From positions 1-59,587 of the forward strand of contig CAIRHQ010000084.1 in NCBI GenBank assembly GCA_903878475.1: 59,587 nucleotides of DNA, given 5' to 3'. This DNA comes from an uncultured Bacteroidota bacterium (lineage in GTDB: Bacteria; Bacteroidota; Bacteroidia; Chitinophagales; Chitinophagaceae). The position numbers and the translations under genes are program-made. Shown here one piece after another: positions 1 through 59,587 of this stretch (its first letter is position 1; every line of letters starts with the position of its first letter). Under the pieces are notes generated by a model. It did not search any database. It had not been told where the DNA came from and worked only from the letters and a program-made list of their open reading frames with translations.

Positions 1-209
1 ATGGCTGCAGTCATTGATTGTTCATTACGGATTCGCCAAACCTGAACGAGTGCAAGAACTAGAGATCCAAGGGTTACAGATAACTGCGTGATTGGTCGAA
101 GTGCCTTAGACATGAAAGCTTCAACGAGCACACCGATAAGTGCACCGCCAAGCAGAATAAGCATTGGTGATAAAAGTGTGTAGTTAAGAACTGGTGCGTT
201 GAATACCAT
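1..209 (-). CDS. nuoN: NADH-quinone oxidoreductase subunit N (5' part only)
   Basis: Reading the minus strand from the ATG at 209 gives an open frame to the window edge, starting MVFNAPVLNYTLLSPMLILL and continuing as a hydrophobic, membrane-spanning N-terminus. NuoN is one of the three antiporter-like proton-pumping subunits of complex I. The gene is cut by the left edge, so only about 69 codons are present. Its ATG overlaps the TAA of nuoM by one base (TAATG), which implies translational coupling. Identification rests on position after nuoM and on the hydrophobic start; the conserved antiporter core lies outside the window. Confidence 0.85.
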   Translation of the reverse strand, partial: MVFNAPVLNYTLLSPMLILLGGALIGVLVEAFMSKALRPITQLSVTLGSLVLALVQVWRIRNEQSMTAA

Positions 210-1717
210 TATTTATCACCATTCGTTGGAGCTGGATCAGTAAAGCCCATTTGAGCAATGACATGTGCCGATGCTGGGTTAATAACCTTAAGCAGCGGCG
301 AAGGATAGAAACCGAGCGCAATGATGATCGCGATTACCGGAGCTATTGCGATTTTTTCGCGAAGATTGAGATCGCTTAGGTTTTCATTACCTGGAGTAGT
401 TGGTCCATGCAACGCTTTTTGAACTGGAATCAAGATGTACAAAGCGGCCAATACAATTCCAAATGTTGCAATCACTGCATGCACTGGATATCTAGTAAAT
501 GTTCCAACAAGAACTAAGAATTCGCTCACAAAGCTAGACATACCAGGCAGCGCTAGCGAAGACATTCCAGCTAAGAAGAATGACCAAGCCATCACTGGGG
601 TAACTCGCTGCAATCCGCCGAAGTCTGCAATTGTTGAAGATCCGCGACGAGAAATCATCCAGCCACCGACTAAGAAGAGCGCTGCAGTGGAGAAACCGTG
701 ATTAAACATATACAAAGTAGCTCCGCTCTGGCCTTGTGAGGTCATTGCAAAGATTCCCATTGTGATGAAACCAAAGTGAGAGATAGATGTAAATGCAATC
801 AAACGCTTGAGATCGCGCTGGCCAATTGCAAGGAATGCACCATAAACAATTGAGATAACGGCTAGGACCAGGATCATTGGGGTAAATGTCTTGCTGGCAT
901 CAGGGAACAAAGTCAGGCAGTAGCGAATCATTCCAAAAGTTCCGACTTTATCTAGAACACCTAACAACAAAACTGAAGTTCCAGGTGTTGCAGATTGCGC
1001 AGCATCTGGCAGCCATGTGTGAAGTGGCCATAGTGGGGCTTTAATTGCAAAGGCGATAAAGAATCCGAGGAATAAGAAGTTCTGAGTTGTTGAACTCATC
1101 TCTAAGTGAGAAAGAGCTACAAGGTCAAAGGTGTGACCACCCTGAGCACCTGACATAACGTATAGCGCAATGATTGAAGCCAACATCAGCAATCCACCGA
1201 AGAGACTGTAAATCAAGAACTTCACTGCAGCAGCTGAACGCTCCCCTGAACCATAACCACCAATAAGGAAGTAAACAGGAATTAACATCGCTTCAAAGAT
1301 TACGTAGAACAAGAAAACATCCGTTGCGGCAAAGACGCCGATCATCATTGTCTCTAGAACAAGAATAAGAATGTAGAAAACCTTTACTGACCAACGGCCA
1401 CCATGTGCTTCATTCCAGCCAGCTAGTACAACAATCGGTGCCAAGATCGTAGACATCAAAATCAAGACAAGTGCTAGACCGTCAATACCAACAGCGAAGT
1501 TGATTCCAAAAGATGGGATCCATGAGTATTTTTCTACAAATTGAAGATCAACGTTATCGCGCTCAAAACCAACGGCTATTGCGATCGTTGCCGCTGCAAC
1601 AATCAAGGTGGTGGCAAGTGCTACTTGCTTAGTCAGCGTCTCTTTAGCCTTGGGGGTGGCAGCAACTGCAACTGATCCAATTATCGGTAAGAACATTAAA
1701 AGCGTTAATGAGTTCAT
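209..1717 (-). CDS. nuoM: NADH-quinone oxidoreductase subunit M
   Basis: 502 residues, the usual length for NuoM, a proton-pumping antiporter-like membrane subunit of complex I. The protein is a run of hydrophobic helices with recognisable family signatures: a glutamate-containing helix near residues 138-150 (FYVIFEAMLIPVYFLIGGYG), the lysine-containing stretch FAIKAPLWPLHTWLPDAA near 222-240, and DLKRLIAFTSISHFGF near 303-318. It starts with ATG overlapping the nuoL stop (TAATG) and its own stop overlaps the nuoN start, so it is translated as part of the nuo operon. Confidence 0.97.
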   Translation of the reverse strand: MNSLTLLMFLPIIGSVAVAATPKAKETLTKQVALATTLIVAAATIAIAVGFERDNVDLQFVEKYSWIPSFGINFAVGIDGLALVLILMSTILAPIVVLAGWNEAHGGRWSVKVFYILILVLETMMIGVFAATDVFLFYVIFEAMLIPVYFLIGGYGSGERSAAAVKFLIYSLFGGLLMLASIIALYVMSGAQGGHTFDLVALSHLEMSSTTQNFLFLGFFIAFAIKAPLWPLHTWLPDAAQSATPGTSVLLLGVLDKVGTFGMIRYCLTLFPDASKTFTPMILVLAVISIVYGAFLAIGQRDLKRLIAFTSISHFGFITMGIFAMTSQGQSGATLYMFNHGFSTAALFLVGGWMISRRGSSTIADFGGLQRVTPVMAWSFFLAGMSSLALPGMSSFVSEFLVLVGTFTRYPVHAVIATFGIVLAALYILIPVQKALHGPTTPGNENLSDLNLREKIAIAPVIAIIIALGFYPSPLLKVINPASAHVIAQMGFTDPAPTNGDK

Positions 1718-3606
1718 TACTTAGTCACCACCCAAATCGCTGCAATCAAAAGGGACGCTCCAACAAGAATGAGTGCTGCATAACTGCGGACAAATCCGCT
1801 TTGGAGGCCACGGAGAATTGAACCTGAGCCCATCGCTAACTGGCCAACACCGCGCACAGCACCATCAATAACAGCTTCATCGGTCTTAACAAGCACCTGC
1901 GTTAACTGCTGGCCTGGGCGCATAAAGACCGCTTCATTGAATCGGTCCTGCATCAAATCTTGGCGGGCAATCTTTGTAAATACTGAAACATCTTCTGGTG
2001 CAACTGCTGCAACTTCTTGGCGTGAATACTTCAAGAATGCGATTGCTACACCGATGGCAACCATTGCAAGGGCAAGGCCCGAAACAACGATTGGTGAAAG
2101 AAGTTCTTTATGCTCACCGTGGTGTTCAAAGAGTGGTGCTAGCCAATTTACTAATGCATCTCCGCGGCTAAGCAAGAAACCAGATGAAACTGATCCAATT
2201 GCAAGAATAGCCATTGGTAACCACATCAGTAGTGGGGATTCATGTGGGTGGGCTTCATCATCCCATCGTGATTTACCAGTAAAAGTAAGAATCATTACGC
2301 GAGTCATATAGAAGGCAGTAATACCTGCACCTAGCAAAGTCACTGTTCCTAAGATGATTCCCTTAATTCCACCGGCGTTAAATGCGGTTTCAATAATCAT
2401 GTCTTTTGAATAGAAACCAGCAAATGGTGGAACTCCAAGAATCGCTAGGTAACCAAGGCCAAATGTCACAAATGTAATTGGCATGAACTTACGAAGTGCG
2501 CCGTATTTGCGCATATTTACTTCATCGTTCATTCCATGCATAACTGATCCAGCTCCAAGGAACATTCCAGCTTTGAAGAAACCGTGAGTGAGCAAGTGCA
2601 TGATCGCAAATGCATAACCAACTGGGCCAAGACCTGCACCTAAAATCATGTAGCCGATCTGAGACATTGTTGAAGCAGCAAGTGCCTTTTTAATGTCATC
2701 TTTTGCAGTACCGATAAGTGCACCGAATAACAATGTAATTGCGCCAACGATGACTACTAATAGCTGCGCAGTTGGTGCCGCATCAAATATAAAGTTAGAG
2801 CGAGTAATCAAGTAGACGCCAGCGGTAACCATCGTCGCCGCGTGAATAAGAGCTGAAACCGGTGTTGGGCCAGCCATCGCATCGCCCAGCCATGCCTGCA
2901 ATGGGAATTGAGCAGATTTACCAGTTGCTGCAACTAACAACATAATGCCGATAGCTGTTAACGCACCCGTTGAAGTGTGGTGGGCATGCTCTTTAATTCC
3001 TTCAAAGGAGACAGTTCCGATAGTTGCAAAAGCAATCATGATGGCAAATGAAAGTCCCATGTCACCAATACGGTTCATGACAAAGGCCTTTTTAGATGCA
3101 GTTGCATAGGCTGGCTTGTGATTCCAGAAGCCAATTAGCAGGTATGAAGCAAGACCTACGCCTTCCCAACCAACATAAAGGTTGAGATAGCTATTGCCTA
3201 GAACTAACAAAAGCATCGCTGCAATAAACAGGTTTAAATATGCAAAAAAACGGCGACGATCGTGATCGTGCGACATGTAGGAAATTGAGTAGATATGAAT
3301 CAAAGTTCCGACGCCCGTAATAAGTAGGACGAAACAGATTGAAAGTTGATCCAGAAGAAGTCCGGCATCAACGTTAAATGTTCCAACTGAGATCCACTCA
3401 AAAAGCTTTTGAGTAACTGGGCGGGCTTCATTTGTACGGCCAAGCATCTGTGAAAGTTGGTACAAGCCAACTGCAAATGAAGAGGCTGACATAAGCGTTC
3501 CAAGGATGTGGCCCCACTTATCGGCGCGACGTCCAGCAAGCAAAAGAATCGTTGCACCAAGTAATGGCAGTGCGATTAAGTAAACGAGGCTATTTGAAGT
3601 TGTCAT
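1717..3606 (-). CDS. nuoL: NADH-quinone oxidoreductase subunit L
   Basis: 629 residues, typical of NuoL, the distal proton-pumping subunit with the long lateral helix. Seen in the protein: the antiporter core with [16 protein letters not shown] near residue 147, [20 protein letters not shown] near 230-250 and [18 protein letters not shown] near 302-320. The C-terminal 130 residues contain the amphipathic region and a final membrane helix. The start codon is two bases beyond the nuoK stop and the TAA overlaps the nuoM ATG. Confidence 0.97.
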
Positions 3607-3608
3607 CT

Positions 3609-3908
3609 TTATCGCTTCAACAAACTAGCATCATCAACAGATGCTGATCGGCGTGAACGATAAATCGTCACGATAATTGCCAGACCAACTACAACTTCAC
3701 ATGCCGCAACCACCATCGTAAAGAAAGCGATTACCTGACCGTTGAGGTCTCCATTGATTCTAGAGAAAGTTACAAAAGCTAAATTTGCAGCATTAAGCAT
3801 GAGTTCAATACACATGAAGACAACGATTGCGTTGCGTCGAACAACTACGCCAACGGCGCCAATAGTGAAGAGAAGTGCTGATAGATATAGATAGTTGGCT
3901 GCATCCAT
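3609..3908 (-). CDS. nuoK: NADH-quinone oxidoreductase subunit K
   Basis: 99 residues with three membrane helices, exactly the NuoK size. The second and third helices carry the family glutamates ([16 protein letters not shown] near residues 31-46 and [18 protein letters not shown] near 67-84), which lie on the proton pathway at the junction with NuoJ and NuoN in complex I. It abuts nuoJ directly and is followed after two bases by nuoL. Confidence 0.97.
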
Positions 3909-4700
3909 TTACTTCTCCTCCCCTGCGCTTGTATCAACTGTTCCAAGTTCAAATACGCCTGAGTTCAACATGTCGCCACGGGCTTGAAGAGTGGCGTTAA
4001 TGGAGTTTGCCGCCGGTGTGCCATCTGGCAAAAGCGCAGGAACATCAACGGCGTTGTGACGGGCAAAAACTCCAGGACCTGGAAGGCCAGCGGCATTTGC
4101 AAGAGAGTTTCCACGAAAGCGTGCAGTTGAAAGCTCGCGCTGAGTTGGTCGAGTTTGAACGCGCTGGTGATGTGCAAGAACCATTGCGCCAAGAGCTGCA
4201 GTTATAAGAAGCGCTGAAACAACTTCAAATGGCCACACATATGTTGAAAATAGTAGTTGTGCTAATCCCTTAACGTTTCCATCGGCATTTGCAGTTGCAA
4301 GACCAACACCACTTCGGCCCAAAGTTGCACGGCCAAGAAGTGAAACCATTAATCCACCAAAGCCAACTGCTGCAGTAATTGCAATTGGGCGAAGTCCAGT
4401 AATTGTCTCGGTTAATGAGTCAGATGAATCGACACCAACGAGCATAAGAATAAAGAGGAAGAGCATCATGACTGCGCCTGTGTAAACCACGATCTGGACG
4501 ATGCCAAGGAAAAGAGCTTCTTGAGCGATGTAGAACATTGCAAGGTTAATCATGACTGATGCCATCAAGATCGCTGAGTGAACTGCTTTCTTAACTAACA
4601 ACATACCCAGCGCTGCAGCAACTGTTAATGGTGCAAGAACCCAAAACAAAACTGCTTCTGGGGTTTGTGTCTGCCCAACGGCGATAGCTAAATCAACCAT
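3909..4700 (-). CDS. nuoJ: NADH-quinone oxidoreductase subunit J
   Basis: 263 residues, with five membrane helices in the first 170 residues as in NuoJ (AVLFWVLAPLTVAAALGMLL; ALFLGIVQIVVYTGAVMMLF; FEVVSALLITAALGAMVLAH). The remaining roughly 90 residues are a soluble extension, which is common in actinobacterial NuoJ. NuoJ is part of the membrane arm next to NuoH, NuoA and NuoK. The gene directly abuts nuoI and nuoK, with no intergenic bases for regulation. Confidence 0.96.
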   Translation of the reverse strand: MVDLAIAVGQTQTPEAVLFWVLAPLTVAAALGMLLVKKAVHSAILMASVMINLAMFYIAQEALFLGIVQIVVYTGAVMMLFLFILMLVGVDSSDSLTETITGLRPIAITAAVGFGGLMVSLLGRATLGRSGVGLATANADGNVKGLAQLLFSTYVWPFEVVSALLITAALGAMVLAHHQRVQTRPTQRELSTARFRGNSLANAAGLPGPGVFARHNAVDVPALLPDGTPAANSINATLQARGDMLNSGVFELGTVDTSAGEEK

Positions 4701-5312
4701 TTACTTCACATCCTGAGATGGGTGTGACTGCTTAACATCACCCTTGTAGTAATTACTGTCATCCATATCTGGATACATTGGATGCGGAGGCATCAACATT
4801 CCTTGGCGCAGCGGAGCTAACAAATCTTCTTTTTCAAAAATCAACTTGCTACGAGAATCATCAGCTAACTCATACTCATGAGTCATTGTGAGAGCACGTG
4901 TTGGGCAGGCTTCAATGCAAAGACCGCAGAAAACGCAGCGCAGATAGTTAATTTGATAGACCTTGCCATAGCGCTCACCAGGAGACATTTGATTTTCTTT
5001 AGTGTTGTTTGCGCCTTCAACATAAATAGCATCTGCCGGGCATGCCCATGCACATAGTTCGCAACCAATGCACTTCTCTAAACCATCTGGATGGCGATTG
5101 AGTTGGTGGCGGCCATGAAAACGATCTTGAGTTGGTGCCTTAACCTCTGGGTATTCAACAGTAAGTGTCTTTTTAAACATCTTTGAGAATGGAACCCAAA
5201 AACCTTTGAGGTGGCCTAAGAGGCCAACAGATTCGCCGGTTTCTATCTGTGTGAAGGCAACATCATTAACTGATATCTCACTCTTCTTTAGCGGTTCGAG
5301 TTGCTCAGACAT
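4701..5312 (-). CDS. nuoI: NADH-quinone oxidoreductase subunit I (two 4Fe-4S ferredoxin)
   Basis: NuoI carries clusters N6a and N6b that pass electrons from NuoG to NuoB. The two 4Fe-4S motifs are [12 protein letters not shown] (Cys 81, 84, 87, 91) and [12 protein letters not shown] (Cys 126, 129, 132, 136), counted from the chosen start. I place the start at the ATG at 5312 rather than the upstream ATG at 5342, because a strong AAAGGAGG ribosome site lies five bases before it. With this start the gene overlaps the end of nuoH by eight bases. The product is 203 residues. Confidence 0.95.
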
Positions 5313-6552
5313 GATCGCCTCCTTTACCAGCTTGTGAAACATTGATATTTGAAACGCTCATTGGAATCGTTGGTACAGAAAATGATGGTTCGCTTACCTC
5401 AACCTCAAATGATTGAAGCTTTTTCTTTTTAGCGTTTTCAAAGCCGATATTTACTGCCATAACCAGCAGTACAACAGCGCTTGCAAAGCCAACAACAAAT
5501 ACTCGCGGAGCACCTTGCAGTGAAAGTGTGCGAAGTGTTGCGACAACTAATACCCAGAGGATTGAGGATGGAATCAAGACTTTCCAACCAAACTGCATGA
5601 ACTGGTCATAGCGAAGACGAGGCAATGTGCCGCGCAGCCAGACAAAGACAAAGAAGAAGACCAAAACCTTTGAGAAGAACCAAATTGCGGTAAACCAACC
5701 ACCTAACCAGGCTTCAGTAAATCCAAGACCTGGCAATGCGTGATATCCGCCAAGGAATAACGTTGTGGCAAGTGCTGAAACTGCGATGATGTTTACATAC
5801 TCAGCCAAGAAGAAGAGTGCGAACTTAAGTGATGAGTACTCGGTATGGAAACCACCAACGAGTTCGCCTTCTGCTTCAGCCAAGTCAAATGGTGCGCGGT
5901 TAGTTTCACCGACCATTGAGATTGCATAAATAACAAATGATGGGAATAAGACAACCCCGTACCAAGTCGTTGATTGCGCGGCAACGATATCTGATGTGGA
6001 CATTGATCCTGCATAGATAAAGACTGCAACTAATGAAAGGCCCATGGCAACTTCATAAGAAATTACTTGTGCACTAGAGCGCAATCCTCCAAGAAGTGGA
6101 TATGTGGAACCTGATGACCAACCGGCCAACACAATGCCGTAAACACCAACAGATGCAATTGCTAATACATATAAGACACCCACTGGAAGGTCAGTTAACT
6201 GCATTGCAGTTTTGTGACCAAAGAGTGAAACTTCGCCAGTAATTGGAATTACAGCAAACGACATAAAACATGTTGTCGCACTAATGATTGGTGCAATAAC
6301 AAAAACGATCTTGTCAGCAGCAGCTGGGATTAAATCTTCTTTAAGCGCTAACTTCACGCCATCGGCAAGGGCCTGAATCAAACCAAATGGTCCAACACGG
6401 TTAGGGCCTGGACGCTCTTGCATACGACCAACGATGCGACGCTCGCCCCATACTGACATCAGGGTGAGAACAACACAGAAAATAAAGACTAGTAGCGCCT
6501 TAATCGCAATGATTGCGCCGGAATCTGCGCCAATGAGCTCTGCTGTTGTCAT
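5305..6552 (-). CDS. nuoH: NADH-quinone oxidoreductase subunit H
   Basis: 415 residues; NuoH forms most of the quinone-binding site at the junction of membrane and peripheral arms. Signatures seen are [20 protein letters not shown] near residues 37-56, [20 protein letters not shown] near 155-174, and the acidic loop [20 protein letters not shown] near 215-235 that faces the quinone channel. The C-terminal extension of about 60 residues is typical of actinobacteria. Its start overlaps the nuoG stop by four bases (ATGA) and its stop lies eight bases inside nuoI. Confidence 0.97.
5318..5325 (-). promoter_or_regulatory. Strong Shine-Dalgarno site fixing the nuoI start
   Basis: AAAGGAGG on the minus strand, five bases before the ATG at 5312. 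It lies inside the last codons of nuoH, so nuoI has its own strong ribosome site within the upstream gene. Confidence 0.85.
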
Positions 6553-8897
6553 GCTTTCACCACCGTCACTACTGCGCCATGTGCAACGCCTAGATTTACA
6601 AGTAATTGAGAGCCACGTGAATTACGCGGTGCCCACACTGCATCGTCATGAATATCTTCAACTAATGCGTTCAAAGTGATTGAACCTAAAGAAGTTGAAA
6701 TCTTGAGTTTGTCGCCATCGACTACGCCGAGTGCCTCTGCTCGCTTTGGTGAGATAACTGCAACAGTCTTGCGAGCAGTGCCGGCAAGGTTTTCTTCACC
6801 CTGTTGCAAAGTTCCAAGATCGAGCAAACGACGCCATGAAGTGAGAATAAATTGATCACCGCTTACTGCTGATTGTGAAGGAGCAGAAACTTTATTCAGT
6901 GATACTCGGGCGCCATCCCATTTACCAAGGGATGCAATCTCTTTAATCGCGGCCGTAACAGTTGCAAGATTTACACTTGTTCCCATTTCCTCTGCAATCA
7001 TTGAAAGAATACGAAGATCACTTCGATTGAGTGAATCGGCAACGGCGGCATCAAATGAACGTGCGCGGCCTTCCCAGTTGAGGAATGACCCGCTTTTTTC
7101 AGTAACTGCTGCAACTGGCAAGACAACATCTGCACGTTGTGTAACTGCGCTGCTTGCGATCTCTAGTGAAACTACAAAAGCCTTTTCTAATGCTGCAAGA
7201 GCCGCTTGGCTATTTTCACCATCAAGTGGATCAACACCACCCACTAGTAATGCTCCGATTTCACCAGAGTTAACCGCGGCATAGATCTCTTGTGTGCTTT
7301 TTCCAATTGAAGTTGGCAGTGCATCTGTGCCCCACACTGCTGCAATATCAACGCGAGCTGCTGCATCTGTAACTGGACGACCACCTGGCAATAGATTGCC
7401 GATAGCTCCAGCTTCAAGGGCGCCGCGTTCTCCTGCGCGACGTGGAATCCATGCAATCTTTGCGCTACTTGCATCGGCAAGGGCGGCAACTGCACTTAAT
7501 ACTCCAGCGCTTTCGCCTGCTCGCTCGCCCACCAAAATAATTGATTTTGCGCTCAGTGATTGTGAAGCAATAGCTCCTGCTTCTTGCCCTGGAGCAACCT
7601 TTACAAACTCACCTTTGAGTTTTTCAACTCCAATTGAAAGCTTGGTTGCAATTGCAGTGATCTTTAAAGCACGTTTGCGTACTTGTTTATTCAAACGCAA
7701 GAAGACAATTGGAGATTCTTCTTCTGGCTCAAAGCCAACGAGTAGAACTTGATCTGCACGATCGATATCCAAATAAGTAGTTGTTGAACCAACAACTCGT
7801 GCTGCTAGGAATTCGCGCTCTTCATCAGATGAAAGACGTGAACGGAAATCAATATCGTTTGTGCCAAGTGCAACACGTGCAAACTTGCTATATCCATATG
7901 CATCTTCATGTGTTGCTCGGCCACCAACAAGAACTGCCGCCTTTGCAGCTTTTAAACCATTTGCTGCAGCTGCTAACGCCTCTGGCCAAGAAGCTGCAAC
8001 TAATTCACCCGCTGAATTACGAACAAGTGGTGTAGTTAAGCGATCAACTGACGTTACATATTTAAATGCCCAACGGCCTTTGTCGCAGTTCCACTCTTCA
8101 TTAACAGTTGCATCATCACCGGCAAGGCGACGTAAAGTCTTTCCGCGGCGAACATCGGTACGCATATCGCAACCTGACGCGCAGTGTTCGCATGCAGATG
8201 GTGTTGATACTAAATCAAATGGACGTGCACGGAACCGGTATGAAGCGCCAGTCAACGCACCCACTGGACATATCTGAACTGCATTGCCAGAGAAATAGGA
8301 TTCAAATGGCTGGTTCTCGTAAATTCCTACTTGCTGCAATGCGCCGCGTTCATTCAATGTAATAAATGGATCTGAAGCGATCTGTGCTGAGAAACGTGTG
8401 CAGCGAGCACATAGAACACAGCGTTCGCGATCAAGTAAAACCTGTGAAGAGATATTTATTGGCTTTTGGAATGTGCGTTTAACACCTTCAAAACGAGTTT
8501 CTCCCTGGCCATTGCTCATTGCCTGGTTTTGTAATGGGCACTCGCCGCCCTTGTCGCACACTGGGCAATCAAGTGGGTGGTTAATAAGCAAAAGCTCCAT
8601 CACTCCGCGCTGTGCTTTTTCGGCAACAGGTGAAGTCAGTTGAGTCTTAACAATCATTCCTGGCTCAACTGGAATCGTGCAAGAAGCCTGTGGCTTTGGA
8701 AATGCACGTCCATTAATTTCAATATCAACTAGACATTGGCGACAAGCACCAACTGGATCTAGAAGTGGGTGGTCACAGAAACGCGGAATCTGAATTCCAA
8801 GTTTTTCTGCCGCGCGAATAACAAGAGTTCCCTTAGGAACGCTAACTTCAAATCCATCAACTACGACCGTGATCATCTCGGAAACTTCGGTAGTCAT
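6549..8897 (-). CDS. nuoG: NADH-quinone oxidoreductase subunit G
   Basis: 782 residues. The N-terminus has the 2Fe-2S ferredoxin fold ([15 protein letters not shown], residues 41-55, with another Cys near 73), then the 4Fe-4S motifs [15 protein letters not shown] near 108-122 and [13 protein letters not shown] near 156-168. A molybdopterin-oxidoreductase-like domain follows, beginning with [17 protein letters not shown] near 236. As in other NuoG proteins, this domain is structural and is not known to bind molybdenum. The gene directly abuts nuoF and overlaps nuoH by four bases. Confidence 0.96.
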
Positions 8898-10178
8898 TTA
8901 TGCACCTGCCCCTGCGAAGAGAGTTGATGCAACTGGATCAAATGGGCAACCACCATGAGTGATGTGTGCGATGTATTCATCGCGGAAATATTTAATTGAT
9001 GAAGTGATTGAGCTTGTCGCGCCATCACCAAGCGCACAAAATGATCGACCCATAATGTTGTCGCAAAGATCGAGCAACTTAGCAAGATCTGCTTCAGTGC
9101 CCTTGCCCGCTTCAAGATCGCGCAAGAGTTGAACTAGCCACCATGTGCCTTCGCGACATGGTGTGCACTTTCCACATGATTCATGCTTATAGAACTCAGT
9201 CCAACGTAATACTGCGCGAACAACACAGGTTGTTTCATCAAAGATTTGTAGCGCTTTTGTGCCAAGCATTGAACCAGCTGCTGCAACGCCTTCGTAATCC
9301 AGGGCAACATCTAAATGCTCGGCTGTAAAGATTGGAGTAGATGAACCACCAGGTGTCCAGAACTTCAATGTGTGTCCTTCGCGAACTCCGCCAGATAGTT
9401 CAAGGATTTCGCGCAATGTAATTCCAAGTGGTGCTTCAAACTGACCAGGGTTTTTTACATGGCCAGATAATGAGTACAGCGTTGCGCCTTTGCTCTTCTC
9501 GGTGCCCATGGCTTGGTACCACTCGGCACCGTTAGCAATAATCGCTGGAACTGCAGAGATTGATTCAACGTTATTGACAACTGTTGGACGTGCATAAAGA
9601 CCTGCAATAGCTGGAAATGGTGGGCGCAAACGAGGCTGACCGCGGAAACCTTCGAGTGAATCTAGGAGCGCAGTTTCTTCACCACAGATATATGCACCGG
9701 CGCCGATATGTAAAACAACATCGATTCCATTGCCTAAGAGACCTGCTTTGTAGGCATCTTCAATAGCTTGATTGAGGCGGCGCGCAACGTGCGTTACTTC
9801 GCCACGAATATAAATAAATGCATGCTTTGCGCGAATAGCATGGCAAGCAATGATGCATCCTTCAACAAGAACGTGTGGGTTGGCCATAAGCAATGGCATG
9901 TCCTTACAAGTTCCTGGCTCTGATTCATCGGCATTAACAACCAAGTAGTGATCTTTATTATCGCCCTGAGGAATAAATCCCCACTTCATACCAGTTGGGA
10001 AACCAGCGCCACCGCGACCACGAAGACCAGAATCTTTAACAAGTTGAATGACAGCATCTGGATCCATAGCAAGTGCCTTTGCAGATGCGGTGTATCCGCC
10101 ATGACGTTTGTAGGCTTCAATGGTAAATGAATCTTTTTCATCCCAGTGCGCAGAAAGAATCGGAGTTAACTTAGTCAT
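8898..10178 (-). CDS. nuoF: NADH-quinone oxidoreductase subunit F (NADH/FMN-binding)
   Basis: 426 residues. NuoF oxidises NADH with FMN and feeds electrons to the N3 cluster. The glycine-rich NADH-binding stretch GRGGAGFPTGMKW lies at about residues 54-66 and the FMN-site region around VNADESEPGTCKD near 82-94. The N3 4Fe-4S ligands are ESCGKCTPCREG (Cys 335, 338, 341) and Cys 381. It abuts nuoE and nuoG with no gap, so E, F and G, the NADH-dehydrogenase module, are co-translated. Confidence 0.97.
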   Translation of the reverse strand: MTKLTPILSAHWDEKDSFTIEAYKRHGGYTASAKALAMDPDAVIQLVKDSGLRGRGGAGFPTGMKWGFIPQGDNKDHYLVVNADESEPGTCKDMPLLMANPHVLVEGCIIACHAIRAKHAFIYIRGEVTHVARRLNQAIEDAYKAGLLGNGIDVVLHIGAGAYICGEETALLDSLEGFRGQPRLRPPFPAIAGLYARPTVVNNVESISAVPAIIANGAEWYQAMGTEKSKGATLYSLSGHVKNPGQFEAPLGITLREILELSGGVREGHTLKFWTPGGSSTPIFTAEHLDVALDYEGVAAAGSMLGTKALQIFDETTCVVRAVLRWTEFYKHESCGKCTPCREGTWWLVQLLRDLEAGKGTEADLAKLLDLCDNIMGRSFCALGDGATSSITSSIKYFRDEYIAHITHGGCPFDPVASTLFAGAGA

Positions 10179-10808
10179 TTACTTAGTTTCTCCCTTAGCG
10201 ATTTTCAAACCAAGAAGTGACGGAGCACCTGCTTGAACACCTTCATGTGCTTTTCCATCATTTAATCCAGCAAGTACTTCTGAAGCTTGTTTCCATGTAA
10301 CTAAAGTATTTGGTCCACGTGTTGGAGGCTTTGGATTGCCAGCGCGCATTGAATCAACTAGATCTTTTGCTGACTGCACAGTCTGGTTGTCATAGAACTC
10401 CCAGTTGGCCATTACAACTGGCGCATAATCACATGCAGCGTTGCACTCAATATGCTCGAGTGAAACCTTTCCATCAGTAGTAACGCCATCGTTTTCAATA
10501 CCAAGGTGATCCTTAAGTGCATCCATGATTGCGTCTCCGCCCATAATGGCGCACAAAGTATTTGTGCAAACTCCTACGTGGTATTCACCTACTGGCGTTG
10601 GCTTGTACTGGGTATAAAAGGTAGATACAGCAGTGACTTCAGCTGCAGCTAAATCAAGTAGCTTTGCAATTACTTCAATGCCCTCGTTAGTTACATAACC
10701 AGCACGTGATTGAACAAAGTGCAGCAAAGGCATGATTGCAGAGCGTGAACGTGGATAACGCTTAATGATCGTTTCCATAATTGCTAGATCTTCGTTTGAG
10801 AATGCCAT
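10179..10808 (-). CDS. nuoE: NADH-quinone oxidoreductase subunit E (2Fe-2S)
   Basis: 209 residues with the thioredoxin-like 2Fe-2S fold. The four cluster ligands are visible as CTNTLC (Cys 81 and 86) and CNAAC (Cys 122 and 126). NuoE forms the NADH-oxidising module with NuoF and NuoG. The roughly 50-residue C-terminal tail is rich in charged and small residues and is not part of the core fold. The ATG overlaps the nuoD stop by one base. Confidence 0.96.
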   Translation of the reverse strand: MAFSNEDLAIMETIIKRYPRSRSAIMPLLHFVQSRAGYVTNEGIEVIAKLLDLAAAEVTAVSTFYTQYKPTPVGEYHVGVCTNTLCAIMGGDAIMDALKDHLGIENDGVTTDGKVSLEHIECNAACDYAPVVMANWEFYDNQTVQSAKDLVDSMRAGNPKPPTRGPNTLVTWKQASEVLAGLNDGKAHEGVQAGAPSLLGLKIAKGETK

Positions 10809-12145
10809 TAGCGGTCAACGCCTCCCATAACTGGATCGATAGAAGCAACTGCACCGATGATGTCAGCGATCATTCCGCCTTCACTCATTGCAGAAGTTGC
10901 TTGCAAGTTATTAAAAGACGGTTCACGGAAATGCATACGATATGGATGCGTTCCGCCGTCAGAGACAATATGCGCTCCGAGTTCACCACGTGGTGATTCA
11001 ATCGCTGCATAAACCTGTCCGGTTGGAACGCGGAAACCTTCAGTTACTAATTTGAAGTGGTGAATCAAAGACTCCATTGATGTTCCCATGATTTCGCGGA
11101 TGTGATCAAGAGAGTTTCCAAGTCCATCGCCACCAAGAGCTAACTGCGCTGGCCATGCAATCTTCTTGTCGGCAACCATTACTGGCGCGCCTTGAAGTTT
11201 TTCTAACTTATCAAGTGCCTGCTCAACAATACGAAGTGATTGTTCAAGTTCATTCATGCGGATTAAGAAGCGACCATAAACATCGCAAGTATCTGCTGTA
11301 ATAACATCAAAGTTATAGTCTTCATATCCACAATAAGGTTGCATCTTGCGAAGATCCCAAGGAAGACCGGTAGAGCGAAGTACAGGCCCTGTGATTCCAA
11401 GAGTTGTGCAACCTGCAAGATCTAAATAGCCAATACCTTGTGTGCGCTTCATCCAAATAGAGTTTCCAACAAGCAGTGTTGTGTTGTCTTTGAAGTTTTT
11501 GCGCATCAACTTAACTGCATCACGAATCTTTGGAATCGCACCTTCAGGAAGATCCTGCTGGACTCCGCCTGGGCGGACATAGGCCATATTCATGCGAAGG
11601 CCTGTAATCATTTCAAAGAGATCTAGAACGATTTCGCGCTCACGGAAAGCAAAGAACATAGGTGAAATTGCACCGAGTTCGAGGGCTCCTGTACCAAGTG
11701 CCACCATGTGTGAAGAAATACGGTTGAGCTCCATCATCATCACGCGGATAACAGTTGCGCGCTCTGGAACATCGTTAGTAATTCCCAAGAGTTTTTCAAC
11801 CGCTAAGCAATAAGCAGTTTCATTAAAGAGTGGCCCTAGGTAATCCATACGTGTGACGAATGTTGTGCCCTGTGTCCAGCTGCGATATTCCATGTTCTTT
11901 TCAATACCTGTGTGAAGGTATCCAATTCCGCAACGTGCTTCGGTAACGGTTTCGCCTTCAAGTTCTAGAACTAAACGAAGCACACCGTGTGTTGATGGGT
12001 GCTGCGGACCCATGTTTACAACAACGCGCTCTTCTTTAGTAGAACCAATTTCTTGAACGAGTGAATCCCAATCGCCACCAGTTACTGAATAGACAGTTCC
12101 TTCAGTGGTATCACGAGATGGTGCATACGGATCAAAAGTTGTCAC
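10808..12145 (-). CDS. nuoD: NADH-quinone oxidoreductase subunit D
   Basis: 445 residues, the 49-kDa-type subunit related to NiFe hydrogenase large subunits, which builds the quinone pocket together with NuoB. Signatures are [20 protein letters not shown] near residues 43-62 (the HPSTHG histidine contacts quinone), [15 protein letters not shown] near 75-89 and the C-terminal ending GGVDR, where the hydrogenase active-site motif has been lost. It overlaps nuoC by four bases (ATGA). Confidence 0.97.
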
Positions 12146-12771
12146 TTGTAACTCCTTCGCTCATTAGGAGGCGGAGTTGTTGCACCTTTGTATTCAACTG
12201 GAATTCCACCAAGTGCATAATCCTTGCGTTGTGGGTGACCTTGCCAATCATCTGGCATCAAGATTCGTGTAAGACCTGGATGACCATCAAAGATAATTCC
12301 AAACATGTCAAAAGTTTCGCGCTCGTGCCAGTTATTACCAGCCCATACTTCAACAACAGATGGAATATGTGCATCTGCATCAGGAACAGAAACTTCTAAA
12401 CGCACACGTCGATTATTAGTAAGTGAAAGTAGAGGATAAACCGCATGTAGTTCGCGGCCTGCATCAGTTGGGTAATGAATGCCAGAAACACCCATGCACA
12501 TTTCAAACTTCAATGTGTCACGAAGAATCATTGATACTTCAACAAGTTTTTCACGCTTTACATGCAGAGTTAATTCACCGCGATCAACAACCACGCGCTC
12601 AATTGCCTCTGAAAATAATGGGTACGCGCGCTCTAAATCATCGGCAACTTCATCAAAATAGCTGCCATAGGGACGCTCAGATGAGCCTGTAGAGGCCGCT
12701 GTGCGAACTAGTCCGCCATAGCCAGATGTGTCTCCGGTGCCACGGGCACCAAACATTCCTTGATCGCTCAT
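12142..12771 (-). CDS. nuoC: NADH-quinone oxidoreductase subunit C
   Basis: 209 residues. The core (about residues 60-195) is the 30-kDa complex I subunit with the signature [20 protein letters not shown] near 149-168 followed by [21 protein letters not shown]. The first 45 residues are glycine and serine rich and probably disordered, as is usual for actinobacterial NuoC. NuoC bridges NuoD and NuoB in the peripheral arm. It abuts nuoB with no gap. Confidence 0.96.
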
Positions 12772-13329
12772 TTATGCCAGCAAGCCCTTCATCTCAATAG
12801 TTGGCTTTGCATTCATTGCAGCAAGCTCAACTTCCTTGATGATTTCTGCGCGATTTGAACCAAGTTTTTCATCATAAATCTTTGAGTGAAGTTTCAAGAT
12901 TGCATCGAGCAACATCTCAGGACGTGGTGGGCAACCTGGCAGATAAATATCTACTGGAACAACGTGGTCCACACCTTGCACGATTGCGTAGTTGTTAAAC
13001 ATTCCACCTGATGATGCGCAGGCACCCATTGCAATAACCCATTTAGGGGCTGCCATTTGATCGTAAATCTGTCGTAGTACTGGCGCCATTTTGTTTGATA
13101 CTCGACCGGCAACGATCATCAAATCTGCCTGTCGTGGAGAGGCGCGGAAAACTTCCATACCAAAACGTGAAATGTCATATTTAGCAGCTGATCCAACAGC
13201 CATCATTTCAATTGCACAACATGCAAGACCAAATGTTGCAGGCCACAAAGAGTTCTTACGCATGTAACCTGCAAGTTTTTCTACCGTTGTTAAAACAAAG
13301 CCGCTTGGGATTTTCTCTTCAAGACCCAT
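12772..13329 (-). CDS. nuoB: NADH-quinone oxidoreductase subunit B (4Fe-4S N2)
   Basis: 185 residues. NuoB holds cluster N2, the last iron-sulfur centre before the quinone. All four cysteine ligands are present: the adjacent pair in LACCAIEMM (Cys 37 and 38), Cys 104 in [10 protein letters not shown] and Cys 133 in PGCPPRPE. The gene follows nuoA after three bases. Confidence 0.97.
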
Positions 13330-13332
13330 CGA

Positions 13333-13704
13333 TTAATCCCATTCCAATCCACCGCGTCGCCACACATATGCATATGCAATAAATACTGTTCCAATAAAAA
13401 TTGCCATCTCAACTAAACCAAAGATGCCTAGGGCATCAAAAGTAACTGCCCATGGATAAAGGAAGACAATTTCAATATCAAAGATGATAAAAAGCATCGC
13501 AGTTAAGAAATACTTAACTGGAAAACGTCCACCTTCTGCAGCTTGCGGTGATGGTTCGATTCCGCACTCATATGCATCGGCTTTAGCGCGGTTGTATCGC
13601 GCAGGACCAGTGAGTGCTCCAGCAACAACTGAGATCATTGCAAAACCAAAACCGATTGCCCCTAGCGCCAAAATCGGCACGTATGGATTTGATGTGGATA
13701 TCAC
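13333..13704 (-). CDS. nuoA: NADH-quinone oxidoreductase subunit A, leaderless GTG start
   Basis: NuoA is a three-helix membrane subunit at the NuoH/NuoJ/NuoK interface. Seen are ECGIEPSPQAAEGGRFPVKY near residues 46-65 and FDIEIVFLYPWAV near 75-87, both diagnostic. The longest open frame begins at 13,782, but its first 26 residues do not resemble NuoA. I therefore choose the GTG at 13,704, giving 123 residues. A -10 box lies exactly seven bases upstream of that GTG, so the mRNA probably begins at the start codon. This is the first gene of the 14-gene operon. Confidence 0.9.
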   Translation of the reverse strand: MISTSNPYVPILALGAIGFGFAMISVVAGALTGPARYNRAKADAYECGIEPSPQAAEGGRFPVKYFLTAMLFIIFDIEIVFLYPWAVTFDALGIFGLVEMAIFIGTVFIAYAYVWRRGGLEWD

Positions 13705-13711
13705 GTGTGAA

Positions 13712-13717
13712 ATCTTA
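13712..13717 (-). promoter_or_regulatory. Probable -10 box of the nuo operon (leaderless)
   Basis: TAAGAT on the minus strand matches the actinobacterial TANNNT -10 consensus. Seven bases separate it from the GTG of nuoA, the spacing expected when transcription starts on the first base of the start codon. No clear -35 match is seen. Confidence 0.55.
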
Positions 13718-13744
13718 GAGTCGCCGGAGGCGTGCCGGTGACCG

Positions 13745-14437
13745 CTACCCCTTAATCCCGCTGTGAACTGCAACAACCCCACCGGTCAGGTTTTTCCAGG
13801 TGATCTGTGACCAGCCCGCCTTTTCCATCGACTTGGCTAAAGCGCCTTGATCAGGCCAGGCACGGATCGATTCGGCGAGATAGATATAGGCATCGGGGTT
13901 GGATGAGCTCTTGCGGGCGATTACCGGCAGCAGCCTCATCAAATACTCGGTATATATGGTGCGAAATAGCGGCCAGGTGGGGTGGCTGAACTCAACTATG
14001 ACCATCCGTCCGCCAGGCTTGGCCACGCGCAGGGCTTCTGCGAGCGCCTTGGGGTAATCAACCGTGTTTCGAAGGCCATAGGAGATGGTCACAACGTCAA
14101 AAGTATTGGCCTCAAAGGGCAGATTGAGCGCATCGGCCTTGGAGAAGTGTAGATAGGGGCGGGTTTTGCGGCCCACAGCCAGCATCCCCTCAGAGAAATC
14201 AGTGGCAAAGACCGTGGCGCCGGCTTTATGCAGGGGCTCTGAGGATGAGCCAGGACCTGCCGCTACATCTAGGATTTTCATCCCTGGGGCTGGGGCGATG
14301 ATCGTGGTCGCCGCTTTTCGCCAGGCTTTGGTGCGGCCCAGGCTCAAAAGATCATTGACCAGGTCATATCGCTTGGCTACACCATCAAACATCGCCGCGA
14401 CTTCATCGGGATCTTTATTCAAATTCGCGCGCGACAT
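13745..14437 (-). CDS. menG: Demethylmenaquinone methyltransferase (MenG/UbiE)
   Basis: Transfers a methyl group from SAM to demethylmenaquinone, the last step of menaquinone synthesis. The protein shows the UbiE signatures YDLVNDLLSLGRTKAWRK near residues 24-41, the SAM-binding ILDVAAGPGSSS near 53-64, FATDFSEGML and ISYGLRNTVDYPKALAEALR near 117-136. I chose the ATG at 14,437, which has an AAGGGAG ribosome site nine bases upstream, over upstream starts at 14,443 and 14,470. The gene is markedly GC rich: two hand-counted 60-base lines give 63 and 68% against 42% in flanking genes, and codons end mainly in G or C. This suggests replacement by foreign DNA. Confidence 0.93.
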   Translation of the reverse strand: MSRANLNKDPDEVAAMFDGVAKRYDLVNDLLSLGRTKAWRKAATTIIAPAPGMKILDVAAGPGSSSEPLHKAGATVFATDFSEGMLAVGRKTRPYLHFSKADALNLPFEANTFDVVTISYGLRNTVDYPKALAEALRVAKPGGRMVIVEFSHPTWPLFRTIYTEYLMRLLPVIARKSSSNPDAYIYLAESIRAWPDQGALAKSMEKAGWSQITWKNLTGGVVAVHSGIKG

Positions 14438-14499
14438 GGCCATATTCTCCCTTGAAGTAGGCTCATCCACAACTTACGGCGCGAGAAAGGTATGTGGCT

Positions 14500-15084
14500 A
14501 TGTCATTTCCAACTACATCACTTCGGGCGCTAGTAATCCCCCGCGCAACTGCGCTGAGTAATGCCGTTGTGATCGTTGGCGGAGTGGTCGTTCTTTCAGC
14601 TTTGGCGCAGATCGCCATTGCAGTACCTGGCTCGCCAGTTCCAGTCACAGGGCAAACTTTGGGTGTGCTTTTAATTGGCACTACATATGGCGCATCACTT
14701 GGTGTGGCAACTTTTGCACTCTACTTATTAGCAGGAGTTGCTGGGGCACCGGTTTTTGCAGGTTCCGGTTTTGGTATCGAAAGAGTTATCGGTGCAACTG
14801 GTGGTTATTTAGTAGGAATGCTTCTCTCAACTTTTGTTTTAGGTTTTTTTGCACAAAAGCGCTTTGATCAAAAATTTACAACTGCGCTTCCTTCAATGCT
14901 TATTGGAACATTAATAACTTTCACCGTTGGTCTTCTCTGGTTACACCAATTCACTGGAAAAAGTTGGAGCTGGACAATCAACGCGGGTTTAACACCATTT
15001 ATTGTTGGTGAGGCGTTAAAGGTTCTTATTGCCGGAACATCACTTCCACTTCTTTGGCGTTTAGTTAATCGAAAGCACGCTTAA
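14500..15084 (+). CDS. bioY: BioY biotin transporter substrate-binding component
   Basis: About 195 residues with six membrane helices. BioY is the S-component that captures biotin for an ECF-type importer. Family hallmarks are PGSPVPVTGQTLGVLLIGT near residues 44-62, GVAGAPVFAGSGFG near 83-96 and GATGGYLVGMLLST. No ATPase or T-component gene is nearby, so it would use shared ECF modules or work alone. The start could be GTG 14,494 or ATG 14,500; the ATG has GAAAGG nine bases upstream. It is divergent from menG and 14 bases before menF. Confidence 0.92.
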   Translation: MSFPTTSLRALVIPRATALSNAVVIVGGVVVLSALAQIAIAVPGSPVPVTGQTLGVLLIGTTYGASLGVATFALYLLAGVAGAPVFAGSGFGIERVIGATGGYLVGMLLSTFVLGFFAQKRFDQKFTTALPSMLIGTLITFTVGLLWLHQFTGKSWSWTINAGLTPFIVGEALKVLIAGTSLPLLWRLVNRKHA

Positions 15085-15098
15085 GAAGCAGATAACTC

Positions 15099-16319
15099 AT
15101 GACTTCCCTTATCCCTGTAACAACTACTCGCCTTGGCGCGCACTTACCTCTACTTGATTTACTCCCTGATTCACAACCCTTTGCATGGGTCCGATCTGGT
15201 GAAGGTTTAGTTGGTTGGGGAGTTCATGCCACAACAACTGTTAGTGGTCCCCATCGTTTTGCAGATGCACGACATTGGTGGCAGAAACAGTTAGAAGGTT
15301 TCGCTGTTACAAATACCGTTCATGGAAATGGAACAGGTCCAGTTCTATTCTCATCTTTTTCTTTCTCACCCGATGATGTGTCGGTACTAGTTATCCCTAA
15401 AGTAATTGTGGGTAAAAAAGGTGATAAGTCATGGATTACATGGATCGGTTCTGAACCACAACCTGTATTGAACTCAGTTGCACCGAATCTTCCTAAAGTT
15501 AGTGTGGTGTGGGAAGTCAATGAAAATAGCGATCAAGCTTGGAAATCTCGCGTACAAACAGCTATCGATCGCATTCAAGGAGATGCTTTAGATAAAGTCG
15601 TATTGGCTAGAGATGCCCTCGGTAGTTCTCCAACTGCAATTGATGCGCGTTCGATTCTTCGAACCTTGGCCGCTGAATATCCTTCAACTTGGAACTTCTC
15701 TGTCTCTGGTTTAGTCGGTGCAACCCCTGAACTTCTTCTTCGATTAACCAAGAGCATGGTCACATCCCGCGTCTTGGCCGGAACTATTAGCAAAACAGGT
15801 GATGACGAACGTGATTTGGCGCTAGCTGCATCCCTTGCACGTTCATCAAAAGATTTAGAAGAGCATGAATACGCAGTGCGCTCTGTTGCAGATGCAATCG
15901 AACCCTACTGCACTTCAATCAACGTTCCTGAATCTCCATTTGTTTTGCACTTAGCAAATGTCATGCATCTTGCAACGGATGTGACCGGTGCACTTGCCGA
16001 AACTTTGGCACACGTTGATGCATTCACAATTCTTGAACAACTCCATCCATCGGCTGCGGTCTGTGGAACGCCTCGACCAAAAGCTGCAGCGCTCATTAGC
16101 GAAATTGAAGCAATGTCTCGTGGCCGATATGCAGGTCCTGTTGGATGGATCGATGCTGCAGGTGATGGTGAGTTAGGAATCGCACTGCGCTGTGGACAGA
16201 TTAAGGGTGATTCGATTCGAATATTTGCTGGTTGCGGAATTGTTGCAGGATCAGATCCTGTAAAAGAGTTAGCTGAAAGTGAAGCTAAGTTTGTTCCAAT
16301 GCGCAGTGCCCTTAAATAA
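15099..16319 (+). CDS. menF: Isochorismate synthase
   Basis: 406 residues, chorismate-binding family. It converts chorismate to isochorismate, the committed step toward menaquinone. Seen are DKVVLARDA near residue 168, LAGTISKTGDDERD near 227-240, PSAAVCGTPRPKA near 316-328, SRGRYAGPVGWIDAAGDGE near 340-358 and FAGCGIVAGSDPVKELAESE near 377-396, the standard catalytic and Mg-binding segments. Its neighbour menD, read toward it, uses the product, which argues for MenF rather than a siderophore EntC. The stop is one base from the menD stop. Confidence 0.92.
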   Translation: MTSLIPVTTTRLGAHLPLLDLLPDSQPFAWVRSGEGLVGWGVHATTTVSGPHRFADARHWWQKQLEGFAVTNTVHGNGTGPVLFSSFSFSPDDVSVLVIPKVIVGKKGDKSWITWIGSEPQPVLNSVAPNLPKVSVVWEVNENSDQAWKSRVQTAIDRIQGDALDKVVLARDALGSSPTAIDARSILRTLAAEYPSTWNFSVSGLVGATPELLLRLTKSMVTSRVLAGTISKTGDDERDLALAASLARSSKDLEEHEYAVRSVADAIEPYCTSINVPESPFVLHLANVMHLATDVTGALAETLAHVDAFTILEQLHPSAAVCGTPRPKAAALISEIEAMSRGRYAGPVGWIDAAGDGELGIALRCGQIKGDSIRIFAGCGIVAGSDPVKELAESEAKFVPMRSALK

Positions 16320-16320
16320 T

Positions 16321-17895
16321 TTAAATCGAGTTCATCGATTCATAAATAGCTTTTAGAGAATCTGCATTTGCTTCTCGTGAAGGCACATTAGCCACAACGA
16401 CGCTTATTCCTTTTACGGGACTGGCTAATACTTTCTTTAACGCATCTAAAGATGTAATAGTTGAAGCGTTGATTCCCATCGCTGTTGCTATCGCTGCTGG
16501 ATCTAGACCGTGAGGTGTTCCAAAGACGGATTCGAAACCTTCAACTCCACGCTGAGGCAAAGTTGAGAATATTCCCCCACCATCGTTATTAATGACTATA
16601 AAGCAGCAGTTAATATCTTCACCTTGAATCAATCCAGTTAAATCATGCAAGAAAGAGAGATCTCCCAGCAGAGCAAATGTCGCTGTGCTTGCAGATGCGA
16701 TTCCAAGTGCCGTAGAGATATTTCCATCGATTCCAGCTAACCCACGGTTTGCATATGTAGTTACACCAGTTCGAGGGGTCGCAAAACCTTCTAAGTCACG
16801 GATAGGTCGTGATGATGAGACAAAGAGCGATGACGCATTAGGGATGGATGCTGCGATTTGCCTTGCAATCGTGGCTTCTGTAAATCCAGTAAGGGCATCG
16901 ATGTTTTTTGCACAGCGCGATGCATATTTTTGCCATAACTCCATCCATTCCTCTGATCCCTTACGGGTATTTAACTGAGGGATTTCTACAAAACGCTTAT
17001 CCGCTTGCCTGTCGCTATCAACAGTTGCAATGCGTGGATCAATAACAATTTGAGTTGGGGCTAGCTTCACAAATGCATTAATTGAACGGGATAAAGTTGT
17101 ACGACCAATAACAATAACTGTTTGTGGAATAAGAGCTGCACGAATCTGAGCAGAAGTTAAAAAGATTGAAGCGTGAGCAACTGCCTGCGGAAATGAAAGT
17201 GGATCTTCAGAAATAACTGGCCAACCCAATTCATTAGCAAAGTTATTAACGGCATCGACAGTTAAACCGCCGCGATCATGTCCAATTACTAAAACACCAC
17301 GTGTTGCATCACTTTTTAGTGTGGTGGCTTTAGTTCTGGATTCAAAAACTTTTGGTGCAACTTTAATCTCATCTAGCCATTGTGTTGAATCATCAGGCAG
17401 CATTGGTTCATCAAATTGAAGATTGAGGTGGACTGGACCGTTGCGCAAACTATCGAAAGGTAGTTCCATAGGAAAAACTGGTCCATCGATATCTGCAAAA
17501 TATCTCACTGCTTTTCCATAAATGCGCGCTTGCTCGGTAGTTTGATTGGCACCTGTTTTTCGCAATATTGCTGGGCGATCTGCAGTTAAAACTAAGAGCG
17601 GAGCATTGGTATGGCTAGCCTCTAATACCGCTGGATGGTAGTTGGCAACAGCGGTTCCGCTCGTGCAGAGGATTGGCACAGGCCGACCCGTTGCTTTAAT
17701 AATTCCTAGCGCAAAAAACGCTGCCGTGCGCTCATCGATTCTCACATGTAGTTTTATTAATCCACGTTTAGATGCTGCGGCAAATGCAAGAGAAAGCGGT
17801 GCGTTGCGAGAGCCTGGTGAAACTACAACATCGCTAATTCCGGCCTCAATAATCTGGCGAACTATTACACGGGCAAGACTGGTTGAGTTATTCAT
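16321..17895 (-). CDS. menD: SEPHCHC synthase (MenD)
   Basis: Thiamine-diphosphate enzyme joining isochorismate and 2-oxoglutarate to form 2-succinyl-5-enolpyruvyl-6-hydroxy-3-cyclohexene-1-carboxylate. From the chosen ATG at 17,895 the protein is 524 residues. It has VSPGSRNAPLSLAF near residues 24-37, the catalytic-glutamate segment RIDERTAAFFALG near 51-63, the ThDP/Mg motif GDLSFLHDL and INNDGGGIFSTLPQ near 420-450. The longer frame to 17,937 adds residues that only read through the end of menC. The ATG overlaps the menC stop (ATGA), so the two genes are translationally coupled. Confidence 0.95.
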   Translation of the reverse strand: MNNSTSLARVIVRQIIEAGISDVVVSPGSRNAPLSLAFAAASKRGLIKLHVRIDERTAAFFALGIIKATGRPVPILCTSGTAVANYHPAVLEASHTNAPLLVLTADRPAILRKTGANQTTEQARIYGKAVRYFADIDGPVFPMELPFDSLRNGPVHLNLQFDEPMLPDDSTQWLDEIKVAPKVFESRTKATTLKSDATRGVLVIGHDRGGLTVDAVNNFANELGWPVISEDPLSFPQAVAHASIFLTSAQIRAALIPQTVIVIGRTTLSRSINAFVKLAPTQIVIDPRIATVDSDRQADKRFVEIPQLNTRKGSEEWMELWQKYASRCAKNIDALTGFTEATIARQIAASIPNASSLFVSSSRPIRDLEGFATPRTGVTTYANRGLAGIDGNISTALGIASASTATFALLGDLSFLHDLTGLIQGEDINCCFIVINNDGGGIFSTLPQRGVEGFESVFGTPHGLDPAAIATAMGINASTITSLDALKKVLASPVKGISVVVANVPSREANADSLKAIYESMNSI

Positions 17896-18818
17896 CCGAG
17901 TAGCTCCGCAGTTCTCATGATTCGATTCTTCCACCATTCATAACGATCTGCAGAGACTTCAAGCCCATTAAACTTTGGAACAATCTCATTAATTGCTATC
18001 GAGCCATCAATAATCGCGAGTTCAGCTAGATTTGCTGACAAAAGCGAGCCTGTTGCTAAACCGCAGGCGTAATCTAAAGTTTGAATCGAAGCAGCTAATT
18101 TGAGGCCGTAATTAATTCCAACCGCGCTTTCCAACGCACTTGAGACAACAACTGGAAGTTTGTGGTGCTGGGCTAATTTATGTGCTCGGACAATTCCCCC
18201 AAGAGGTTGTACTTTTAACATCAAAATATCAACTGCCCCGTTTAGATCTATATCGAATGGATCTTTACTTTTACGCAAAACTTCATCGCCAACTATTTTT
18301 ACATCAACCCGGCTTTTAAGTTCTCTTAACTCCTCAACCGTTGTACATGGTTGTTCGACATATTCAATCTCCCCACAAAGATCTAAGAATTTTGCAGCTT
18401 GATCAACGCTCCACAGACCATTGACATCAATTCGAATCTTTGCCATTGGCGAGAGTTTTCTTACCATAGCAATACGAGCTAAATCCTCATCATGATTTGA
18501 TCCAACTTTTATCTTTACCGCTGTGCAACCAGGAAATGTTGAAAGAATTCGATTAATTTCACTCTCGCCATTAAGTGCCGGCATCGTTGCATTAACTGAA
18601 ATACTGCTTCGAAATAACTCTGGTGGTGGAACAGTCGCTGCTTCAATCGCACACGCTAACCACGGAGCACATTCCTGATCGTCATACTCAAGAAAGGGTG
18701 AAAACTCAGCCCAGCCTTGGGGGCCTTCAAATACTGCTACTTCACGGTAATTGATCCCACGAAAATTACTCTTCGTTGGCAGGCTTACAACTCTTAACGA
18801 GTCAAGAATCAAATACAA
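17892..18818 (-). CDS. menC: o-Succinylbenzoate synthase (MenC), 5' end at the chimera boundary
   Basis: Enolase-superfamily dehydratase that makes o-succinylbenzoate from the MenD/MenH product. The second catalytic lysine region VKIKVGSN lies near residues 99-106 and the metal ligands in RIDVNGLW, EYVEQP and IVGDEVL. The frame begins at a TTG at 18,818 (MYLILDSLRVVSLP); an in-frame stop lies just upstream and no ribosome site is seen. The last few codons may therefore have been lost where the contig changes organism. Length of about 308 residues suits actinobacterial MenC. Confidence 0.88.
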   Translation of the reverse strand: MYLILDSLRVVSLPTKSNFRGINYREVAVFEGPQGWAEFSPFLEYDDQECAPWLACAIEAATVPPPELFRSSISVNATMPALNGESEINRILSTFPGCTAVKIKVGSNHDEDLARIAMVRKLSPMAKIRIDVNGLWSVDQAAKFLDLCGEIEYVEQPCTTVEELRELKSRVDVKIVGDEVLRKSKDPFDIDLNGAVDILMLKVQPLGGIVRAHKLAQHHKLPVVVSSALESAVGINYGLKLAASIQTLDYACGLATGSLLSANLAELAIIDGSIAINEIVPKFNGLEVSADRYEWWKNRIMRTAELLG

Positions 18819-18846
18819 ACTTCATATTCAACATTTAGTGCGCAAT
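18819..18846. other. Actinobacteria-to-Bacteroidota boundary
   Basis: These 28 bases separate the start of an actinobacterial menC from the stop of a Bacteroidota trpA. All genes to the left fit Actinomycetota and all to the right fit Bacteroidota, with different promoter style, ribosome-site use and codon choice. No integrase, tRNA, repeat or mobile element lies here. A misassembly of two genomes is the simplest explanation. Confidence 0.85.
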
Positions 18847-19644
18847 TTAATTGGTTTTTGGCAATTCAGCCTTTTCCCTGATGGTATTTACAAATTCTTT
18901 AGTAATTGTAGAGATATCGCCACCGGATCTTAAGGCGAGGATATAGGCAGAGCCGATGATGGCTCCCTGAACATAACTTGATATCTTACTAAAACCCGCA
19001 TGATCCTTTATTCCAAAGCCCACGAGTATCGGATTTCGCAATTGCAGGGATTTCAGTCTGGCCAGATAGGCTTCCTGCTGCTGCATATCGATCGCTTGTC
19101 CGGTAGTAGCCGAAGAAGATACCGCATAAATAAACCCGCTCCCAAGCGTATCGATCTTTCTGATCCTTGCCTCCGAGGTTTCGGGACTGATCAGAAAAAT
19201 AAAACAAAGCCCATATTGTAAGAACATGTCTTGATATTCATTTTCAAACTCATGCATCGGCAGGTCGGGAATAATAAGTCCGGTTACCCCTGCCGCTGAA
19301 GCTTCCCTGCAAAACTTTTCCATACCAAATTGGAGAATGGGATTCAGGTAACCCATCAGGATCACGGGAATATGCATGGATGGGTTGATCTGCAACAGTT
19401 GTTCCAACAAAACAGCAATGCTCATTCCATTTTGCAAGGCTATTGAATTGCTGAATTGTATCACCGGTCCATCGGCAAGCGGATCGCTGTATGGCATACC
19501 CAGTTCAATGATATCGGCACCATGTGCCTGCAAAGCCTTCATCACCTCTCCTGTGCTATTCAATTCCGGATAGCCTGCTGTACAGTACATATTTAGTATG
19601 GGCCGATGATGCTGTTCAAATAAATGGGTGAGTTTGTTCTGCAT
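18847..19644 (-). CDS. trpA: Tryptophan synthase alpha chain
   Basis: 265 residues, TIM barrel. It cleaves indole-3-glycerol phosphate to indole, which is channelled to TrpB. The catalytic pair is visible as Glu 47 and Asp 58 in ADIIELGMPYSDPLADGP, and the phosphate-binding loop as PILVGFGIKD near residue 207. It is the last gene of the trp operon and lies two bases after a small lipoprotein gene. Anything downstream of it in its own genome is missing because the contig switches organism 28 bases later. Confidence 0.97.
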   Translation of the reverse strand: MQNKLTHLFEQHHRPILNMYCTAGYPELNSTGEVMKALQAHGADIIELGMPYSDPLADGPVIQFSNSIALQNGMSIAVLLEQLLQINPSMHIPVILMGYLNPILQFGMEKFCREASAAGVTGLIIPDLPMHEFENEYQDMFLQYGLCFIFLISPETSEARIRKIDTLGSGFIYAVSSSATTGQAIDMQQQEAYLARLKSLQLRNPILVGFGIKDHAGFSKISSYVQGAIIGSAYILALRSGGDISTITKEFVNTIREKAELPKTN

Positions 19645-19646
19645 AA

Positions 19647-20006
19647 TTATCTGTCGGATGATGTAAGGGTAATATCTTTCCCATCCAGGATGATATGGTG
19701 ATAACGAGGCTTGGCATCAATATCAAGGGTAATGTTGAATAAGGCCTGAGGTTTAGTGCTTGTTTTGGTAAAACTGACTAGGATGCTGTCGCCCGTTCTT
19801 TGAATAGTGTAATCCTTCCCGTTAAAATCTGCATCCAGGCAACTGTGAAATGTAAACCGTTCTCCATTGATATTCGCATCCAATTGAACAGGATCTTCAA
19901 TGCCGGTACAATTCCCCAGTTTTTCATATGTCAGACTATGATTAAGAAATCGATCGCTGCAGGAAAATAGCAACACACTAACGAGTATCAATACACTATA
20001 TTTCAT
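19647..20006 (-). CDS. Small lipoprotein embedded in the trp operon
   Basis: 119 residues. The N-terminus MKYSVLILVSVLLFSCSDRF is a lipoprotein signal with a lipobox ending at Cys 16. The rest is probably beta-rich (for example QLDANINGERFTFHSCLDAD and HHIILDGKDITLTSSDR) with three further cysteines before residue 60. I do not recognise a family. It overlaps trpB by four bases and is two bases before trpA, so it must be co-expressed with tryptophan synthase. Nothing in the sequence ties it to tryptophan chemistry. Confidence 0.8.
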   Translation of the reverse strand: MKYSVLILVSVLLFSCSDRFLNHSLTYEKLGNCTGIEDPVQLDANINGERFTFHSCLDADFNGKDYTIQRTGDSILVSFTKTSTKPQALFNITLDIDAKPRYHHIILDGKDITLTSSDR

Positions 20007-21184
20007 GAGGGTAAATTTTTCATGTACGTATCCAGGTCTTTATCTCCTCTACCACTCAAACATATAACCACCACATCGGATGGCTTCCATTCAAGTTGGG
20101 TTAATGCATGCAGTGCATGAGCAGATTCCAGTGCAGGAATGATGCCGGCAGTTTTGCTCAAGTGCATGGCTGCTGCCATGGCTTCATCATCCGTAGCCCA
20201 AAGAAAACGGGCTCTCCCGCTTTCAAAAAGATGTGCATGCAGGGGCCCGATACCCGGATAATCGAGTCCCGCAGAAATACTGTGCGGCTCGGTTACCTGA
20301 CCATCTGCAGTTTGCATCAATAAACTTTTGCTGCCATGTAATATTCCCATGGTGCCCAATTGTGTTGTAGCGGCAGATTTTCCGCTATCGATGCCACAAC
20401 CGGCTGCTTCAACAGCGATCAGCTGCACTTGGTCGTCATTTAAAAAATGATAAAAAGCTCCGGCTGCATTACTACCACCGCCTACACAGGCGATCACATG
20501 GGTAGGCAATTCGTTTCCTGTTCTTTCAAGCAGTTGTGATTTTATCTCAGCGCTGATCACCGATTGAAAACGCGCTACCATATCCGGATAAGGATGTGGT
20601 CCTACCACACTTCCAATGATATAATGCGTATCGGCGGCATGATTGATCCAATCACGAATGGCTTCATTGGTAGCGTCCTTCAGGGTTTTGCTTCCACTGG
20701 AAACCGGCACCACCGTAGCGCCCAGCATTTTCATCCTGGCCACATTGGAAGCCTGCCTGGCCATATCTTTTTCGCCCATATACACCACACAGGGCAGTCC
20801 CATCAGCGCACACACGGTAGCGGTAGCCACTCCATGCTGGCCGGCACCGGTCTCTGCAATGATGCGTGTTTTTCCCAGCCGTTTGGCAAGTAACACCTGA
20901 CCAATGGTATTGTTGATCTTATGTGCACCGGTATGACAAAGGTCTTCGCGCTTCAGATAAATATTGGTATTCCATTGTTTACTCAAATGCTCTGCGAAAA
21001 ATAAAGGCGTTGGACGCCCAACATAATCTTTCAGCAATTGTTGAAATTCAAGTTGAAAAGCAGGATCCTCCATGATATCGATATAGCTATCCTGCAACTG
21101 CTTCACATTGGGATACAACATTTCGGGGATGAAGGCCCCGCCAAAGTTTCCATAATATCCATATTCATTCACACTGAAATTCAT
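20003..21184 (-). CDS. trpB: Tryptophan synthase beta chain
   Basis: 393 residues; PLP enzyme condensing indole with serine to give tryptophan. The PLP lysine is Lys 89 in HTGAHKINNTIGQ, the phosphate loop is GGGSNAAGAF near 230, and YGNFGGAFIPEML opens the protein as in the TrpB1 type. The paired TrpA gene is separated from it only by the lipoprotein gene. It starts with ATG 24 bases after the trpF stop. Confidence 0.97.
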   Translation of the reverse strand: MNFSVNEYGYYGNFGGAFIPEMLYPNVKQLQDSYIDIMEDPAFQLEFQQLLKDYVGRPTPLFFAEHLSKQWNTNIYLKREDLCHTGAHKINNTIGQVLLAKRLGKTRIIAETGAGQHGVATATVCALMGLPCVVYMGEKDMARQASNVARMKMLGATVVPVSSGSKTLKDATNEAIRDWINHAADTHYIIGSVVGPHPYPDMVARFQSVISAEIKSQLLERTGNELPTHVIACVGGGSNAAGAFYHFLNDDQVQLIAVEAAGCGIDSGKSAATTQLGTMGILHGSKSLLMQTADGQVTEPHSISAGLDYPGIGPLHAHLFESGRARFLWATDDEAMAAAMHLSKTAGIIPALESAHALHALTQLEWKPSDVVVICLSGRGDKDLDTYMKNLPS

Positions 21185-21208
21185 TCCTGGTATTTAACTG
21201 TGTTAATA

Positions 21209-21841
21209 TTATTTTTTTAAGCCCTGCCTGAATTGCAGCAATAATGCCATATCCTTGATGCCGGGTTCTTTTTCAAATTTGCTGTTGAGGTCAACGGCGT
21301 AAAAATCGGGGTGCTTGAATGCTTTCAGTGCAGCCAGATCTTCTAATCCAATGCCGCCACTCAGGAAAAATGGTTTCTCTATTTTAGCCTTGGCCACCCA
21401 CTGCCAATTGAATTTTTCGCCGGTACCTCCTGCTTTTCCATCGGATCCTTTATTATCGAACAAATAATAATCGCATACCGCATCATAATCAGCTACCAGT
21501 TCATCAAGGGAAGCTTGTTGATCTCCTGGGGCAAACACTTTGATCACTTCTACTTCATCAGAAAGGTCTTCGCATAATTCGGGCGATTCATCGCCATGCA
21601 GTTGAACCACATCTAATCCATAGGCTTCTACTATTTCCATGATGGCATCATAATCCATATTGACGAATACCCCTACTTTCTTAAGATCGAAGTCGGAGTT
21701 TTTCAGATCATCACTTTTTAATTTGTCGCCTACATATCGCGGAGAACTGGGGTCGAATATCAATCCTGCAAAATCAATATCCAGACCGTCTAATTGTTGC
21801 AATTGTTTCAATTGGGTAATCCCGCATACTTTAATGTTCAT
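21209..21841 (-). CDS. trpF: Phosphoribosylanthranilate isomerase
   Basis: 210 residues, TIM barrel. It performs the Amadori rearrangement of phosphoribosylanthranilate to CdRP. The general-base cysteine is Cys 6 in MNIKVCGITQL and the acid aspartate is in YAVDLNSKFE near residue 180; PFFLSGGIGLEDL near 152 is the phosphate-binding segment. It sits between trpC and trpB as a separate gene, not fused as in enterobacteria. Confidence 0.96.
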   Translation of the reverse strand: MNIKVCGITQLKQLQQLDGLDIDFAGLIFDPSSPRYVGDKLKSDDLKNSDFDLKKVGVFVNMDYDAIMEIVEAYGLDVVQLHGDESPELCEDLSDEVEVIKVFAPGDQQASLDELVADYDAVCDYYLFDNKGSDGKAGGTGEKFNWQWVAKAKIEKPFFLSGGIGLEDLAALKAFKHPDFYAVDLNSKFEKEPGIKDMALLLQFRQGLKK

Positions 21842-21883
21842 GTTGATCGTTTTGTTCAGGCCTTCGCCTGTATTGATTAAAAA

Positions 21884-22675
21884 TTATTTTTCAGATTCTT
21901 GTAAAGCTTCGGCAAATTGCCTGAAGGCATATCCCGGATCGGTTGTGCTCATAAAATATTCGCCCATCAAAAATCCCTGAAAGCCCCCTTGCTTCAACGC
22001 TTTTAGGGTGGCCAAGGAATGGATACCGCTTTCAGCAATTTTTATTTTGTCGTCGGGGATCTGTTTTACCAATGCCCTGGCATGATCAAGGTCAACTTCA
22101 AAATTTTTCAGGTTCCGGTTATTCACGCCTACCAGCTCTGTCGAATCGCTAATATAGTTCAATTCCTTTTCCTGATGGATCTCCAGCAATACTTCCATAT
22201 TCAATGACCGGGCCAGCCGGGCAAATGATTGCAATTCATCATTGGGTAAGCAGGCCGCGATCAACAAGATCACATCAGCACCCAGGGCCTTTGATTCGAT
22301 CACCTGGTATTCATCAATGATAAATTCTTTACGCAACAAGGGTATTTCATTTTTTCTTGCCGCGATAAGATCTTCCTGCGATCCACCGAAGAAGAACTGA
22401 TCCGTTAATACTGAAATACCACTGGCTCCATGTGCATGATATTGCTGGGTGATCTGATCTACCTGTGCTGTTTCATTGATGATCCCTTTCGACGGTGACC
22501 TTCTTTTAAATTCAGCAATGATGCCGGTCTTGTTTTTATCCAACAATCCTGATCTCAACGAGTAAGTCTCCCGTTCAAAAAAAGGCGAATGCATCAATTG
22601 CGAAACAGGCACTTGCAGTTTTTGCTGAACCAGTGCTGATCGTTTATGTGCTATAATTGTTTCCAGGATATTCAT
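21884..22675 (-). CDS. trpC: Indole-3-glycerol phosphate synthase
   Basis: 263 residues from the ATG at 22,675. It closes the indole ring from CdRP. Seen are the catalytic-lysine segment IAEFKRRSPSKG near residues 52-63, LRKEFIIDEYQ near 115-125, ELVGVNNRNLKNFEVD near 180-195 and IAESGIHS near 216. The open frame reaches 22,705 but the chosen ATG overlaps the trpD stop as ATGA, and MNILETIIAHKR is the usual N-terminus. Confidence 0.96.
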   Translation of the reverse strand: MNILETIIAHKRSALVQQKLQVPVSQLMHSPFFERETYSLRSGLLDKNKTGIIAEFKRRSPSKGIINETAQVDQITQQYHAHGASGISVLTDQFFFGGSQEDLIAARKNEIPLLRKEFIIDEYQVIESKALGADVILLIAACLPNDELQSFARLARSLNMEVLLEIHQEKELNYISDSTELVGVNNRNLKNFEVDLDHARALVKQIPDDKIKIAESGIHSLATLKALKQGGFQGFLMGEYFMSTTDPGYAFRQFAEALQESEK

Positions 22676-23667
22676 GCCTTCATACTCGTTAAGGTTTGCA
22701 AACATGAATACGCTCTTCCGCTTTCTAAACTTTCAATGGCAAGTTGGTAGCAGTCGTCATAATTAGCCGCCGCACCCGCACATTCCAAGGCCATCGCCGC
22801 ATTGGCCAATACTACGGCGTTTTGTGCCCAGCTACCCTTACCCTGCAATATTTGAAGAAATATTTTCGCGGCTTCGGCTATGGAATTACCCCCATAGATA
22901 TCAGCTGGCGTTACGGTACGTTTTCCCAACTCGGCAGCTGAAAAAGTTCTTTCTCCTTTTCGGGTGATCACGCGGGTATCACCTGTTAGTGCGATCTCAT
23001 CGTATCCATCTAGGCCATGAACAATTGAATATTCAGTGCTTCCTGCCTGCAACATATAATTATAGAACCGCGCCATTTCTAAATTGTAAACGCCGATCAT
23101 TTGGTATTGTGGATGAGCCGGATTTACTAACGGACCCAGCATATTAAAAAAACTGCGGAACCCAAGGCTTTTCCTTATATGAGCCACTTGTTTCAGTGCC
23201 GGATGAAATAGTGGAGCGTGCAGAAAGCAAATATTGGCTGCTTCCAGTTCTTGCAACAGATCCTCGCTACGCTTTCTGAATTTGTATCCGAGTTGCTCTA
23301 ACACATTGCTGGAACCGCTGACAGAAGAAGCAGCATAGTTACCGTGTTTGGCAACCTTTACTCCAGCCCCGGCCACTATAAAACAACTCAGTGTGGAAAT
23401 ATTAAAAGTATTCTTCCCGTCGCCACCGGTACCTACCATATCGAGTACAGGCTGTCCTTTCAGATCAACCGGATTCACCTGTTCCATCAACGCATCCCGA
23501 AAACCCTGTAATTCATCAATGGTGATACTGCGCATAAGGTACACCGTTATCAATGCTGCGATCTCCGGATCTGAAAAAGCATTTTCGGCAATTTGCTGCA
23601 TCACCGCATGGGCCTCCTGTCGGGATAGCGGCTCGTGTTCAAATAATTGTTGTAATACTTTTTTCAT
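22672..23667 (-). CDS. trpD: Anthranilate phosphoribosyltransferase
   Basis: 331 residues. It transfers phosphoribose from PRPP to anthranilate. The PRPP-binding GTGGDGKNTFNIST lies at residues 79-92, followed by KHGNYAASSVSGSSNVLEQL near 107-126 and GPLVNPAHP near 169. The start is two bases after the trpG stop; the stop overlaps trpC. It is separate from trpG, unlike the enterobacterial TrpGD fusion. Confidence 0.96.
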   Translation of the reverse strand: MKKVLQQLFEHEPLSRQEAHAVMQQIAENAFSDPEIAALITVYLMRSITIDELQGFRDALMEQVNPVDLKGQPVLDMVGTGGDGKNTFNISTLSCFIVAGAGVKVAKHGNYAASSVSGSSNVLEQLGYKFRKRSEDLLQELEAANICFLHAPLFHPALKQVAHIRKSLGFRSFFNMLGPLVNPAHPQYQMIGVYNLEMARFYNYMLQAGSTEYSIVHGLDGYDEIALTGDTRVITRKGERTFSAAELGKRTVTPADIYGGNSIAEAAKIFLQILQGKGSWAQNAVVLANAAMALECAGAAANYDDCYQLAIESLESGRAYSCLQTLTSMKA

Positions 23668-23669
23668 GG

Positions 23670-24278
23670 TTATGAATTCAAGCTTGTCTTGTTAAAATCA
23701 ATACTCAGCCAATTGCGCATGATCTTTTCCCCGGCGGGGGTTAGCACACTTTCGGGGTGAAACTGTACACCCTGAAGATCATATGACTTATGCTGAAGGC
23801 CCATGATATACCCATGTTCATCCCTTGCCGTTATTTCCAACTCATCCGGAAATCCTTCTTCACTTACGATCCAGCTATGATAGCGACCGGTTTCTATGGT
23901 GTTAGACAATCCTGTAAATAGCGGACTAATGGGTTTATCATTTTGCCACACCGACTGAACCGGTGTGGCTATCCCATGGAATACTTTGCTCAGGTTAACC
24001 AATGTACCGCCAAATGCTTCTGCAATGGCCTGATGCCCCAAACATACACCCAGTATCGATTTGCTGGATGCGTAAGCCTTGATCAACGGGAGTAACAATC
24101 CGGCTTCCGAGGGAATGCCCGGGCCGGGCGATAAGATGATCTTGTCGTAACCCGCCACCTCATCCAAACTGATGGCATCATTCCTGCGCACGGTAATCTT
24201 TTCACCGGTGATATGTTCTACCATATGCACCAGGTTGTACGTAAAAGAATCATAATTATCGAATACCAGTATTTTCAT
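23670..24278 (-). CDS. trpG: Anthranilate synthase glutamine amidotransferase
   Basis: 202 residues, class I glutamine amidotransferase. The triad is Cys 79 (GVCLGHQAI), His 174 and Glu 176 (VQFHPESVLTP); DNYDSFTYNLVH begins the protein. It feeds ammonia to TrpE. It could in principle also serve aminodeoxychorismate synthase, but its place between trpE and trpD supports anthranilate synthesis as the main role. Confidence 0.96.
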   Translation of the reverse strand: MKILVFDNYDSFTYNLVHMVEHITGEKITVRRNDAISLDEVAGYDKIILSPGPGIPSEAGLLLPLIKAYASSKSILGVCLGHQAIAEAFGGTLVNLSKVFHGIATPVQSVWQNDKPISPLFTGLSNTIETGRYHSWIVSEEGFPDELEITARDEHGYIMGLQHKSYDLQGVQFHPESVLTPAGEKIMRNWLSIDFNKTSLNS

Positions 24279-24305
24279 TCTGCGTTTATTGGTTATTGTT
24301 ATATT

Positions 24306-25736
24306 TTATTTGGCCGGAGCTACAAATGCATTTTTCAGTGCCTCCAGTTTATTGTTCACTTCCTGTAATTCACTGGCCGGATCACTGGCCGCAGTGATCC
24401 CTGCCCCTGCCTGATAGATCAGTGTATTGTTCCTGCTGAGCAGGCTGCGGATCATGATGGCATGATTAAGGGTTCCGTTGAAACCCACCATACCGATAGC
24501 GCCTCCATAAAAACCCCGGGCCGTAGGTTCATACCCATCGATCAATTGCATGGCCTTGAATTTTGGTGCGCCGCTTAAGGTTCCCGCCGGAAAGCTTGCA
24601 GCCAGGATCTGAAAGGGGTTTGTTCCCTCAGGCAGTTGACCGGTTACTTCACTGACCAAGTGGATGACATGACTATAATATTTTATGGTTTTAAAAATAT
24701 TGACTTTTACTCCGCTACTGATCTTGCTCAGGTCATTTCGCGCCAGGTCGACCAGCATCACATGTTCCGCATTTTCTTTTACATCCTTTTGCAGTTTTAT
24801 GGCGCTCGCTTGATCTGCTTCGTCATTCCCGGTTCTTTTAAATGTGCCTGCAATGGGATGTACAATGGCAGTTCCTTGTTCATCCACGATCAACTGGCTT
24901 TCGGGCGATGAACCCATCAGTTTGTAATCGCCATAATCAAAATAGAACAGATAAGGCGATGGGTTGATGCTCCGCAGCGCACGGTACACATTGAATTCAT
25001 CACCGGAAAAACGTTGTTCAAATCTTCTGCTCAACACGATCTGAAAAACATCTCCGCGCAAACAACTCGCCATCCCTTTTTTCACAATTTCCAAATAAGC
25101 GGCATCATCCATATTGCTGGTTTCCGCTCCGTTTACCGCGAAAGGAAATACCGGAATATCCTTGCTTCGGATCAGGGTTTTCAGGAGATGGATCTCTGAC
25201 TCAACACCATCAACAATATTTTCACAAATAAACAATTCATCTTTGAAATGGTCAAACACAATTACATATTGATACAACCGGTATCGCATCAATGGAATGG
25301 CAGAGGTTTCATCAGCCTGTAAAATATTTTTTGATGCATTTAAATGTATTGATTCAAAGCATTGAATGGCATCATAGCTGCAATAACCAAAAAGGTTTTG
25401 TGCAAACCGAACAATTTTTGTGTCCTGCGGCTGGATCTTGAACCGGTTCATAAAATCCCAGCAAAGTTTGGGCACAACAGCAGGATCAGCAATAGCCATT
25501 GTTTCTGGATCGCTTCCTGGATATTTAGTTTCTATTGATCCCGTAGTAGAAACTTCAAACCCTGCGATGGCATTTACGCCAATGATGGAATAACTGTTTT
25601 CGCCGGCATGAAAATCAGTGCTCTCGAGCAAGATGGTATCCCGAAACCGGTCGCGCAGCCGAAGGTAGATGCCCACCGGAGTATACACATCGGCCAATTG
25701 TTTAGTAAATACAGTATTCAGTTGAATCGGTTTCAT
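24306..25736 (-). CDS. trpE: Anthranilate synthase component I
   Basis: 476 residues. It makes anthranilate from chorismate with ammonia from TrpG. The N-terminal tryptophan feedback site contains LLESTDFHAGENSYSIIG near residues 36-53. The catalytic domain has FQIVLSRRFEQ near 232, IVHPIAGTFKRTGNDEADQ near 290-308, FPAGTLSGAPKFKAMQLID near 381-399 and YQAGAGITAASDPASELQE near 437-455. It is the first structural gene of the operon and lies 12 bases after the attenuator terminator, so its expression depends on readthrough. Confidence 0.97.
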   Translation of the reverse strand: MKPIQLNTVFTKQLADVYTPVGIYLRLRDRFRDTILLESTDFHAGENSYSIIGVNAIAGFEVSTTGSIETKYPGSDPETMAIADPAVVPKLCWDFMNRFKIQPQDTKIVRFAQNLFGYCSYDAIQCFESIHLNASKNILQADETSAIPLMRYRLYQYVIVFDHFKDELFICENIVDGVESEIHLLKTLIRSKDIPVFPFAVNGAETSNMDDAAYLEIVKKGMASCLRGDVFQIVLSRRFEQRFSGDEFNVYRALRSINPSPYLFYFDYGDYKLMGSSPESQLIVDEQGTAIVHPIAGTFKRTGNDEADQASAIKLQKDVKENAEHVMLVDLARNDLSKISSGVKVNIFKTIKYYSHVIHLVSEVTGQLPEGTNPFQILAASFPAGTLSGAPKFKAMQLIDGYEPTARGFYGGAIGMVGFNGTLNHAIMIRSLLSRNNTLIYQAGAGITAASDPASELQEVNNKLEALKNAFVAPAK

Positions 25737-25747
25737 CGTATTTCATT

Positions 25748-25772
25748 AAAAAACCCGGCAACTTGTGCCGGG
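25748..25772 (-). terminator. trp attenuator terminator
   Basis: On the minus strand a perfect 7-bp stem CCCGGCA/TGCCGGG (25,766-25,772 with 25,754-25,760) and 5-base loop is followed by six T (25,748-25,753). It lies between the leader peptide and trpE, so it is an intrinsic terminator ahead of the first structural gene. Confidence 0.9.
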
Positions 25773-25826
25773 CTAAACTATTTATATCATTATCAATAGC
25801 AAAAAGGCACAATCATTTGATCATGC
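25763..25826 (-). promoter_or_regulatory. trp attenuator: alternative hairpins 1:2 and 2:3
   Basis: Segment 1 (25,819-25,826, GCATGATC) pairs with segment 2 (25,807-25,814, GATTGTGC) across a 4-base loop. Segment 2, read as TTGTGCC (25,806-25,812), also pairs perfectly with GGCACAA (25,763-25,769), which is the 5' arm of the terminator. A ribosome stalled at the Trp codons would cover segment 1, allow 2:3 to form and prevent termination. A ribosome reaching the stop codon would cover segment 2 and allow termination. Confidence 0.85.
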
Positions 25827-25863
25827 ACCACCAGCTATTATTATTGTTATTCAATTTCATCAT
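25813..25863 (-). CDS. trpL: trp operon leader peptide
   Basis: A 17-codon frame on the minus strand reads MMKLNNNNNSWWCMIK and ends in TGA at 25,813-25,815. Two adjacent Trp codons occupy 25,828-25,833. Too short to be called by ordinary gene finders. Its stop codon lies at the start of segment 2 of the attenuator and its Trp codons lie just before segment 1, the geometry of ribosome-mediated tryptophan attenuation. Either of the two starting ATGs could be used. The promoter -7 box ends only about six bases upstream, so the message may be almost leaderless. Confidence 0.85.
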   Translation of the reverse strand: MMKLNNNNNSWWCMIK

Positions 25864-25869
25864 TGGATA

Positions 25870-25900
25870 CAAATATGCGCCATAAAATTAACTTGCACAA
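25870..25900 (-). promoter_or_regulatory. Probable Bacteroidota promoter of the trp operon
   Basis: On the minus strand a TTG (25,898-25,900) is followed after 20 bases by CATATTTG (25,870-25,877), one mismatch from the Bacteroidota -7 element TAnnTTTG with correct -33/-7 spacing. The start site would fall at about 25,863-25,866, right before trpL. Confidence 0.6.
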
Positions 25901-25938
25901 ATTTTTCTGATGAACTACCTTCAAATAAATTTTTCAAC

Positions 25939-26568
25939 ATGAAGCTTATTGTTTTTGGCGCCACCGGCATGGTAGGTAAACAACTGGTACAACAGGCCCT
26001 GTTCAAAGGTCATGAAGTACGGGCATTTGGCAGAAATGTGTACACCACTGATTTTCCGGATGATGACAAGCTGGAAAAAATTCAGGGGGCATTGTTTGAT
26101 GAGAAAGAAGTGTTTCAGGCGATCGCCGGTTGCGATGCGGTATTGAGCGCATTGGGAGGAGGCTTCGATGGAAATGATAAAACCCGTACGCTGGGTATTA
26201 AAAATATCATTGCACAAATGAAGAAATCCGGGGTAAACAGGATCGTGGGTATTGGCGGACTGGGTGTTTTAAATGCAGATGAGCATACCCTTTTACTCGA
26301 TACGGATACTTACCCTCCCGAATACCTGCCGGTAGGAAAAGAGCACCAGCAAGCTTATACGTATTTGAATGAGAGCGGACTTAACTGGACATTTGTTTGT
26401 CCGCCCAATATCATGAACGAAGGCCCAACGGGTGAATTTATCACGGCCGCGAATTACCCTCCCGTGCCCAACAAATACCAGATCAATGCCGGCGATCTGG
26501 CATTATTTATGTTGAATGAGATTGTAAAAGGAGAATACGTGAAACAACGGGTAGGCATCAGCAATTGA
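25939..26568 (+). CDS. NAD(P)-binding oxidoreductase-like protein (NmrA/biliverdin reductase B type)
   Basis: 209 residues with a Rossmann fold. The dinucleotide-binding motif is VFGATGMVGKQLVQQAL near residues 4-20, followed by VRAFGRN and DAVLSALGGG near 65-74. The catalytic Tyr-Lys pair of classical SDRs is not evident, which fits the atypical NAD(P)H-binding group. The substrate cannot be inferred. It is read divergently from the trp operon and shares its upstream region of about 75 bases with the trp promoter. Confidence 0.85.
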   Translation: MKLIVFGATGMVGKQLVQQALFKGHEVRAFGRNVYTTDFPDDDKLEKIQGALFDEKEVFQAIAGCDAVLSALGGGFDGNDKTRTLGIKNIIAQMKKSGVNRIVGIGGLGVLNADEHTLLLDTDTYPPEYLPVGKEHQQAYTYLNESGLNWTFVCPPNIMNEGPTGEFITAANYPPVPNKYQINAGDLALFMLNEIVKGEYVKQRVGISN

Positions 26569-26588
26569 ATACATGAATCATCAATACA

Positions 26589-27011
26589 TTGAATATTTCA
26601 ACCTGCTATAAAAGATTATTCCTGTTCCTCCTGAGTTTGATGGCTACAGGCTTGCTAAGGGCACAGAAGATAGAGGGCATTTATGTAGACCTGTATACCG
26701 ACAGCCTGAAAAAAGGCACTTACAACTATATCAATATTGACGGATTGTTGAGTAATGGCAAATACACGCCGCTCGACAGCAGTCATTTAATTTTAAAAGC
26801 CTCTGCAGGAAAATTCAGCGGAAATAATTTATGGATCGACCCAGATTTTTCGCAGGAAAAAATAACCATACGGGCTACCCTGAAAAAAGACCCTACCATG
26901 TTCAAGGAATTTGATGTTTATATCAAAAAATTACCTGACCCACCATTAAAAAAGGTTGAGGAGATCATGAGACCACCGGTAAAGCGGAAATCAAAAAAGG
27001 GAGATCAATAA
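26589..27011 (+). CDS. Small secreted protein, unknown function
   Basis: 140 residues. It has a signal peptide (RLFLFLLSLMATGLLRAQ, cleavage after about residue 25) and a beta-rich body, ending in a lysine-rich tail (PPVKRKSKKGDQ). The frame opens with TTG at 26,589; an in-frame stop lies just upstream and no ATG precedes the signal. I recognise no family. It follows the NAD(P)-binding gene by 20 bases, and its stop abuts the stop of the convergent transaldolase gene with no gap. Confidence 0.75.
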   Translation: MNISTCYKRLFLFLLSLMATGLLRAQKIEGIYVDLYTDSLKKGTYNYINIDGLLSNGKYTPLDSSHLILKASAGKFSGNNLWIDPDFSQEKITIRATLKKDPTMFKEFDVYIKKLPDPPLKKVEEIMRPPVKRKSKKGDQ

Positions 27012-27665
27012 TTAAGCAAACTTCTTTGCGTCTTCCAGGAATTTAGCCAATCCGATATCAGTTAAAGGATGTTTCAACAATCCAAGGATCGAATCCAGCG
27101 GACAGGTACAAACATCAGCACCCGCTTCGGCGCATTTGATGATATGATTAGGGTTACGAATAGACGCAGCCAATATTTCAGTTTTATATCCCTGAATAGA
27201 AAATATTTGTCTCAATTGATGAATGAGTTCCATGCCATCCCAACCACTATCGTCGATACGACCAATGAAGGGTGAAACATATGTAGCACCGGCCTTTGCA
27301 GCCAGTATGGCTTGCCCGGCAGAGAAGATCAATGTACAATTGGTACGAATGCCATTATCGGTAAACCATTTGATCGCTTTGATACCCTCCTTGATCAGGG
27401 GTACTTTCACAACGATATTGGGATGAATGGCCGCCAGTTTTTTACCTTCTTCAACCATTCCGTCAAAATCGGTGGAGATCACTTCGGCACTGATATCGCC
27501 GTTTACCATTTCGCAGATGGTTTTATAATGAGCCATCACGGCGTCATTACCCTTGATGCCTTCTTTGGCCATTAAGGAAGGATTGGTGGTTACCCCGTCT
27601 AAAATTCCGAGGTCATTGGCTTCTTTAATTTGTGCAAGGTTGGCGGTATCAATAAAAAATTTCAT
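27012..27665 (-). CDS. Transaldolase / fructose-6-phosphate aldolase family protein
   Basis: 217 residues, the short TIM-barrel transaldolase form (TalC/FSA). The Schiff-base lysine is in [14 protein letters not shown] near residue 86; [13 protein letters not shown] near 25-37 and [16 protein letters not shown] near 128-143 are typical. It could be a true transaldolase of the pentose phosphate pathway or a fructose-6-phosphate aldolase; sequence alone does not settle this. A TAATTTTG box (27,723-27,730, minus) about 58 bases before the ATG is a plausible -7 element. Confidence 0.92.
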
Positions 27666-27810
27666 ATAGAATTATCCTAACAAGCGGATTCACTTTTTTT
27701 AGCGCGGTGATGAATGAACACAAAATTAAAATAATTACAAGAGTAATTTTAAAATACTTATTAACTGAGATGGGGAAAGTTTTGAATACTCGAGGATAGG
27801 CAAAAAAAAA

Positions 27811-27905
27811 TGGCAAGTTACTTACATCGCACCGCTCAACCACCTACCCTTGCTACCTTCCGGTCCTGGGGGAGTTCAGCAGGAGCTGGTCGTATAAGAC
27901 TTGCC
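27811..27905 (-). ncRNA. ffs: Signal recognition particle RNA (4.5S, small bacterial type)
   Basis: On the minus strand the conserved SRP core CAGGACCGGAAGGTAGCA is present (about 27,852-27,869), opposite AGCTCCTGCTGAACTCCC, forming the Ffh-binding hairpin. The ends GGCAAGT and ACTTGCC pair perfectly and are followed by nine T (27,802-27,810), a natural terminator. Length is about 95 bases, the small form lacking an Alu domain. A perfect TATCTTTG -7 box lies just upstream. Confidence 0.93.
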
Positions 27906-27909
27906 GGCG

Positions 27910-27917
27910 CAAAGATA
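27910..27917 (-). promoter_or_regulatory. -7 element of the SRP RNA gene
   Basis: TATCTTTG on the minus strand is an exact TAnnTTTG match and lies about five bases before the predicted 5' end of the SRP RNA. No TTG is seen at the ideal -33 distance. Confidence 0.7.
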
Positions 27918-27979
27918 AGGAAACGCTAAGAAATTATGAATTAAATATGCATCAAAAGATTAAACCACGATACCCCTGC

Positions 27980-29260
27980 TTAAAAACTAACGCCCGGCTT
28001 ATCGCTCCTTGAATTGATCTTGCACACGCCGATCAGCTGATCGGAGCGATCTGTAAAGGATTTATAATACATCAGGATGGTATAGCTGTTCTCCGTTTCC
28101 CAGTAATCTCCTTCCAGATCGGTTCTTTTATCGGGGTCGTTCTTGTCAGCCGCCACATAAGTATAATTATAATAGCCCTGTTTCAGAAATGCGGTGCATT
28201 CATATACCGACTTTTCGGGATTGAAGCGCATCAGCGTATTATCATTGAACTGATAATCGGTGAGCTGCCCGGCCAAATAAATATTCTTGTTCGTATACTC
28301 CTTACCGTCAGGCGAGCTTAAGGAAAAATGTACGGTGGCATAATCGCCCTGGGTGTAGGGATTGATGGTTTCATAGGTTTCTACCGAATACAGACCGTTC
28401 AGGTCGCGATAATATACATACCGCTGGGAACTAAGGTCATGATCAGTTCTTACAAACATATCGGTACTATTCTTATGGTACTGCGCACTATCGATCCGGT
28501 CGCTCTGCAAACGAAAGCTCCTGAGATCAAGCCAGCGCCATTCTTTTCCGCCGGGAAACAATCCGGTATTTTCTGTACTGTATTCAAGTGAATTGCCCCT
28601 CACAAAAGTGGGCACGATATCTTGTTGGGCATTGTCCCACCGGTTATTCTGCAGTATTACCACTTTTACCTGCTGCGCTGCACTGAAGGTATTCAGTCCG
28701 GCGAGATTGGCCGAGAACTGTATACGTTGATGGGTGCGCGACAATTGCACCATAAAAGGCTGCACAACCTGTGCCTTGATGGATGCTTTCTGGTCGAGCA
28801 CCAGCATGCGGCGGGTGAACACCAGTTTTGATGTATCCCCATCAAGGAATACTTTTAAAATATAATTTCCCGAAAGGGTAAGTGATGTGCTTCTGTCGGG
28901 CAATTGAGCCTGATACTGTGTATAGCGGGTAAGGGCGATCGACGAGTAACGATAGGTGGTGATGCGTTGCTGGGTAAATCCCTTGATATAATTGAACGGA
29001 TTAATGTCTACGGGTTCCCAGTTATAATCGCACAACTGAAAAGTATAATAATAGCTTTTCACATTCCCATCCAGATCATCAAAATGCAGTTCCAGTTGGT
29101 CGGCACTATTGATATTATACACCGGCAATGTATTTTGGTCGCCATACATATGAAACCTTACCGATTTGATATTGGATTGGTACACCTGATCGGTGACCTG
29201 TGCAAATGACTTACTAAAGGGCAATAATAAACAGATCAGGCTTGCCATTAGTTTGATCAT
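27980..29260 (-). CDS. Type IX secretion system Plug protein (DUF5103)
   Basis: About 427 residues from the ATG at 29,260, starting MIKLMASLICLLLPFSKSFAQ, a clear signal peptide. The longer frame to 29,509 overlaps the divergent permease gene and is unlikely. The body matches the DUF5103 style: SVRFHMYGDQNTLPVYNINS near the start, YYTFQLCDYNWEP, FIKGF-like segments and a C-terminal domain with AFLKQGYYNYTYVAADKND. In Bacteroidota this family is the periplasmic plug that closes the SprA outer-membrane channel of T9SS. An alternative start is 29,275. Confidence 0.85.
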   Translation of the reverse strand: MIKLMASLICLLLPFSKSFAQVTDQVYQSNIKSVRFHMYGDQNTLPVYNINSADQLELHFDDLDGNVKSYYYTFQLCDYNWEPVDINPFNYIKGFTQQRITTYRYSSIALTRYTQYQAQLPDRSTSLTLSGNYILKVFLDGDTSKLVFTRRMLVLDQKASIKAQVVQPFMVQLSRTHQRIQFSANLAGLNTFSAAQQVKVVILQNNRWDNAQQDIVPTFVRGNSLEYSTENTGLFPGGKEWRWLDLRSFRLQSDRIDSAQYHKNSTDMFVRTDHDLSSQRYVYYRDLNGLYSVETYETINPYTQGDYATVHFSLSSPDGKEYTNKNIYLAGQLTDYQFNDNTLMRFNPEKSVYECTAFLKQGYYNYTYVAADKNDPDKRTDLEGDYWETENSYTILMYYKSFTDRSDQLIGVCKINSRSDKPGVSF

Positions 29261-29353
29261 GGCCCTAATGTTCATGAACCTGTTGGGGTTTGACTGAATG
29301 TTTGTGGAATGTTTTATTTTCATCTTATAGCAGGGCATTACAGGTAAATAAAA

Positions 29354-29361
29354 TACATTTG
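29354..29361 (+). promoter_or_regulatory. -7 element before the permease gene
   Basis: TACATTTG, an exact TAnnTTTG match, lies 23 bases upstream of the TTG start at 29,385. Confidence 0.5.
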
Positions 29362-29384
29362 TAAGATAACAAAAATAATGCCGT

Positions 29385-30677
29385 TTGAACATATCGGTAT
29401 TCATAGCAAAACGCATTGCCTTTAACCGGCAAAAGACTTTTTCCCGTTTCATTATCCGGCTGGCCATCTTCGCCACAGCCATCAGTGTGGCCATTATGAT
29501 CGTGGCCATGAGTTTTGTGAATGGTTTTCAGGAAGTGATCAGCAATAAAGTATTCAGTTTCTGGGGGCATATACGCGTGCAGCAAGACGTATCCAATCGG
29601 GCCACCATCTCCGAAGAATATCCCATCATTCAAAATGATACCATTGAACGATATATCGCCCATTTCCCGAATGTGGTGAGTGTAGAGCGATATGCCACCA
29701 AATCGGCGATCATAAAATCAGGCACCGATATTGAAAGTGTATTACTGAAAGGGGTAGACGCATCTTTTCATTTCAACAGATTACAACCTTTTTTACTGGA
29801 AGGGAACTGGACCCATTTTTCAGACAGTGCATACAGCCGCGATATGGTGATCTCGGCCTATACCGCCAAGCAACTGAAAGTAAAACTGCACGACAGTTTG
29901 ATGGTATTTTTTTTCCGGGAAGATGGCAGTAAAACAGCTCGATGGCTTTCCATATGCGGCATTTACAAAACATCCATTGAGGAGTACGACAAGAATTTTG
30001 CGATCTGCGATATTAACCTGATCCGGCGACTGAACAACTGGGAAAAGGATCAGATCGGAGGCTACGAGATCTTTTTGGATGATTACCGAAAAACCGATCA
30101 GGTGAACATCAATTTGGATGACTCCCTGAATCAACTCTGGTACAAGTCCATGGGCCACAATATTACTGACAGCTTAGATAATGGCAGTGCTACCAGCAAA
30201 TGGTATAGCCGGTCCATCCGCGAAGTGTATCCCAATATTTTCGACTGGCTGAATCTGCAGGGTAAGATCAAAAATATTTTGCTGGCCATCATGATGGTGG
30301 TAGCCGTAGTGAACCTGATCACCTGCCTGATCATTCTGGTATTGGAAAGAACCAGCATGACAGGAATTCTGAAAGCATTGGGAGCCGGCAACTGGCAGGT
30401 TCAAAAGATCTTTTTATACAATACTTTCATCATCTCTGTTACCGGTATTGTGCTGGGGGTTTTACTCGGACTCGGTATTTGTTGGCTTCAAATGGCCACC
30501 GGATTCATCACCCTGAATGAAGAAGCCTATTTCATGCCGATCGCTCAGGTACATGTAATTTGGTGGCAGGTGCTGGCGGTATGCGGAGTATCATTAGTGG
30601 TATCCTTTGCCACACTGGTGCTACCGAGTTTCCTCATCAAAAAGATCAATCCGGTAAAAGCTATTCAATTCCGCTAA
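29385..30677 (+). CDS. ABC transporter permease, LolC/FtsX type
   Basis: 430 residues with the four-helix FtsX architecture: one helix near residues 24-46 ([23 protein letters not shown] region), a large periplasmic MacB-like domain of about 220 residues, and three helices at about 300-325, 343-370 and 392-418. The C-terminus [14 protein letters not shown] is characteristic of LolC/LolE-like lipoprotein release permeases. The start is TTG; no in-frame ATG is suitable. No ATPase gene is adjacent, so it likely pairs with a LolD encoded elsewhere. Confidence 0.88.
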
Positions 30678-30679
30678 AA

Positions 30680-31426
30680 TTAGTTCGTAAAATGCGAGAG
30701 CATTATTCCCGTGGCCACCGCAGCATTCAGCGATTCGGCCTCCCCTATTTTTGGGATCGTGATGATCTCCCCGGCCAGGGCCAGCAGCTCGGGTTGTATC
30801 CCTTTTGATTCATTTCCGATGATGAGCATACATTCTTTGGTACCCGCAAAATGCTGTACCGGCTTTCCGTTAAGCGCAGCTGCATATATAGGAATATGTT
30901 TATTTCGGGTAAGCCAGCCAGTTAGTTCTGTGTAGATCATATTTACCCTGCCCAAACTACCCATGGTACTTTGCACCAGTTTGGGATTATACAGGTCGGC
31001 AGAATTTTCAGAGCAAATGATATGCTTTATACCAAACCAATCGGCAATGCGGATGATGGTACCCAGGTTCCCCGGATCTTGAATGGTATCCAGTACCAGG
31101 CTGATCTTGCCGGTTAATAATGGTTCTTTTTCAGACCAGAATTTTTCAAATATTCCCAGAACCTGGTTGGGGGTGGAAAGTGCAGATATCTTTTCCAGTT
31201 CAAATTCTTCTACCATTTCAAACCTCGTATCCGGATGCCGAGCGGGCATGCCAGGGTTGGCCAATAACCATTTTTCCAGTGCAAATACCTCTTTACAAAT
31301 GCAAGCAGCCCCATTCAGCAGGTCGCCCACCAACTTAGGACCTTCCGCAAAAAACAAGCCTGTTTCATCCCTGAATTTTTTGTGCTGCAAACTTTGGATA
31401 TATTTGGTATGTGTTTTGCTTAACAT
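30680..31426 (-). CDS. SpoU/TrmH-family RNA 2'-O-methyltransferase
   Basis: 248 residues. The SPOUT fold signatures are LVLDTIQDPGNLGTIIRIAD near residues 108-127, IGNESKGIQPELL near 202-214 and IPKIGEAESLNAAVATGIML near 222-241, which build the SAM-binding knot. The N-terminal part is a substrate-binding domain. Likely modifies rRNA or tRNA ribose; the exact target is not evident. It converges on the permease gene and is divergent from the Omp85 gene with only 18 bases between start codons. Confidence 0.9.
   Translation of the reverse strand: MLSKTHTKYIQSLQHKKFRDETGLFFAEGPKLVGDLLNGAACICKEVFALEKWLLANPGMPARHPDTRFEMVEEFELEKISALSTPNQVLGIFEKFWSEKEPLLTGKISLVLDTIQDPGNLGTIIRIADWFGIKHIICSENSADLYNPKLVQSTMGSLGRVNMIYTELTGWLTRNKHIPIYAAALNGKPVQHFAGTKECMLIIGNESKGIQPELLALAGEIITIPKIGEAESLNAAVATGIMLSHFTN
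31399..31406 (+). promoter_or_regulatory. Possible -7 element of the Omp85 gene
   Basis: TATATTTG, an exact TAnnTTTG match, 38 bases before the ATG at 31,445. It lies inside the first codons of the divergent methyltransferase gene. No TTG at the ideal -33 spacing was found. Confidence 0.4.
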
Positions 31427-31444
31427 TGTCGATTATTTCTTTAT

Positions 31445-33913
31445 ATGCCAACGAAAACCAGGAATTCTAAACCGGCCTTATACACACTGAAAAATATTTT
31501 TATTCTTTCTTTGCTGCTCTGTGCCTGTACGGTTCCACGAAAGTATCAAAAAAACAAACCGATCCTCACAAAAAATAATATTGAAGTCATCGGAAGCCAT
31601 TTGAGCGGCCCCGAAAAGACTGCTCTAAAGCAACGCCTGAATGCTCAATTAGACGACAGTTCCAAGATAAAGATCAAAGATGCCTTTTTTGTGATGCATT
31701 TTATCATGCGCCCACCGGCATACGATAGTGCTGCTTCGGGCCGGTCGGCCAGAAATATGCAGGCATCAATGCTGCATATTGGCTATTATAAGGCGCTTGC
31801 TTCCTATAAGGCAGATACACTCAAGAACAATCGCCCTCCCCATGTTCAGGTTCATTATACCGTAGAAACCGGAAAACCAACCCTCATAGATACCGTAAGC
31901 TATCAGCTACGCCTACCCGATCTGCAGGAACTGAATCGCAAAAATATGGACGAACGATTATTGATCGTGGGCAAACCCGTTACCAAATCAGCCGTTCAGG
32001 GAGAAGTGAACCGTTTGGTGGAACTATACCGCAACAATGGCTATTATAAAATTTCCTCCGAAGAATTAAAAGTAAAAGGCGATACCACTATTTCAGCGCT
32101 GACCACGATCACAGACGATATATTTGAACAACTTCAATTATTGGCCCAGGCAAAAAATGCAAAGGATTCGCCTAAAATTAAGTTGGCCATTGTACTGAAT
32201 CCACCGGCCGACAGCAGCAAACTCACCAAATTCCATATCGGAAAGATCATCATCCTGCCCGACTACCAACCGGGTGATAGTTTGAATAACCCGATACTTA
32301 TAGAACATAGTACACGAAATTTCACACAGTATTATCGTAAGAAATTATTCCGTACAGGATTTCTCAACAGGAATATGCTGATAAAAAGAGGCGAGACCTA
32401 TAAGCAGGATGTTTTCTTAAAAACCCTGAATAATTTTTCTAAAGCCGGCGTTTGGCAAAGTGTGAATATGCAGATCATTGAACGAAAAGATAGCCTGGAT
32501 ATGATATTGCAATTGATCCCCGGCAAAAAGAAAGGATTTGAAGCTTCGCTGGAAACCAGCTACTCTGCCAACAGCAATTCCAATAGCGCAACAGTAGCCA
32601 ATGCAGGAAACCTGTTGGGCGTTTCTGCCAACCTTGCTTTTTTGAACCGCAATGTGCATAAGGAAGCCATAAAAGTGAGCAATTCTGTCCGCGCTGGTAT
32701 TGAACTGAATTTGAAACCCGATAGCAATGGGCATCGAAATATCATCAACTCCAATGAATTCAGTTATTCCAACAGCATTGTGATCCCAAGGTTCATATGG
32801 CCCATCAGCAAGGTAGACAGTAAGCGTTTTTTAAATTCAGAAACTTTCTTTAATACCAATCTGGCTTATGTAAAAAGATTCAACCTTTTTGATATGCAAT
32901 CGGTGAATTTTTCGATGGGGTACGACTGGAACAAAAAGGCCCGGAAAATTTCCAAGCCTAACAAACAATGGGTTTGGAAACCCATCAATATCGAGTTCAA
33001 CCGGCTGTATAATAAAACAGCCACTTTCGATAGTACTTTACAGGCAAACCCATTCCTCCGGTATTCTTTCAATACTGCACTGGTAGCCGGTTTGGGACTG
33101 GGCTCGTTGGGTTACGCCTATACTAAAGTGAATCCAAAGAACGCGAACCGGCAACACACCATAAAGATCAATATGGAAGAATCGGGTTTATTGTTGGGGC
33201 GCACAAATTTTTTTAATAAATATTTACGACAGTTCATTAAGGCTGATGTTGAATATACTTATTCGAATGCCCGTCCTAAATCGGCAATTGTAATGCGTCT
33301 ATTCGGTGGCGTGGGGGTTCCTTTCAAAAAGGATACAACCTTGCCTTTCTTCAAACAGTATTTCGGCGGTGGCAGCAACAGCATGCGTGGATGGCCCGTT
33401 CGCGGAATCGGTCGCGGCTCGCAGGCCATGAGTCCATTTGGTAATGAATCCTTCAACGACCGAACGGGCGATGTGCAGCTGGAAGGTAATATAGAATACA
33501 GATACGATATTGCCCAGCTGATCCCCAATTCTTTGGTATTGAAAGGTGCCCTATTTCTGGATGCCGGCAATATCTGGAATTTCAGAAATTCAAAACCAAC
33601 CGGAGAAACCGATAGTACACAGTTTAAATTTCAGAACATTTATAAACAACTGGGAGTAGCTGCGGGAGCGGGTTTCCGGCTCGACTTCAGCTATTTTGTA
33701 CTTCGGTTCGACCTGGGCTTTAGGTTTAAAAGACCAGATATCACCAAAAATGACGGCTGGCAATTCCCCAATATTACTTTCAATAACCTTTTTAAACGCG
33801 GTGTGAATGTGCTTGATCCGGCTAATCCGGGCCAAACAAAAAATGATGATCGTTATCGAAAATGGAGGTATGAGAATTTTAACTTTACGGTAGGTATCAG
33901 TTATCCTTTCTGA
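31445..33913 (+). CDS. Omp85-superfamily outer membrane protein (BamA/TamA-like)
   Basis: 822 residues. The N-terminus is a lipoprotein signal (FILSLLLCACTVP, Cys about 29). Then come POTRA-like repeats to about residue 380 and a C-terminal barrel. The Omp85 motif FGGGSNSMRGWPVRGIGRG lies near residues 640-658 and the protein ends in an aromatic residue (VGISYPF), the usual barrel signal. A lipid anchor is atypical for BamA itself, so this is probably a TamA-like paralogue acting in outer membrane or surface protein assembly. Confidence 0.87.
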   Translation: MPTKTRNSKPALYTLKNIFILSLLLCACTVPRKYQKNKPILTKNNIEVIGSHLSGPEKTALKQRLNAQLDDSSKIKIKDAFFVMHFIMRPPAYDSAASGRSARNMQASMLHIGYYKALASYKADTLKNNRPPHVQVHYTVETGKPTLIDTVSYQLRLPDLQELNRKNMDERLLIVGKPVTKSAVQGEVNRLVELYRNNGYYKISSEELKVKGDTTISALTTITDDIFEQLQLLAQAKNAKDSPKIKLAIVLNPPADSSKLTKFHIGKIIILPDYQPGDSLNNPILIEHSTRNFTQYYRKKLFRTGFLNRNMLIKRGETYKQDVFLKTLNNFSKAGVWQSVNMQIIERKDSLDMILQLIPGKKKGFEASLETSYSANSNSNSATVANAGNLLGVSANLAFLNRNVHKEAIKVSNSVRAGIELNLKPDSNGHRNIINSNEFSYSNSIVIPRFIWPISKVDSKRFLNSETFFNTNLAYVKRFNLFDMQSVNFSMGYDWNKKARKISKPNKQWVWKPINIEFNRLYNKTATFDSTLQANPFLRYSFNTALVAGLGLGSLGYAYTKVNPKNANRQHTIKINMEESGLLLGRTNFFNKYLRQFIKADVEYTYSNARPKSAIVMRLFGGVGVPFKKDTTLPFFKQYFGGGSNSMRGWPVRGIGRGSQAMSPFGNESFNDRTGDVQLEGNIEYRYDIAQLIPNSLVLKGALFLDAGNIWNFRNSKPTGETDSTQFKFQNIYKQLGVAAGAGFRLDFSYFVLRFDLGFRFKRPDITKNDGWQFPNITFNNLFKRGVNVLDPANPGQTKNDDRYRKWRYENFNFTVGISYPF

Positions 33914-33937
33914 TGAATGAAGCGATAAACTTTATGG

Positions 33938-34702
33938 TCATACAGTGAAACTTTCCATGTCTACTGCATCAGCCACATTGAAATCCCCGATCTTGGTCCT
34001 GCATAAACTTCCCAGATAGGCACCACATCCCAGGGCTGCACCAAAATCATTAGCCAAACTTCGTATATAGGTTCCCGTTGAGCATCGTACCCGAAAATGG
34101 ATCACGGGTAATTCCACCTGCGTGATCTCAAACTGATAAATTTGAACTGGTCTGGGTTTTAGTTCTACCGCTTCTCCCCTGCGGGCCAGTTCATACAGGG
34201 CAACCCCATCTTTTTTGATGGCAGAATACATCGGAGGCAATTGATCCAGGTGACCAGTAAATTGTTGAACCGTTTCACGGATTAATGCTTCCGTAACAAA
34301 AGAATAATCTTTTTCCTGTTCCGGTTTGCTTTCAAGATCGTAAGTGGGGGTAACAGCACCCAACACAATGGTTCCGGTATATTCTTTTTCCTGGGCCATA
34401 TAGTCATTGATCTGTTTGGTGTACTTGCCCGTACACACGATGAGCAGGCCAGTTGCCAGCGGATCCAATGTGCCGGCATGCCCTATCTTTTTGATCTGGA
34501 TCATACCCCTCAGTCTACGCACCACATCAAAAGAGGTCCAATGCAATGGCTTGTTGATGAGCAGTAACCTTCCATCAAGATATGTTTGCTGAATGATAGG
34601 ATCGATAGGAATACGTTCACGACGTTCAGGCTTCTCGCTTTTTTCTCCTGCTGCTTCAATGATATTGCTGAATCTGACCCGGTAGGTTGTTTTTCTGGCC
34701 AA
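33938..34702 (-). CDS. truB: tRNA pseudouridine(55) synthase
   Basis: 254 residues. Makes pseudouridine 55 in the T loop of tRNAs. LLLINKPLHWTSFDVVRRLR near residues 46-65 and the catalytic aspartate in KKIGHAGTLDPLATGLLIV near 72-90 identify TruB; RVRCSTGTYIRSLANDFG near 203-220 is the third motif. The first 35 residues are a charged extension, so translation might begin later. It converges with the Omp85 gene, with a 24-base gap and no clear terminator. Confidence 0.96.
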   Translation of the reverse strand: MARKTTYRVRFSNIIEAAGEKSEKPERRERIPIDPIIQQTYLDGRLLLINKPLHWTSFDVVRRLRGMIQIKKIGHAGTLDPLATGLLIVCTGKYTKQINDYMAQEKEYTGTIVLGAVTPTYDLESKPEQEKDYSFVTEALIRETVQQFTGHLDQLPPMYSAIKKDGVALYELARRGEAVELKPRPVQIYQFEITQVELPVIHFRVRCSTGTYIRSLANDFGAALGCGAYLGSLCRTKIGDFNVADAVDMESFTV

Positions 34703-34735
34703 CGTATTTTTTTTGCAAAGGTAGGCATTCAGGGG

Positions 34736-36085
34736 CTATATGGCCTGTCGGGCCTTTAACTCCAGGTACTTGTTGATGGTATTGATGGTGAGTGATTCGG
34801 GCGAGGTAAGGATGGAAAGGATACCATGCTTTTTCAGTTCCTTCACGATCAGTCGCTTTTCAAATTCAAATTTCTCGGCAATGGTTCTGATATACAGATC
34901 TTCCATATTATGGGCAGGGAGTTTCGACAACTGGTGCAATTCAGTATTTTCAAAACATACCACCATCAGCAAATGGTGTTTTGAAATGGCGCGCAAATAA
35001 TTCAACTGACGATGCAATCCGGATACCGATTCAAAATTGGTGAATAATACGATCAGGCTCCGGTGCTTAATGCGGTTGCGGATCTGGTTATACAACATTT
35101 CAAAATCAGATTCCAGAAAAGCGGTTTGCTGATTGTACAGCAACTGCAAAATGTTTTCCCGCTGGATGGGCTTTCGGTCGGCAGCCAACACAGATCCCAT
35201 CTTATTGGCAAAACTGATCAATCCGCTACGGTCTTGTTTCTGCAAACAAACATTGGCCAGCACCAGGGTACTGTTGATGGCATAGTCGAGCAGGGTAAGT
35301 CCCTGGAACGGCATCTTCATCAGCCGCCCTTTATCGATGACGCAATAGACCTGTTGCGATCTTTCATCGGTAAAATTATTCACCATCAATGAGCCTTTGC
35401 GGGCAGTAGCCTTCCAGTTGATGGTACGAATATCGTCGCCCCCAACATATTCTTTGATCTGTTCAAATTCCATGCTGTGGCCGATCTTCCGCATCCGTTT
35501 ATTGCCATGTTCCGTTTGTATGGTGGTTTGAGAAAGCAATTCATACTTACGCATCTGCATATACGAAGGATACACCGGAACCATTTGATCTGCTGCATAA
35601 TTATATCTGCGCATCACCAATCCCAATAAAGATCTCAGGTAAATAATGATCCTGCCAAACTGATACTCGCCCCGTTCTGTTGGTCGCACCGTATACACGA
35701 TCGTTTTTTGTTCGCGGGCTTTCAGCCGATGATACATGATCCAATCGCGCTTCTGAAATTGTACCGGCAACTCCTCAATGATCTCTATATCCACGGTAAA
35801 GCCCATCTTATTGCTGACGATGATCTCGATCCTGTTCTCATCTCCATTGCTAAGCCTGTCGGCCATTTCACGACTAGCTGCTGGGCCTTTCCCCAATACA
35901 AATAAGAACAGGTAATCAATGATCGAAAGCAATACAAACACCCATAATAAAATTCCGGGAAATGAATGTAGGGATGTAATGAAAAAAGACAACACGTACA
36001 CAAAACTGCATAAGCCTATTGCCATGTAGAACCTGGTGGTAAAATACAGGTTCCAGTAAATGCTATGAATTAATTTTTTAAACAA
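34736..36085 (-). CDS. DUF58 protein of the MoxR cluster
   Basis: 449 residues. Two membrane helices lie near residues 20-65, then a beta-rich segment, then the DUF58 signature GDDIRTINWKATARKGSLMV near 213-232, which precedes a von Willebrand A-like fold (YCVIDKGRLM near 246). In Bacteroidota this protein is always found with MoxR and membrane partners; it may be a MoxR client or adaptor. The gene follows the MoxR gene on the same strand after 36 bases that hold three 10-base tandem repeats. Confidence 0.9.
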   Translation of the reverse strand: MFKKLIHSIYWNLYFTTRFYMAIGLCSFVYVLSFFITSLHSFPGILLWVFVLLSIIDYLFLFVLGKGPAASREMADRLSNGDENRIEIIVSNKMGFTVDIEIIEELPVQFQKRDWIMYHRLKAREQKTIVYTVRPTERGEYQFGRIIIYLRSLLGLVMRRYNYAADQMVPVYPSYMQMRKYELLSQTTIQTEHGNKRMRKIGHSMEFEQIKEYVGGDDIRTINWKATARKGSLMVNNFTDERSQQVYCVIDKGRLMKMPFQGLTLLDYAINSTLVLANVCLQKQDRSGLISFANKMGSVLAADRKPIQRENILQLLYNQQTAFLESDFEMLYNQIRNRIKHRSLIVLFTNFESVSGLHRQLNYLRAISKHHLLMVVCFENTELHQLSKLPAHNMEDLYIRTIAEKFEFEKRLIVKELKKHGILSILTSPESLTINTINKYLELKARQAI

Positions 36086-36090
36086 ACTGC

Positions 36091-36120
36091 TGCTTGGTTA
36101 TGCTTGGTTATGCTTGATTA
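36091..36120. repeat. Three tandem 10-base repeats between MoxR and DUF58 genes
   Basis: TGCTTGGTTA, TGCTTGGTTA and TGCTTGATTA follow one another without gap. They fill nearly the whole spacer between the MoxR stop and the DUF58 ATG, so a change in copy number would alter the spacing before DUF58. Confidence 0.9.
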
Positions 36121-36121
36121 T

Positions 36122-37099
36122 TTATCTCGGTACTTCTATTGATTTCAGGATATTGTCGATGAGATCATCTGCGGTGATGCCTTCCATCTCTTTTTCGGGG
36201 GTTAGGATGATGCGGTGCCTCAGCACATGAGGAGCCATTTCCACGATATCTTCCGGCGTTACAAAATCTCTTCCCTTGATGGCAGCATTGGCCTTGGCCG
36301 AGCGCAGGATGGCCAGCGAGGCCCTTGGTGAAGCACCCAGGTACAGTGCAGGATTATTGCGGGTTTCGTGAACGATACGGGCAATAAATGCGACCAATTT
36401 TTGCTCAATGATTATCGATTGTACCAGGGATCGGTATTGTTGAATATCGGCGGGCGAAAGGATCTTTTTAACCCCTTCCAGCATTTCAAACTGTGTTTTT
36501 CCCTGTTGTTCGGTCAAGATCTTGATCTCCTCTTCCAGCGTGGGATAATTCACTTCAATTTTAAACAGAAAGCGATCCAGTTGTGCTTCGGGTAAACGAT
36601 AGGTACCCTCCTGTTCAATAGGATTTTGTGTAGCCAGTACCAGAAAGGGGTAACGCATGATATGGGTACTACCGTCTACGGTTACCTGCCGTTCTTCCAT
36701 TACTTCAAATAGCGCAGCCTGTGTTTTAGCCGGAGCCCGGTTGATCTCATCGATGAGCACGATATTGCTGAATATTGGTCCTGCCTTGAAGGTAAACTCA
36801 CCTTCCTTCGGATTAAAAACAGAAGTACCCAGCACATCGCTGGGCATCAGGTCGGGGGTAAATTGCAGTCGCGAAAAATCCACATTGATGATACGGGCCA
36901 TCAGTTTGGCTGTTAAGGTTTTGGCCACGCCGGGCACCCCTTCAATCAGAATATGACCGTCGCATAAAAGTCCGATCAACAGCAGGTCTACCATACTGTG
37001 CTGGCCAATGATGACCCTTCCGATCTCTTCCCTGATCTCCAGTACCGACTGGTTCAGTTTGCTCAGGTCGATCCGTTGTTCAAAAAGATTTTCTTCCAT
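36122..37099 (-). CDS. MoxR-family AAA+ ATPase
   Basis: 325 residues from MEENLFEQ; the frame extends to 37,138 but the extra 13 residues (HQHHQTAINN) look untranslated. Walker A is GVPGVAKTLTAK at about 54-65, Walker B LIDEINRAPAKTQAALFE near 118-135, sensor 1 ATQNPIEQEGTYRLPEAQLD near 158-177. MoxR ATPases act as chaperones that mature or activate vWA-containing partners, here probably the DUF58 protein. It is the fourth gene of a five-gene minus-strand run. Confidence 0.94.
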   Translation of the reverse strand: MEENLFEQRIDLSKLNQSVLEIREEIGRVIIGQHSMVDLLLIGLLCDGHILIEGVPGVAKTLTAKLMARIINVDFSRLQFTPDLMPSDVLGTSVFNPKEGEFTFKAGPIFSNIVLIDEINRAPAKTQAALFEVMEERQVTVDGSTHIMRYPFLVLATQNPIEQEGTYRLPEAQLDRFLFKIEVNYPTLEEEIKILTEQQGKTQFEMLEGVKKILSPADIQQYRSLVQSIIIEQKLVAFIARIVHETRNNPALYLGASPRASLAILRSAKANAAIKGRDFVTPEDIVEMAPHVLRHRIILTPEKEMEGITADDLIDNILKSIEVPR

Positions 37100-37155
37100 A
37101 TTGGTATTATTTATTGCAGTTTGATGATGTTGGTGCACTCTTTATTTATTTGCTT

Positions 37156-38358
37156 TTAGTTGATCTTTTTATTGAATTCCAGCATAAGCTCATGCAGCGA
37201 CATTAATTGATAATCGTCGATGGCCTCGGTTTCCTGTGCATGATGAATTGCCCTGTACAATGATTCCACTTTATTGAACGGCACGGCTGATTTACGGCTT
37301 AGGGTCTGGATGAATTCTGTATTGATCTGATTGGTATTTAAAAAATAAGTGTTGCGAATGTACTCATTAAAATAAGTAATCATCTTTTCGGCTATATTTT
37401 TATTGTCTTTTTTCTGCAGGTATAAACGACCAATGGTTTCCGTAAATGCCACCGTAGAATTTTCATTGGGTTTAACCACGGCTATAGACCGTTGCTTTCG
37501 TTTTACGCCATACAAAATATATAAGGCCAGCAAGATCAGGAGCAAACAGAAAGCCTTGGCCAGCGGTGGATTCTTCATGATCTCGCTAAAGGAAGAAAAA
37601 TTATTGTTGCTATCCGACCGGCTCGTTAATGAGCGGTAATAATCATCCCAATAAACATGTTCGGGGCTCGACTGGGTTACAGATAACAATTGTTGCCAAT
37701 AGAGATAGTTCGATTGCTTCAGCAGAAAATAATTGCTCAACGCACGGGGTTCGCTATGCAAGAACAATTTCCCCCGTCCATAAAAATACACCACACAATT
37801 GGCATTGCCGAATTCATTGGTACCGATCGTTCTGATGGGGGCATGCGCTGGTATACCAAAAGAATTGCTGAAGGGTAGATAAAAATAATTATAGCTATTG
37901 CTTTTGTAATTTGTGGATACCTGTTTCATATCATTGAAACTATACTGCGGGATCAGAAAATTACTGTGCTGACTCATCTTAAGCAGTTCCAGCAACCGCT
38001 CATCGATACTGGAGGCAGAAATAAAAACTGTGTTGCCCTTTTCCACAAAACCCAGTATGGCATTAGCTTCCGCTTCATCCAGATATAAGATCCTGGTGAT
38101 ACAAACATATAACGAAGCGGTATCCGAAATGGAATTCCAGGTCTTATCGAATGACTTGCGCATATTGCGTATCGTATTCTTGTTGAATATATTTTCCAGC
38201 TCATGATATGCTACATAAGCGCCAAAAGGCTGCTTATCATTCTTGGAAAACGTTTCTCTCAAACTGGGCATGGATTTACCCGCAGGATCGGCAATACAAC
38301 CCATCAGCCAGAAAGCCAAACTCAACATGAACAATATATAATGACCCCGATATTTCAA
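37156..38358 (-). CDS. DUF4350 membrane protein
   Basis: 400 residues. It has an N-terminal signal or lipoprotein-like segment (ILFMLSLAFWLMGCIADP), an extracytoplasmic GATase1-like domain to about residue 270 (ILGFVEKGNTVFISASSIDE is the typical DUF4350 stretch), and one membrane helix near residues 267-285 followed by a helical cytoplasmic tail. Its role is unknown; it occurs regularly beside MoxR, DUF4129 and SpoIIM-like genes, and probably forms a membrane complex with them. Confidence 0.85.
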   Translation of the reverse strand: MKYRGHYILFMLSLAFWLMGCIADPAGKSMPSLRETFSKNDKQPFGAYVAYHELENIFNKNTIRNMRKSFDKTWNSISDTASLYVCITRILYLDEAEANAILGFVEKGNTVFISASSIDERLLELLKMSQHSNFLIPQYSFNDMKQVSTNYKSNSYNYFYLPFSNSFGIPAHAPIRTIGTNEFGNANCVVYFYGRGKLFLHSEPRALSNYFLLKQSNYLYWQQLLSVTQSSPEHVYWDDYYRSLTSRSDSNNNFSSFSEIMKNPPLAKAFCLLLILLALYILYGVKRKQRSIAVVKPNENSTVAFTETIGRLYLQKKDNKNIAEKMITYFNEYIRNTYFLNTNQINTEFIQTLSRKSAVPFNKVESLYRAIHHAQETEAIDDYQLMSLHELMLEFNKKIN

Positions 38359-38362
38359 TGCG

Positions 38363-39169
38363 CTAATTGATTTTATAAAATTCAGTGAAATCGTTTTTTA
38401 ACCGCTGGTACAAGAATTCATCAACCGGAAATTCGCCGTACCATACATATTCATAACTGAGGGTGATGCGGGCAAAATCATTTCTGCATTTCGCATCTTT
38501 AATTTCCCGCACATACTGATAATTCGTTTTGTCGGATGCCGGTTGAATGATATTTCTTGACGCCAGCAATTGAAGGGCTTTCAGGTAATGATACCGAATG
38601 GCCAACCGATAATTGCCTGCCTTCGTGGCCTGACCGATCAATCCGTCGAAATCCGAATCTGGATTGATCAACCCTTCCTGCAAAGTTTGTTCTGTTACGG
38701 ATTCTAACCGGGATGCCTTTTTGAAGATCCCTTCGGTGAGGAACAACCTGTACAGGATGAATAGGACAAAGCAGATGGCCAGGAACCAGAAAAAATATTT
38801 GGTGGCAGCAGAAGCCATCAGTTTATCGAACCAACTCATGCCGGCACTCAGGTCTTCCTCTTTGGGTTTGTTCTTTTGGTGTTTTGATTTTAAGAGGCTA
38901 TCGAGATAGACCATATACCCAAAGGATTTATCTTTTTTCCATTGAGCAATTGAATCGGGTGAAACAACCAGCTGATTATTGAATAAAGAAGTATCCACGC
39001 CATCCGAGGCCCCTTCATCCGTACTGATCGGATAGGTTTCGGAAATTGAATCGAGTAGCACATTAGGCGTAATCACTACAGAATCAGTTTTCACCGATGG
39101 ATAATCCTGAGCCTGCAACGCATTGATGCTACTGCCAACAAAAAATAATATGCAGAGGAATTTATGCAT
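38363..39169 (-). CDS. DUF4129 membrane protein
   Basis: 268 residues with a signal peptide (CILFFVGSSINALQAQ), an extracytoplasmic segment to about 130, one helix near 129-147 (FFWFLAICFVLFILYRLFL) and a C-terminal DUF4129 helical domain containing YRLAIRYHYLKALQLLASRN near 192-211. Similar domains occur at the C-terminus of transglutaminase-like membrane proteins. It overlaps the SpoIIM-like gene by eight bases and is four bases before the DUF4350 gene. Confidence 0.85.
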   Translation of the reverse strand: MHKFLCILFFVGSSINALQAQDYPSVKTDSVVITPNVLLDSISETYPISTDEGASDGVDTSLFNNQLVVSPDSIAQWKKDKSFGYMVYLDSLLKSKHQKNKPKEEDLSAGMSWFDKLMASAATKYFFWFLAICFVLFILYRLFLTEGIFKKASRLESVTEQTLQEGLINPDSDFDGLIGQATKAGNYRLAIRYHYLKALQLLASRNIIQPASDKTNYQYVREIKDAKCRNDFARITLSYEYVWYGEFPVDEFLYQRLKNDFTEFYKIN

Positions 39170-40190
39170 GCGATTGCTTCAGCCGGTTGACGATGCCATC
39201 TGACTGAATATAGTATCCTTTTTTATGAAGACGAATGGGAAGTATAACAAAATACCAGATGATAAAAGAAAGCGATATCGCCAGTATACTAACGCTAACC
39301 CATACGGGCATTCCGGCATGGTTTTGTTTGGTATACGACTCGCTCATCAGATGGGTAACATAACTTTCGAAGAAAGCAGCCACGATAAAGACCGGGATCA
39401 AACAGATCAACACTTTTGCGGCATCTTTAGCCCCCCTTCTAAAGGATACCATTCGGGAATAGGTACCCGGAAACATGATGCCATTGGCTAAAATAAACCC
39501 TGCTGTACTGGCGATCACGATGGCCGATATTTCCAGCGTGCCATGTATCCAGATCACCAGGATCGATGGCAAGCCGAGGCCTTTCGAAAAGAACATATAC
39601 TGAAATACACCCAGCATCAACCCGTTACTCCACATGATGAACAAGGTTACCAGGCCCAGGGTGAAGCCTCCAATAAATGAACGAAAAGCCACACCAATAT
39701 TATTGAAACCAATGCGCACGAACATGGTAAACGGGTTATCATCTTTATAAACCCCAAACGGATCGCCCTTGGCAATATTCTCTTCTGTCATATCCACATA
39801 ACGATCGCCTAGAACGCCTCGAACAAACTGATCATTATGCATGGCAGAAAAAACACCGATGGCTACAAAAAAAACAAACAACAGTGTGGTGAACAGAAAA
39901 ATGCGGTGATATCTTTTAAACAACAGGGGAAGTTCATATTTCCAGAAGGTAAATATTCTGCTATATTTTTCTTTTTTGTTTTGATAAATGCTTTGGTAAA
40001 TGCCAGCCGCGATGCCATTGATCCAGTGGGTTACCTTACTTTTTGGATAAAATGTTTTTGAATAAGACAGGTCATCGATGAGGGTGATGAAGCGATCGGC
40101 TGTTTCATCCGGATTGTCGGCGGGCACCTGCTGATATTCTTTCCACTTTTCAGCATTTTTTTTTATGAACAGGGCTTCGCGCATTCCCAA
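39162..40190 (-). CDS. Stage II sporulation protein M-like (DUF95) membrane protein
   Basis: 342 residues. Membrane helices lie near residues 95-115, 165-200, 210-235 and in the C-terminal third. Segments such as LGVFQYMFFSKGLGLPSILVIWIHGTLEISAIVIA near 195-230 are characteristic of the SpoIIM/DUF95 family, which in non-spore-formers is thought to be a membrane component of unknown activity. Here it heads the MoxR run, and a divergent RDD gene lies about 100 bases away. Confidence 0.87.
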   Translation of the reverse strand: MGMREALFIKKNAEKWKEYQQVPADNPDETADRFITLIDDLSYSKTFYPKSKVTHWINGIAAGIYQSIYQNKKEKYSRIFTFWKYELPLLFKRYHRIFLFTTLLFVFFVAIGVFSAMHNDQFVRGVLGDRYVDMTEENIAKGDPFGVYKDDNPFTMFVRIGFNNIGVAFRSFIGGFTLGLVTLFIMWSNGLMLGVFQYMFFSKGLGLPSILVIWIHGTLEISAIVIASTAGFILANGIMFPGTYSRMVSFRRGAKDAAKVLICLIPVFIVAAFFESYVTHLMSESYTKQNHAGMPVWVSVSILAISLSFIIWYFVILPIRLHKKGYYIQSDGIVNRLKQSHA

Positions 40191-40291
40191 ATTTAATGAT
40201 TACCGCTGTACCGGGAACATTTCGTAAAATTTAATAAATAATTTCATTCAAGCCAAGTTCTGAACCTGGCAATTTGTAAATTGTGCTCTAC

Positions 40292-41077
40292 ATGCCCATC
40301 ATCCAGATAGCCACTGCTTTTAATATTGACCTGGAATTCGAGATCGCCGAATTCCATAAAAGGCTATTGGCATATATCATCGATTTCATCATGATGATCA
40401 TCTATCTCTTCAGCATGAAATATCTGTTGTATACGGGCTTCCAGATAGATTTTGAACAGGATATGGGAATCGATATCCTGGTGATCTCGCTTCCCTTGCT
40501 GCTTTATTCCTTATTGACCGAATTGTGGATGAACGGACAAACCATTGGAAAAAAAATCCTGCGGATTCGTGTGATCAGTCTGGAAGGTGGTGAACCTAGT
40601 TTTGGACAATACATTTTACGCTGGATCACTAAATTCTTTGAATGGCCTTTTTTATTCGGGTATATTTTCTTTTCAAAGGATGCCTTGCTGGTTTACATCT
40701 TTATTACCGGAATATTAGGCATCAGTGTTATGATCATTATTGCCGTTACCGGAAAACATCAGCGACTTGGGGATCTGGCAGCGGGCACGGTGGTGGTGAA
40801 TACCAAAACGGCTTTCACAGTAGATGATACCGTATTCATGCAGGTGAACCAGACAGATTATAAAGTGCTTTTCCCGGAGGTCATGCGGTTGAGCGACCGG
40901 GATATCAATACCATCAAATCGGTACTTACCCAGGCCGCTAAACGCAATAATTTTGAGATGTGTAACAGGGTATCGGCAAAAGTTAAAGATGTGCTGAACA
41001 TTAATTCAGACATGCATACCGACCAGTTCCTTGAAAAATTACTGGAAGATTACAATTACCTCGCAACCCGTGAGTGA
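40292..41077 (+). CDS. RDD-family membrane protein
   Basis: About 261 residues from the ATG at 40,292 (a GTG at 40,283 is possible). The RDD signature appears as FHKRLLAYIIDFIMMIIY near residues 24-41 and helices follow near 65-85 and 125-150, ending with GKHQRLGDLAAGTVVVNTK near 153-171. A helical cytoplasmic tail of about 85 residues follows. RDD proteins of this form are frequently linked to the MoxR/SpoIIM cluster in Bacteroidota, as here. Function unknown. Confidence 0.88.
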   Translation: MPIIQIATAFNIDLEFEIAEFHKRLLAYIIDFIMMIIYLFSMKYLLYTGFQIDFEQDMGIDILVISLPLLLYSLLTELWMNGQTIGKKILRIRVISLEGGEPSFGQYILRWITKFFEWPFLFGYIFFSKDALLVYIFITGILGISVMIIIAVTGKHQRLGDLAAGTVVVNTKTAFTVDDTVFMQVNQTDYKVLFPEVMRLSDRDINTIKSVLTQAAKRNNFEMCNRVSAKVKDVLNINSDMHTDQFLEKLLEDYNYLATRE

Positions 41078-41091
41078 TCCTAAGGCTTGGC

Positions 41092-41550
41092 TTATCGGGT
41101 GGCTACGCCAATGATACCGATCAGTATCGACAAACCGATCAATCCCACATACAGTACAGTGATGATGCCCAGTATCCTGAAATATACTTTGATATTCTGG
41201 AACGACTGGTTCAAACTCAGTTGATCTGCGGTTTGCAAGGCCTGCTTCATCTTTGTGGCAAAACGATACAGGTACAAGGAGATGAAAAAGAAAACAACGG
41301 CAATGATCAGGTAAAACACGGTAATAAATCCTGCACTCAGTGCGGCTGCACTACCCGACCTACCATATGGGTTGGTGCTGAAGCGGCTCAATAATGCACC
41401 CATAAAAAATGCGGCGAAGCAAAGAAATACGCTAAGGATGATGCCCACAATGGCAATAAACTTTGCCCACATGGCGGTTTCCTTTAAATGAGTTTGCCCC
41501 TGTTCGTCGATCTGAAGGTCGTATTTCAGTAAGTTTTGATCAGCATCCAT
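41092..41550 (-). CDS. Small membrane protein, DUF5362-like
   Basis: 152 residues with three hydrophobic segments near 29-55, 73-97 and 128-150 separated by a basic amphipathic stretch (YLYRFATKMKQALQTADQ near 93-110). It resembles the DUF5362 type often found next to RDD genes; I am not certain of the family. Read convergently with the RDD gene, with 14 bases between stops, and located behind the proS terminator. Confidence 0.7.
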   Translation of the reverse strand: MDADQNLLKYDLQIDEQGQTHLKETAMWAKFIAIVGIILSVFLCFAAFFMGALLSRFSTNPYGRSGSAAALSAGFITVFYLIIAVVFFFISLYLYRFATKMKQALQTADQLSLNQSFQNIKVYFRILGIITVLYVGLIGLSILIGIIGVATR

Positions 41551-41615
41551 GTGTTTAGTTTTAGTAGGTTAATGATGATAAGCGAATATGAAAAACTTTG
41601 GTGACACGACAAACA

Positions 41616-41644
41616 AAAGCCTCATAAATATTTTATGAGGCTTT
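41616..41644 (-). terminator. Terminator after proS
   Basis: A stem AGCCTCATAA/TTATGAGGCT with a short loop, followed on the minus strand by TTTTGTTTG. It lies 12 bases after the proS stop. The A-rich stretch on the other side could let it act in both directions. Confidence 0.85.
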
Positions 41645-41655
41645 CTGTTGATCAC

Positions 41656-43134
41656 TTAATAAGCTCTAGCAAATAAAACCCTTTGCGTACTTGGCTTACC
41701 TGTTAATATGCATGAGCCTGATTCCTGTACATTATTCAGGGGTATGCAACGTATGGTAGCCTTGGTTTGTTCTTTGATCTTTTCTTCTGTTTCGGCCGTG
41801 CCATCCCAATGTGCAGATACAAAGCCGCCCTTTTCATCCAGCAGTTTCACAAATTCATCCCAACTATCGCAAGCTGTTGTATGTTCTGTTTGGAAAGCAA
41901 CTGCCTTATCATACATCTGCTGCTGAATATCGGCGAGTAACTGGTTTACATAAGCAGCCAGCCCATCCATTGATTGACTTTTCTTCTCCTTGGTATCTCT
42001 GCGAGCCAGTTCAACCACATTATTTTCGATATCGCGTAATCCCAGGGCGATCCTTACGGGTACACCCTTCAATTCATACTCTGCAAATTTCCATCCGGGT
42101 CTGCTGTTATCATTATTGTCGTATTTCACCCGAATGCCCAATGCTTTCAATTCATTGATGATGCCCTGTGCCTTTTCGTCGATCACGGCTTTGCTTTCCT
42201 CTCCTTTATACACCGGAACGATCACCACCTGAATTGGAGCAATTTTTGGAGGCATTATTAATCCCTGGTCATCGCTATGTGCCATGATCAATGCACCGAT
42301 CAGTCGGGTAGAAACTCCCCATGAAGTTGCCCACACATAATCAAGCGTATTGTTCTTATCGCTGAATTTCACATCAAAGGCCTTAGCAAAATTTTGACCA
42401 AGAAAATGCGATGTGCCTGCCTGCAATGCTTTTCCATCCTGCATCATGGCTTCAATACAATAGGTTTCTTCGGCGCCGGCAAACCGTTCATTAGGTGTTT
42501 TAATTCCTTTGATCACGGGCACAGCCATATACTCTTCTACAAAATCGGCATATACATCCAGCATACGTTCAGTCTCTTCCACAGCTTCCTGTTTGGTAGC
42601 ATGTGCGGTATGGCCTTCCTGCCATAGAAATTCGGCCGTGCGCAAGAACAAGCGGGTACGCATCTCCCAGCGCACTACATTGGCCCATTGGTTGATGAGG
42701 ATGGGCAGGTCGCGGTACGACTGTATCCAACCCTTATAAGTATTCCAGATGATGGCTTCACTGGTTGGCCGAATAATGAGTTCTTCTTCCAGTTTGGCAT
42801 CCGGGTCTACCATCAGTTTGCCTTTATTATTAGGATCAGCTTTTAAACGGTAATGAGTAACGATGGCACATTCCTTGGCAAATCCTTCGGCATTCTTTTC
42901 CTCGGCTTCAAAAAGACTTTTGGGCACAAAAAGCGGGAAATAGGCATTTACATGCCCGGTTTCCTTGAACATTTTATCCAATTGGTCGCGCATATTTTCC
43001 CATAAGGCAAAGCCATAGGGTTTGATCACCATGCATCCCCTTACGGAGGAATGATCGGCCAGTCCGCTTTTCAATACCAGATCATTGTACCATTGCGAAT
43101 AATCTTCCGCCCTTGTTGTCAGTTCTTTACTCAT
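41656..43134 (-). CDS. proS: Prolyl-tRNA synthetase, archaeal/eukaryote-like type
   Basis: 492 residues, class II synthetase. Motif 1 and 2 regions are seen in [20 protein letters not shown] near residues 33-52 and [28 protein letters not shown] near 143-170; motif 3 is in [13 protein letters not shown] near 277-289. It lacks the editing insertion of the bacterial type and ends in the terminal tyrosine (VLFARAY) typical of the archaeal-like type found in Bacteroidota. Charges tRNA-Pro. Confidence 0.96.
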
Positions 43135-43325
43135 GTTATCAGTCCCGCCAGTTGCAGGGTAAATTTTGAAAGTTAAATAATGCCTGATCGCTGTTTTTAG
43201 CAGTATTTTAACAGCAAACTAAAGCTGTTTTTTGCCCTATGGCAAAGCATTTGTGCATAAATAAGCGTCAATCAGTACTACGCAAAAATAGTAACTTCAA
43301 TTTTAAATCTTTTAATCAAACTGCC

Positions 43326-43988
43326 ATGAACCCTAAACTTTTACTCATCGCCTTATCAGTAGCCAGTTTCAGCAGTTGTACCACTACGTACAAAAATGGT
43401 CAAACACCCGATGATGTGTATTATTCTCCGGTAAGACCAGTAGAGCGGGAACAAAATAACAAGCAAGATGATGACCAGGATGATGCAAACGACTGGTCGA
43501 TCCGAATGGGCGTTCGGGATTACCGCTGGCGCAATCTGGATTGGGATAATGATTATCGCTATAACAATTACCCTTACGCCTCAAGCATATACTATAACAA
43601 CCATTATTTTAATAACCACTATTATTATGGTACTCCTGTCAATTACAAGAGTTACCGTCCGGTACGCAGCACCCCACGTACTGTAAACCTGAATGCCTAC
43701 CCCCGAAATACCAATAGTACCTCCAGCAATCCTAAAACCGGAGCACCCGTACGCGTATATAATAACAGCAATGGGAAGTCTGGGTTAGGCAATACCATCC
43801 GACAAATGCTCTCTGGTTCCGGCAAGTCCTCATCTAACAATAACCGGGATTATAATCCTGGAAATTCAGGCAACAGCGGAAACTCAAACAACAGCGGAAA
43901 CTCGGGCAGCGGAAAAACGAGCAGCGGTAATTCTTCTTCGGGCAATAGCAATTCCGGAAGCGCCACTCGTCCTAACAGGGGCAATTAA
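43326..43988 (+). CDS. Low-complexity surface lipoprotein, unknown
   Basis: About 220 residues from MNPKLLLIALSVASFSSC, a lipoprotein signal with Cys 18. The frame extends upstream to 43,239, but that part is not protein-like. Residues 60-120 are rich in Tyr, Asn and Asp (YRWRNLDWDNDYRYNNYPYA), and the last 60 residues are Gly, Ser and Asn repeats (GNSGNSNNSGNSGSG). Such tails suggest an extended, flexible cell-surface protein. No family recognised. Confidence 0.7.
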   Translation: MNPKLLLIALSVASFSSCTTTYKNGQTPDDVYYSPVRPVEREQNNKQDDDQDDANDWSIRMGVRDYRWRNLDWDNDYRYNNYPYASSIYYNNHYFNNHYYYGTPVNYKSYRPVRSTPRTVNLNAYPRNTNSTSSNPKTGAPVRVYNNSNGKSGLGNTIRQMLSGSGKSSSNNNRDYNPGNSGNSGNSNNSGNSGSGKTSSGNSSSGNSNSGSATRPNRGN

Positions 43989-44056
43989 ACGCAGATTACC
44001 ATTGCCTACCCAACGATCGAAAACTATTCCGGCTCGCCGAAAATAAAAAATTCACC

Positions 44057-45601
44057 ATGCGTAAAATTTTACTCCCCATCTTATTGGTCTTCAGCATCAG
44101 CGTACAGGCACAGGCTCCAGAAGACGCACTCCGATTTTCCTTTTATCCCCAGAACGGAACTGCCAGAAACCTGGCCGTGGGCGGTGCGATGGGGTCATTG
44201 GGTGGAGATCTGAATGCGCTTTTTGTAAATCCTGCAGGACTTGGATTTTTCAAAACCAGTGAGTTCGTGTTGACCCCCGGATTTATTTTGAATAATAATA
44301 AAGCCAATTTCAGGCAAACCAATTCGGCCAATAAATCAAATGCTTTTAGTTATGGTACCAGTGGATGGGTATTTGGTGCCGCCGATGCATACCATCCAAA
44401 GAGCAGCAGCGCATTCAGTATTGGGATTACACAAACAGCCAATTTTAATAATGAAGTGAAGTATCGCGGACTCAACAATTTCAGTTCATTCAGTGAGCAG
44501 TATGCGGAGGAATTTGCAAAAAGCGGACTGACCATAGAACAAGCACTCAGTTTTCAAACACCCTATCCCTACTCTACTGCCCCTGCCCTGATGAGCTACC
44601 TCATTGATACCGTAAAAATAAACGGCGTATACAAGATAATGGCAGCCCCTGAGTTTATCCTCAATGCCGGCGGAGCCATTCAACAAGAATTTAGTCAGAC
44701 CAGTTCCGGCGGCATCAACGAACTGGCCTTGGGTTTTGCTCATAACAAAGATGACCGATGGTTCATTGGCGGAAGCATCGGTATTCCCATCATTCAATTT
44801 CACAGCATTACCAATGTAACCGAATCTGATACATCTTCCAATGCCAATAACCATTTCAGCAGGTTTGATTATATGGATGACCTCAGCACACATGGTTGGG
44901 GCCTCAACGGAAAATTTGGGGTTATTTATCGGCCAAAGGAATATATCCGGCTCGGATTATCTATTCAAACGCCCAGCTTCATGTTCCTAACGGATAAACG
45001 AACCACCCGTTTCAATACTCAACTGGAAAATCCTGTGGGCTATTTTACCGCCAATTCAACCACCTTCACCAACGACCAGCCGGGCGAAAGCAAATATCAT
45101 CAAAATACCCCCTTCAAAGCGATCATCAGCGGCTCTTATGTGTTCAGAGAATTATCGAATGTAAAAAAACAAAGGGCCTTCCTCACAGCCGATATCGAAT
45201 ATGTAAATCATAAAGGATCGCGTTTCAAAAGCAATAACAAGGGCGCAACAGCCGATGAAAAATCGTACTATACTTCATTGAATCAGGTGGTGAGCATCGA
45301 CTATAAAGGCAGTTTTAATTTCAGGGTAGGTGGAGAATTGAAGTTCAATACGATCATGGGCCGACTGGGATTTGCTTATTATAGCAACCCCTACCAGGAT
45401 GCCGCACTGAAGGCCAGCAGAATGTTACTAAGTGGAGGACTGGGTTATAGAAACAAAGGATTCTTCATCGACCTTACTTATGTACACTGCATCAGCAAAG
45501 ATGTACAGTTCCCTTACCGGCTCGAAGACCGTGCCAATACTTATGCATCCCTTGATCAAAAAAGAGGAAATGTGATGGCTACAGTGGGTATTAAATTTTA
45601 A
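44057..45601 (+). CDS. Outer membrane beta-barrel protein, OmpP1/FadL-like
   Basis: 514 residues with a signal peptide (ILLPILLVFSISVQAQ). The start of the mature protein, RFSFYPQNGTARNLAVGGAMGSLGGDLNALFVNPAGLGFF near residues 27-66, matches the FadL/OmpP1 and PorV-like pattern where an NPAGL loop follows the first strands. The rest alternates strands and polar loops and ends in an aromatic residue (VGIKF). Likely transports hydrophobic compounds or belongs to a T9SS-associated barrel group. The stop is six bases from the convergent miaA stop. Confidence 0.82.
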   Translation: MRKILLPILLVFSISVQAQAPEDALRFSFYPQNGTARNLAVGGAMGSLGGDLNALFVNPAGLGFFKTSEFVLTPGFILNNNKANFRQTNSANKSNAFSYGTSGWVFGAADAYHPKSSSAFSIGITQTANFNNEVKYRGLNNFSSFSEQYAEEFAKSGLTIEQALSFQTPYPYSTAPALMSYLIDTVKINGVYKIMAAPEFILNAGGAIQQEFSQTSSGGINELALGFAHNKDDRWFIGGSIGIPIIQFHSITNVTESDTSSNANNHFSRFDYMDDLSTHGWGLNGKFGVIYRPKEYIRLGLSIQTPSFMFLTDKRTTRFNTQLENPVGYFTANSTTFTNDQPGESKYHQNTPFKAIISGSYVFRELSNVKKQRAFLTADIEYVNHKGSRFKSNNKGATADEKSYYTSLNQVVSIDYKGSFNFRVGGELKFNTIMGRLGFAYYSNPYQDAALKASRMLLSGGLGYRNKGFFIDLTYVHCISKDVQFPYRLEDRANTYASLDQKRGNVMATVGIKF

Positions 45602-45606
45602 AAAAA

Positions 45607-46506
45607 CTAAGCCAGTTTAGTTTTCAATATCTCCATAACCGCATTGAGTTCGGGTACACACCATTGTATGCCTTCTTCCTTGCTGAACCAGGTCATCTGA
45701 CGCTTGGCATATTGGCGGGTATTGATCTTGATGACCTCCACAGCATCGGCCAGTGGAAGGTCGCCGGCAAGATGCCCAAACAATTCGCGGTAACCCACCG
45801 TTTGCAGGGCATTCAATTTTTTAAAAGACTGCAGTTGTTTTACTTCATCGAGCAATCCATCCTTCATCATTTGGTCTACCCGCCTGTTGATCCGCGTGTA
45901 CAATTGTTCTCTCGGTAATTCTACCCCGATCTTGATGATGTTGAATGCGCGTTGCTTTTTTGGCTGGGTATAAAATTCAATGACCGATCTGCCTGTTGAT
46001 AATTTTACTTCGAGAGCCCGCATCAAACGCTGTGGATTTTTTGTTTCACCCTGTTCAAAAAATATCGGGTCCTGTTGCTTTACCGTTTCCTGCAACCATT
46101 CCAATCCCTCCCACTCATAATCGGCTTTGATCTTTTCCCGGATGGCCGGATCGATCTCTGGCAACTCGTCGATGCCATGACAAAATGTTTTCACATACAG
46201 GCCCGTACCTCCTACTAAGATGGCGATATCATTTTTTTTGAAAATAGCATCTGCTTTTTTCAGTGCATATTGTTCAAATACGGCAGCATTAACTTCTTGT
46301 TGAATGGAGTGTGAATTTATAAAATGGTGTGTCACTGCCTTTAATTCTTCAGCAGATGGTTTTGCTACACCAATATTCAGTTCTTTAAAACACTGACGGC
46401 TATCCGCAGAAATGATCTCGGTGTTGAAATGTTGTGCCAGTTGAATGGCCAGGGCAGTTTTACCAACAGCTGTGGGGCCTACTATGGCGATGCAAGTTTT
46501 ATTCAC
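45607..46506 (-). CDS. miaA: tRNA dimethylallyltransferase
   Basis: 299 residues. Adds dimethylallyl to A37 of tRNAs that read codons starting with U. The P-loop is AIVGPTAVGKTALAIQL near residues 7-23, with ISADSRQCFKELNIGVAKPS near 33-52 and ILVGGTGLYVKTFCHG near 95-110. YAKRQMTWFSKEEGIQW near 267 is the C-terminal tRNA-contacting signature. It is followed on the same strand after a 59-base gap by the upstream pRiA4b-type gene. Confidence 0.96.
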   Translation of the reverse strand: MNKTCIAIVGPTAVGKTALAIQLAQHFNTEIISADSRQCFKELNIGVAKPSAEELKAVTHHFINSHSIQQEVNAAVFEQYALKKADAIFKKNDIAILVGGTGLYVKTFCHGIDELPEIDPAIREKIKADYEWEGLEWLQETVKQQDPIFFEQGETKNPQRLMRALEVKLSTGRSVIEFYTQPKKQRAFNIIKIGVELPREQLYTRINRRVDQMMKDGLLDEVKQLQSFKKLNALQTVGYRELFGHLAGDLPLADAVEVIKINTRQYAKRQMTWFSKEEGIQWCVPELNAVMEILKTKLA

Positions 46507-46565
46507 GGAAGATGGGAGTTTGTAAAGAACTCTTAAAAAAAATATTGTTTAGGAAATACGCTTAA

Positions 46566-47141
46566 TCAGAAACCGTCATTCTCTTCATTGCCTGTTGTTT
46601 CTTCTTCTTCATCTCCAGTTGAGGCTTCCTCTTCACCTTCTTCACTGAAACCTTCAGCAAGTGCAGAAGGCTGCAGATCATATTTTTCTTCCATCTCGGC
46701 AAGGCGACTATCGATCAGTCCCTTAGTACCATATTGCGATGGAGCAATTCCTTCAACACGTATACAAACCGGATAGGTCAGCTTTTTATTTTCTTCCTTA
46801 TCCACATTGATCAGTTCCACCATAAAATGCCAGACCTTATTGAAATCATACTCGTAAATGAATTTCTGATTGGGATTGCTGATCTCAGTGCCCATGGCAG
46901 TATCTTCCATCAGCAATGGTTCGGCCTTATAAACCTTATCATATTTTTCAAGGGATATTTCGCGGCCCCTTAACCAGCTGTCGTTGCTCCGGTAAAAAGT
47001 GGCTTTATGCTTATTGTCGAACTCATAACTCTTCAAGATGCAATCATGCAGGTCTTTGAAGGTCTGCGTATGCCGGATGGCAATATCGCGGTACACACTA
47101 TCATCGTCTTCCCAATATATTCTAAATCGTAAGATGGCCAT
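46566..47141 (-). CDS. Plasmid pRiA4b ORF-3-family protein
   Basis: 191 residues. The first 155 residues follow the pRiA4b ORF-3 pattern: LRFRIYWEDDDSVYRDIAIRHTQTFKDLHDCIL near 4-36, AFDNKHKATFYRSND-like segment, and FIYEYDFNKVWHFMVELI near 93-110. The C-terminal 35 residues are almost entirely acidic (EEGEEEASTGDEEEETTGN). Despite the family name there is no transposon or plasmid feature here. Function unknown. Confidence 0.82.
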   Translation of the reverse strand: MAILRFRIYWEDDDSVYRDIAIRHTQTFKDLHDCILKSYEFDNKHKATFYRSNDSWLRGREISLEKYDKVYKAEPLLMEDTAMGTEISNPNQKFIYEYDFNKVWHFMVELINVDKEENKKLTYPVCIRVEGIAPSQYGTKGLIDSRLAEMEEKYDLQPSALAEGFSEEGEEEASTGDEEEETTGNEENDGF

Positions 47142-47184
47142 AACACAAAATTAAGCATTAAACTTTGACAAAAATCGGATCATA

Positions 47185-48603
47185 TTACAGTACCTGCACA
47201 AGGCCTTGTTCCTTTGCCTTTTCCAGCATGAATGCATGGGCGGCTTCATAGTTGTTGGGGATCAGTCCGTCGAGGATGGCCTCCCGGATCGCATTTTTTA
47301 TATCGCCTACTGTACGGCAGGGATCCAATGCAAAGGTTTGCATGATGAGTTCTCCGGAAATGGGCGGTTGCCAGTTGCGCAAATGATCTTTTTCTTCCAC
47401 AGCAGCACAACGCTGACGCACCATTTCAAAATTTTCCAAAAAACGTTTAACCTTCTGTTTATTTTTTGAAGTAATGTCGGCTGAGCAAAGGGTCATCAAC
47501 GCATCGAAATCCTCTCCGGCATCGAAGAGTAATCTTCGTATAGCACTATCCGTTATGTTCTCTTTGGTTACGCTGATCGGGCGCAAATGCAGTTCAACCA
47601 GCTTTTGCACGAATCTCATTTTCTCATGCTGGGGCAATTTCAATTTGGCAAAGAGTTTGGGCACCATCCTGGCGCCTACCACTTCATGCCCATGAAAGGT
47701 CCAGCCATGCCCTTCTTCAAATTTTTTGGTGAGGGGTTTGGCTATATCGTGCATCACCGCAGCCCAGCGCAACCACAGGTCATCACTGACTGCTGCCACA
47801 TTGTCGACCACCTGCAGGGTATGGTAAAAATTATCTTTATGCCCCTGCCCGTCGATATATTCGGCCCCGGCCAGGTCAACCATTTGCGGAAAGATCAGTT
47901 TCAGTAATCCGCTTTTATACAGCAGATCGAAACCCACAGAAGGCTTTTTACAAAGCAAGATCTTATTCAACTCATCGGCGATCCGTTCTCCGCTAACAAT
48001 GCTGATGCGGTTTGCATTTTCAACAATGGCTGCAAAAGTAGTTTCTGAAATGCTAAATCCCAGTTGAGCCGAAAACCGGATGGCACGCATCATCCTCAGC
48101 GGGTCATCAATAAATGTTTGCGCAGGGGCCAATGGGGTTTGTATCAATTTAAGCGACAGGTCCTGTAATCCATTGAACGGATCTACCAGATTACCATAAT
48201 CACCGGCATTTAAACTGATGGCCATGGCATTGATGGTAAAATCGCGGCGCAGCTGATCATCTTCCAGGCTGCCTGTTTCCACTGCGGGCTTCCTGCTTTC
48301 CGGGTGATAACTTTCTTTTCGGGCGCCTACAAATTCGATCTCCAGATCGCCCACTTTGATCTGGGCTGTACCAAAATTCTTAAAAAAATTCACTTCGGGT
48401 TTAGGATTGAATTTTTCAGCCACAGCGGCGGCTAATTCAATGCCACTACCCACACATACGATATCTATATCCTTGGTCTCGCGGCCCAGGATCCGGTCGC
48501 GCACAAACCCGCCTACCAGGTAACAGGGCATACCCAGCGATTCAGCAGCAGCAGCGATCCATCCTAAGATCTGTAATTCTTTCTCCGAACAATTGATATA
48601 CAT
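47185..48603 (-). CDS. cca: CCA tRNA nucleotidyltransferase with HD domain
   Basis: About 472 residues. The polymerase beta-type head is PCYLVGGFVRDRILGRETKDIDIV near residues 26-49, with the DxD metal site and RRDFTINAMAISL near 136-148. An HD phosphohydrolase domain follows (HTLQVVDNVAA and WAAVMHDIAKPLTK near 285-305). It adds or repairs the tRNA CCA end. The ATG at 48,603 (MYINCSEKEL) is preferred over 48,612, because an exact TAnnTTTG box occupies 48,610-48,617. Confidence 0.94.
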   Translation of the reverse strand: MYINCSEKELQILGWIAAAAESLGMPCYLVGGFVRDRILGRETKDIDIVCVGSGIELAAAVAEKFNPKPEVNFFKNFGTAQIKVGDLEIEFVGARKESYHPESRKPAVETGSLEDDQLRRDFTINAMAISLNAGDYGNLVDPFNGLQDLSLKLIQTPLAPAQTFIDDPLRMMRAIRFSAQLGFSISETTFAAIVENANRISIVSGERIADELNKILLCKKPSVGFDLLYKSGLLKLIFPQMVDLAGAEYIDGQGHKDNFYHTLQVVDNVAAVSDDLWLRWAAVMHDIAKPLTKKFEEGHGWTFHGHEVVGARMVPKLFAKLKLPQHEKMRFVQKLVELHLRPISVTKENITDSAIRRLLFDAGEDFDALMTLCSADITSKNKQKVKRFLENFEMVRQRCAAVEEKDHLRNWQPPISGELIMQTFALDPCRTVGDIKNAIREAILDGLIPNNYEAAHAFMLEKAKEQGLVQVL

Positions 48604-48609
48604 ACGGTG

Positions 48610-48617
48610 CAAATTTA
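48610..48617 (-). promoter_or_regulatory. -7 element of cca
   Basis: TAAATTTG on the minus strand, an exact TAnnTTTG match. It ends about six bases before the chosen ATG, which predicts a very short or absent 5' untranslated region and rules out the upstream start at 48,612. Confidence 0.55.
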
Positions 48618-48773
48618 ATGAATCAAAAACGGATAGCCGATTTTGAGGCCGGGATCATGATTATTGTATGATATGCGCCAACAGTGGCATCAATATTGCC
48701 CATATAGTAGTTCACTGAAAAACACAGGAATAATGCTGTATTATTGACATTTTGACTATATATTGAGATTATT

Positions 48774-51191
48774 ATGGATACAAAGTTTTTTTTACAGGGA
48801 CATGAAGATGAAATGGAGTTCATGCCCATCATTCCTTTGAATGAAGATGATGCCGGAAATGCCGATGAACAGGACTTCCCTGCTGAATTACCCATCCTCC
48901 CACTTAGAAATACCGTACTGTTTCCGGGGGTAGTGATACCCATTACCGTAGGCCGCGATAAGAGCATAAAAGCGGTTAATGATGCGTATAAGTCTGACAA
49001 ATTGATCGGCGTTGTGGCACAAAAAGACAGTAATGTAGAAGAACCCACCATCAGCGACCTGGAAGATATTGGCACGATCGCCAAAATTGCCAAACTCATT
49101 AAAATGCCTGATGGAGGAACCACCATCATCATTCAGGGACGCAAGCGTTGTAAGATCGAAGAGGTTACCACCGATGATCCTTATTTCAAAGCCAAGATAT
49201 CGGTGTTGACTGATGAGGTATTGAAAGATGATCCCGACTTCAATGCCATGGTAAGTAGCATTAAAGACCTGGCCGAACAGATCGTTACCCTTTCGCCTAA
49301 CCTTCCCAGTGAGGCCGCCATTATTTTGAAGAGCATTGAAAATCCTTCCTTCCTCATTCATTTTGTGAGCAGCAACCTGAATTGCGATATCAAAGACAAG
49401 CAACGGATGCTCGAGATCAGCAATATCAAGGCCAGGGCCGAACTGCTGATGAACCTGATGCAAACAGAATTGCAGTATGCCGAACTGAAAAATAAAGTGA
49501 CCAATAAAACCAGGGCCGAACTGGATAAACAACAGAAAGATTATTTTCTGCAACAACAAATGAAAGCCATCAAGGATGAACTTGGCGGTGAAAATGTAGC
49601 AGAGGTAAAAGAAATGCAGAAAAAAGCAGAAGGCAAAAAATGGCCCGATGCTGCAAAAGAAATGTTTCACAAAGGGGTAGAGAAACTGGAACGCATGCAT
49701 CCTTCCACTCCTGATTATTCGGTGATCTACAACCACCTTGATCTGATGCTCGACCTGCCATGGAATGATTATACAGAAGATTCATACGACCTAAAAAAAG
49801 CAAAGAAGATACTCGACCACGATCATTATGGCATGCAAAAGATCAAGGAAAGGATACTGGAATATTTGGCAGTACTGAAACTAAAAGGAGATATGAAATC
49901 TCCCATCCTTTGTTTTCTGGGCCCTCCCGGTATTGGTAAAACCAGTCTGGGAAAAAGCATTGCCGCTGCCATCAACAGAAAATATGTGCGCGTGAGTTTG
50001 GGTGGATTACATGATGAAAGTGAAATTCGCGGTCACCGCAAAACCTATATCGGCGCCATGCCCGGCCGTATCCTGCAATCGATCCGAAAAGTAAAATCGA
50101 GCAACCCGGTGATGATACTTGATGAAATTGATAAAGTGGGGAGCGACCATCGCACCGATCCTTCCTCTGCGCTATTGGAAGTACTTGATCCGGAACAGAA
50201 CAATTCATTCTACGACAATTATCTTGAACTGGAATACGACCTCAGCAAGGTTTTATTTATTGCCACGGCAAATAATATCAGCAATATTCTACCGGCACTG
50301 CGCGACAGGCTCGAGATCATCGACCTGAGCGGATATGCCGTGGAAGAAAAAATTGAGATCGCAAAACAGCACCTGCTCCCCAAACAAAAAGAGATGCATG
50401 GATTAACCGGTGCAGCTGTGATCAACAAGGCAGGATTTAAGATCAGCGATACCGTGTTGGAAAAAGTGATCCAGGATTATACACGCGAAAGTGGTGTGCG
50501 CGAACTAGACAGGCAACTGGCCAGTCTCATGCGCAACCAGGCCAAAGAACTGGTGGTGAAAGGAAAATTAAAAGCCACGCTCACCAATAAAGATGTGGAA
50601 AGGATCCTGGGCAAACCGCGATACAGCAATGATCTTTATAAAATGGCGAATATGCCGGGTGTGGCGGTAGGACTGGCCTGGACCTATGTAGGTGGCGATA
50701 TCCTGTTCATTGAAACCCAGTTGAGTGATGGAAAAGGAGAATTAAAACTCACCGGCAACCTGGGGAATGTGATGAAAGAAAGTGCCAGTACAGCGCTCAC
50801 ATATCTGGAGGCCAATTGCAGAAAATCTGATATTGCTCCCGAACTGTTCAATAAAAAAGATATTCATATTCATGTTCCCGAAGGAGCTGTACCCAAGGAC
50901 GGACCCAGTGCAGGCATCACCATGTTGTCGGCATTGGCCAGTGCATTTACCGGCAGGAAGATCAAGCCATATCTGGCCATGACCGGTGAGATCACATTAC
51001 GCGGACAGGTGTTACCGGTAGGTGGTATCAAGGAAAAAGTATTGGCGGCAAAACGGGCAGGGTTAAAAGAGATCATCATGTGCTGGCAAAATGAAAAAGA
51101 TGTGGAAGAGATCAACCAGCAATATATCAAAGGCATAAAATTCCATTATATAAAAACCATGCAACAAGTATTGGATATTGCCCTAAGTTAA
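48774..51191 (+). CDS. lon: ATP-dependent protease Lon
   Basis: 805 residues. The N-terminal substrate domain begins near residue 40 (LPILPLRNTVLFPGVVIPI). Walker A is CFLGPPGIGKTSLGKS near 379-394, Walker B PVMILDEIDKVGSD near 444-457. The protease domain carries the catalytic serine in PKDGPSAGITM (about 711) and lysine in GGIKEKVLAAKRAG (about 754). Degrades damaged and regulatory proteins in the cytoplasm. The upstream 160 bases hold the cca promoter but no clear TAnnTTTG box for lon. Confidence 0.97.
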   Translation: MDTKFFLQGHEDEMEFMPIIPLNEDDAGNADEQDFPAELPILPLRNTVLFPGVVIPITVGRDKSIKAVNDAYKSDKLIGVVAQKDSNVEEPTISDLEDIGTIAKIAKLIKMPDGGTTIIIQGRKRCKIEEVTTDDPYFKAKISVLTDEVLKDDPDFNAMVSSIKDLAEQIVTLSPNLPSEAAIILKSIENPSFLIHFVSSNLNCDIKDKQRMLEISNIKARAELLMNLMQTELQYAELKNKVTNKTRAELDKQQKDYFLQQQMKAIKDELGGENVAEVKEMQKKAEGKKWPDAAKEMFHKGVEKLERMHPSTPDYSVIYNHLDLMLDLPWNDYTEDSYDLKKAKKILDHDHYGMQKIKERILEYLAVLKLKGDMKSPILCFLGPPGIGKTSLGKSIAAAINRKYVRVSLGGLHDESEIRGHRKTYIGAMPGRILQSIRKVKSSNPVMILDEIDKVGSDHRTDPSSALLEVLDPEQNNSFYDNYLELEYDLSKVLFIATANNISNILPALRDRLEIIDLSGYAVEEKIEIAKQHLLPKQKEMHGLTGAAVINKAGFKISDTVLEKVIQDYTRESGVRELDRQLASLMRNQAKELVVKGKLKATLTNKDVERILGKPRYSNDLYKMANMPGVAVGLAWTYVGGDILFIETQLSDGKGELKLTGNLGNVMKESASTALTYLEANCRKSDIAPELFNKKDIHIHVPEGAVPKDGPSAGITMLSALASAFTGRKIKPYLAMTGEITLRGQVLPVGGIKEKVLAAKRAGLKEIIMCWQNEKDVEEINQQYIKGIKFHYIKTMQQVLDIALS

Positions 51192-51202
51192 AGGCAACAA
51201 CA

Positions 51203-51230
51203 TTAAACCTTAAACATTTAAACTTTAAAC
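51203..51230. repeat. Short TTAAAC-type repeats after lon
   Basis: Four closely related 6-7 base units (ATTAAACC, TTAAACA, TTTAAAC, TTTAAAC) follow the lon stop. They are AT rich and may be simple-sequence drift. Confidence 0.5.
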
Positions 51231-51348
51231 TAACCCAGTATTAACAGATTTTTTACAACCCCCCAAGCAACGACGAGGGCATAATGCCAGTCATAGTTAC
51301 AGTTAGATAGGTCAACTGTCCATGTTGATTGTTTTAAGAATTAAAGTA

Positions 51349-51380
51349 CCCCGTTCTGTTTTTACAGGAGGGGGTTTTTT
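51349..51380 (+). terminator. Terminator after lon
   Basis: CCCCGTTCTGT pairs with ACAGGAGGGGG around a TTTT loop, with one G-G mismatch and one T-G pair, followed by TTTTTT. It lies 158 bases after the lon stop. The intervening stretch contains no gene I can recognise. Its T tract touches the stop of the convergent membrane-protein gene. Confidence 0.75.
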
Positions 51381-51861
51381 ATTGTAGCGCTTCCCGGTCC
51401 TTTCTTTTTTCGAGCCAGTCCTTTTCTTTTTCGGTAGTAAATGCCTGCATCAGCGCAATGCTAAATAATGCAAATACATTACCCGACAAGAAAAAGATAT
51501 TATAACAAAGAAAACCGGTAACATCACCCTGGGCTTTGTGTAAATAGGATACCAGATCCATGATGAGAAAGACCACAGCGATTGAAAATCCGATGATGAA
51601 TAACGGATAAGAGATCATGCGTACGGTAGCAGAAGTATGTTTACGGGTACGCGTAAAGAATATATAATAAGCCGTGGTAAATACTGCTGATGGAACTGAA
51701 ATGATCATCAGTTCAAACAACAGGTCCACCGGCCCGGAAGAAACCATTTTGGAAAAACCATACAGGGTAGCGATCACCAACGCCAACAGCACAGGCACAG
51801 CAAGAAAGAACAAGAAAATGAGCGTATACAGTTTGCTGTATTTGATAAACCTGTCGTCCAT
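51379..51861 (-). CDS. Small four-helix membrane protein, unknown
   Basis: 160 residues with four hydrophobic segments near 14-36, 47-68, 83-107 and 118-141, and a charged C-terminal tail (EKEKDWLEKRKDRE). No motif or family recognised. It is convergent with lon and 39 bases ahead of the M42 peptidase gene on the same strand, so it may be transcribed after that gene. Confidence 0.75.
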   Translation of the reverse strand: MDDRFIKYSKLYTLIFLFFLAVPVLLALVIATLYGFSKMVSSGPVDLLFELMIISVPSAVFTTAYYIFFTRTRKHTSATVRMISYPLFIIGFSIAVVFLIMDLVSYLHKAQGDVTGFLCYNIFFLSGNVFALFSIALMQAFTTEKEKDWLEKRKDREALQ

Positions 51862-51900
51862 GATTATTTAATTAAGCCAGCTCATCAATAATGCCTGGCA

Positions 51901-53010
51901 TTATTTGAAATAGCTCAAATTTGTTTTAGGCGTTAACGTGAGTAATGTTTCGTAGATCAGTTTGATGGTATTCTCTATATCATCTTTGTGCAGCATTTCT
52001 ACTGTTGTATGCATATAACGCAAGGGTATTGAGATGAGTACCGACGGGCAACCATCATTGGCATAGGCAAATGAATCAGTATCGGTTCCGGTACTACGGC
52101 TCACGGCGTGCAATTGCAGCGGGATCTTTTTCTTGGCGGCCACTTGCTGCACCACATCAAGCAATTTATTATGCACGGCCGGTCCGAAAGTAAGTGAAGG
52201 TCCTTTGCCACAAACCGTTTCTCCCTGAATGATCTTGCTGATCATGGGGGTAGAGGTATCGTGTGTTACATCGGTAATAATGGCGATATCGGGTTTGATC
52301 CTGCGGGCGATCATTTCGGCACCCCGCAATCCGATCTCTTCCTGAACGGCATTAACGATATACAAACCAAAGGGTAATTTCTTTTTATTGGCTTTTAGCA
52401 AACGGGCTACTTCGGCGATCATAAAACCTCCTACCCTGTTGTCGAAGGCCCTGCCGATCAAATGACCATACGCTAAGGTTTCATATCCTTCTTCATAGGT
52501 AGCCACGGCACCGATATGAATACCCAATGCTTCCACTTCCTTCTTATTGCGTGCTCCACAATCCAGGAAAAGGTTATCTACCTTCGGTTGTGGTTCCTTT
52601 GCATCTGCATTGTTCATACGGGTATGGATCGCGGGCCATCCGAAAACAGCTTTCACCGGGCCTTTTTTTCCATGGATCCAAACCCTCATGGAAGGGGCTA
52701 TCTGGTGATCAACGCCCCCATTCCTTTTCAGGTAGATGAATCCTTCGGGAGAGATATAATTCACGAACCAGCTGATCTCATCCGCATGGGCTTCGATCAC
52801 TACTTTAAATGGAGCATCTGGATTGATCACGCCAACGGCAGTTCCGTATGGATCGGTGAAATAGCTATCCACTAATGGTTTCAGGTATTCCAGCCAGATC
52901 TTCTGACCACTGCTTTCAAAGCCTGTGGGAGAAGGGTTGTTGATATATTTTTTTAAAAAATCGTATGAAGTTTCCGGTAAGAATGCCGGGGAACGCTTTG
53001 CTTTTGCCAT
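51901..53010 (-). CDS. M42-family metallo-aminopeptidase
   Basis: 369 residues. Metal ligands and catalytic residues of the M42/FrvX type are seen: the His-Ala-Asp of KVVIEAHADEISWFV near 70-84, GRAFDNRVGGF near 209-219, NAVQEEIGLRGAEMI near 238-252 with the catalytic Glu pair, IITDVTHDT near 264-272 and the C-terminal RYMHTTVEMLHKDD with a His ligand. Cytosolic, usually a large tetrahedral oligomer that trims peptides; it may complete degradation of Lon products, though that link is inference from position. Confidence 0.93.
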   Translation of the reverse strand: MAKAKRSPAFLPETSYDFLKKYINNPSPTGFESSGQKIWLEYLKPLVDSYFTDPYGTAVGVINPDAPFKVVIEAHADEISWFVNYISPEGFIYLKRNGGVDHQIAPSMRVWIHGKKGPVKAVFGWPAIHTRMNNADAKEPQPKVDNLFLDCGARNKKEVEALGIHIGAVATYEEGYETLAYGHLIGRAFDNRVGGFMIAEVARLLKANKKKLPFGLYIVNAVQEEIGLRGAEMIARRIKPDIAIITDVTHDTSTPMISKIIQGETVCGKGPSLTFGPAVHNKLLDVVQQVAAKKKIPLQLHAVSRSTGTDTDSFAYANDGCPSVLISIPLRYMHTTVEMLHKDDIENTIKLIYETLLTLTPKTNLSYFK

Positions 53011-53036
53011 AATGCTTATTTAAAACGCAAAATTAA

Positions 53037-53867
53037 CTAAATACCGGCGATGTAAGTGGCGAGTGCAGAAAATAACATGAGTCCGTCAACAAAAAAATAA
53101 TAAAACAGGTAGCCCTGTTTCTTCTTTGAATACAGATAAGTGACCAACAGGGCAATACAGGAGATCTGCAGGGCCAGGGACTGGGCTATACTGATCCCAA
53201 ATTGAAGAAAAATAAAATTGATGGTGAACAGCAAGGCGAAAATGCCATACACGAGAAAGTTTACCGTTGTGGCGCTAAGGTCGGTACTCAAACTGCGCAT
53301 ACCCCTGATCTTATCAACAGCCGAGTCGCGGTTATCAAATATGATACAAAGGATCAGCATGAATAAAAACCGGCGGATGTTCAATAATATTTCTTCATGC
53401 GAAAGTTCAGCAACCGATTGCTGCATTGGGATAAATGCCGTTACGTAGGTCCAGGTAAATGCCAGCAGCAAGGTTTTTAATACCCCTGCCTTGCGGGTAA
53501 AGGCCAGGATCGGGAAAGGCAATAACGGTAATGCATACAGCACCGTTAGCAACATTGCGGTAATGATGATGGAACTTTTTACCGGCAATCCTTTCAGAAA
53601 AAATAGCAGTCCTATGCCCGATAGAAAAAATATCACGATTCCTGTTTTCTCTTTCTGAATAAAACGGGGCCATGAACCCGTAATATTGAAAGCATACTTG
53701 CTCAGGAGCCAGTAAAAATTATAACTGCAAAGGGTGGCAAAAAAAGTAAATCCGTAGATCCGGTAATTGGGTTCCAATTGCAAAAGCTCATTGGTTTGAA
53801 ATACCAAGGCAATAGCACAGCATGCAACAAAAAGGGAATGCGATAAGATGAAATGCAGCCATTTCAT
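53037..53867 (-). CDS. UbiA-like integral membrane protein with altered first motif
   Basis: 276 residues with about eight membrane helices. The stretch IIFDNRDSAVDKIRGMRSLST near residues 192-212 resembles the second Asp-rich motif of UbiA prenyltransferases (DxxxD followed by G and T). The first motif, normally NDxxDxxxD, is replaced by YNFYWLLSK near 50-58. It therefore may not bind prenyl diphosphate in the usual way. It abuts the upstream lipoprotein gene with a one-base overlap. Confidence 0.7.
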   Translation of the reverse strand: MKWLHFILSHSLFVACCAIALVFQTNELLQLEPNYRIYGFTFFATLCSYNFYWLLSKYAFNITGSWPRFIQKEKTGIVIFFLSGIGLLFFLKGLPVKSSIIITAMLLTVLYALPLLPFPILAFTRKAGVLKTLLLAFTWTYVTAFIPMQQSVAELSHEEILLNIRRFLFMLILCIIFDNRDSAVDKIRGMRSLSTDLSATTVNFLVYGIFALLFTINFIFLQFGISIAQSLALQISCIALLVTYLYSKKKQGYLFYYFFVDGLMLFSALATYIAGI

Positions 53868-54328
53868 TAATGGAATACAAAAAATACAGGCTCCGTGGTT
53901 TTGATCACATTGCTCTTATTTTTGGCGAAATCTTTTACATAAATCTCGTAGAGCAGGGTATCCGTTTTAGGCGTTGGGCGGGTACTTGTTTGAAATAAAG
54001 TATAGGGGATCACTTCCACATCACATTGAAAATTTTTGCCTGTAGCACCGGCCAACAAAGGGAATTTGAATGAATCGTTTGTATTGGCCAATAAATTCTT
54101 GACATAAATATAAGCGGTATCCAACCCATCATTGAATCCTATATCTCCTTCTGCATCGGTAATATGAAAAGTGATCACAGGCAGGGTCTGTCCGGTGATG
54201 GGCAGGTTACCCGAAAGCGTATTGGGCTTCACAGACACGAATTTGATCTGCGGAGCAGTAGTATATTTGTCTTTGTTGCAGCTACTCAAAACAAAAAGAA
54301 TGAGGGCCATTAAAAAACTGTATCGCAT
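53867..54328 (-). CDS. Lipoprotein, unknown
   Basis: 153 residues. The signal MRYSFLMALILFVLSSCNKD ends in a lipobox with Cys 17. The remainder is beta-rich, with ITDAEGDIGFNDGLDTAYIYVKN near 56-78, a pattern reminiscent of calcium-binding or Ig-like surface domains, and ends in an aromatic strand. Overlaps the UbiA-like gene by one base and is probably co-transcribed. A TACTTTTG -7 box lies 20 bases before the ATG. Confidence 0.78.
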   Translation of the reverse strand: MRYSFLMALILFVLSSCNKDKYTTAPQIKFVSVKPNTLSGNLPITGQTLPVITFHITDAEGDIGFNDGLDTAYIYVKNLLANTNDSFKFPLLAGATGKNFQCDVEVIPYTLFQTSTRPTPKTDTLLYEIYVKDFAKNKSNVIKTTEPVFFVFH

Positions 54329-54347
54329 CTTTGTGAATTATGTTAGT

Positions 54348-54355
54348 CAAAAGTA
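54348..54355 (-). promoter_or_regulatory. -7 element before the lipoprotein/UbiA-like pair
   Basis: TACTTTTG on the minus strand, an exact TAnnTTTG match, about 20 bases before the ATG at 54,328. No TTG at -33 spacing is seen. Confidence 0.5.
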
Positions 54356-54365
54356 AGATTTCAAA

Positions 54366-55382
54366 TTGATAGAACCTGTTAAAAATACTGACCTCGAAAA
54401 AAGGATTTTTGCTGCTTCGCCCTACGATTTCAGTGCGCTGGCGCTTGAAATATTTCATTTTCAGTATGTCCATAATGCCGTTTACCGGAAATACTGTTCG
54501 GCCATGCAGGTGGATCCTGAGCAAGTAATATCCATAGAAAAGATCCCCTTTCTGCCCATCTCGTTGTTTAAAACGCATGATATTGTCAGCACTGAGTTTG
54601 AGCCCGAAGCCATATTTGAAAGCAGTGGCACCACGGCTCAAATTCCCAGCAGGCATTTGGTGAAAGACCTGAACCTGTACCGCAAAAGTTTTACAAATTG
54701 CTTTGAGCATTTTTATGGACCCGCTGCTCAAAAATGTATCCTGGCCCTATTGCCTGCTTATCTGGAAAGAAAGAACTCATCCTTGGTGCTGATGGCAGAT
54801 GCGTTGATCCAACAATCGAAACAACCCCAGAGTGGATTTTATTTATACGACCATGAAAAACTGCACCGCAGCATTTTGCACAATGAATTGCTGAAGATAC
54901 CCACCCTGCTGATCGGGGTCACTTATGCCCTGCTCGATTTTGCAGAACAGTTCCCGATGCAACTACGCCATACCATCGTAATGGAAACCGGAGGCATGAA
55001 GGGAAGGCGTGAAGAAATGACCAGGCAGGAAGTGCACCATATCCTGCAGCAACAACTGGGCTTATCGCTGATACATTCAGAATATGGCATGACGGAACTT
55101 CTATCACAGGCTTATTCTAAAGGCGATGGCATATTCCATACTGCCCCATGGATGCAGGTACTCATCAGAGCATTGGATGACCCTTTATATATGACTGCCG
55201 CAGATAAATTGCCGGATGACCATATCAATGGGGCAATTAATATTATTGACCTGGCCAACTTATACAGTTGCAGCTTTATTGCCACCGATGATATGGGAAA
55301 ACTGAATAAAAATGGTAGTTTTGAAGTACTGGGCCGCGCAGATAACAGTGATGTACGAGGCTGTAGCCTGATGGTTTTATAA
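54366..55382 (+). CDS. LuxE/PaaK-like acyl-protein synthetase
   Basis: 338 residues, related to the acyl-activating (AMP-forming) superfamily as in LuxE. Seen are FESSGTTAQIPSRHLV near residues 91-106, the nucleotide-binding P-loop-like stretch, and HSEYGMTELLSQAYSKGDG near 239-257, the adenylation signature. DLANLYSCSFIATDDMG near 296-312 follows. No luciferase or fatty acid reductase partner is present. The start is TTG at 54,366. Such genes in Bacteroidota are usually near lipid or surface-polymer genes, but the substrate cannot be told here. Confidence 0.8.
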   Translation: MIEPVKNTDLEKRIFAASPYDFSALALEIFHFQYVHNAVYRKYCSAMQVDPEQVISIEKIPFLPISLFKTHDIVSTEFEPEAIFESSGTTAQIPSRHLVKDLNLYRKSFTNCFEHFYGPAAQKCILALLPAYLERKNSSLVLMADALIQQSKQPQSGFYLYDHEKLHRSILHNELLKIPTLLIGVTYALLDFAEQFPMQLRHTIVMETGGMKGRREEMTRQEVHHILQQQLGLSLIHSEYGMTELLSQAYSKGDGIFHTAPWMQVLIRALDDPLYMTAADKLPDDHINGAINIIDLANLYSCSFIATDDMGKLNKNGSFEVLGRADNSDVRGCSLMVL

Positions 55383-55466
55383 TCAATCATTTATCAACAT
55401 ATTCACATTTTTATGCGACTTACCCATTTTTCATTTTTTTGATGAATTTATTTAAAACTGATTCCT

Positions 55467-55474
55467 TATCTTTG
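55467..55474 (+). promoter_or_regulatory. -7 element of the tRNA-Lys gene
   Basis: TATCTTTG, an exact TAnnTTTG match, 22 bases before the tRNA 5' end. The nearest upstream TTG is about 25 bases away, longer than the usual 19-21. The other 90 bases between the LuxE-like gene and the tRNA show nothing else. Confidence 0.65.
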
Positions 55475-55496
55475 CACTCCAAAATTTAAAAATGTT

Positions 55497-55569
55497 GATT
55501 TGGTAGCTCAGTTGGTAGAGCAATACACTTTTAATGTATGGGCCCTGGGTTCGAGTCCCAGCCAGATCA
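55497..55569 (+). tRNA. tRNA-Lys (anticodon TTT)
   Basis: A complete 73-base cloverleaf: acceptor GATTTGG with CCAGATC, D arm GCTC/GAGC, anticodon arm ATACA/TGTAT around loop CTTTTAA with TTT at 55,530-55,532, variable loop GGGCC, T arm CTGGG/CCCAG around TTCGAGT, discriminator A. CCA is not encoded. The gene is followed at once by a terminator and a GIY-YIG nuclease gene. Confidence 0.97.
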
Positions 55570-55613
55570 CAAAAACCTTTCCACTAAACCGGGAAGGTTT
55601 TTTGTTTTATGCC
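55540..55613 (+). repeat. Direct repeat copy 1 (tRNA 3' half, terminator, nuclease start)
   Basis: 74 bases, from the tRNA variable loop through T arm, acceptor strand and terminator to the ATGCC at the nuclease start. Copy 2 at 55,880-55,953 is identical except for one base in the terminator loop (A at 55,583, T at 55,923). The copies are 340 bases apart. Confidence 0.97.
55571..55608 (+). terminator. tRNA-Lys terminator
   Basis: AACCTTTCC pairs with GGGAAGGTT around loop ACTAAACC, followed by TTTTTTGTTTT. It ends directly at the ATG of the GIY-YIG gene, so that gene has no room for its own promoter downstream of the terminator. Confidence 0.9.
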
Positions 55614-55857
55614 TTGTGTTTATATCATTTATTCCGAGAAACTAAACAAATTCTATGTTGGGGCCTGTACCGACATAGAAAGGAGGCTCTATGAGCATAA
55701 TATAGGCCACTCTAAGTTTACTGCAACAGGCACCCCATGGGTTCTCAAGTATAAAGAAGAGTTCCCCTCTTTGCAGGAAGCAAAAAAAAGGGAGACATAC
55801 ATTAAAAAACAAAAATCAAGGATCTTCATTCAAAACCTAATAAATGCTCAACGGTAG
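55609..55857 (+). CDS. GIY-YIG nuclease-domain protein, single domain
   Basis: 82 residues, only the catalytic GIY-YIG fold. The motif appears as YII at residues 5-7 and YVG at 16-18; catalytic arginine is in TDIERRLYEHN (Arg 25 or 26), and the metal-binding glutamate is Glu 57 in SLQEAKKRE. The tail YIKKQKSRIFIQNLINAQR is typical of stand-alone UvrC/Slx1-like proteins in Bacteroidota. The ATG lies inside the direct repeat and the TAG stop lies within a tRNA D-arm remnant. Its target is unknown; expression probably needs readthrough of the tRNA terminator. Confidence 0.9.
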   Translation: MPCVYIIYSEKLNKFYVGACTDIERRLYEHNIGHSKFTATGTPWVLKYKEEFPSLQEAKKRETYIKKQKSRIFIQNLINAQR

Positions 55858-55909
55858 AGCATCCCGATTTTAATCGGGAGGGCCCTGGGTTCGAGTCCCA
55901 GCCAGATCA
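55846..55909 (+). pseudogene. tRNA-Lys remnant without 5' acceptor strand
   Basis: It keeps a D-arm-like GCTC/GAGC, the TTTTAA anticodon-loop sequence, and an intact T arm and 3' acceptor strand CCAGATCA, identical to the real tRNA-Lys. The seven bases where the 5' acceptor strand should be (about 55,837-55,843) do not pair with CCAGATC. The anticodon stem is rebuilt as a 7-bp perfect hairpin TCCCGAT/ATCGGGA with a TTTA loop. It cannot fold as a normal tRNA. Confidence 0.85.
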
Positions 55910-55953
55910 CAAAAACCTTTCCTCTAAACCGGGAAGGTTTTTTGTTTTATGCC
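55880..55953 (+). repeat. Direct repeat copy 2
   Basis: Second copy of the 74-base repeat, one mismatch from copy 1. After it comes another ATGCC, but no second nuclease gene: the frame runs only 16 codons to a stop. Confidence 0.97.
55911..55948 (+). terminator. Duplicate tRNA-type terminator after the nuclease
   Basis: Same stem and T tract as the tRNA-Lys terminator, with one loop change. Would end transcripts that cross the nuclease gene. Confidence 0.9.
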
Positions 55954-55999
55954 CTCTGTCAAGTGTCAGCCAGAACAGCATCCCTTTATTTTATCCTAA

Positions 56000-56032
56000 T
56001 TGACTTCCTCCCGAAAATCCATCCTATTTTTG
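56000..56032 (+). promoter_or_regulatory. Promoter of the SDR gene
   Basis: TTG at 56,000-56,002 and TATTTTTG (exact TAnnTTTG) at 56,025-56,032 with a 22-base spacer. The ATG follows at 56,049. Confidence 0.55.
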
Positions 56033-56048
56033 CATATAATTTCTGCGT

Positions 56049-56858
56049 ATGAACAATTATTTCCAAGACAAGGTTGTTGTAGTAACCGGTGGCAGTGATG
56101 GCATCGGGCGCGCACTGATCGATATGCTGCTGCCTCTGGGGGCCAAGATCGCCACTTGCGGACGCAACCAGGATAAACTGTACGACCTGCAGGTTCGCCA
56201 TTCAGGCAAACCCCTGCATACCGTTGTAGCAGATGTAAGCAACTACAATGACTGCCAAAACTTAATTGAATCCACCCTACAGGTATACGGTGGCATCGAT
56301 ATCCTCATCAACAATGCAGGTATCTCCATGCGGGCACTGATGAAGGATACAGAAGTAGAGGTGATAGAAAAGCTCATGAATACCAATTTTTTCGGGATGG
56401 TATACTGTACCAAACTGGCCCTTAATTCCATCATCGAAAGAAAAGGAACCATCGTAGGGGTATCTTCTATTGCAGGTTTCCGCGGCCTTCCGGGCCGAAC
56501 AGGTTATTCGGCCAGTAAGTTCGCCATGAACGGATTCCTGGAGGCCCTCCGCACCGAAATGATCGACAGTGGGGTAAATGTGATGTGGGTTTGTCCGGGT
56601 TTCACCAGTTCCAATATCCGCAATGCCGCCCTCAACAACCGCGGACAATCGCAGGGCGAAAGTCCGATGGATGAAGGAAAAATGATGACGGCCGAAGACT
56701 GTGCCAAACATATCCTGCGTGCCATCGAAAAAAGGAAAAGAACACTGGTACTTACGTTTACCGGTAAACGCACCGTGTTCATGAATAAGTTTTTCCCCCG
56801 CTGGGCCGATAAACTGGTGAAGAACTTCTTCTTTAAGAACGGGGAACTGGTTCGATGA
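56049..56858 (+). CDS. Short-chain dehydrogenase/reductase
   Basis: 269 residues, classical SDR. The NAD(P)-binding motif is VVTGGSDGIGRALIDM near residues 11-26, NNAGISM near 88-94, and the catalytic triad Ser in GVSSIAGFRGLPG near 137, Tyr and Lys in GYSASKFAMNGFL near 151-155. A basic C-terminal tail with WADKLVKNFFFKNGELVR could touch the membrane. Substrate unknown; sphinganine-type keto reduction is one possibility for this subgroup. Confidence 0.93.
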   Translation: MNNYFQDKVVVVTGGSDGIGRALIDMLLPLGAKIATCGRNQDKLYDLQVRHSGKPLHTVVADVSNYNDCQNLIESTLQVYGGIDILINNAGISMRALMKDTEVEVIEKLMNTNFFGMVYCTKLALNSIIERKGTIVGVSSIAGFRGLPGRTGYSASKFAMNGFLEALRTEMIDSGVNVMWVCPGFTSSNIRNAALNNRGQSQGESPMDEGKMMTAEDCAKHILRAIEKRKRTLVLTFTGKRTVFMNKFFPRWADKLVKNFFFKNGELVR

Positions 56859-56902
56859 CATGCTGCATCGTATTATTTATTTTAAATTAAGTACATTTAT
56901 TC

Positions 56903-57730
56903 GTGCCACTGCTAACTTTTACATCTGATATTGGCCAGCAGGATTTCCTGGTGGGTGCTGTAAAAGGCAGGCTATTGCAAAACAATAGCGATTTCCAGAT
57001 CATCGACATCAGCCACCAACTTTCACCATTCAACTACCCGCAGGCAGCCTATGTTTGCCGAAATGCCATGGCCAATTTTCCGGAAGGCAGCTTTCACCTG
57101 GTGATGGTGAATTTATTTGATGAAAAACCCGATCACCTGCTACTGGCAAAACATAACGGACATTATATCGGCTGTGCCGACAACGGATTGCTCACCATGA
57201 TCCTGGAAGAATTACCACAACAGGTTGTGGCCTTATCAATGAATAAACCCCAGCAAAAGAATACCATCTATTGCACTTCCGTATTTGCCGATGCCTTTTC
57301 GGCCATCAGCCAGGGAAAAAAACTGGAAGAGATTGGCGATGCCAATGTATCCATCCGTGTGAAGAACCCGCTAAGACCCATGCTGGGAAATAACTGGATC
57401 GAAGGCCAGATCATCTTTATCGATAATTTCGAGAATGTAATCGCCAATATCACCCGTGAAGAATTTGAAGAACAACGAAAAGGGAGAAGCTTTAAGATCG
57501 TATTCAAAAGGGATGAGGTCATTGAAAAGATCAGCGAAACCTATGCCGATGTTTCTGAAGGCGAAAAACTGGCCCTGTTCAATTCCGCAGGATACCTGGA
57601 AATTGCGATCAATAAGGGCAATGCTGCGGGCCTGTTCGGACTGCAAGGCTTCTCCGAAAAACAATTGCAGGAAAGCCAATACCGGACCAACCGGCTGTTT
57701 TACCAAACCGTGAAAGTGTATTTCGAATAA
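56903..57730 (+). CDS. SAM hydroxide adenosyltransferase (DUF62 family)
   Basis: 275 residues. Family members split SAM with water-derived hydroxide to give adenosine and methionine. N-terminal LLTFTSDIGQQDFLVGAVKG near 3-22 and QIIDISHQLSPFNYPQAAY near 33-51 and GCADNGLLTMILEE near 91-104 are the signature segments, and IFIDNFENVIANITREEF near 170-187 belongs to the C-terminal domain. The start is GTG at 56,903; TACATTTA just upstream is a near match to the -7 box, so the message may be almost leaderless. Confidence 0.9.
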   Translation: MPLLTFTSDIGQQDFLVGAVKGRLLQNNSDFQIIDISHQLSPFNYPQAAYVCRNAMANFPEGSFHLVMVNLFDEKPDHLLLAKHNGHYIGCADNGLLTMILEELPQQVVALSMNKPQQKNTIYCTSVFADAFSAISQGKKLEEIGDANVSIRVKNPLRPMLGNNWIEGQIIFIDNFENVIANITREEFEEQRKGRSFKIVFKRDEVIEKISETYADVSEGEKLALFNSAGYLEIAINKGNAAGLFGLQGFSEKQLQESQYRTNRLFYQTVKVYFE

Positions 57731-57764
57731 CCGGTATCTGATTTTTCCCTAACTTAACAGTTCC

Positions 57765-58349
57765 TTGGCCTTTTTAAAGCACATATCATCTGAGCAATCG
57801 TCTGACAAAGAACTCATTGCAGCATTTAAGCAAACTAAAGATATCAACTACCTGAGCAGCCTTTACCAGCGGTATATGGACCTGGTTTTTGGTGTTTGCC
57901 TCAAGTATTTCAAGGAACCGGAAAGGAGTAAGGATGCGGTGATGGACATTTTTACTGAGCTGCATACCAAACTTTTACAGCATGAGGTCGACAATTTTAA
58001 GGGCTGGCTCCATGTTTTGGCCCGGAATTACTGCCTAATGCAACTGAGAAGTCCAAGGAACCTTAAAACCACAGAATTGAACCCCGGTTTTATGCATTCC
58101 GAGCAAAATACGCATCTGAATGGCGAGGCCTTTGAAAAAGAGGAACATTTAAACCAATTGGCTCAGTGCATGGAAGGTTTGCCGGAAGAACAAAAACAGA
58201 CCGTAGAACTATTTTACTTGCAGCAAAAATGCTACAACGAAATAGCCAGTATCACGGGTTTTGAATGGAATAAAGTAAGAAGCTATATCCAAAATGGGAA
58301 AAGGAACCTGAAATTATGTATGGAAGAAAAACAAATTAATTTTGATTAA
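57765..58349 (+). CDS. RNA polymerase sigma-70-family (ECF) factor
   Basis: 194 residues. Region 2 is at about 30-95 (YLSSLYQRYMDLVFGVCLKYF and DAVMDIFTELHTKLL), and region 4 near 142-185 (LPEEQKQTVELFYLQQKCYNEIASITG then WNKVRSYIQNGKRNLK). The start is TTG at 57,765; no suitable ATG exists. The adjoining gene encodes a membrane protein with an anti-sigma-like N-terminus, so this pair is probably a regulated sigma/anti-sigma unit. Confidence 0.88.
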   Translation: MAFLKHISSEQSSDKELIAAFKQTKDINYLSSLYQRYMDLVFGVCLKYFKEPERSKDAVMDIFTELHTKLLQHEVDNFKGWLHVLARNYCLMQLRSPRNLKTTELNPGFMHSEQNTHLNGEAFEKEEHLNQLAQCMEGLPEEQKQTVELFYLQQKCYNEIASITGFEWNKVRSYIQNGKRNLKLCMEEKQINFD

Positions 58350-58376
58350 GAAACAGTGAGTGAAAACAATCACCAT

Positions 58377-59587
58377 ATGAATTATTCTGCAAACGATATT
58401 GATGCCTACCTGAAGGGCCGATTATCGCCAGCACAGATGCATGCCATGGAAAAAGCAGCACTTGATGACCCCTTCCTTGCAGAGGCGATGGAGGGTTATG
58501 CAGGTATGCAGGATGTAGATTGGAAAACTGCTTTAGAGAAAGCACGAATAGCGGTACAGGAAAAGAATAACGAGGCTAAGATCATTCCGTTTAACCAAAC
58601 GAGATTTCGTTGGCTAAAAACTGCAGCCGCTATCCTGGTGATTGGCACTGGCACCGCCCTCACCTACTACCTCACCCGCGAAAAAAGCAGTACCATTGCT
58701 CCGCAAGAAATTGCCCAACAAATTCCGGCAAATAAAACCCCTGATTCGATCGACCCCTCCACCATTAAACTCAATGTTCCTCGTCCACTGAAAACAAATG
58801 ATTCCGGGAATGGATTGGTTACTATCACGCCCAGCAAAGGATTGAATGGTTCGGTTAAACCCACCCAAATCAACTCAAACGTTTATACCATAACTACCCA
58901 AAACGGGGCCTCAGCTACTGCAACTACAAATGAATCGACATTTAAACAAGATGTTGCTGCAAATAAGCCTGTACCGCCCGCCAGCAATACGATAACGCCG
59001 GTGGTTACCGTTCCTTTTCCCCTGGCGGCAGAAAGCAAACAAATAGCGGTAAATGAGGCTGAACAAGTTAAAAAAACAACAGCCTACCGGGCAATGGGAA
59101 ACAATAAAACGGTTACGGCTAACCGATATTTCGGCGCCAAGGTGCTGGGCCCGGATAATTCACCATTGCCCTTTGCGAATGTGAATGTGAAGAATGAAAA
59201 TTTCGGCACCTATGCTGATGCCTCTGGAAATTTCAGATTGGTTTCAGCCGATACGGTGATCACTGTTGAGGTGAAGTCGGTAGGATATGAATCCAGAACC
59301 TTCAACCTCCGCAGCAATACCCCGGTGAATACGATCGTATTGAAAGAAGATGCCGCATTGGTAAAGACCACCACCATGCCCATGAACCCAAAGATGGGCG
59401 AGTCCGCAAACAGAACCTATTCTCCCCGCATACGCATGCTAAAGGATTCTGTGTACAATGTAGAGCCAGCCGATGGATGGGATAAATACAATACGTATAT
59501 CGCCAATAACCTCGACCTGCCTGAAATGATCCTCGACAAAGAAGCCCATGGCGAAATGCTGATCAGTTTCGATGTAAAACCCAATGG
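58377..59587 (+). CDS. Anti-sigma-like membrane protein with carboxypeptidase regulatory domain (partial)
   Basis: The frame is open to the window edge, so no closed gene is visible; about 403 codons are present. It begins MNYSANDIDAYLKGRLSPAQ, a helical anti-sigma-type start; GTG 58,356 is an alternative. One membrane helix lies near residues 81-99 (LKTAAAILVIGTGTALTYYL). A low-complexity Thr/Asn/Pro linker follows, then a CarboxypepD regulatory-like fold (LPFANVNVKNENFGTYADAS near residues 262-281 and SVGYESRTFNL-type end). The start of a TonB-like C-terminal domain (DKEAHGEMLISFDVKPNG) is cut by the edge. Lies 27 bases after the sigma gene. Confidence 0.8.
   Translation, partial: MNYSANDIDAYLKGRLSPAQMHAMEKAALDDPFLAEAMEGYAGMQDVDWKTALEKARIAVQEKNNEAKIIPFNQTRFRWLKTAAAILVIGTGTALTYYLTREKSSTIAPQEIAQQIPANKTPDSIDPSTIKLNVPRPLKTNDSGNGLVTITPSKGLNGSVKPTQINSNVYTITTQNGASATATTNESTFKQDVAANKPVPPASNTITPVVTVPFPLAAESKQIAVNEAEQVKKTTAYRAMGNNKTVTANRYFGAKVLGPDNSPLPFANVNVKNENFGTYADASGNFRLVSADTVITVEVKSVGYESRTFNLRSNTPVNTIVLKEDAALVKTTTMPMNPKMGESANRTYSPRIRMLKDSVYNVEPADGWDKYNTYIANNLDLPEMILDKEAHGEMLISFDVKPN

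Follow-up and report, generated by a model that had tools for sequence, protein, structure and literature searches.

A Bacteroidota-type contig carrying 18.8 kb of actinobacterial chromosome, most probably the product of a false assembly or library join

The stretch of DNA analysed here, referred to as the window, is a contig of 59,587 nucleotides (contig C84) from an uncultured Bacteroidota genome (G000, the host genome). This genome comprises 2.85 Mb in 245 contigs, scores 100% for completeness and 1.08% for contamination, and is the only genome of its species in the set compared. The window consists of two blocks of different origin, separated by a single sharp lineage switch that is visible both in matches to a second metagenomic genome (MAG) and in k-mer composition. 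At the switch, a group of NADH dehydrogenase (nuo) and menaquinone genes ending in menC abuts a trp operon whose last gene is trpA (Table 1); trpG was named by its position and from relatives, outside the family scans. The sole tRNA found in the window lies at 55,497-55,570, and the genes named beside the join include no integrase or repeat.

Table 1. Blocks and genes on either side of the join (window positions; TlpA-like start graded probable)
Feature	Positions	Strand	Basis
Foreign block: actinobacterial chromosome	1..18814	.	DNA identity to Ja_bin-4290, k-mers
Left-block genes: nuo genes, demethylmenaquinone methyltransferase, isochorismate synthase, menD, menC	1..18814		
menC, 5' end cut by the join	17892..18818	-	family scan, native-contig comparison
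Join, almost certainly false	18814..18815	.	native-contig divergence at 18815, k-mer change point
Host block (Bacteroidota-type genome of the bin)	18815..59587	.	k-mers, T9SS plug, TamL, ProRS
Probable first codons of a TlpA-like thioredoxin-fold gene, cut by the join	18815..18834	-	ATG at 18834 or in-frame 18825
trpA, last trp-operon gene	18847..19644	-	TIGR00262
Small lipoprotein-like ORF, trpB, trpF, trpC, trpD, trpG, trpE	19647..25736	-	scans, relatives' order

Most of the left block was recovered in a separate MAG of 1.3 Mb, presumably from a freshwater organism and titled 'uncultured actinobacterium Ja_bin-4290' (G030): 16,399 of the 18,814 left-side bases are matched there at 99.78% DNA identity. 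The alignment extends over 16,540 bases with 37 mismatches and no gaps, 141 bases being counted twice, and involves three contigs of the MAG that span window positions 1-4598, 7014-17301 and 17161-18814; a fourth match is weak (69% over 137 bases). Contigs C124 and C84 of this MAG share 141 identical overlapping bases, as neighbours in a contig graph do. Positions 4599-7013 have no match in Ja_bin-4290; they are actinobacterial by k-mers and fall inside the left block's run of nuo genes. The 3.8 kb by which the MAG extends beyond window position 1 on the left match nothing in the host genome except the window's own first 64 bases. We take Ja_bin-4290 to be a member of the data set of PMC8121793.

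Composition was analysed with an order-4 Markov k-mer model trained on 15 Ja_bin-4290 contigs against 54 other host contigs, leaving out short contigs reading N (7 of 61 host contigs: C10, C15, C30, C49, C56, C59 and C60; 2 of 17 contigs of the MAG: C1 and C12). Held-out errors amounted to one in 633 host kb bins and none in 133 MAG kb bins. Within the window, each of the 19 kb bins up to 19,000 scores positive (actinobacterial), and each of the 40 full bins that begin at 19,001 or later scores negative (host-type). The best change point falls at 18,854, with 18,797-19,101 lying within 10 log units; an earlier run on a smaller set of contigs had placed it at 18,863. By mean score, every one of the 54 other host contigs examined (of 245; 13 over their first 20 kb only) is of the right-hand type. 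GC content was rejected as a separator of the halves, as it stays at 41-49% in 2-kb bins throughout.

The original prediction had placed a change from actinobacterial to Bacteroidota-type genes near 18,820-18,846. This switch is real: the match to the MAG stops at 18,814, close to the k-mer change point, and the k-mer comparison that had been suggested as a check separates the two halves cleanly near the join. The actinobacterial assignment of the left side is borne out by the scanned NADH dehydrogenase and menaquinone genes as well as by the MAG match, and that of the right side to Bacteroidota by a T9SS plug (NF052315) and a family-I ('archaeal-type') ProRS (TIGR00408). TamL was also identified on the right by family scan; T9SS plug and TamL mark Bacteroidota. 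This check of gene type covers the scanned families; leaderless GTG starts, the AAAGGAGG site, TAnnTTTG boxes and the MoxR cluster stay putative signs named by the original prediction.

On the left of the break, menC had been described as lacking a normal start, and the comparison with native DNA agrees: the window's ORF opens at a TTG (18816-18818) created by the join, whereas the native gene in Ja_bin-4290 begins ATG CTT GAT TTG ATT. In Ja_bin-4290, MenC residues 3-308 are 100% identical (rounded), one residue near the C-terminus being different. After 17905, the first mismatch with the native actinobacterial contig is at 18815; past 18,814 this contig continues through the true menC start into menB (enoyl-CoA hydratase family). 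Bases 18,815-18,846 are absent from it, and its 5-kb menB flank has no match in the host genome except for 32 bases up to the join. A MenC scan of genome contigs yielded 45 loci, in 37 of which menB directly precedes menC on the same strand at a distance of 7-33 bases; menB is inverted relative to menC in seven, and in one the contig ends at menC. No trpA occurs in any of the 45 actinobacterial stretches examined.

Some MAG titles sit uneasily with their menC loci. A MAG titled 'uncultured proteobacterium KT_bin-2439' (L031) carries an actinobacterial-type menB-menC pair (61% MenC identity); this may be a further case of mis-binning or of a chimeric contig, or the label may be wrong. Two MAGs titled 'Bifidobacterium breve' (L033 and L034; 59-60% MenC identity) have menB-menC pairs resembling those found in the uncultured actinobacteria studied here, so the species label in their titles looks doubtful.

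On the right of the break, trpA finds matches at 53-63% identity in 10 of 18 same-genus relatives and none in the other eight, and the order of the trp genes is the same in these relatives as far as their contigs extend. The trp operon is that of the host genome's own genus. Between trpB and trpA, a small lipoprotein-like ORF of unknown function (19647-20009, minus strand) has relatives in the same position in L110, L112, L113, L116 and L117, at 36-61% identity. The same-genus relatives L109, L110, L114 and L116 each have two adjacent trpF-like genes; compared with the only trpF of the window, these are about 40-43% and 67-71% identical.

In all ten same-genus relatives with a trpA match, the gene next to trpA encodes a TlpA-like thioredoxin, a protein combining a thioredoxin fold with a DUF4369 domain (as scanned in one relative and in a copy on host contig C73). 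In the window, the bases that follow trpA read ATG TTG AAT ATG AAG TTT GT and then give way to actinobacterial DNA; the resulting ORF, MLNMKFV..., reaches after 10 codons a stop brought by the actinobacterial DNA. Starts could be placed in nine relatives: the protein begins with MK- in six, has MK- at residue 7 in one and differs in two. The tenth, L118, was excluded from this comparison because its ORF, of 241 aa and located 192 bases after trpA, is shortened and its start is not placeable. As the N-termini of the relatives agree only in part, the reading of 18815-18834 as the start of the TlpA-like gene is probable rather than proven. The 28-base gap of the original prediction is indeed located between menC and trpA, but it is not a neutral spacer and apparently holds the first codons of the next gene.

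The remainder of this gene was located elsewhere in the host genome, where the best TlpA-like match lies at G000:C73:2-1012, starting from residue 34 of a relative's protein at 61% identity; weaker homologues occur on other host contigs. C73 opens in host-type coding DNA and stays collinear over about 9 kb with L112 (G014), one of the relatives. Because the TlpA-like remainder begins at base 2 of C73, and because of this collinearity, C73 can be identified from gene order as the true neighbour of trpA. Roughly 20-90 bases would be missing between the join and C73, a range that reflects the varying N-terminal lengths among relatives. Host bases linking the join to C73 were not found, and the join region (18,791-18,830) shares no words of 8-12 bases with the first 200 bases of C73.

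The left block carries genes whose counterparts were surveyed in the host and its relatives. The host has two NuoF over the curated cut-off, one of them native, on C19; eleven of twelve same-genus relatives have one each and the twelfth has none. Two further NuoF-like matches below the cut-off (G000:C139:22199-23200 and G000:C240:12507-12989) may be portions of a different, NuoF-type flavoprotein. The host's only menD over the cut-off sits on the foreign block; none of the 18 same-genus relatives has a MenD over the cut-off, as against 4 of 11 more distant relatives. The genus also yields MenD-like matches below the cut-off (E about 1e-15 to 1e-19), which are presumably other thiamine-diphosphate enzymes. 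MqnC, of the futalosine route, exceeds the cut-off in the host; among 12 same-genus relatives, 10 are above it and an eleventh is just below. The notion that the left block fills a missing menaquinone pathway was given up, since MqnC is present in the host.

Taken together, the evidence leaves us almost certain that the window contig is an assembly (or library) chimera of actinobacterial and Bacteroidota-type DNA, its foreign part being the left 18.8 kb and its host part the right 40.8 kb. A chimera predicts that the left side continues only outside the host genome and the right side inside it, and both continuations were found where expected. The original prediction, which favoured a chimera, is thereby strengthened, a native neighbour having been located for each side of the break; its alternative of a 40 kb transfer across phyla, however, had the direction wrong, as what is out of place in the host bin is the left-hand 18.8 kb. 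Some observations count against a chimera: the contamination value of the genome raises no flag for the contig; the host bases expected between the join and C73 were not found, nor any 8-12 base word common to the two; a single genome represents the host species; and the only menD is actinobacterial, as a useful acquisition would also look, but the host has MqnC of the futalosine route.

The main competing account is a very recent, real transfer: in this strain, the TlpA-like gene behind trpA would have taken in 18.8 kb or more from an actinobacterial chromosome, a few tens of bases disappearing in the process. The two halves of this gene would then also end up on two contigs, and the lack of any other menD in the host genome fits as well. 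However, the piece keeps the native chromosomal order, matches a separate MAG at 99.8% identity and is interrupted by no host gene; no second junction is seen, since the contig ends at window position 1; C73 begins in host-type coding DNA; and no further part of that chromosome, from either side, was found in the host bin. With two first-look candidates scored per genome, in a set drawn from a larger group and containing no second genome of the host species, the query 18,000-19,644 was matched in 118 of 194 other family genomes; among the matches listed, none lies left of the join, the lowest position being 18,930. A very young island need not be common to relatives. We consider such a transfer very improbable, and equally improbable its corollary that a Bacteroidota strain newly took up at least 18.8 kb with complex I and classical menaquinone genes beside its futalosine route. 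Even further from credible is the opposite event, a 40-kb Bacteroidota block inside an actinobacterial genome: it amounts to the same join read the other way and has nothing specific in its favour, whereas the uniformly right-hand type of the other host contigs examined and the occurrence of the trp operon across same-genus genomes both speak against it.

On the preferred reading, a false join, some 18.8 kb of ordinary actinobacterial chromosome was fused at 18,814/18,815 to 40.8 kb of host DNA, and the product was then binned with the host. The host-side break was probably a place where the assembly ended anyway, since the start of C73 is only some 20-90 bases away; at that end, a poorly supported link, or one provided by a chimeric fragment, may have been accepted. 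De Bruijn assemblers can create joins at shared words, and two overlapping pairs were observed among 97 contig ends, of 141 bases (C37/C48) and 119 bases (C12/C33), values that we take to be in the default k list of MEGAHIT. Yet the native actinobacterial sequence diverges from the window at 18,815, and a correct reading of the TlpA-like start would limit what the two genomes have in common at the join to about 12 bases at most, because a longer shared stretch would place an in-frame TGA in the TlpA-like gene. This limit makes it unlikely that the join formed at a shared word of assembler length (21 or more bases); it more likely arose from a chimeric read or fragment, or from a local extension error where coverage was weak.

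The contig is thus almost certainly an artefact; it brings no new biology and is useful only as a warning. It falsely credits the host species with actinobacterial complex I genes, isochorismate synthase, menD and menC, and automatic annotation or gene-transfer surveys run the risk of reporting a false cross-phylum transfer. It is also a matter of data hygiene, as the foreign genes sit in a genome with the completeness and contamination scores given above.

Among known actinobacterial men/nuo regions, that of Ja_bin-4290 is the same region as the left 18.8 kb, as its near-identity indicates, and those of LanE43 (OX376642.1) and IMCC26103 (CP015604.1) show about 67-73% DNA identity over the compared parts; the window differs from all of these in breaking off inside menC, where native DNA reaches menB. 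The GUNC paper (PMC8201837) describes such errors and expects misassembly to occur less often than mis-binning. The chimeric contigs described there likewise combine two lineages in one contig with low marker-based contamination (here 1.08%); the present case differs from them in that the native continuation has been located on both sides of the break.
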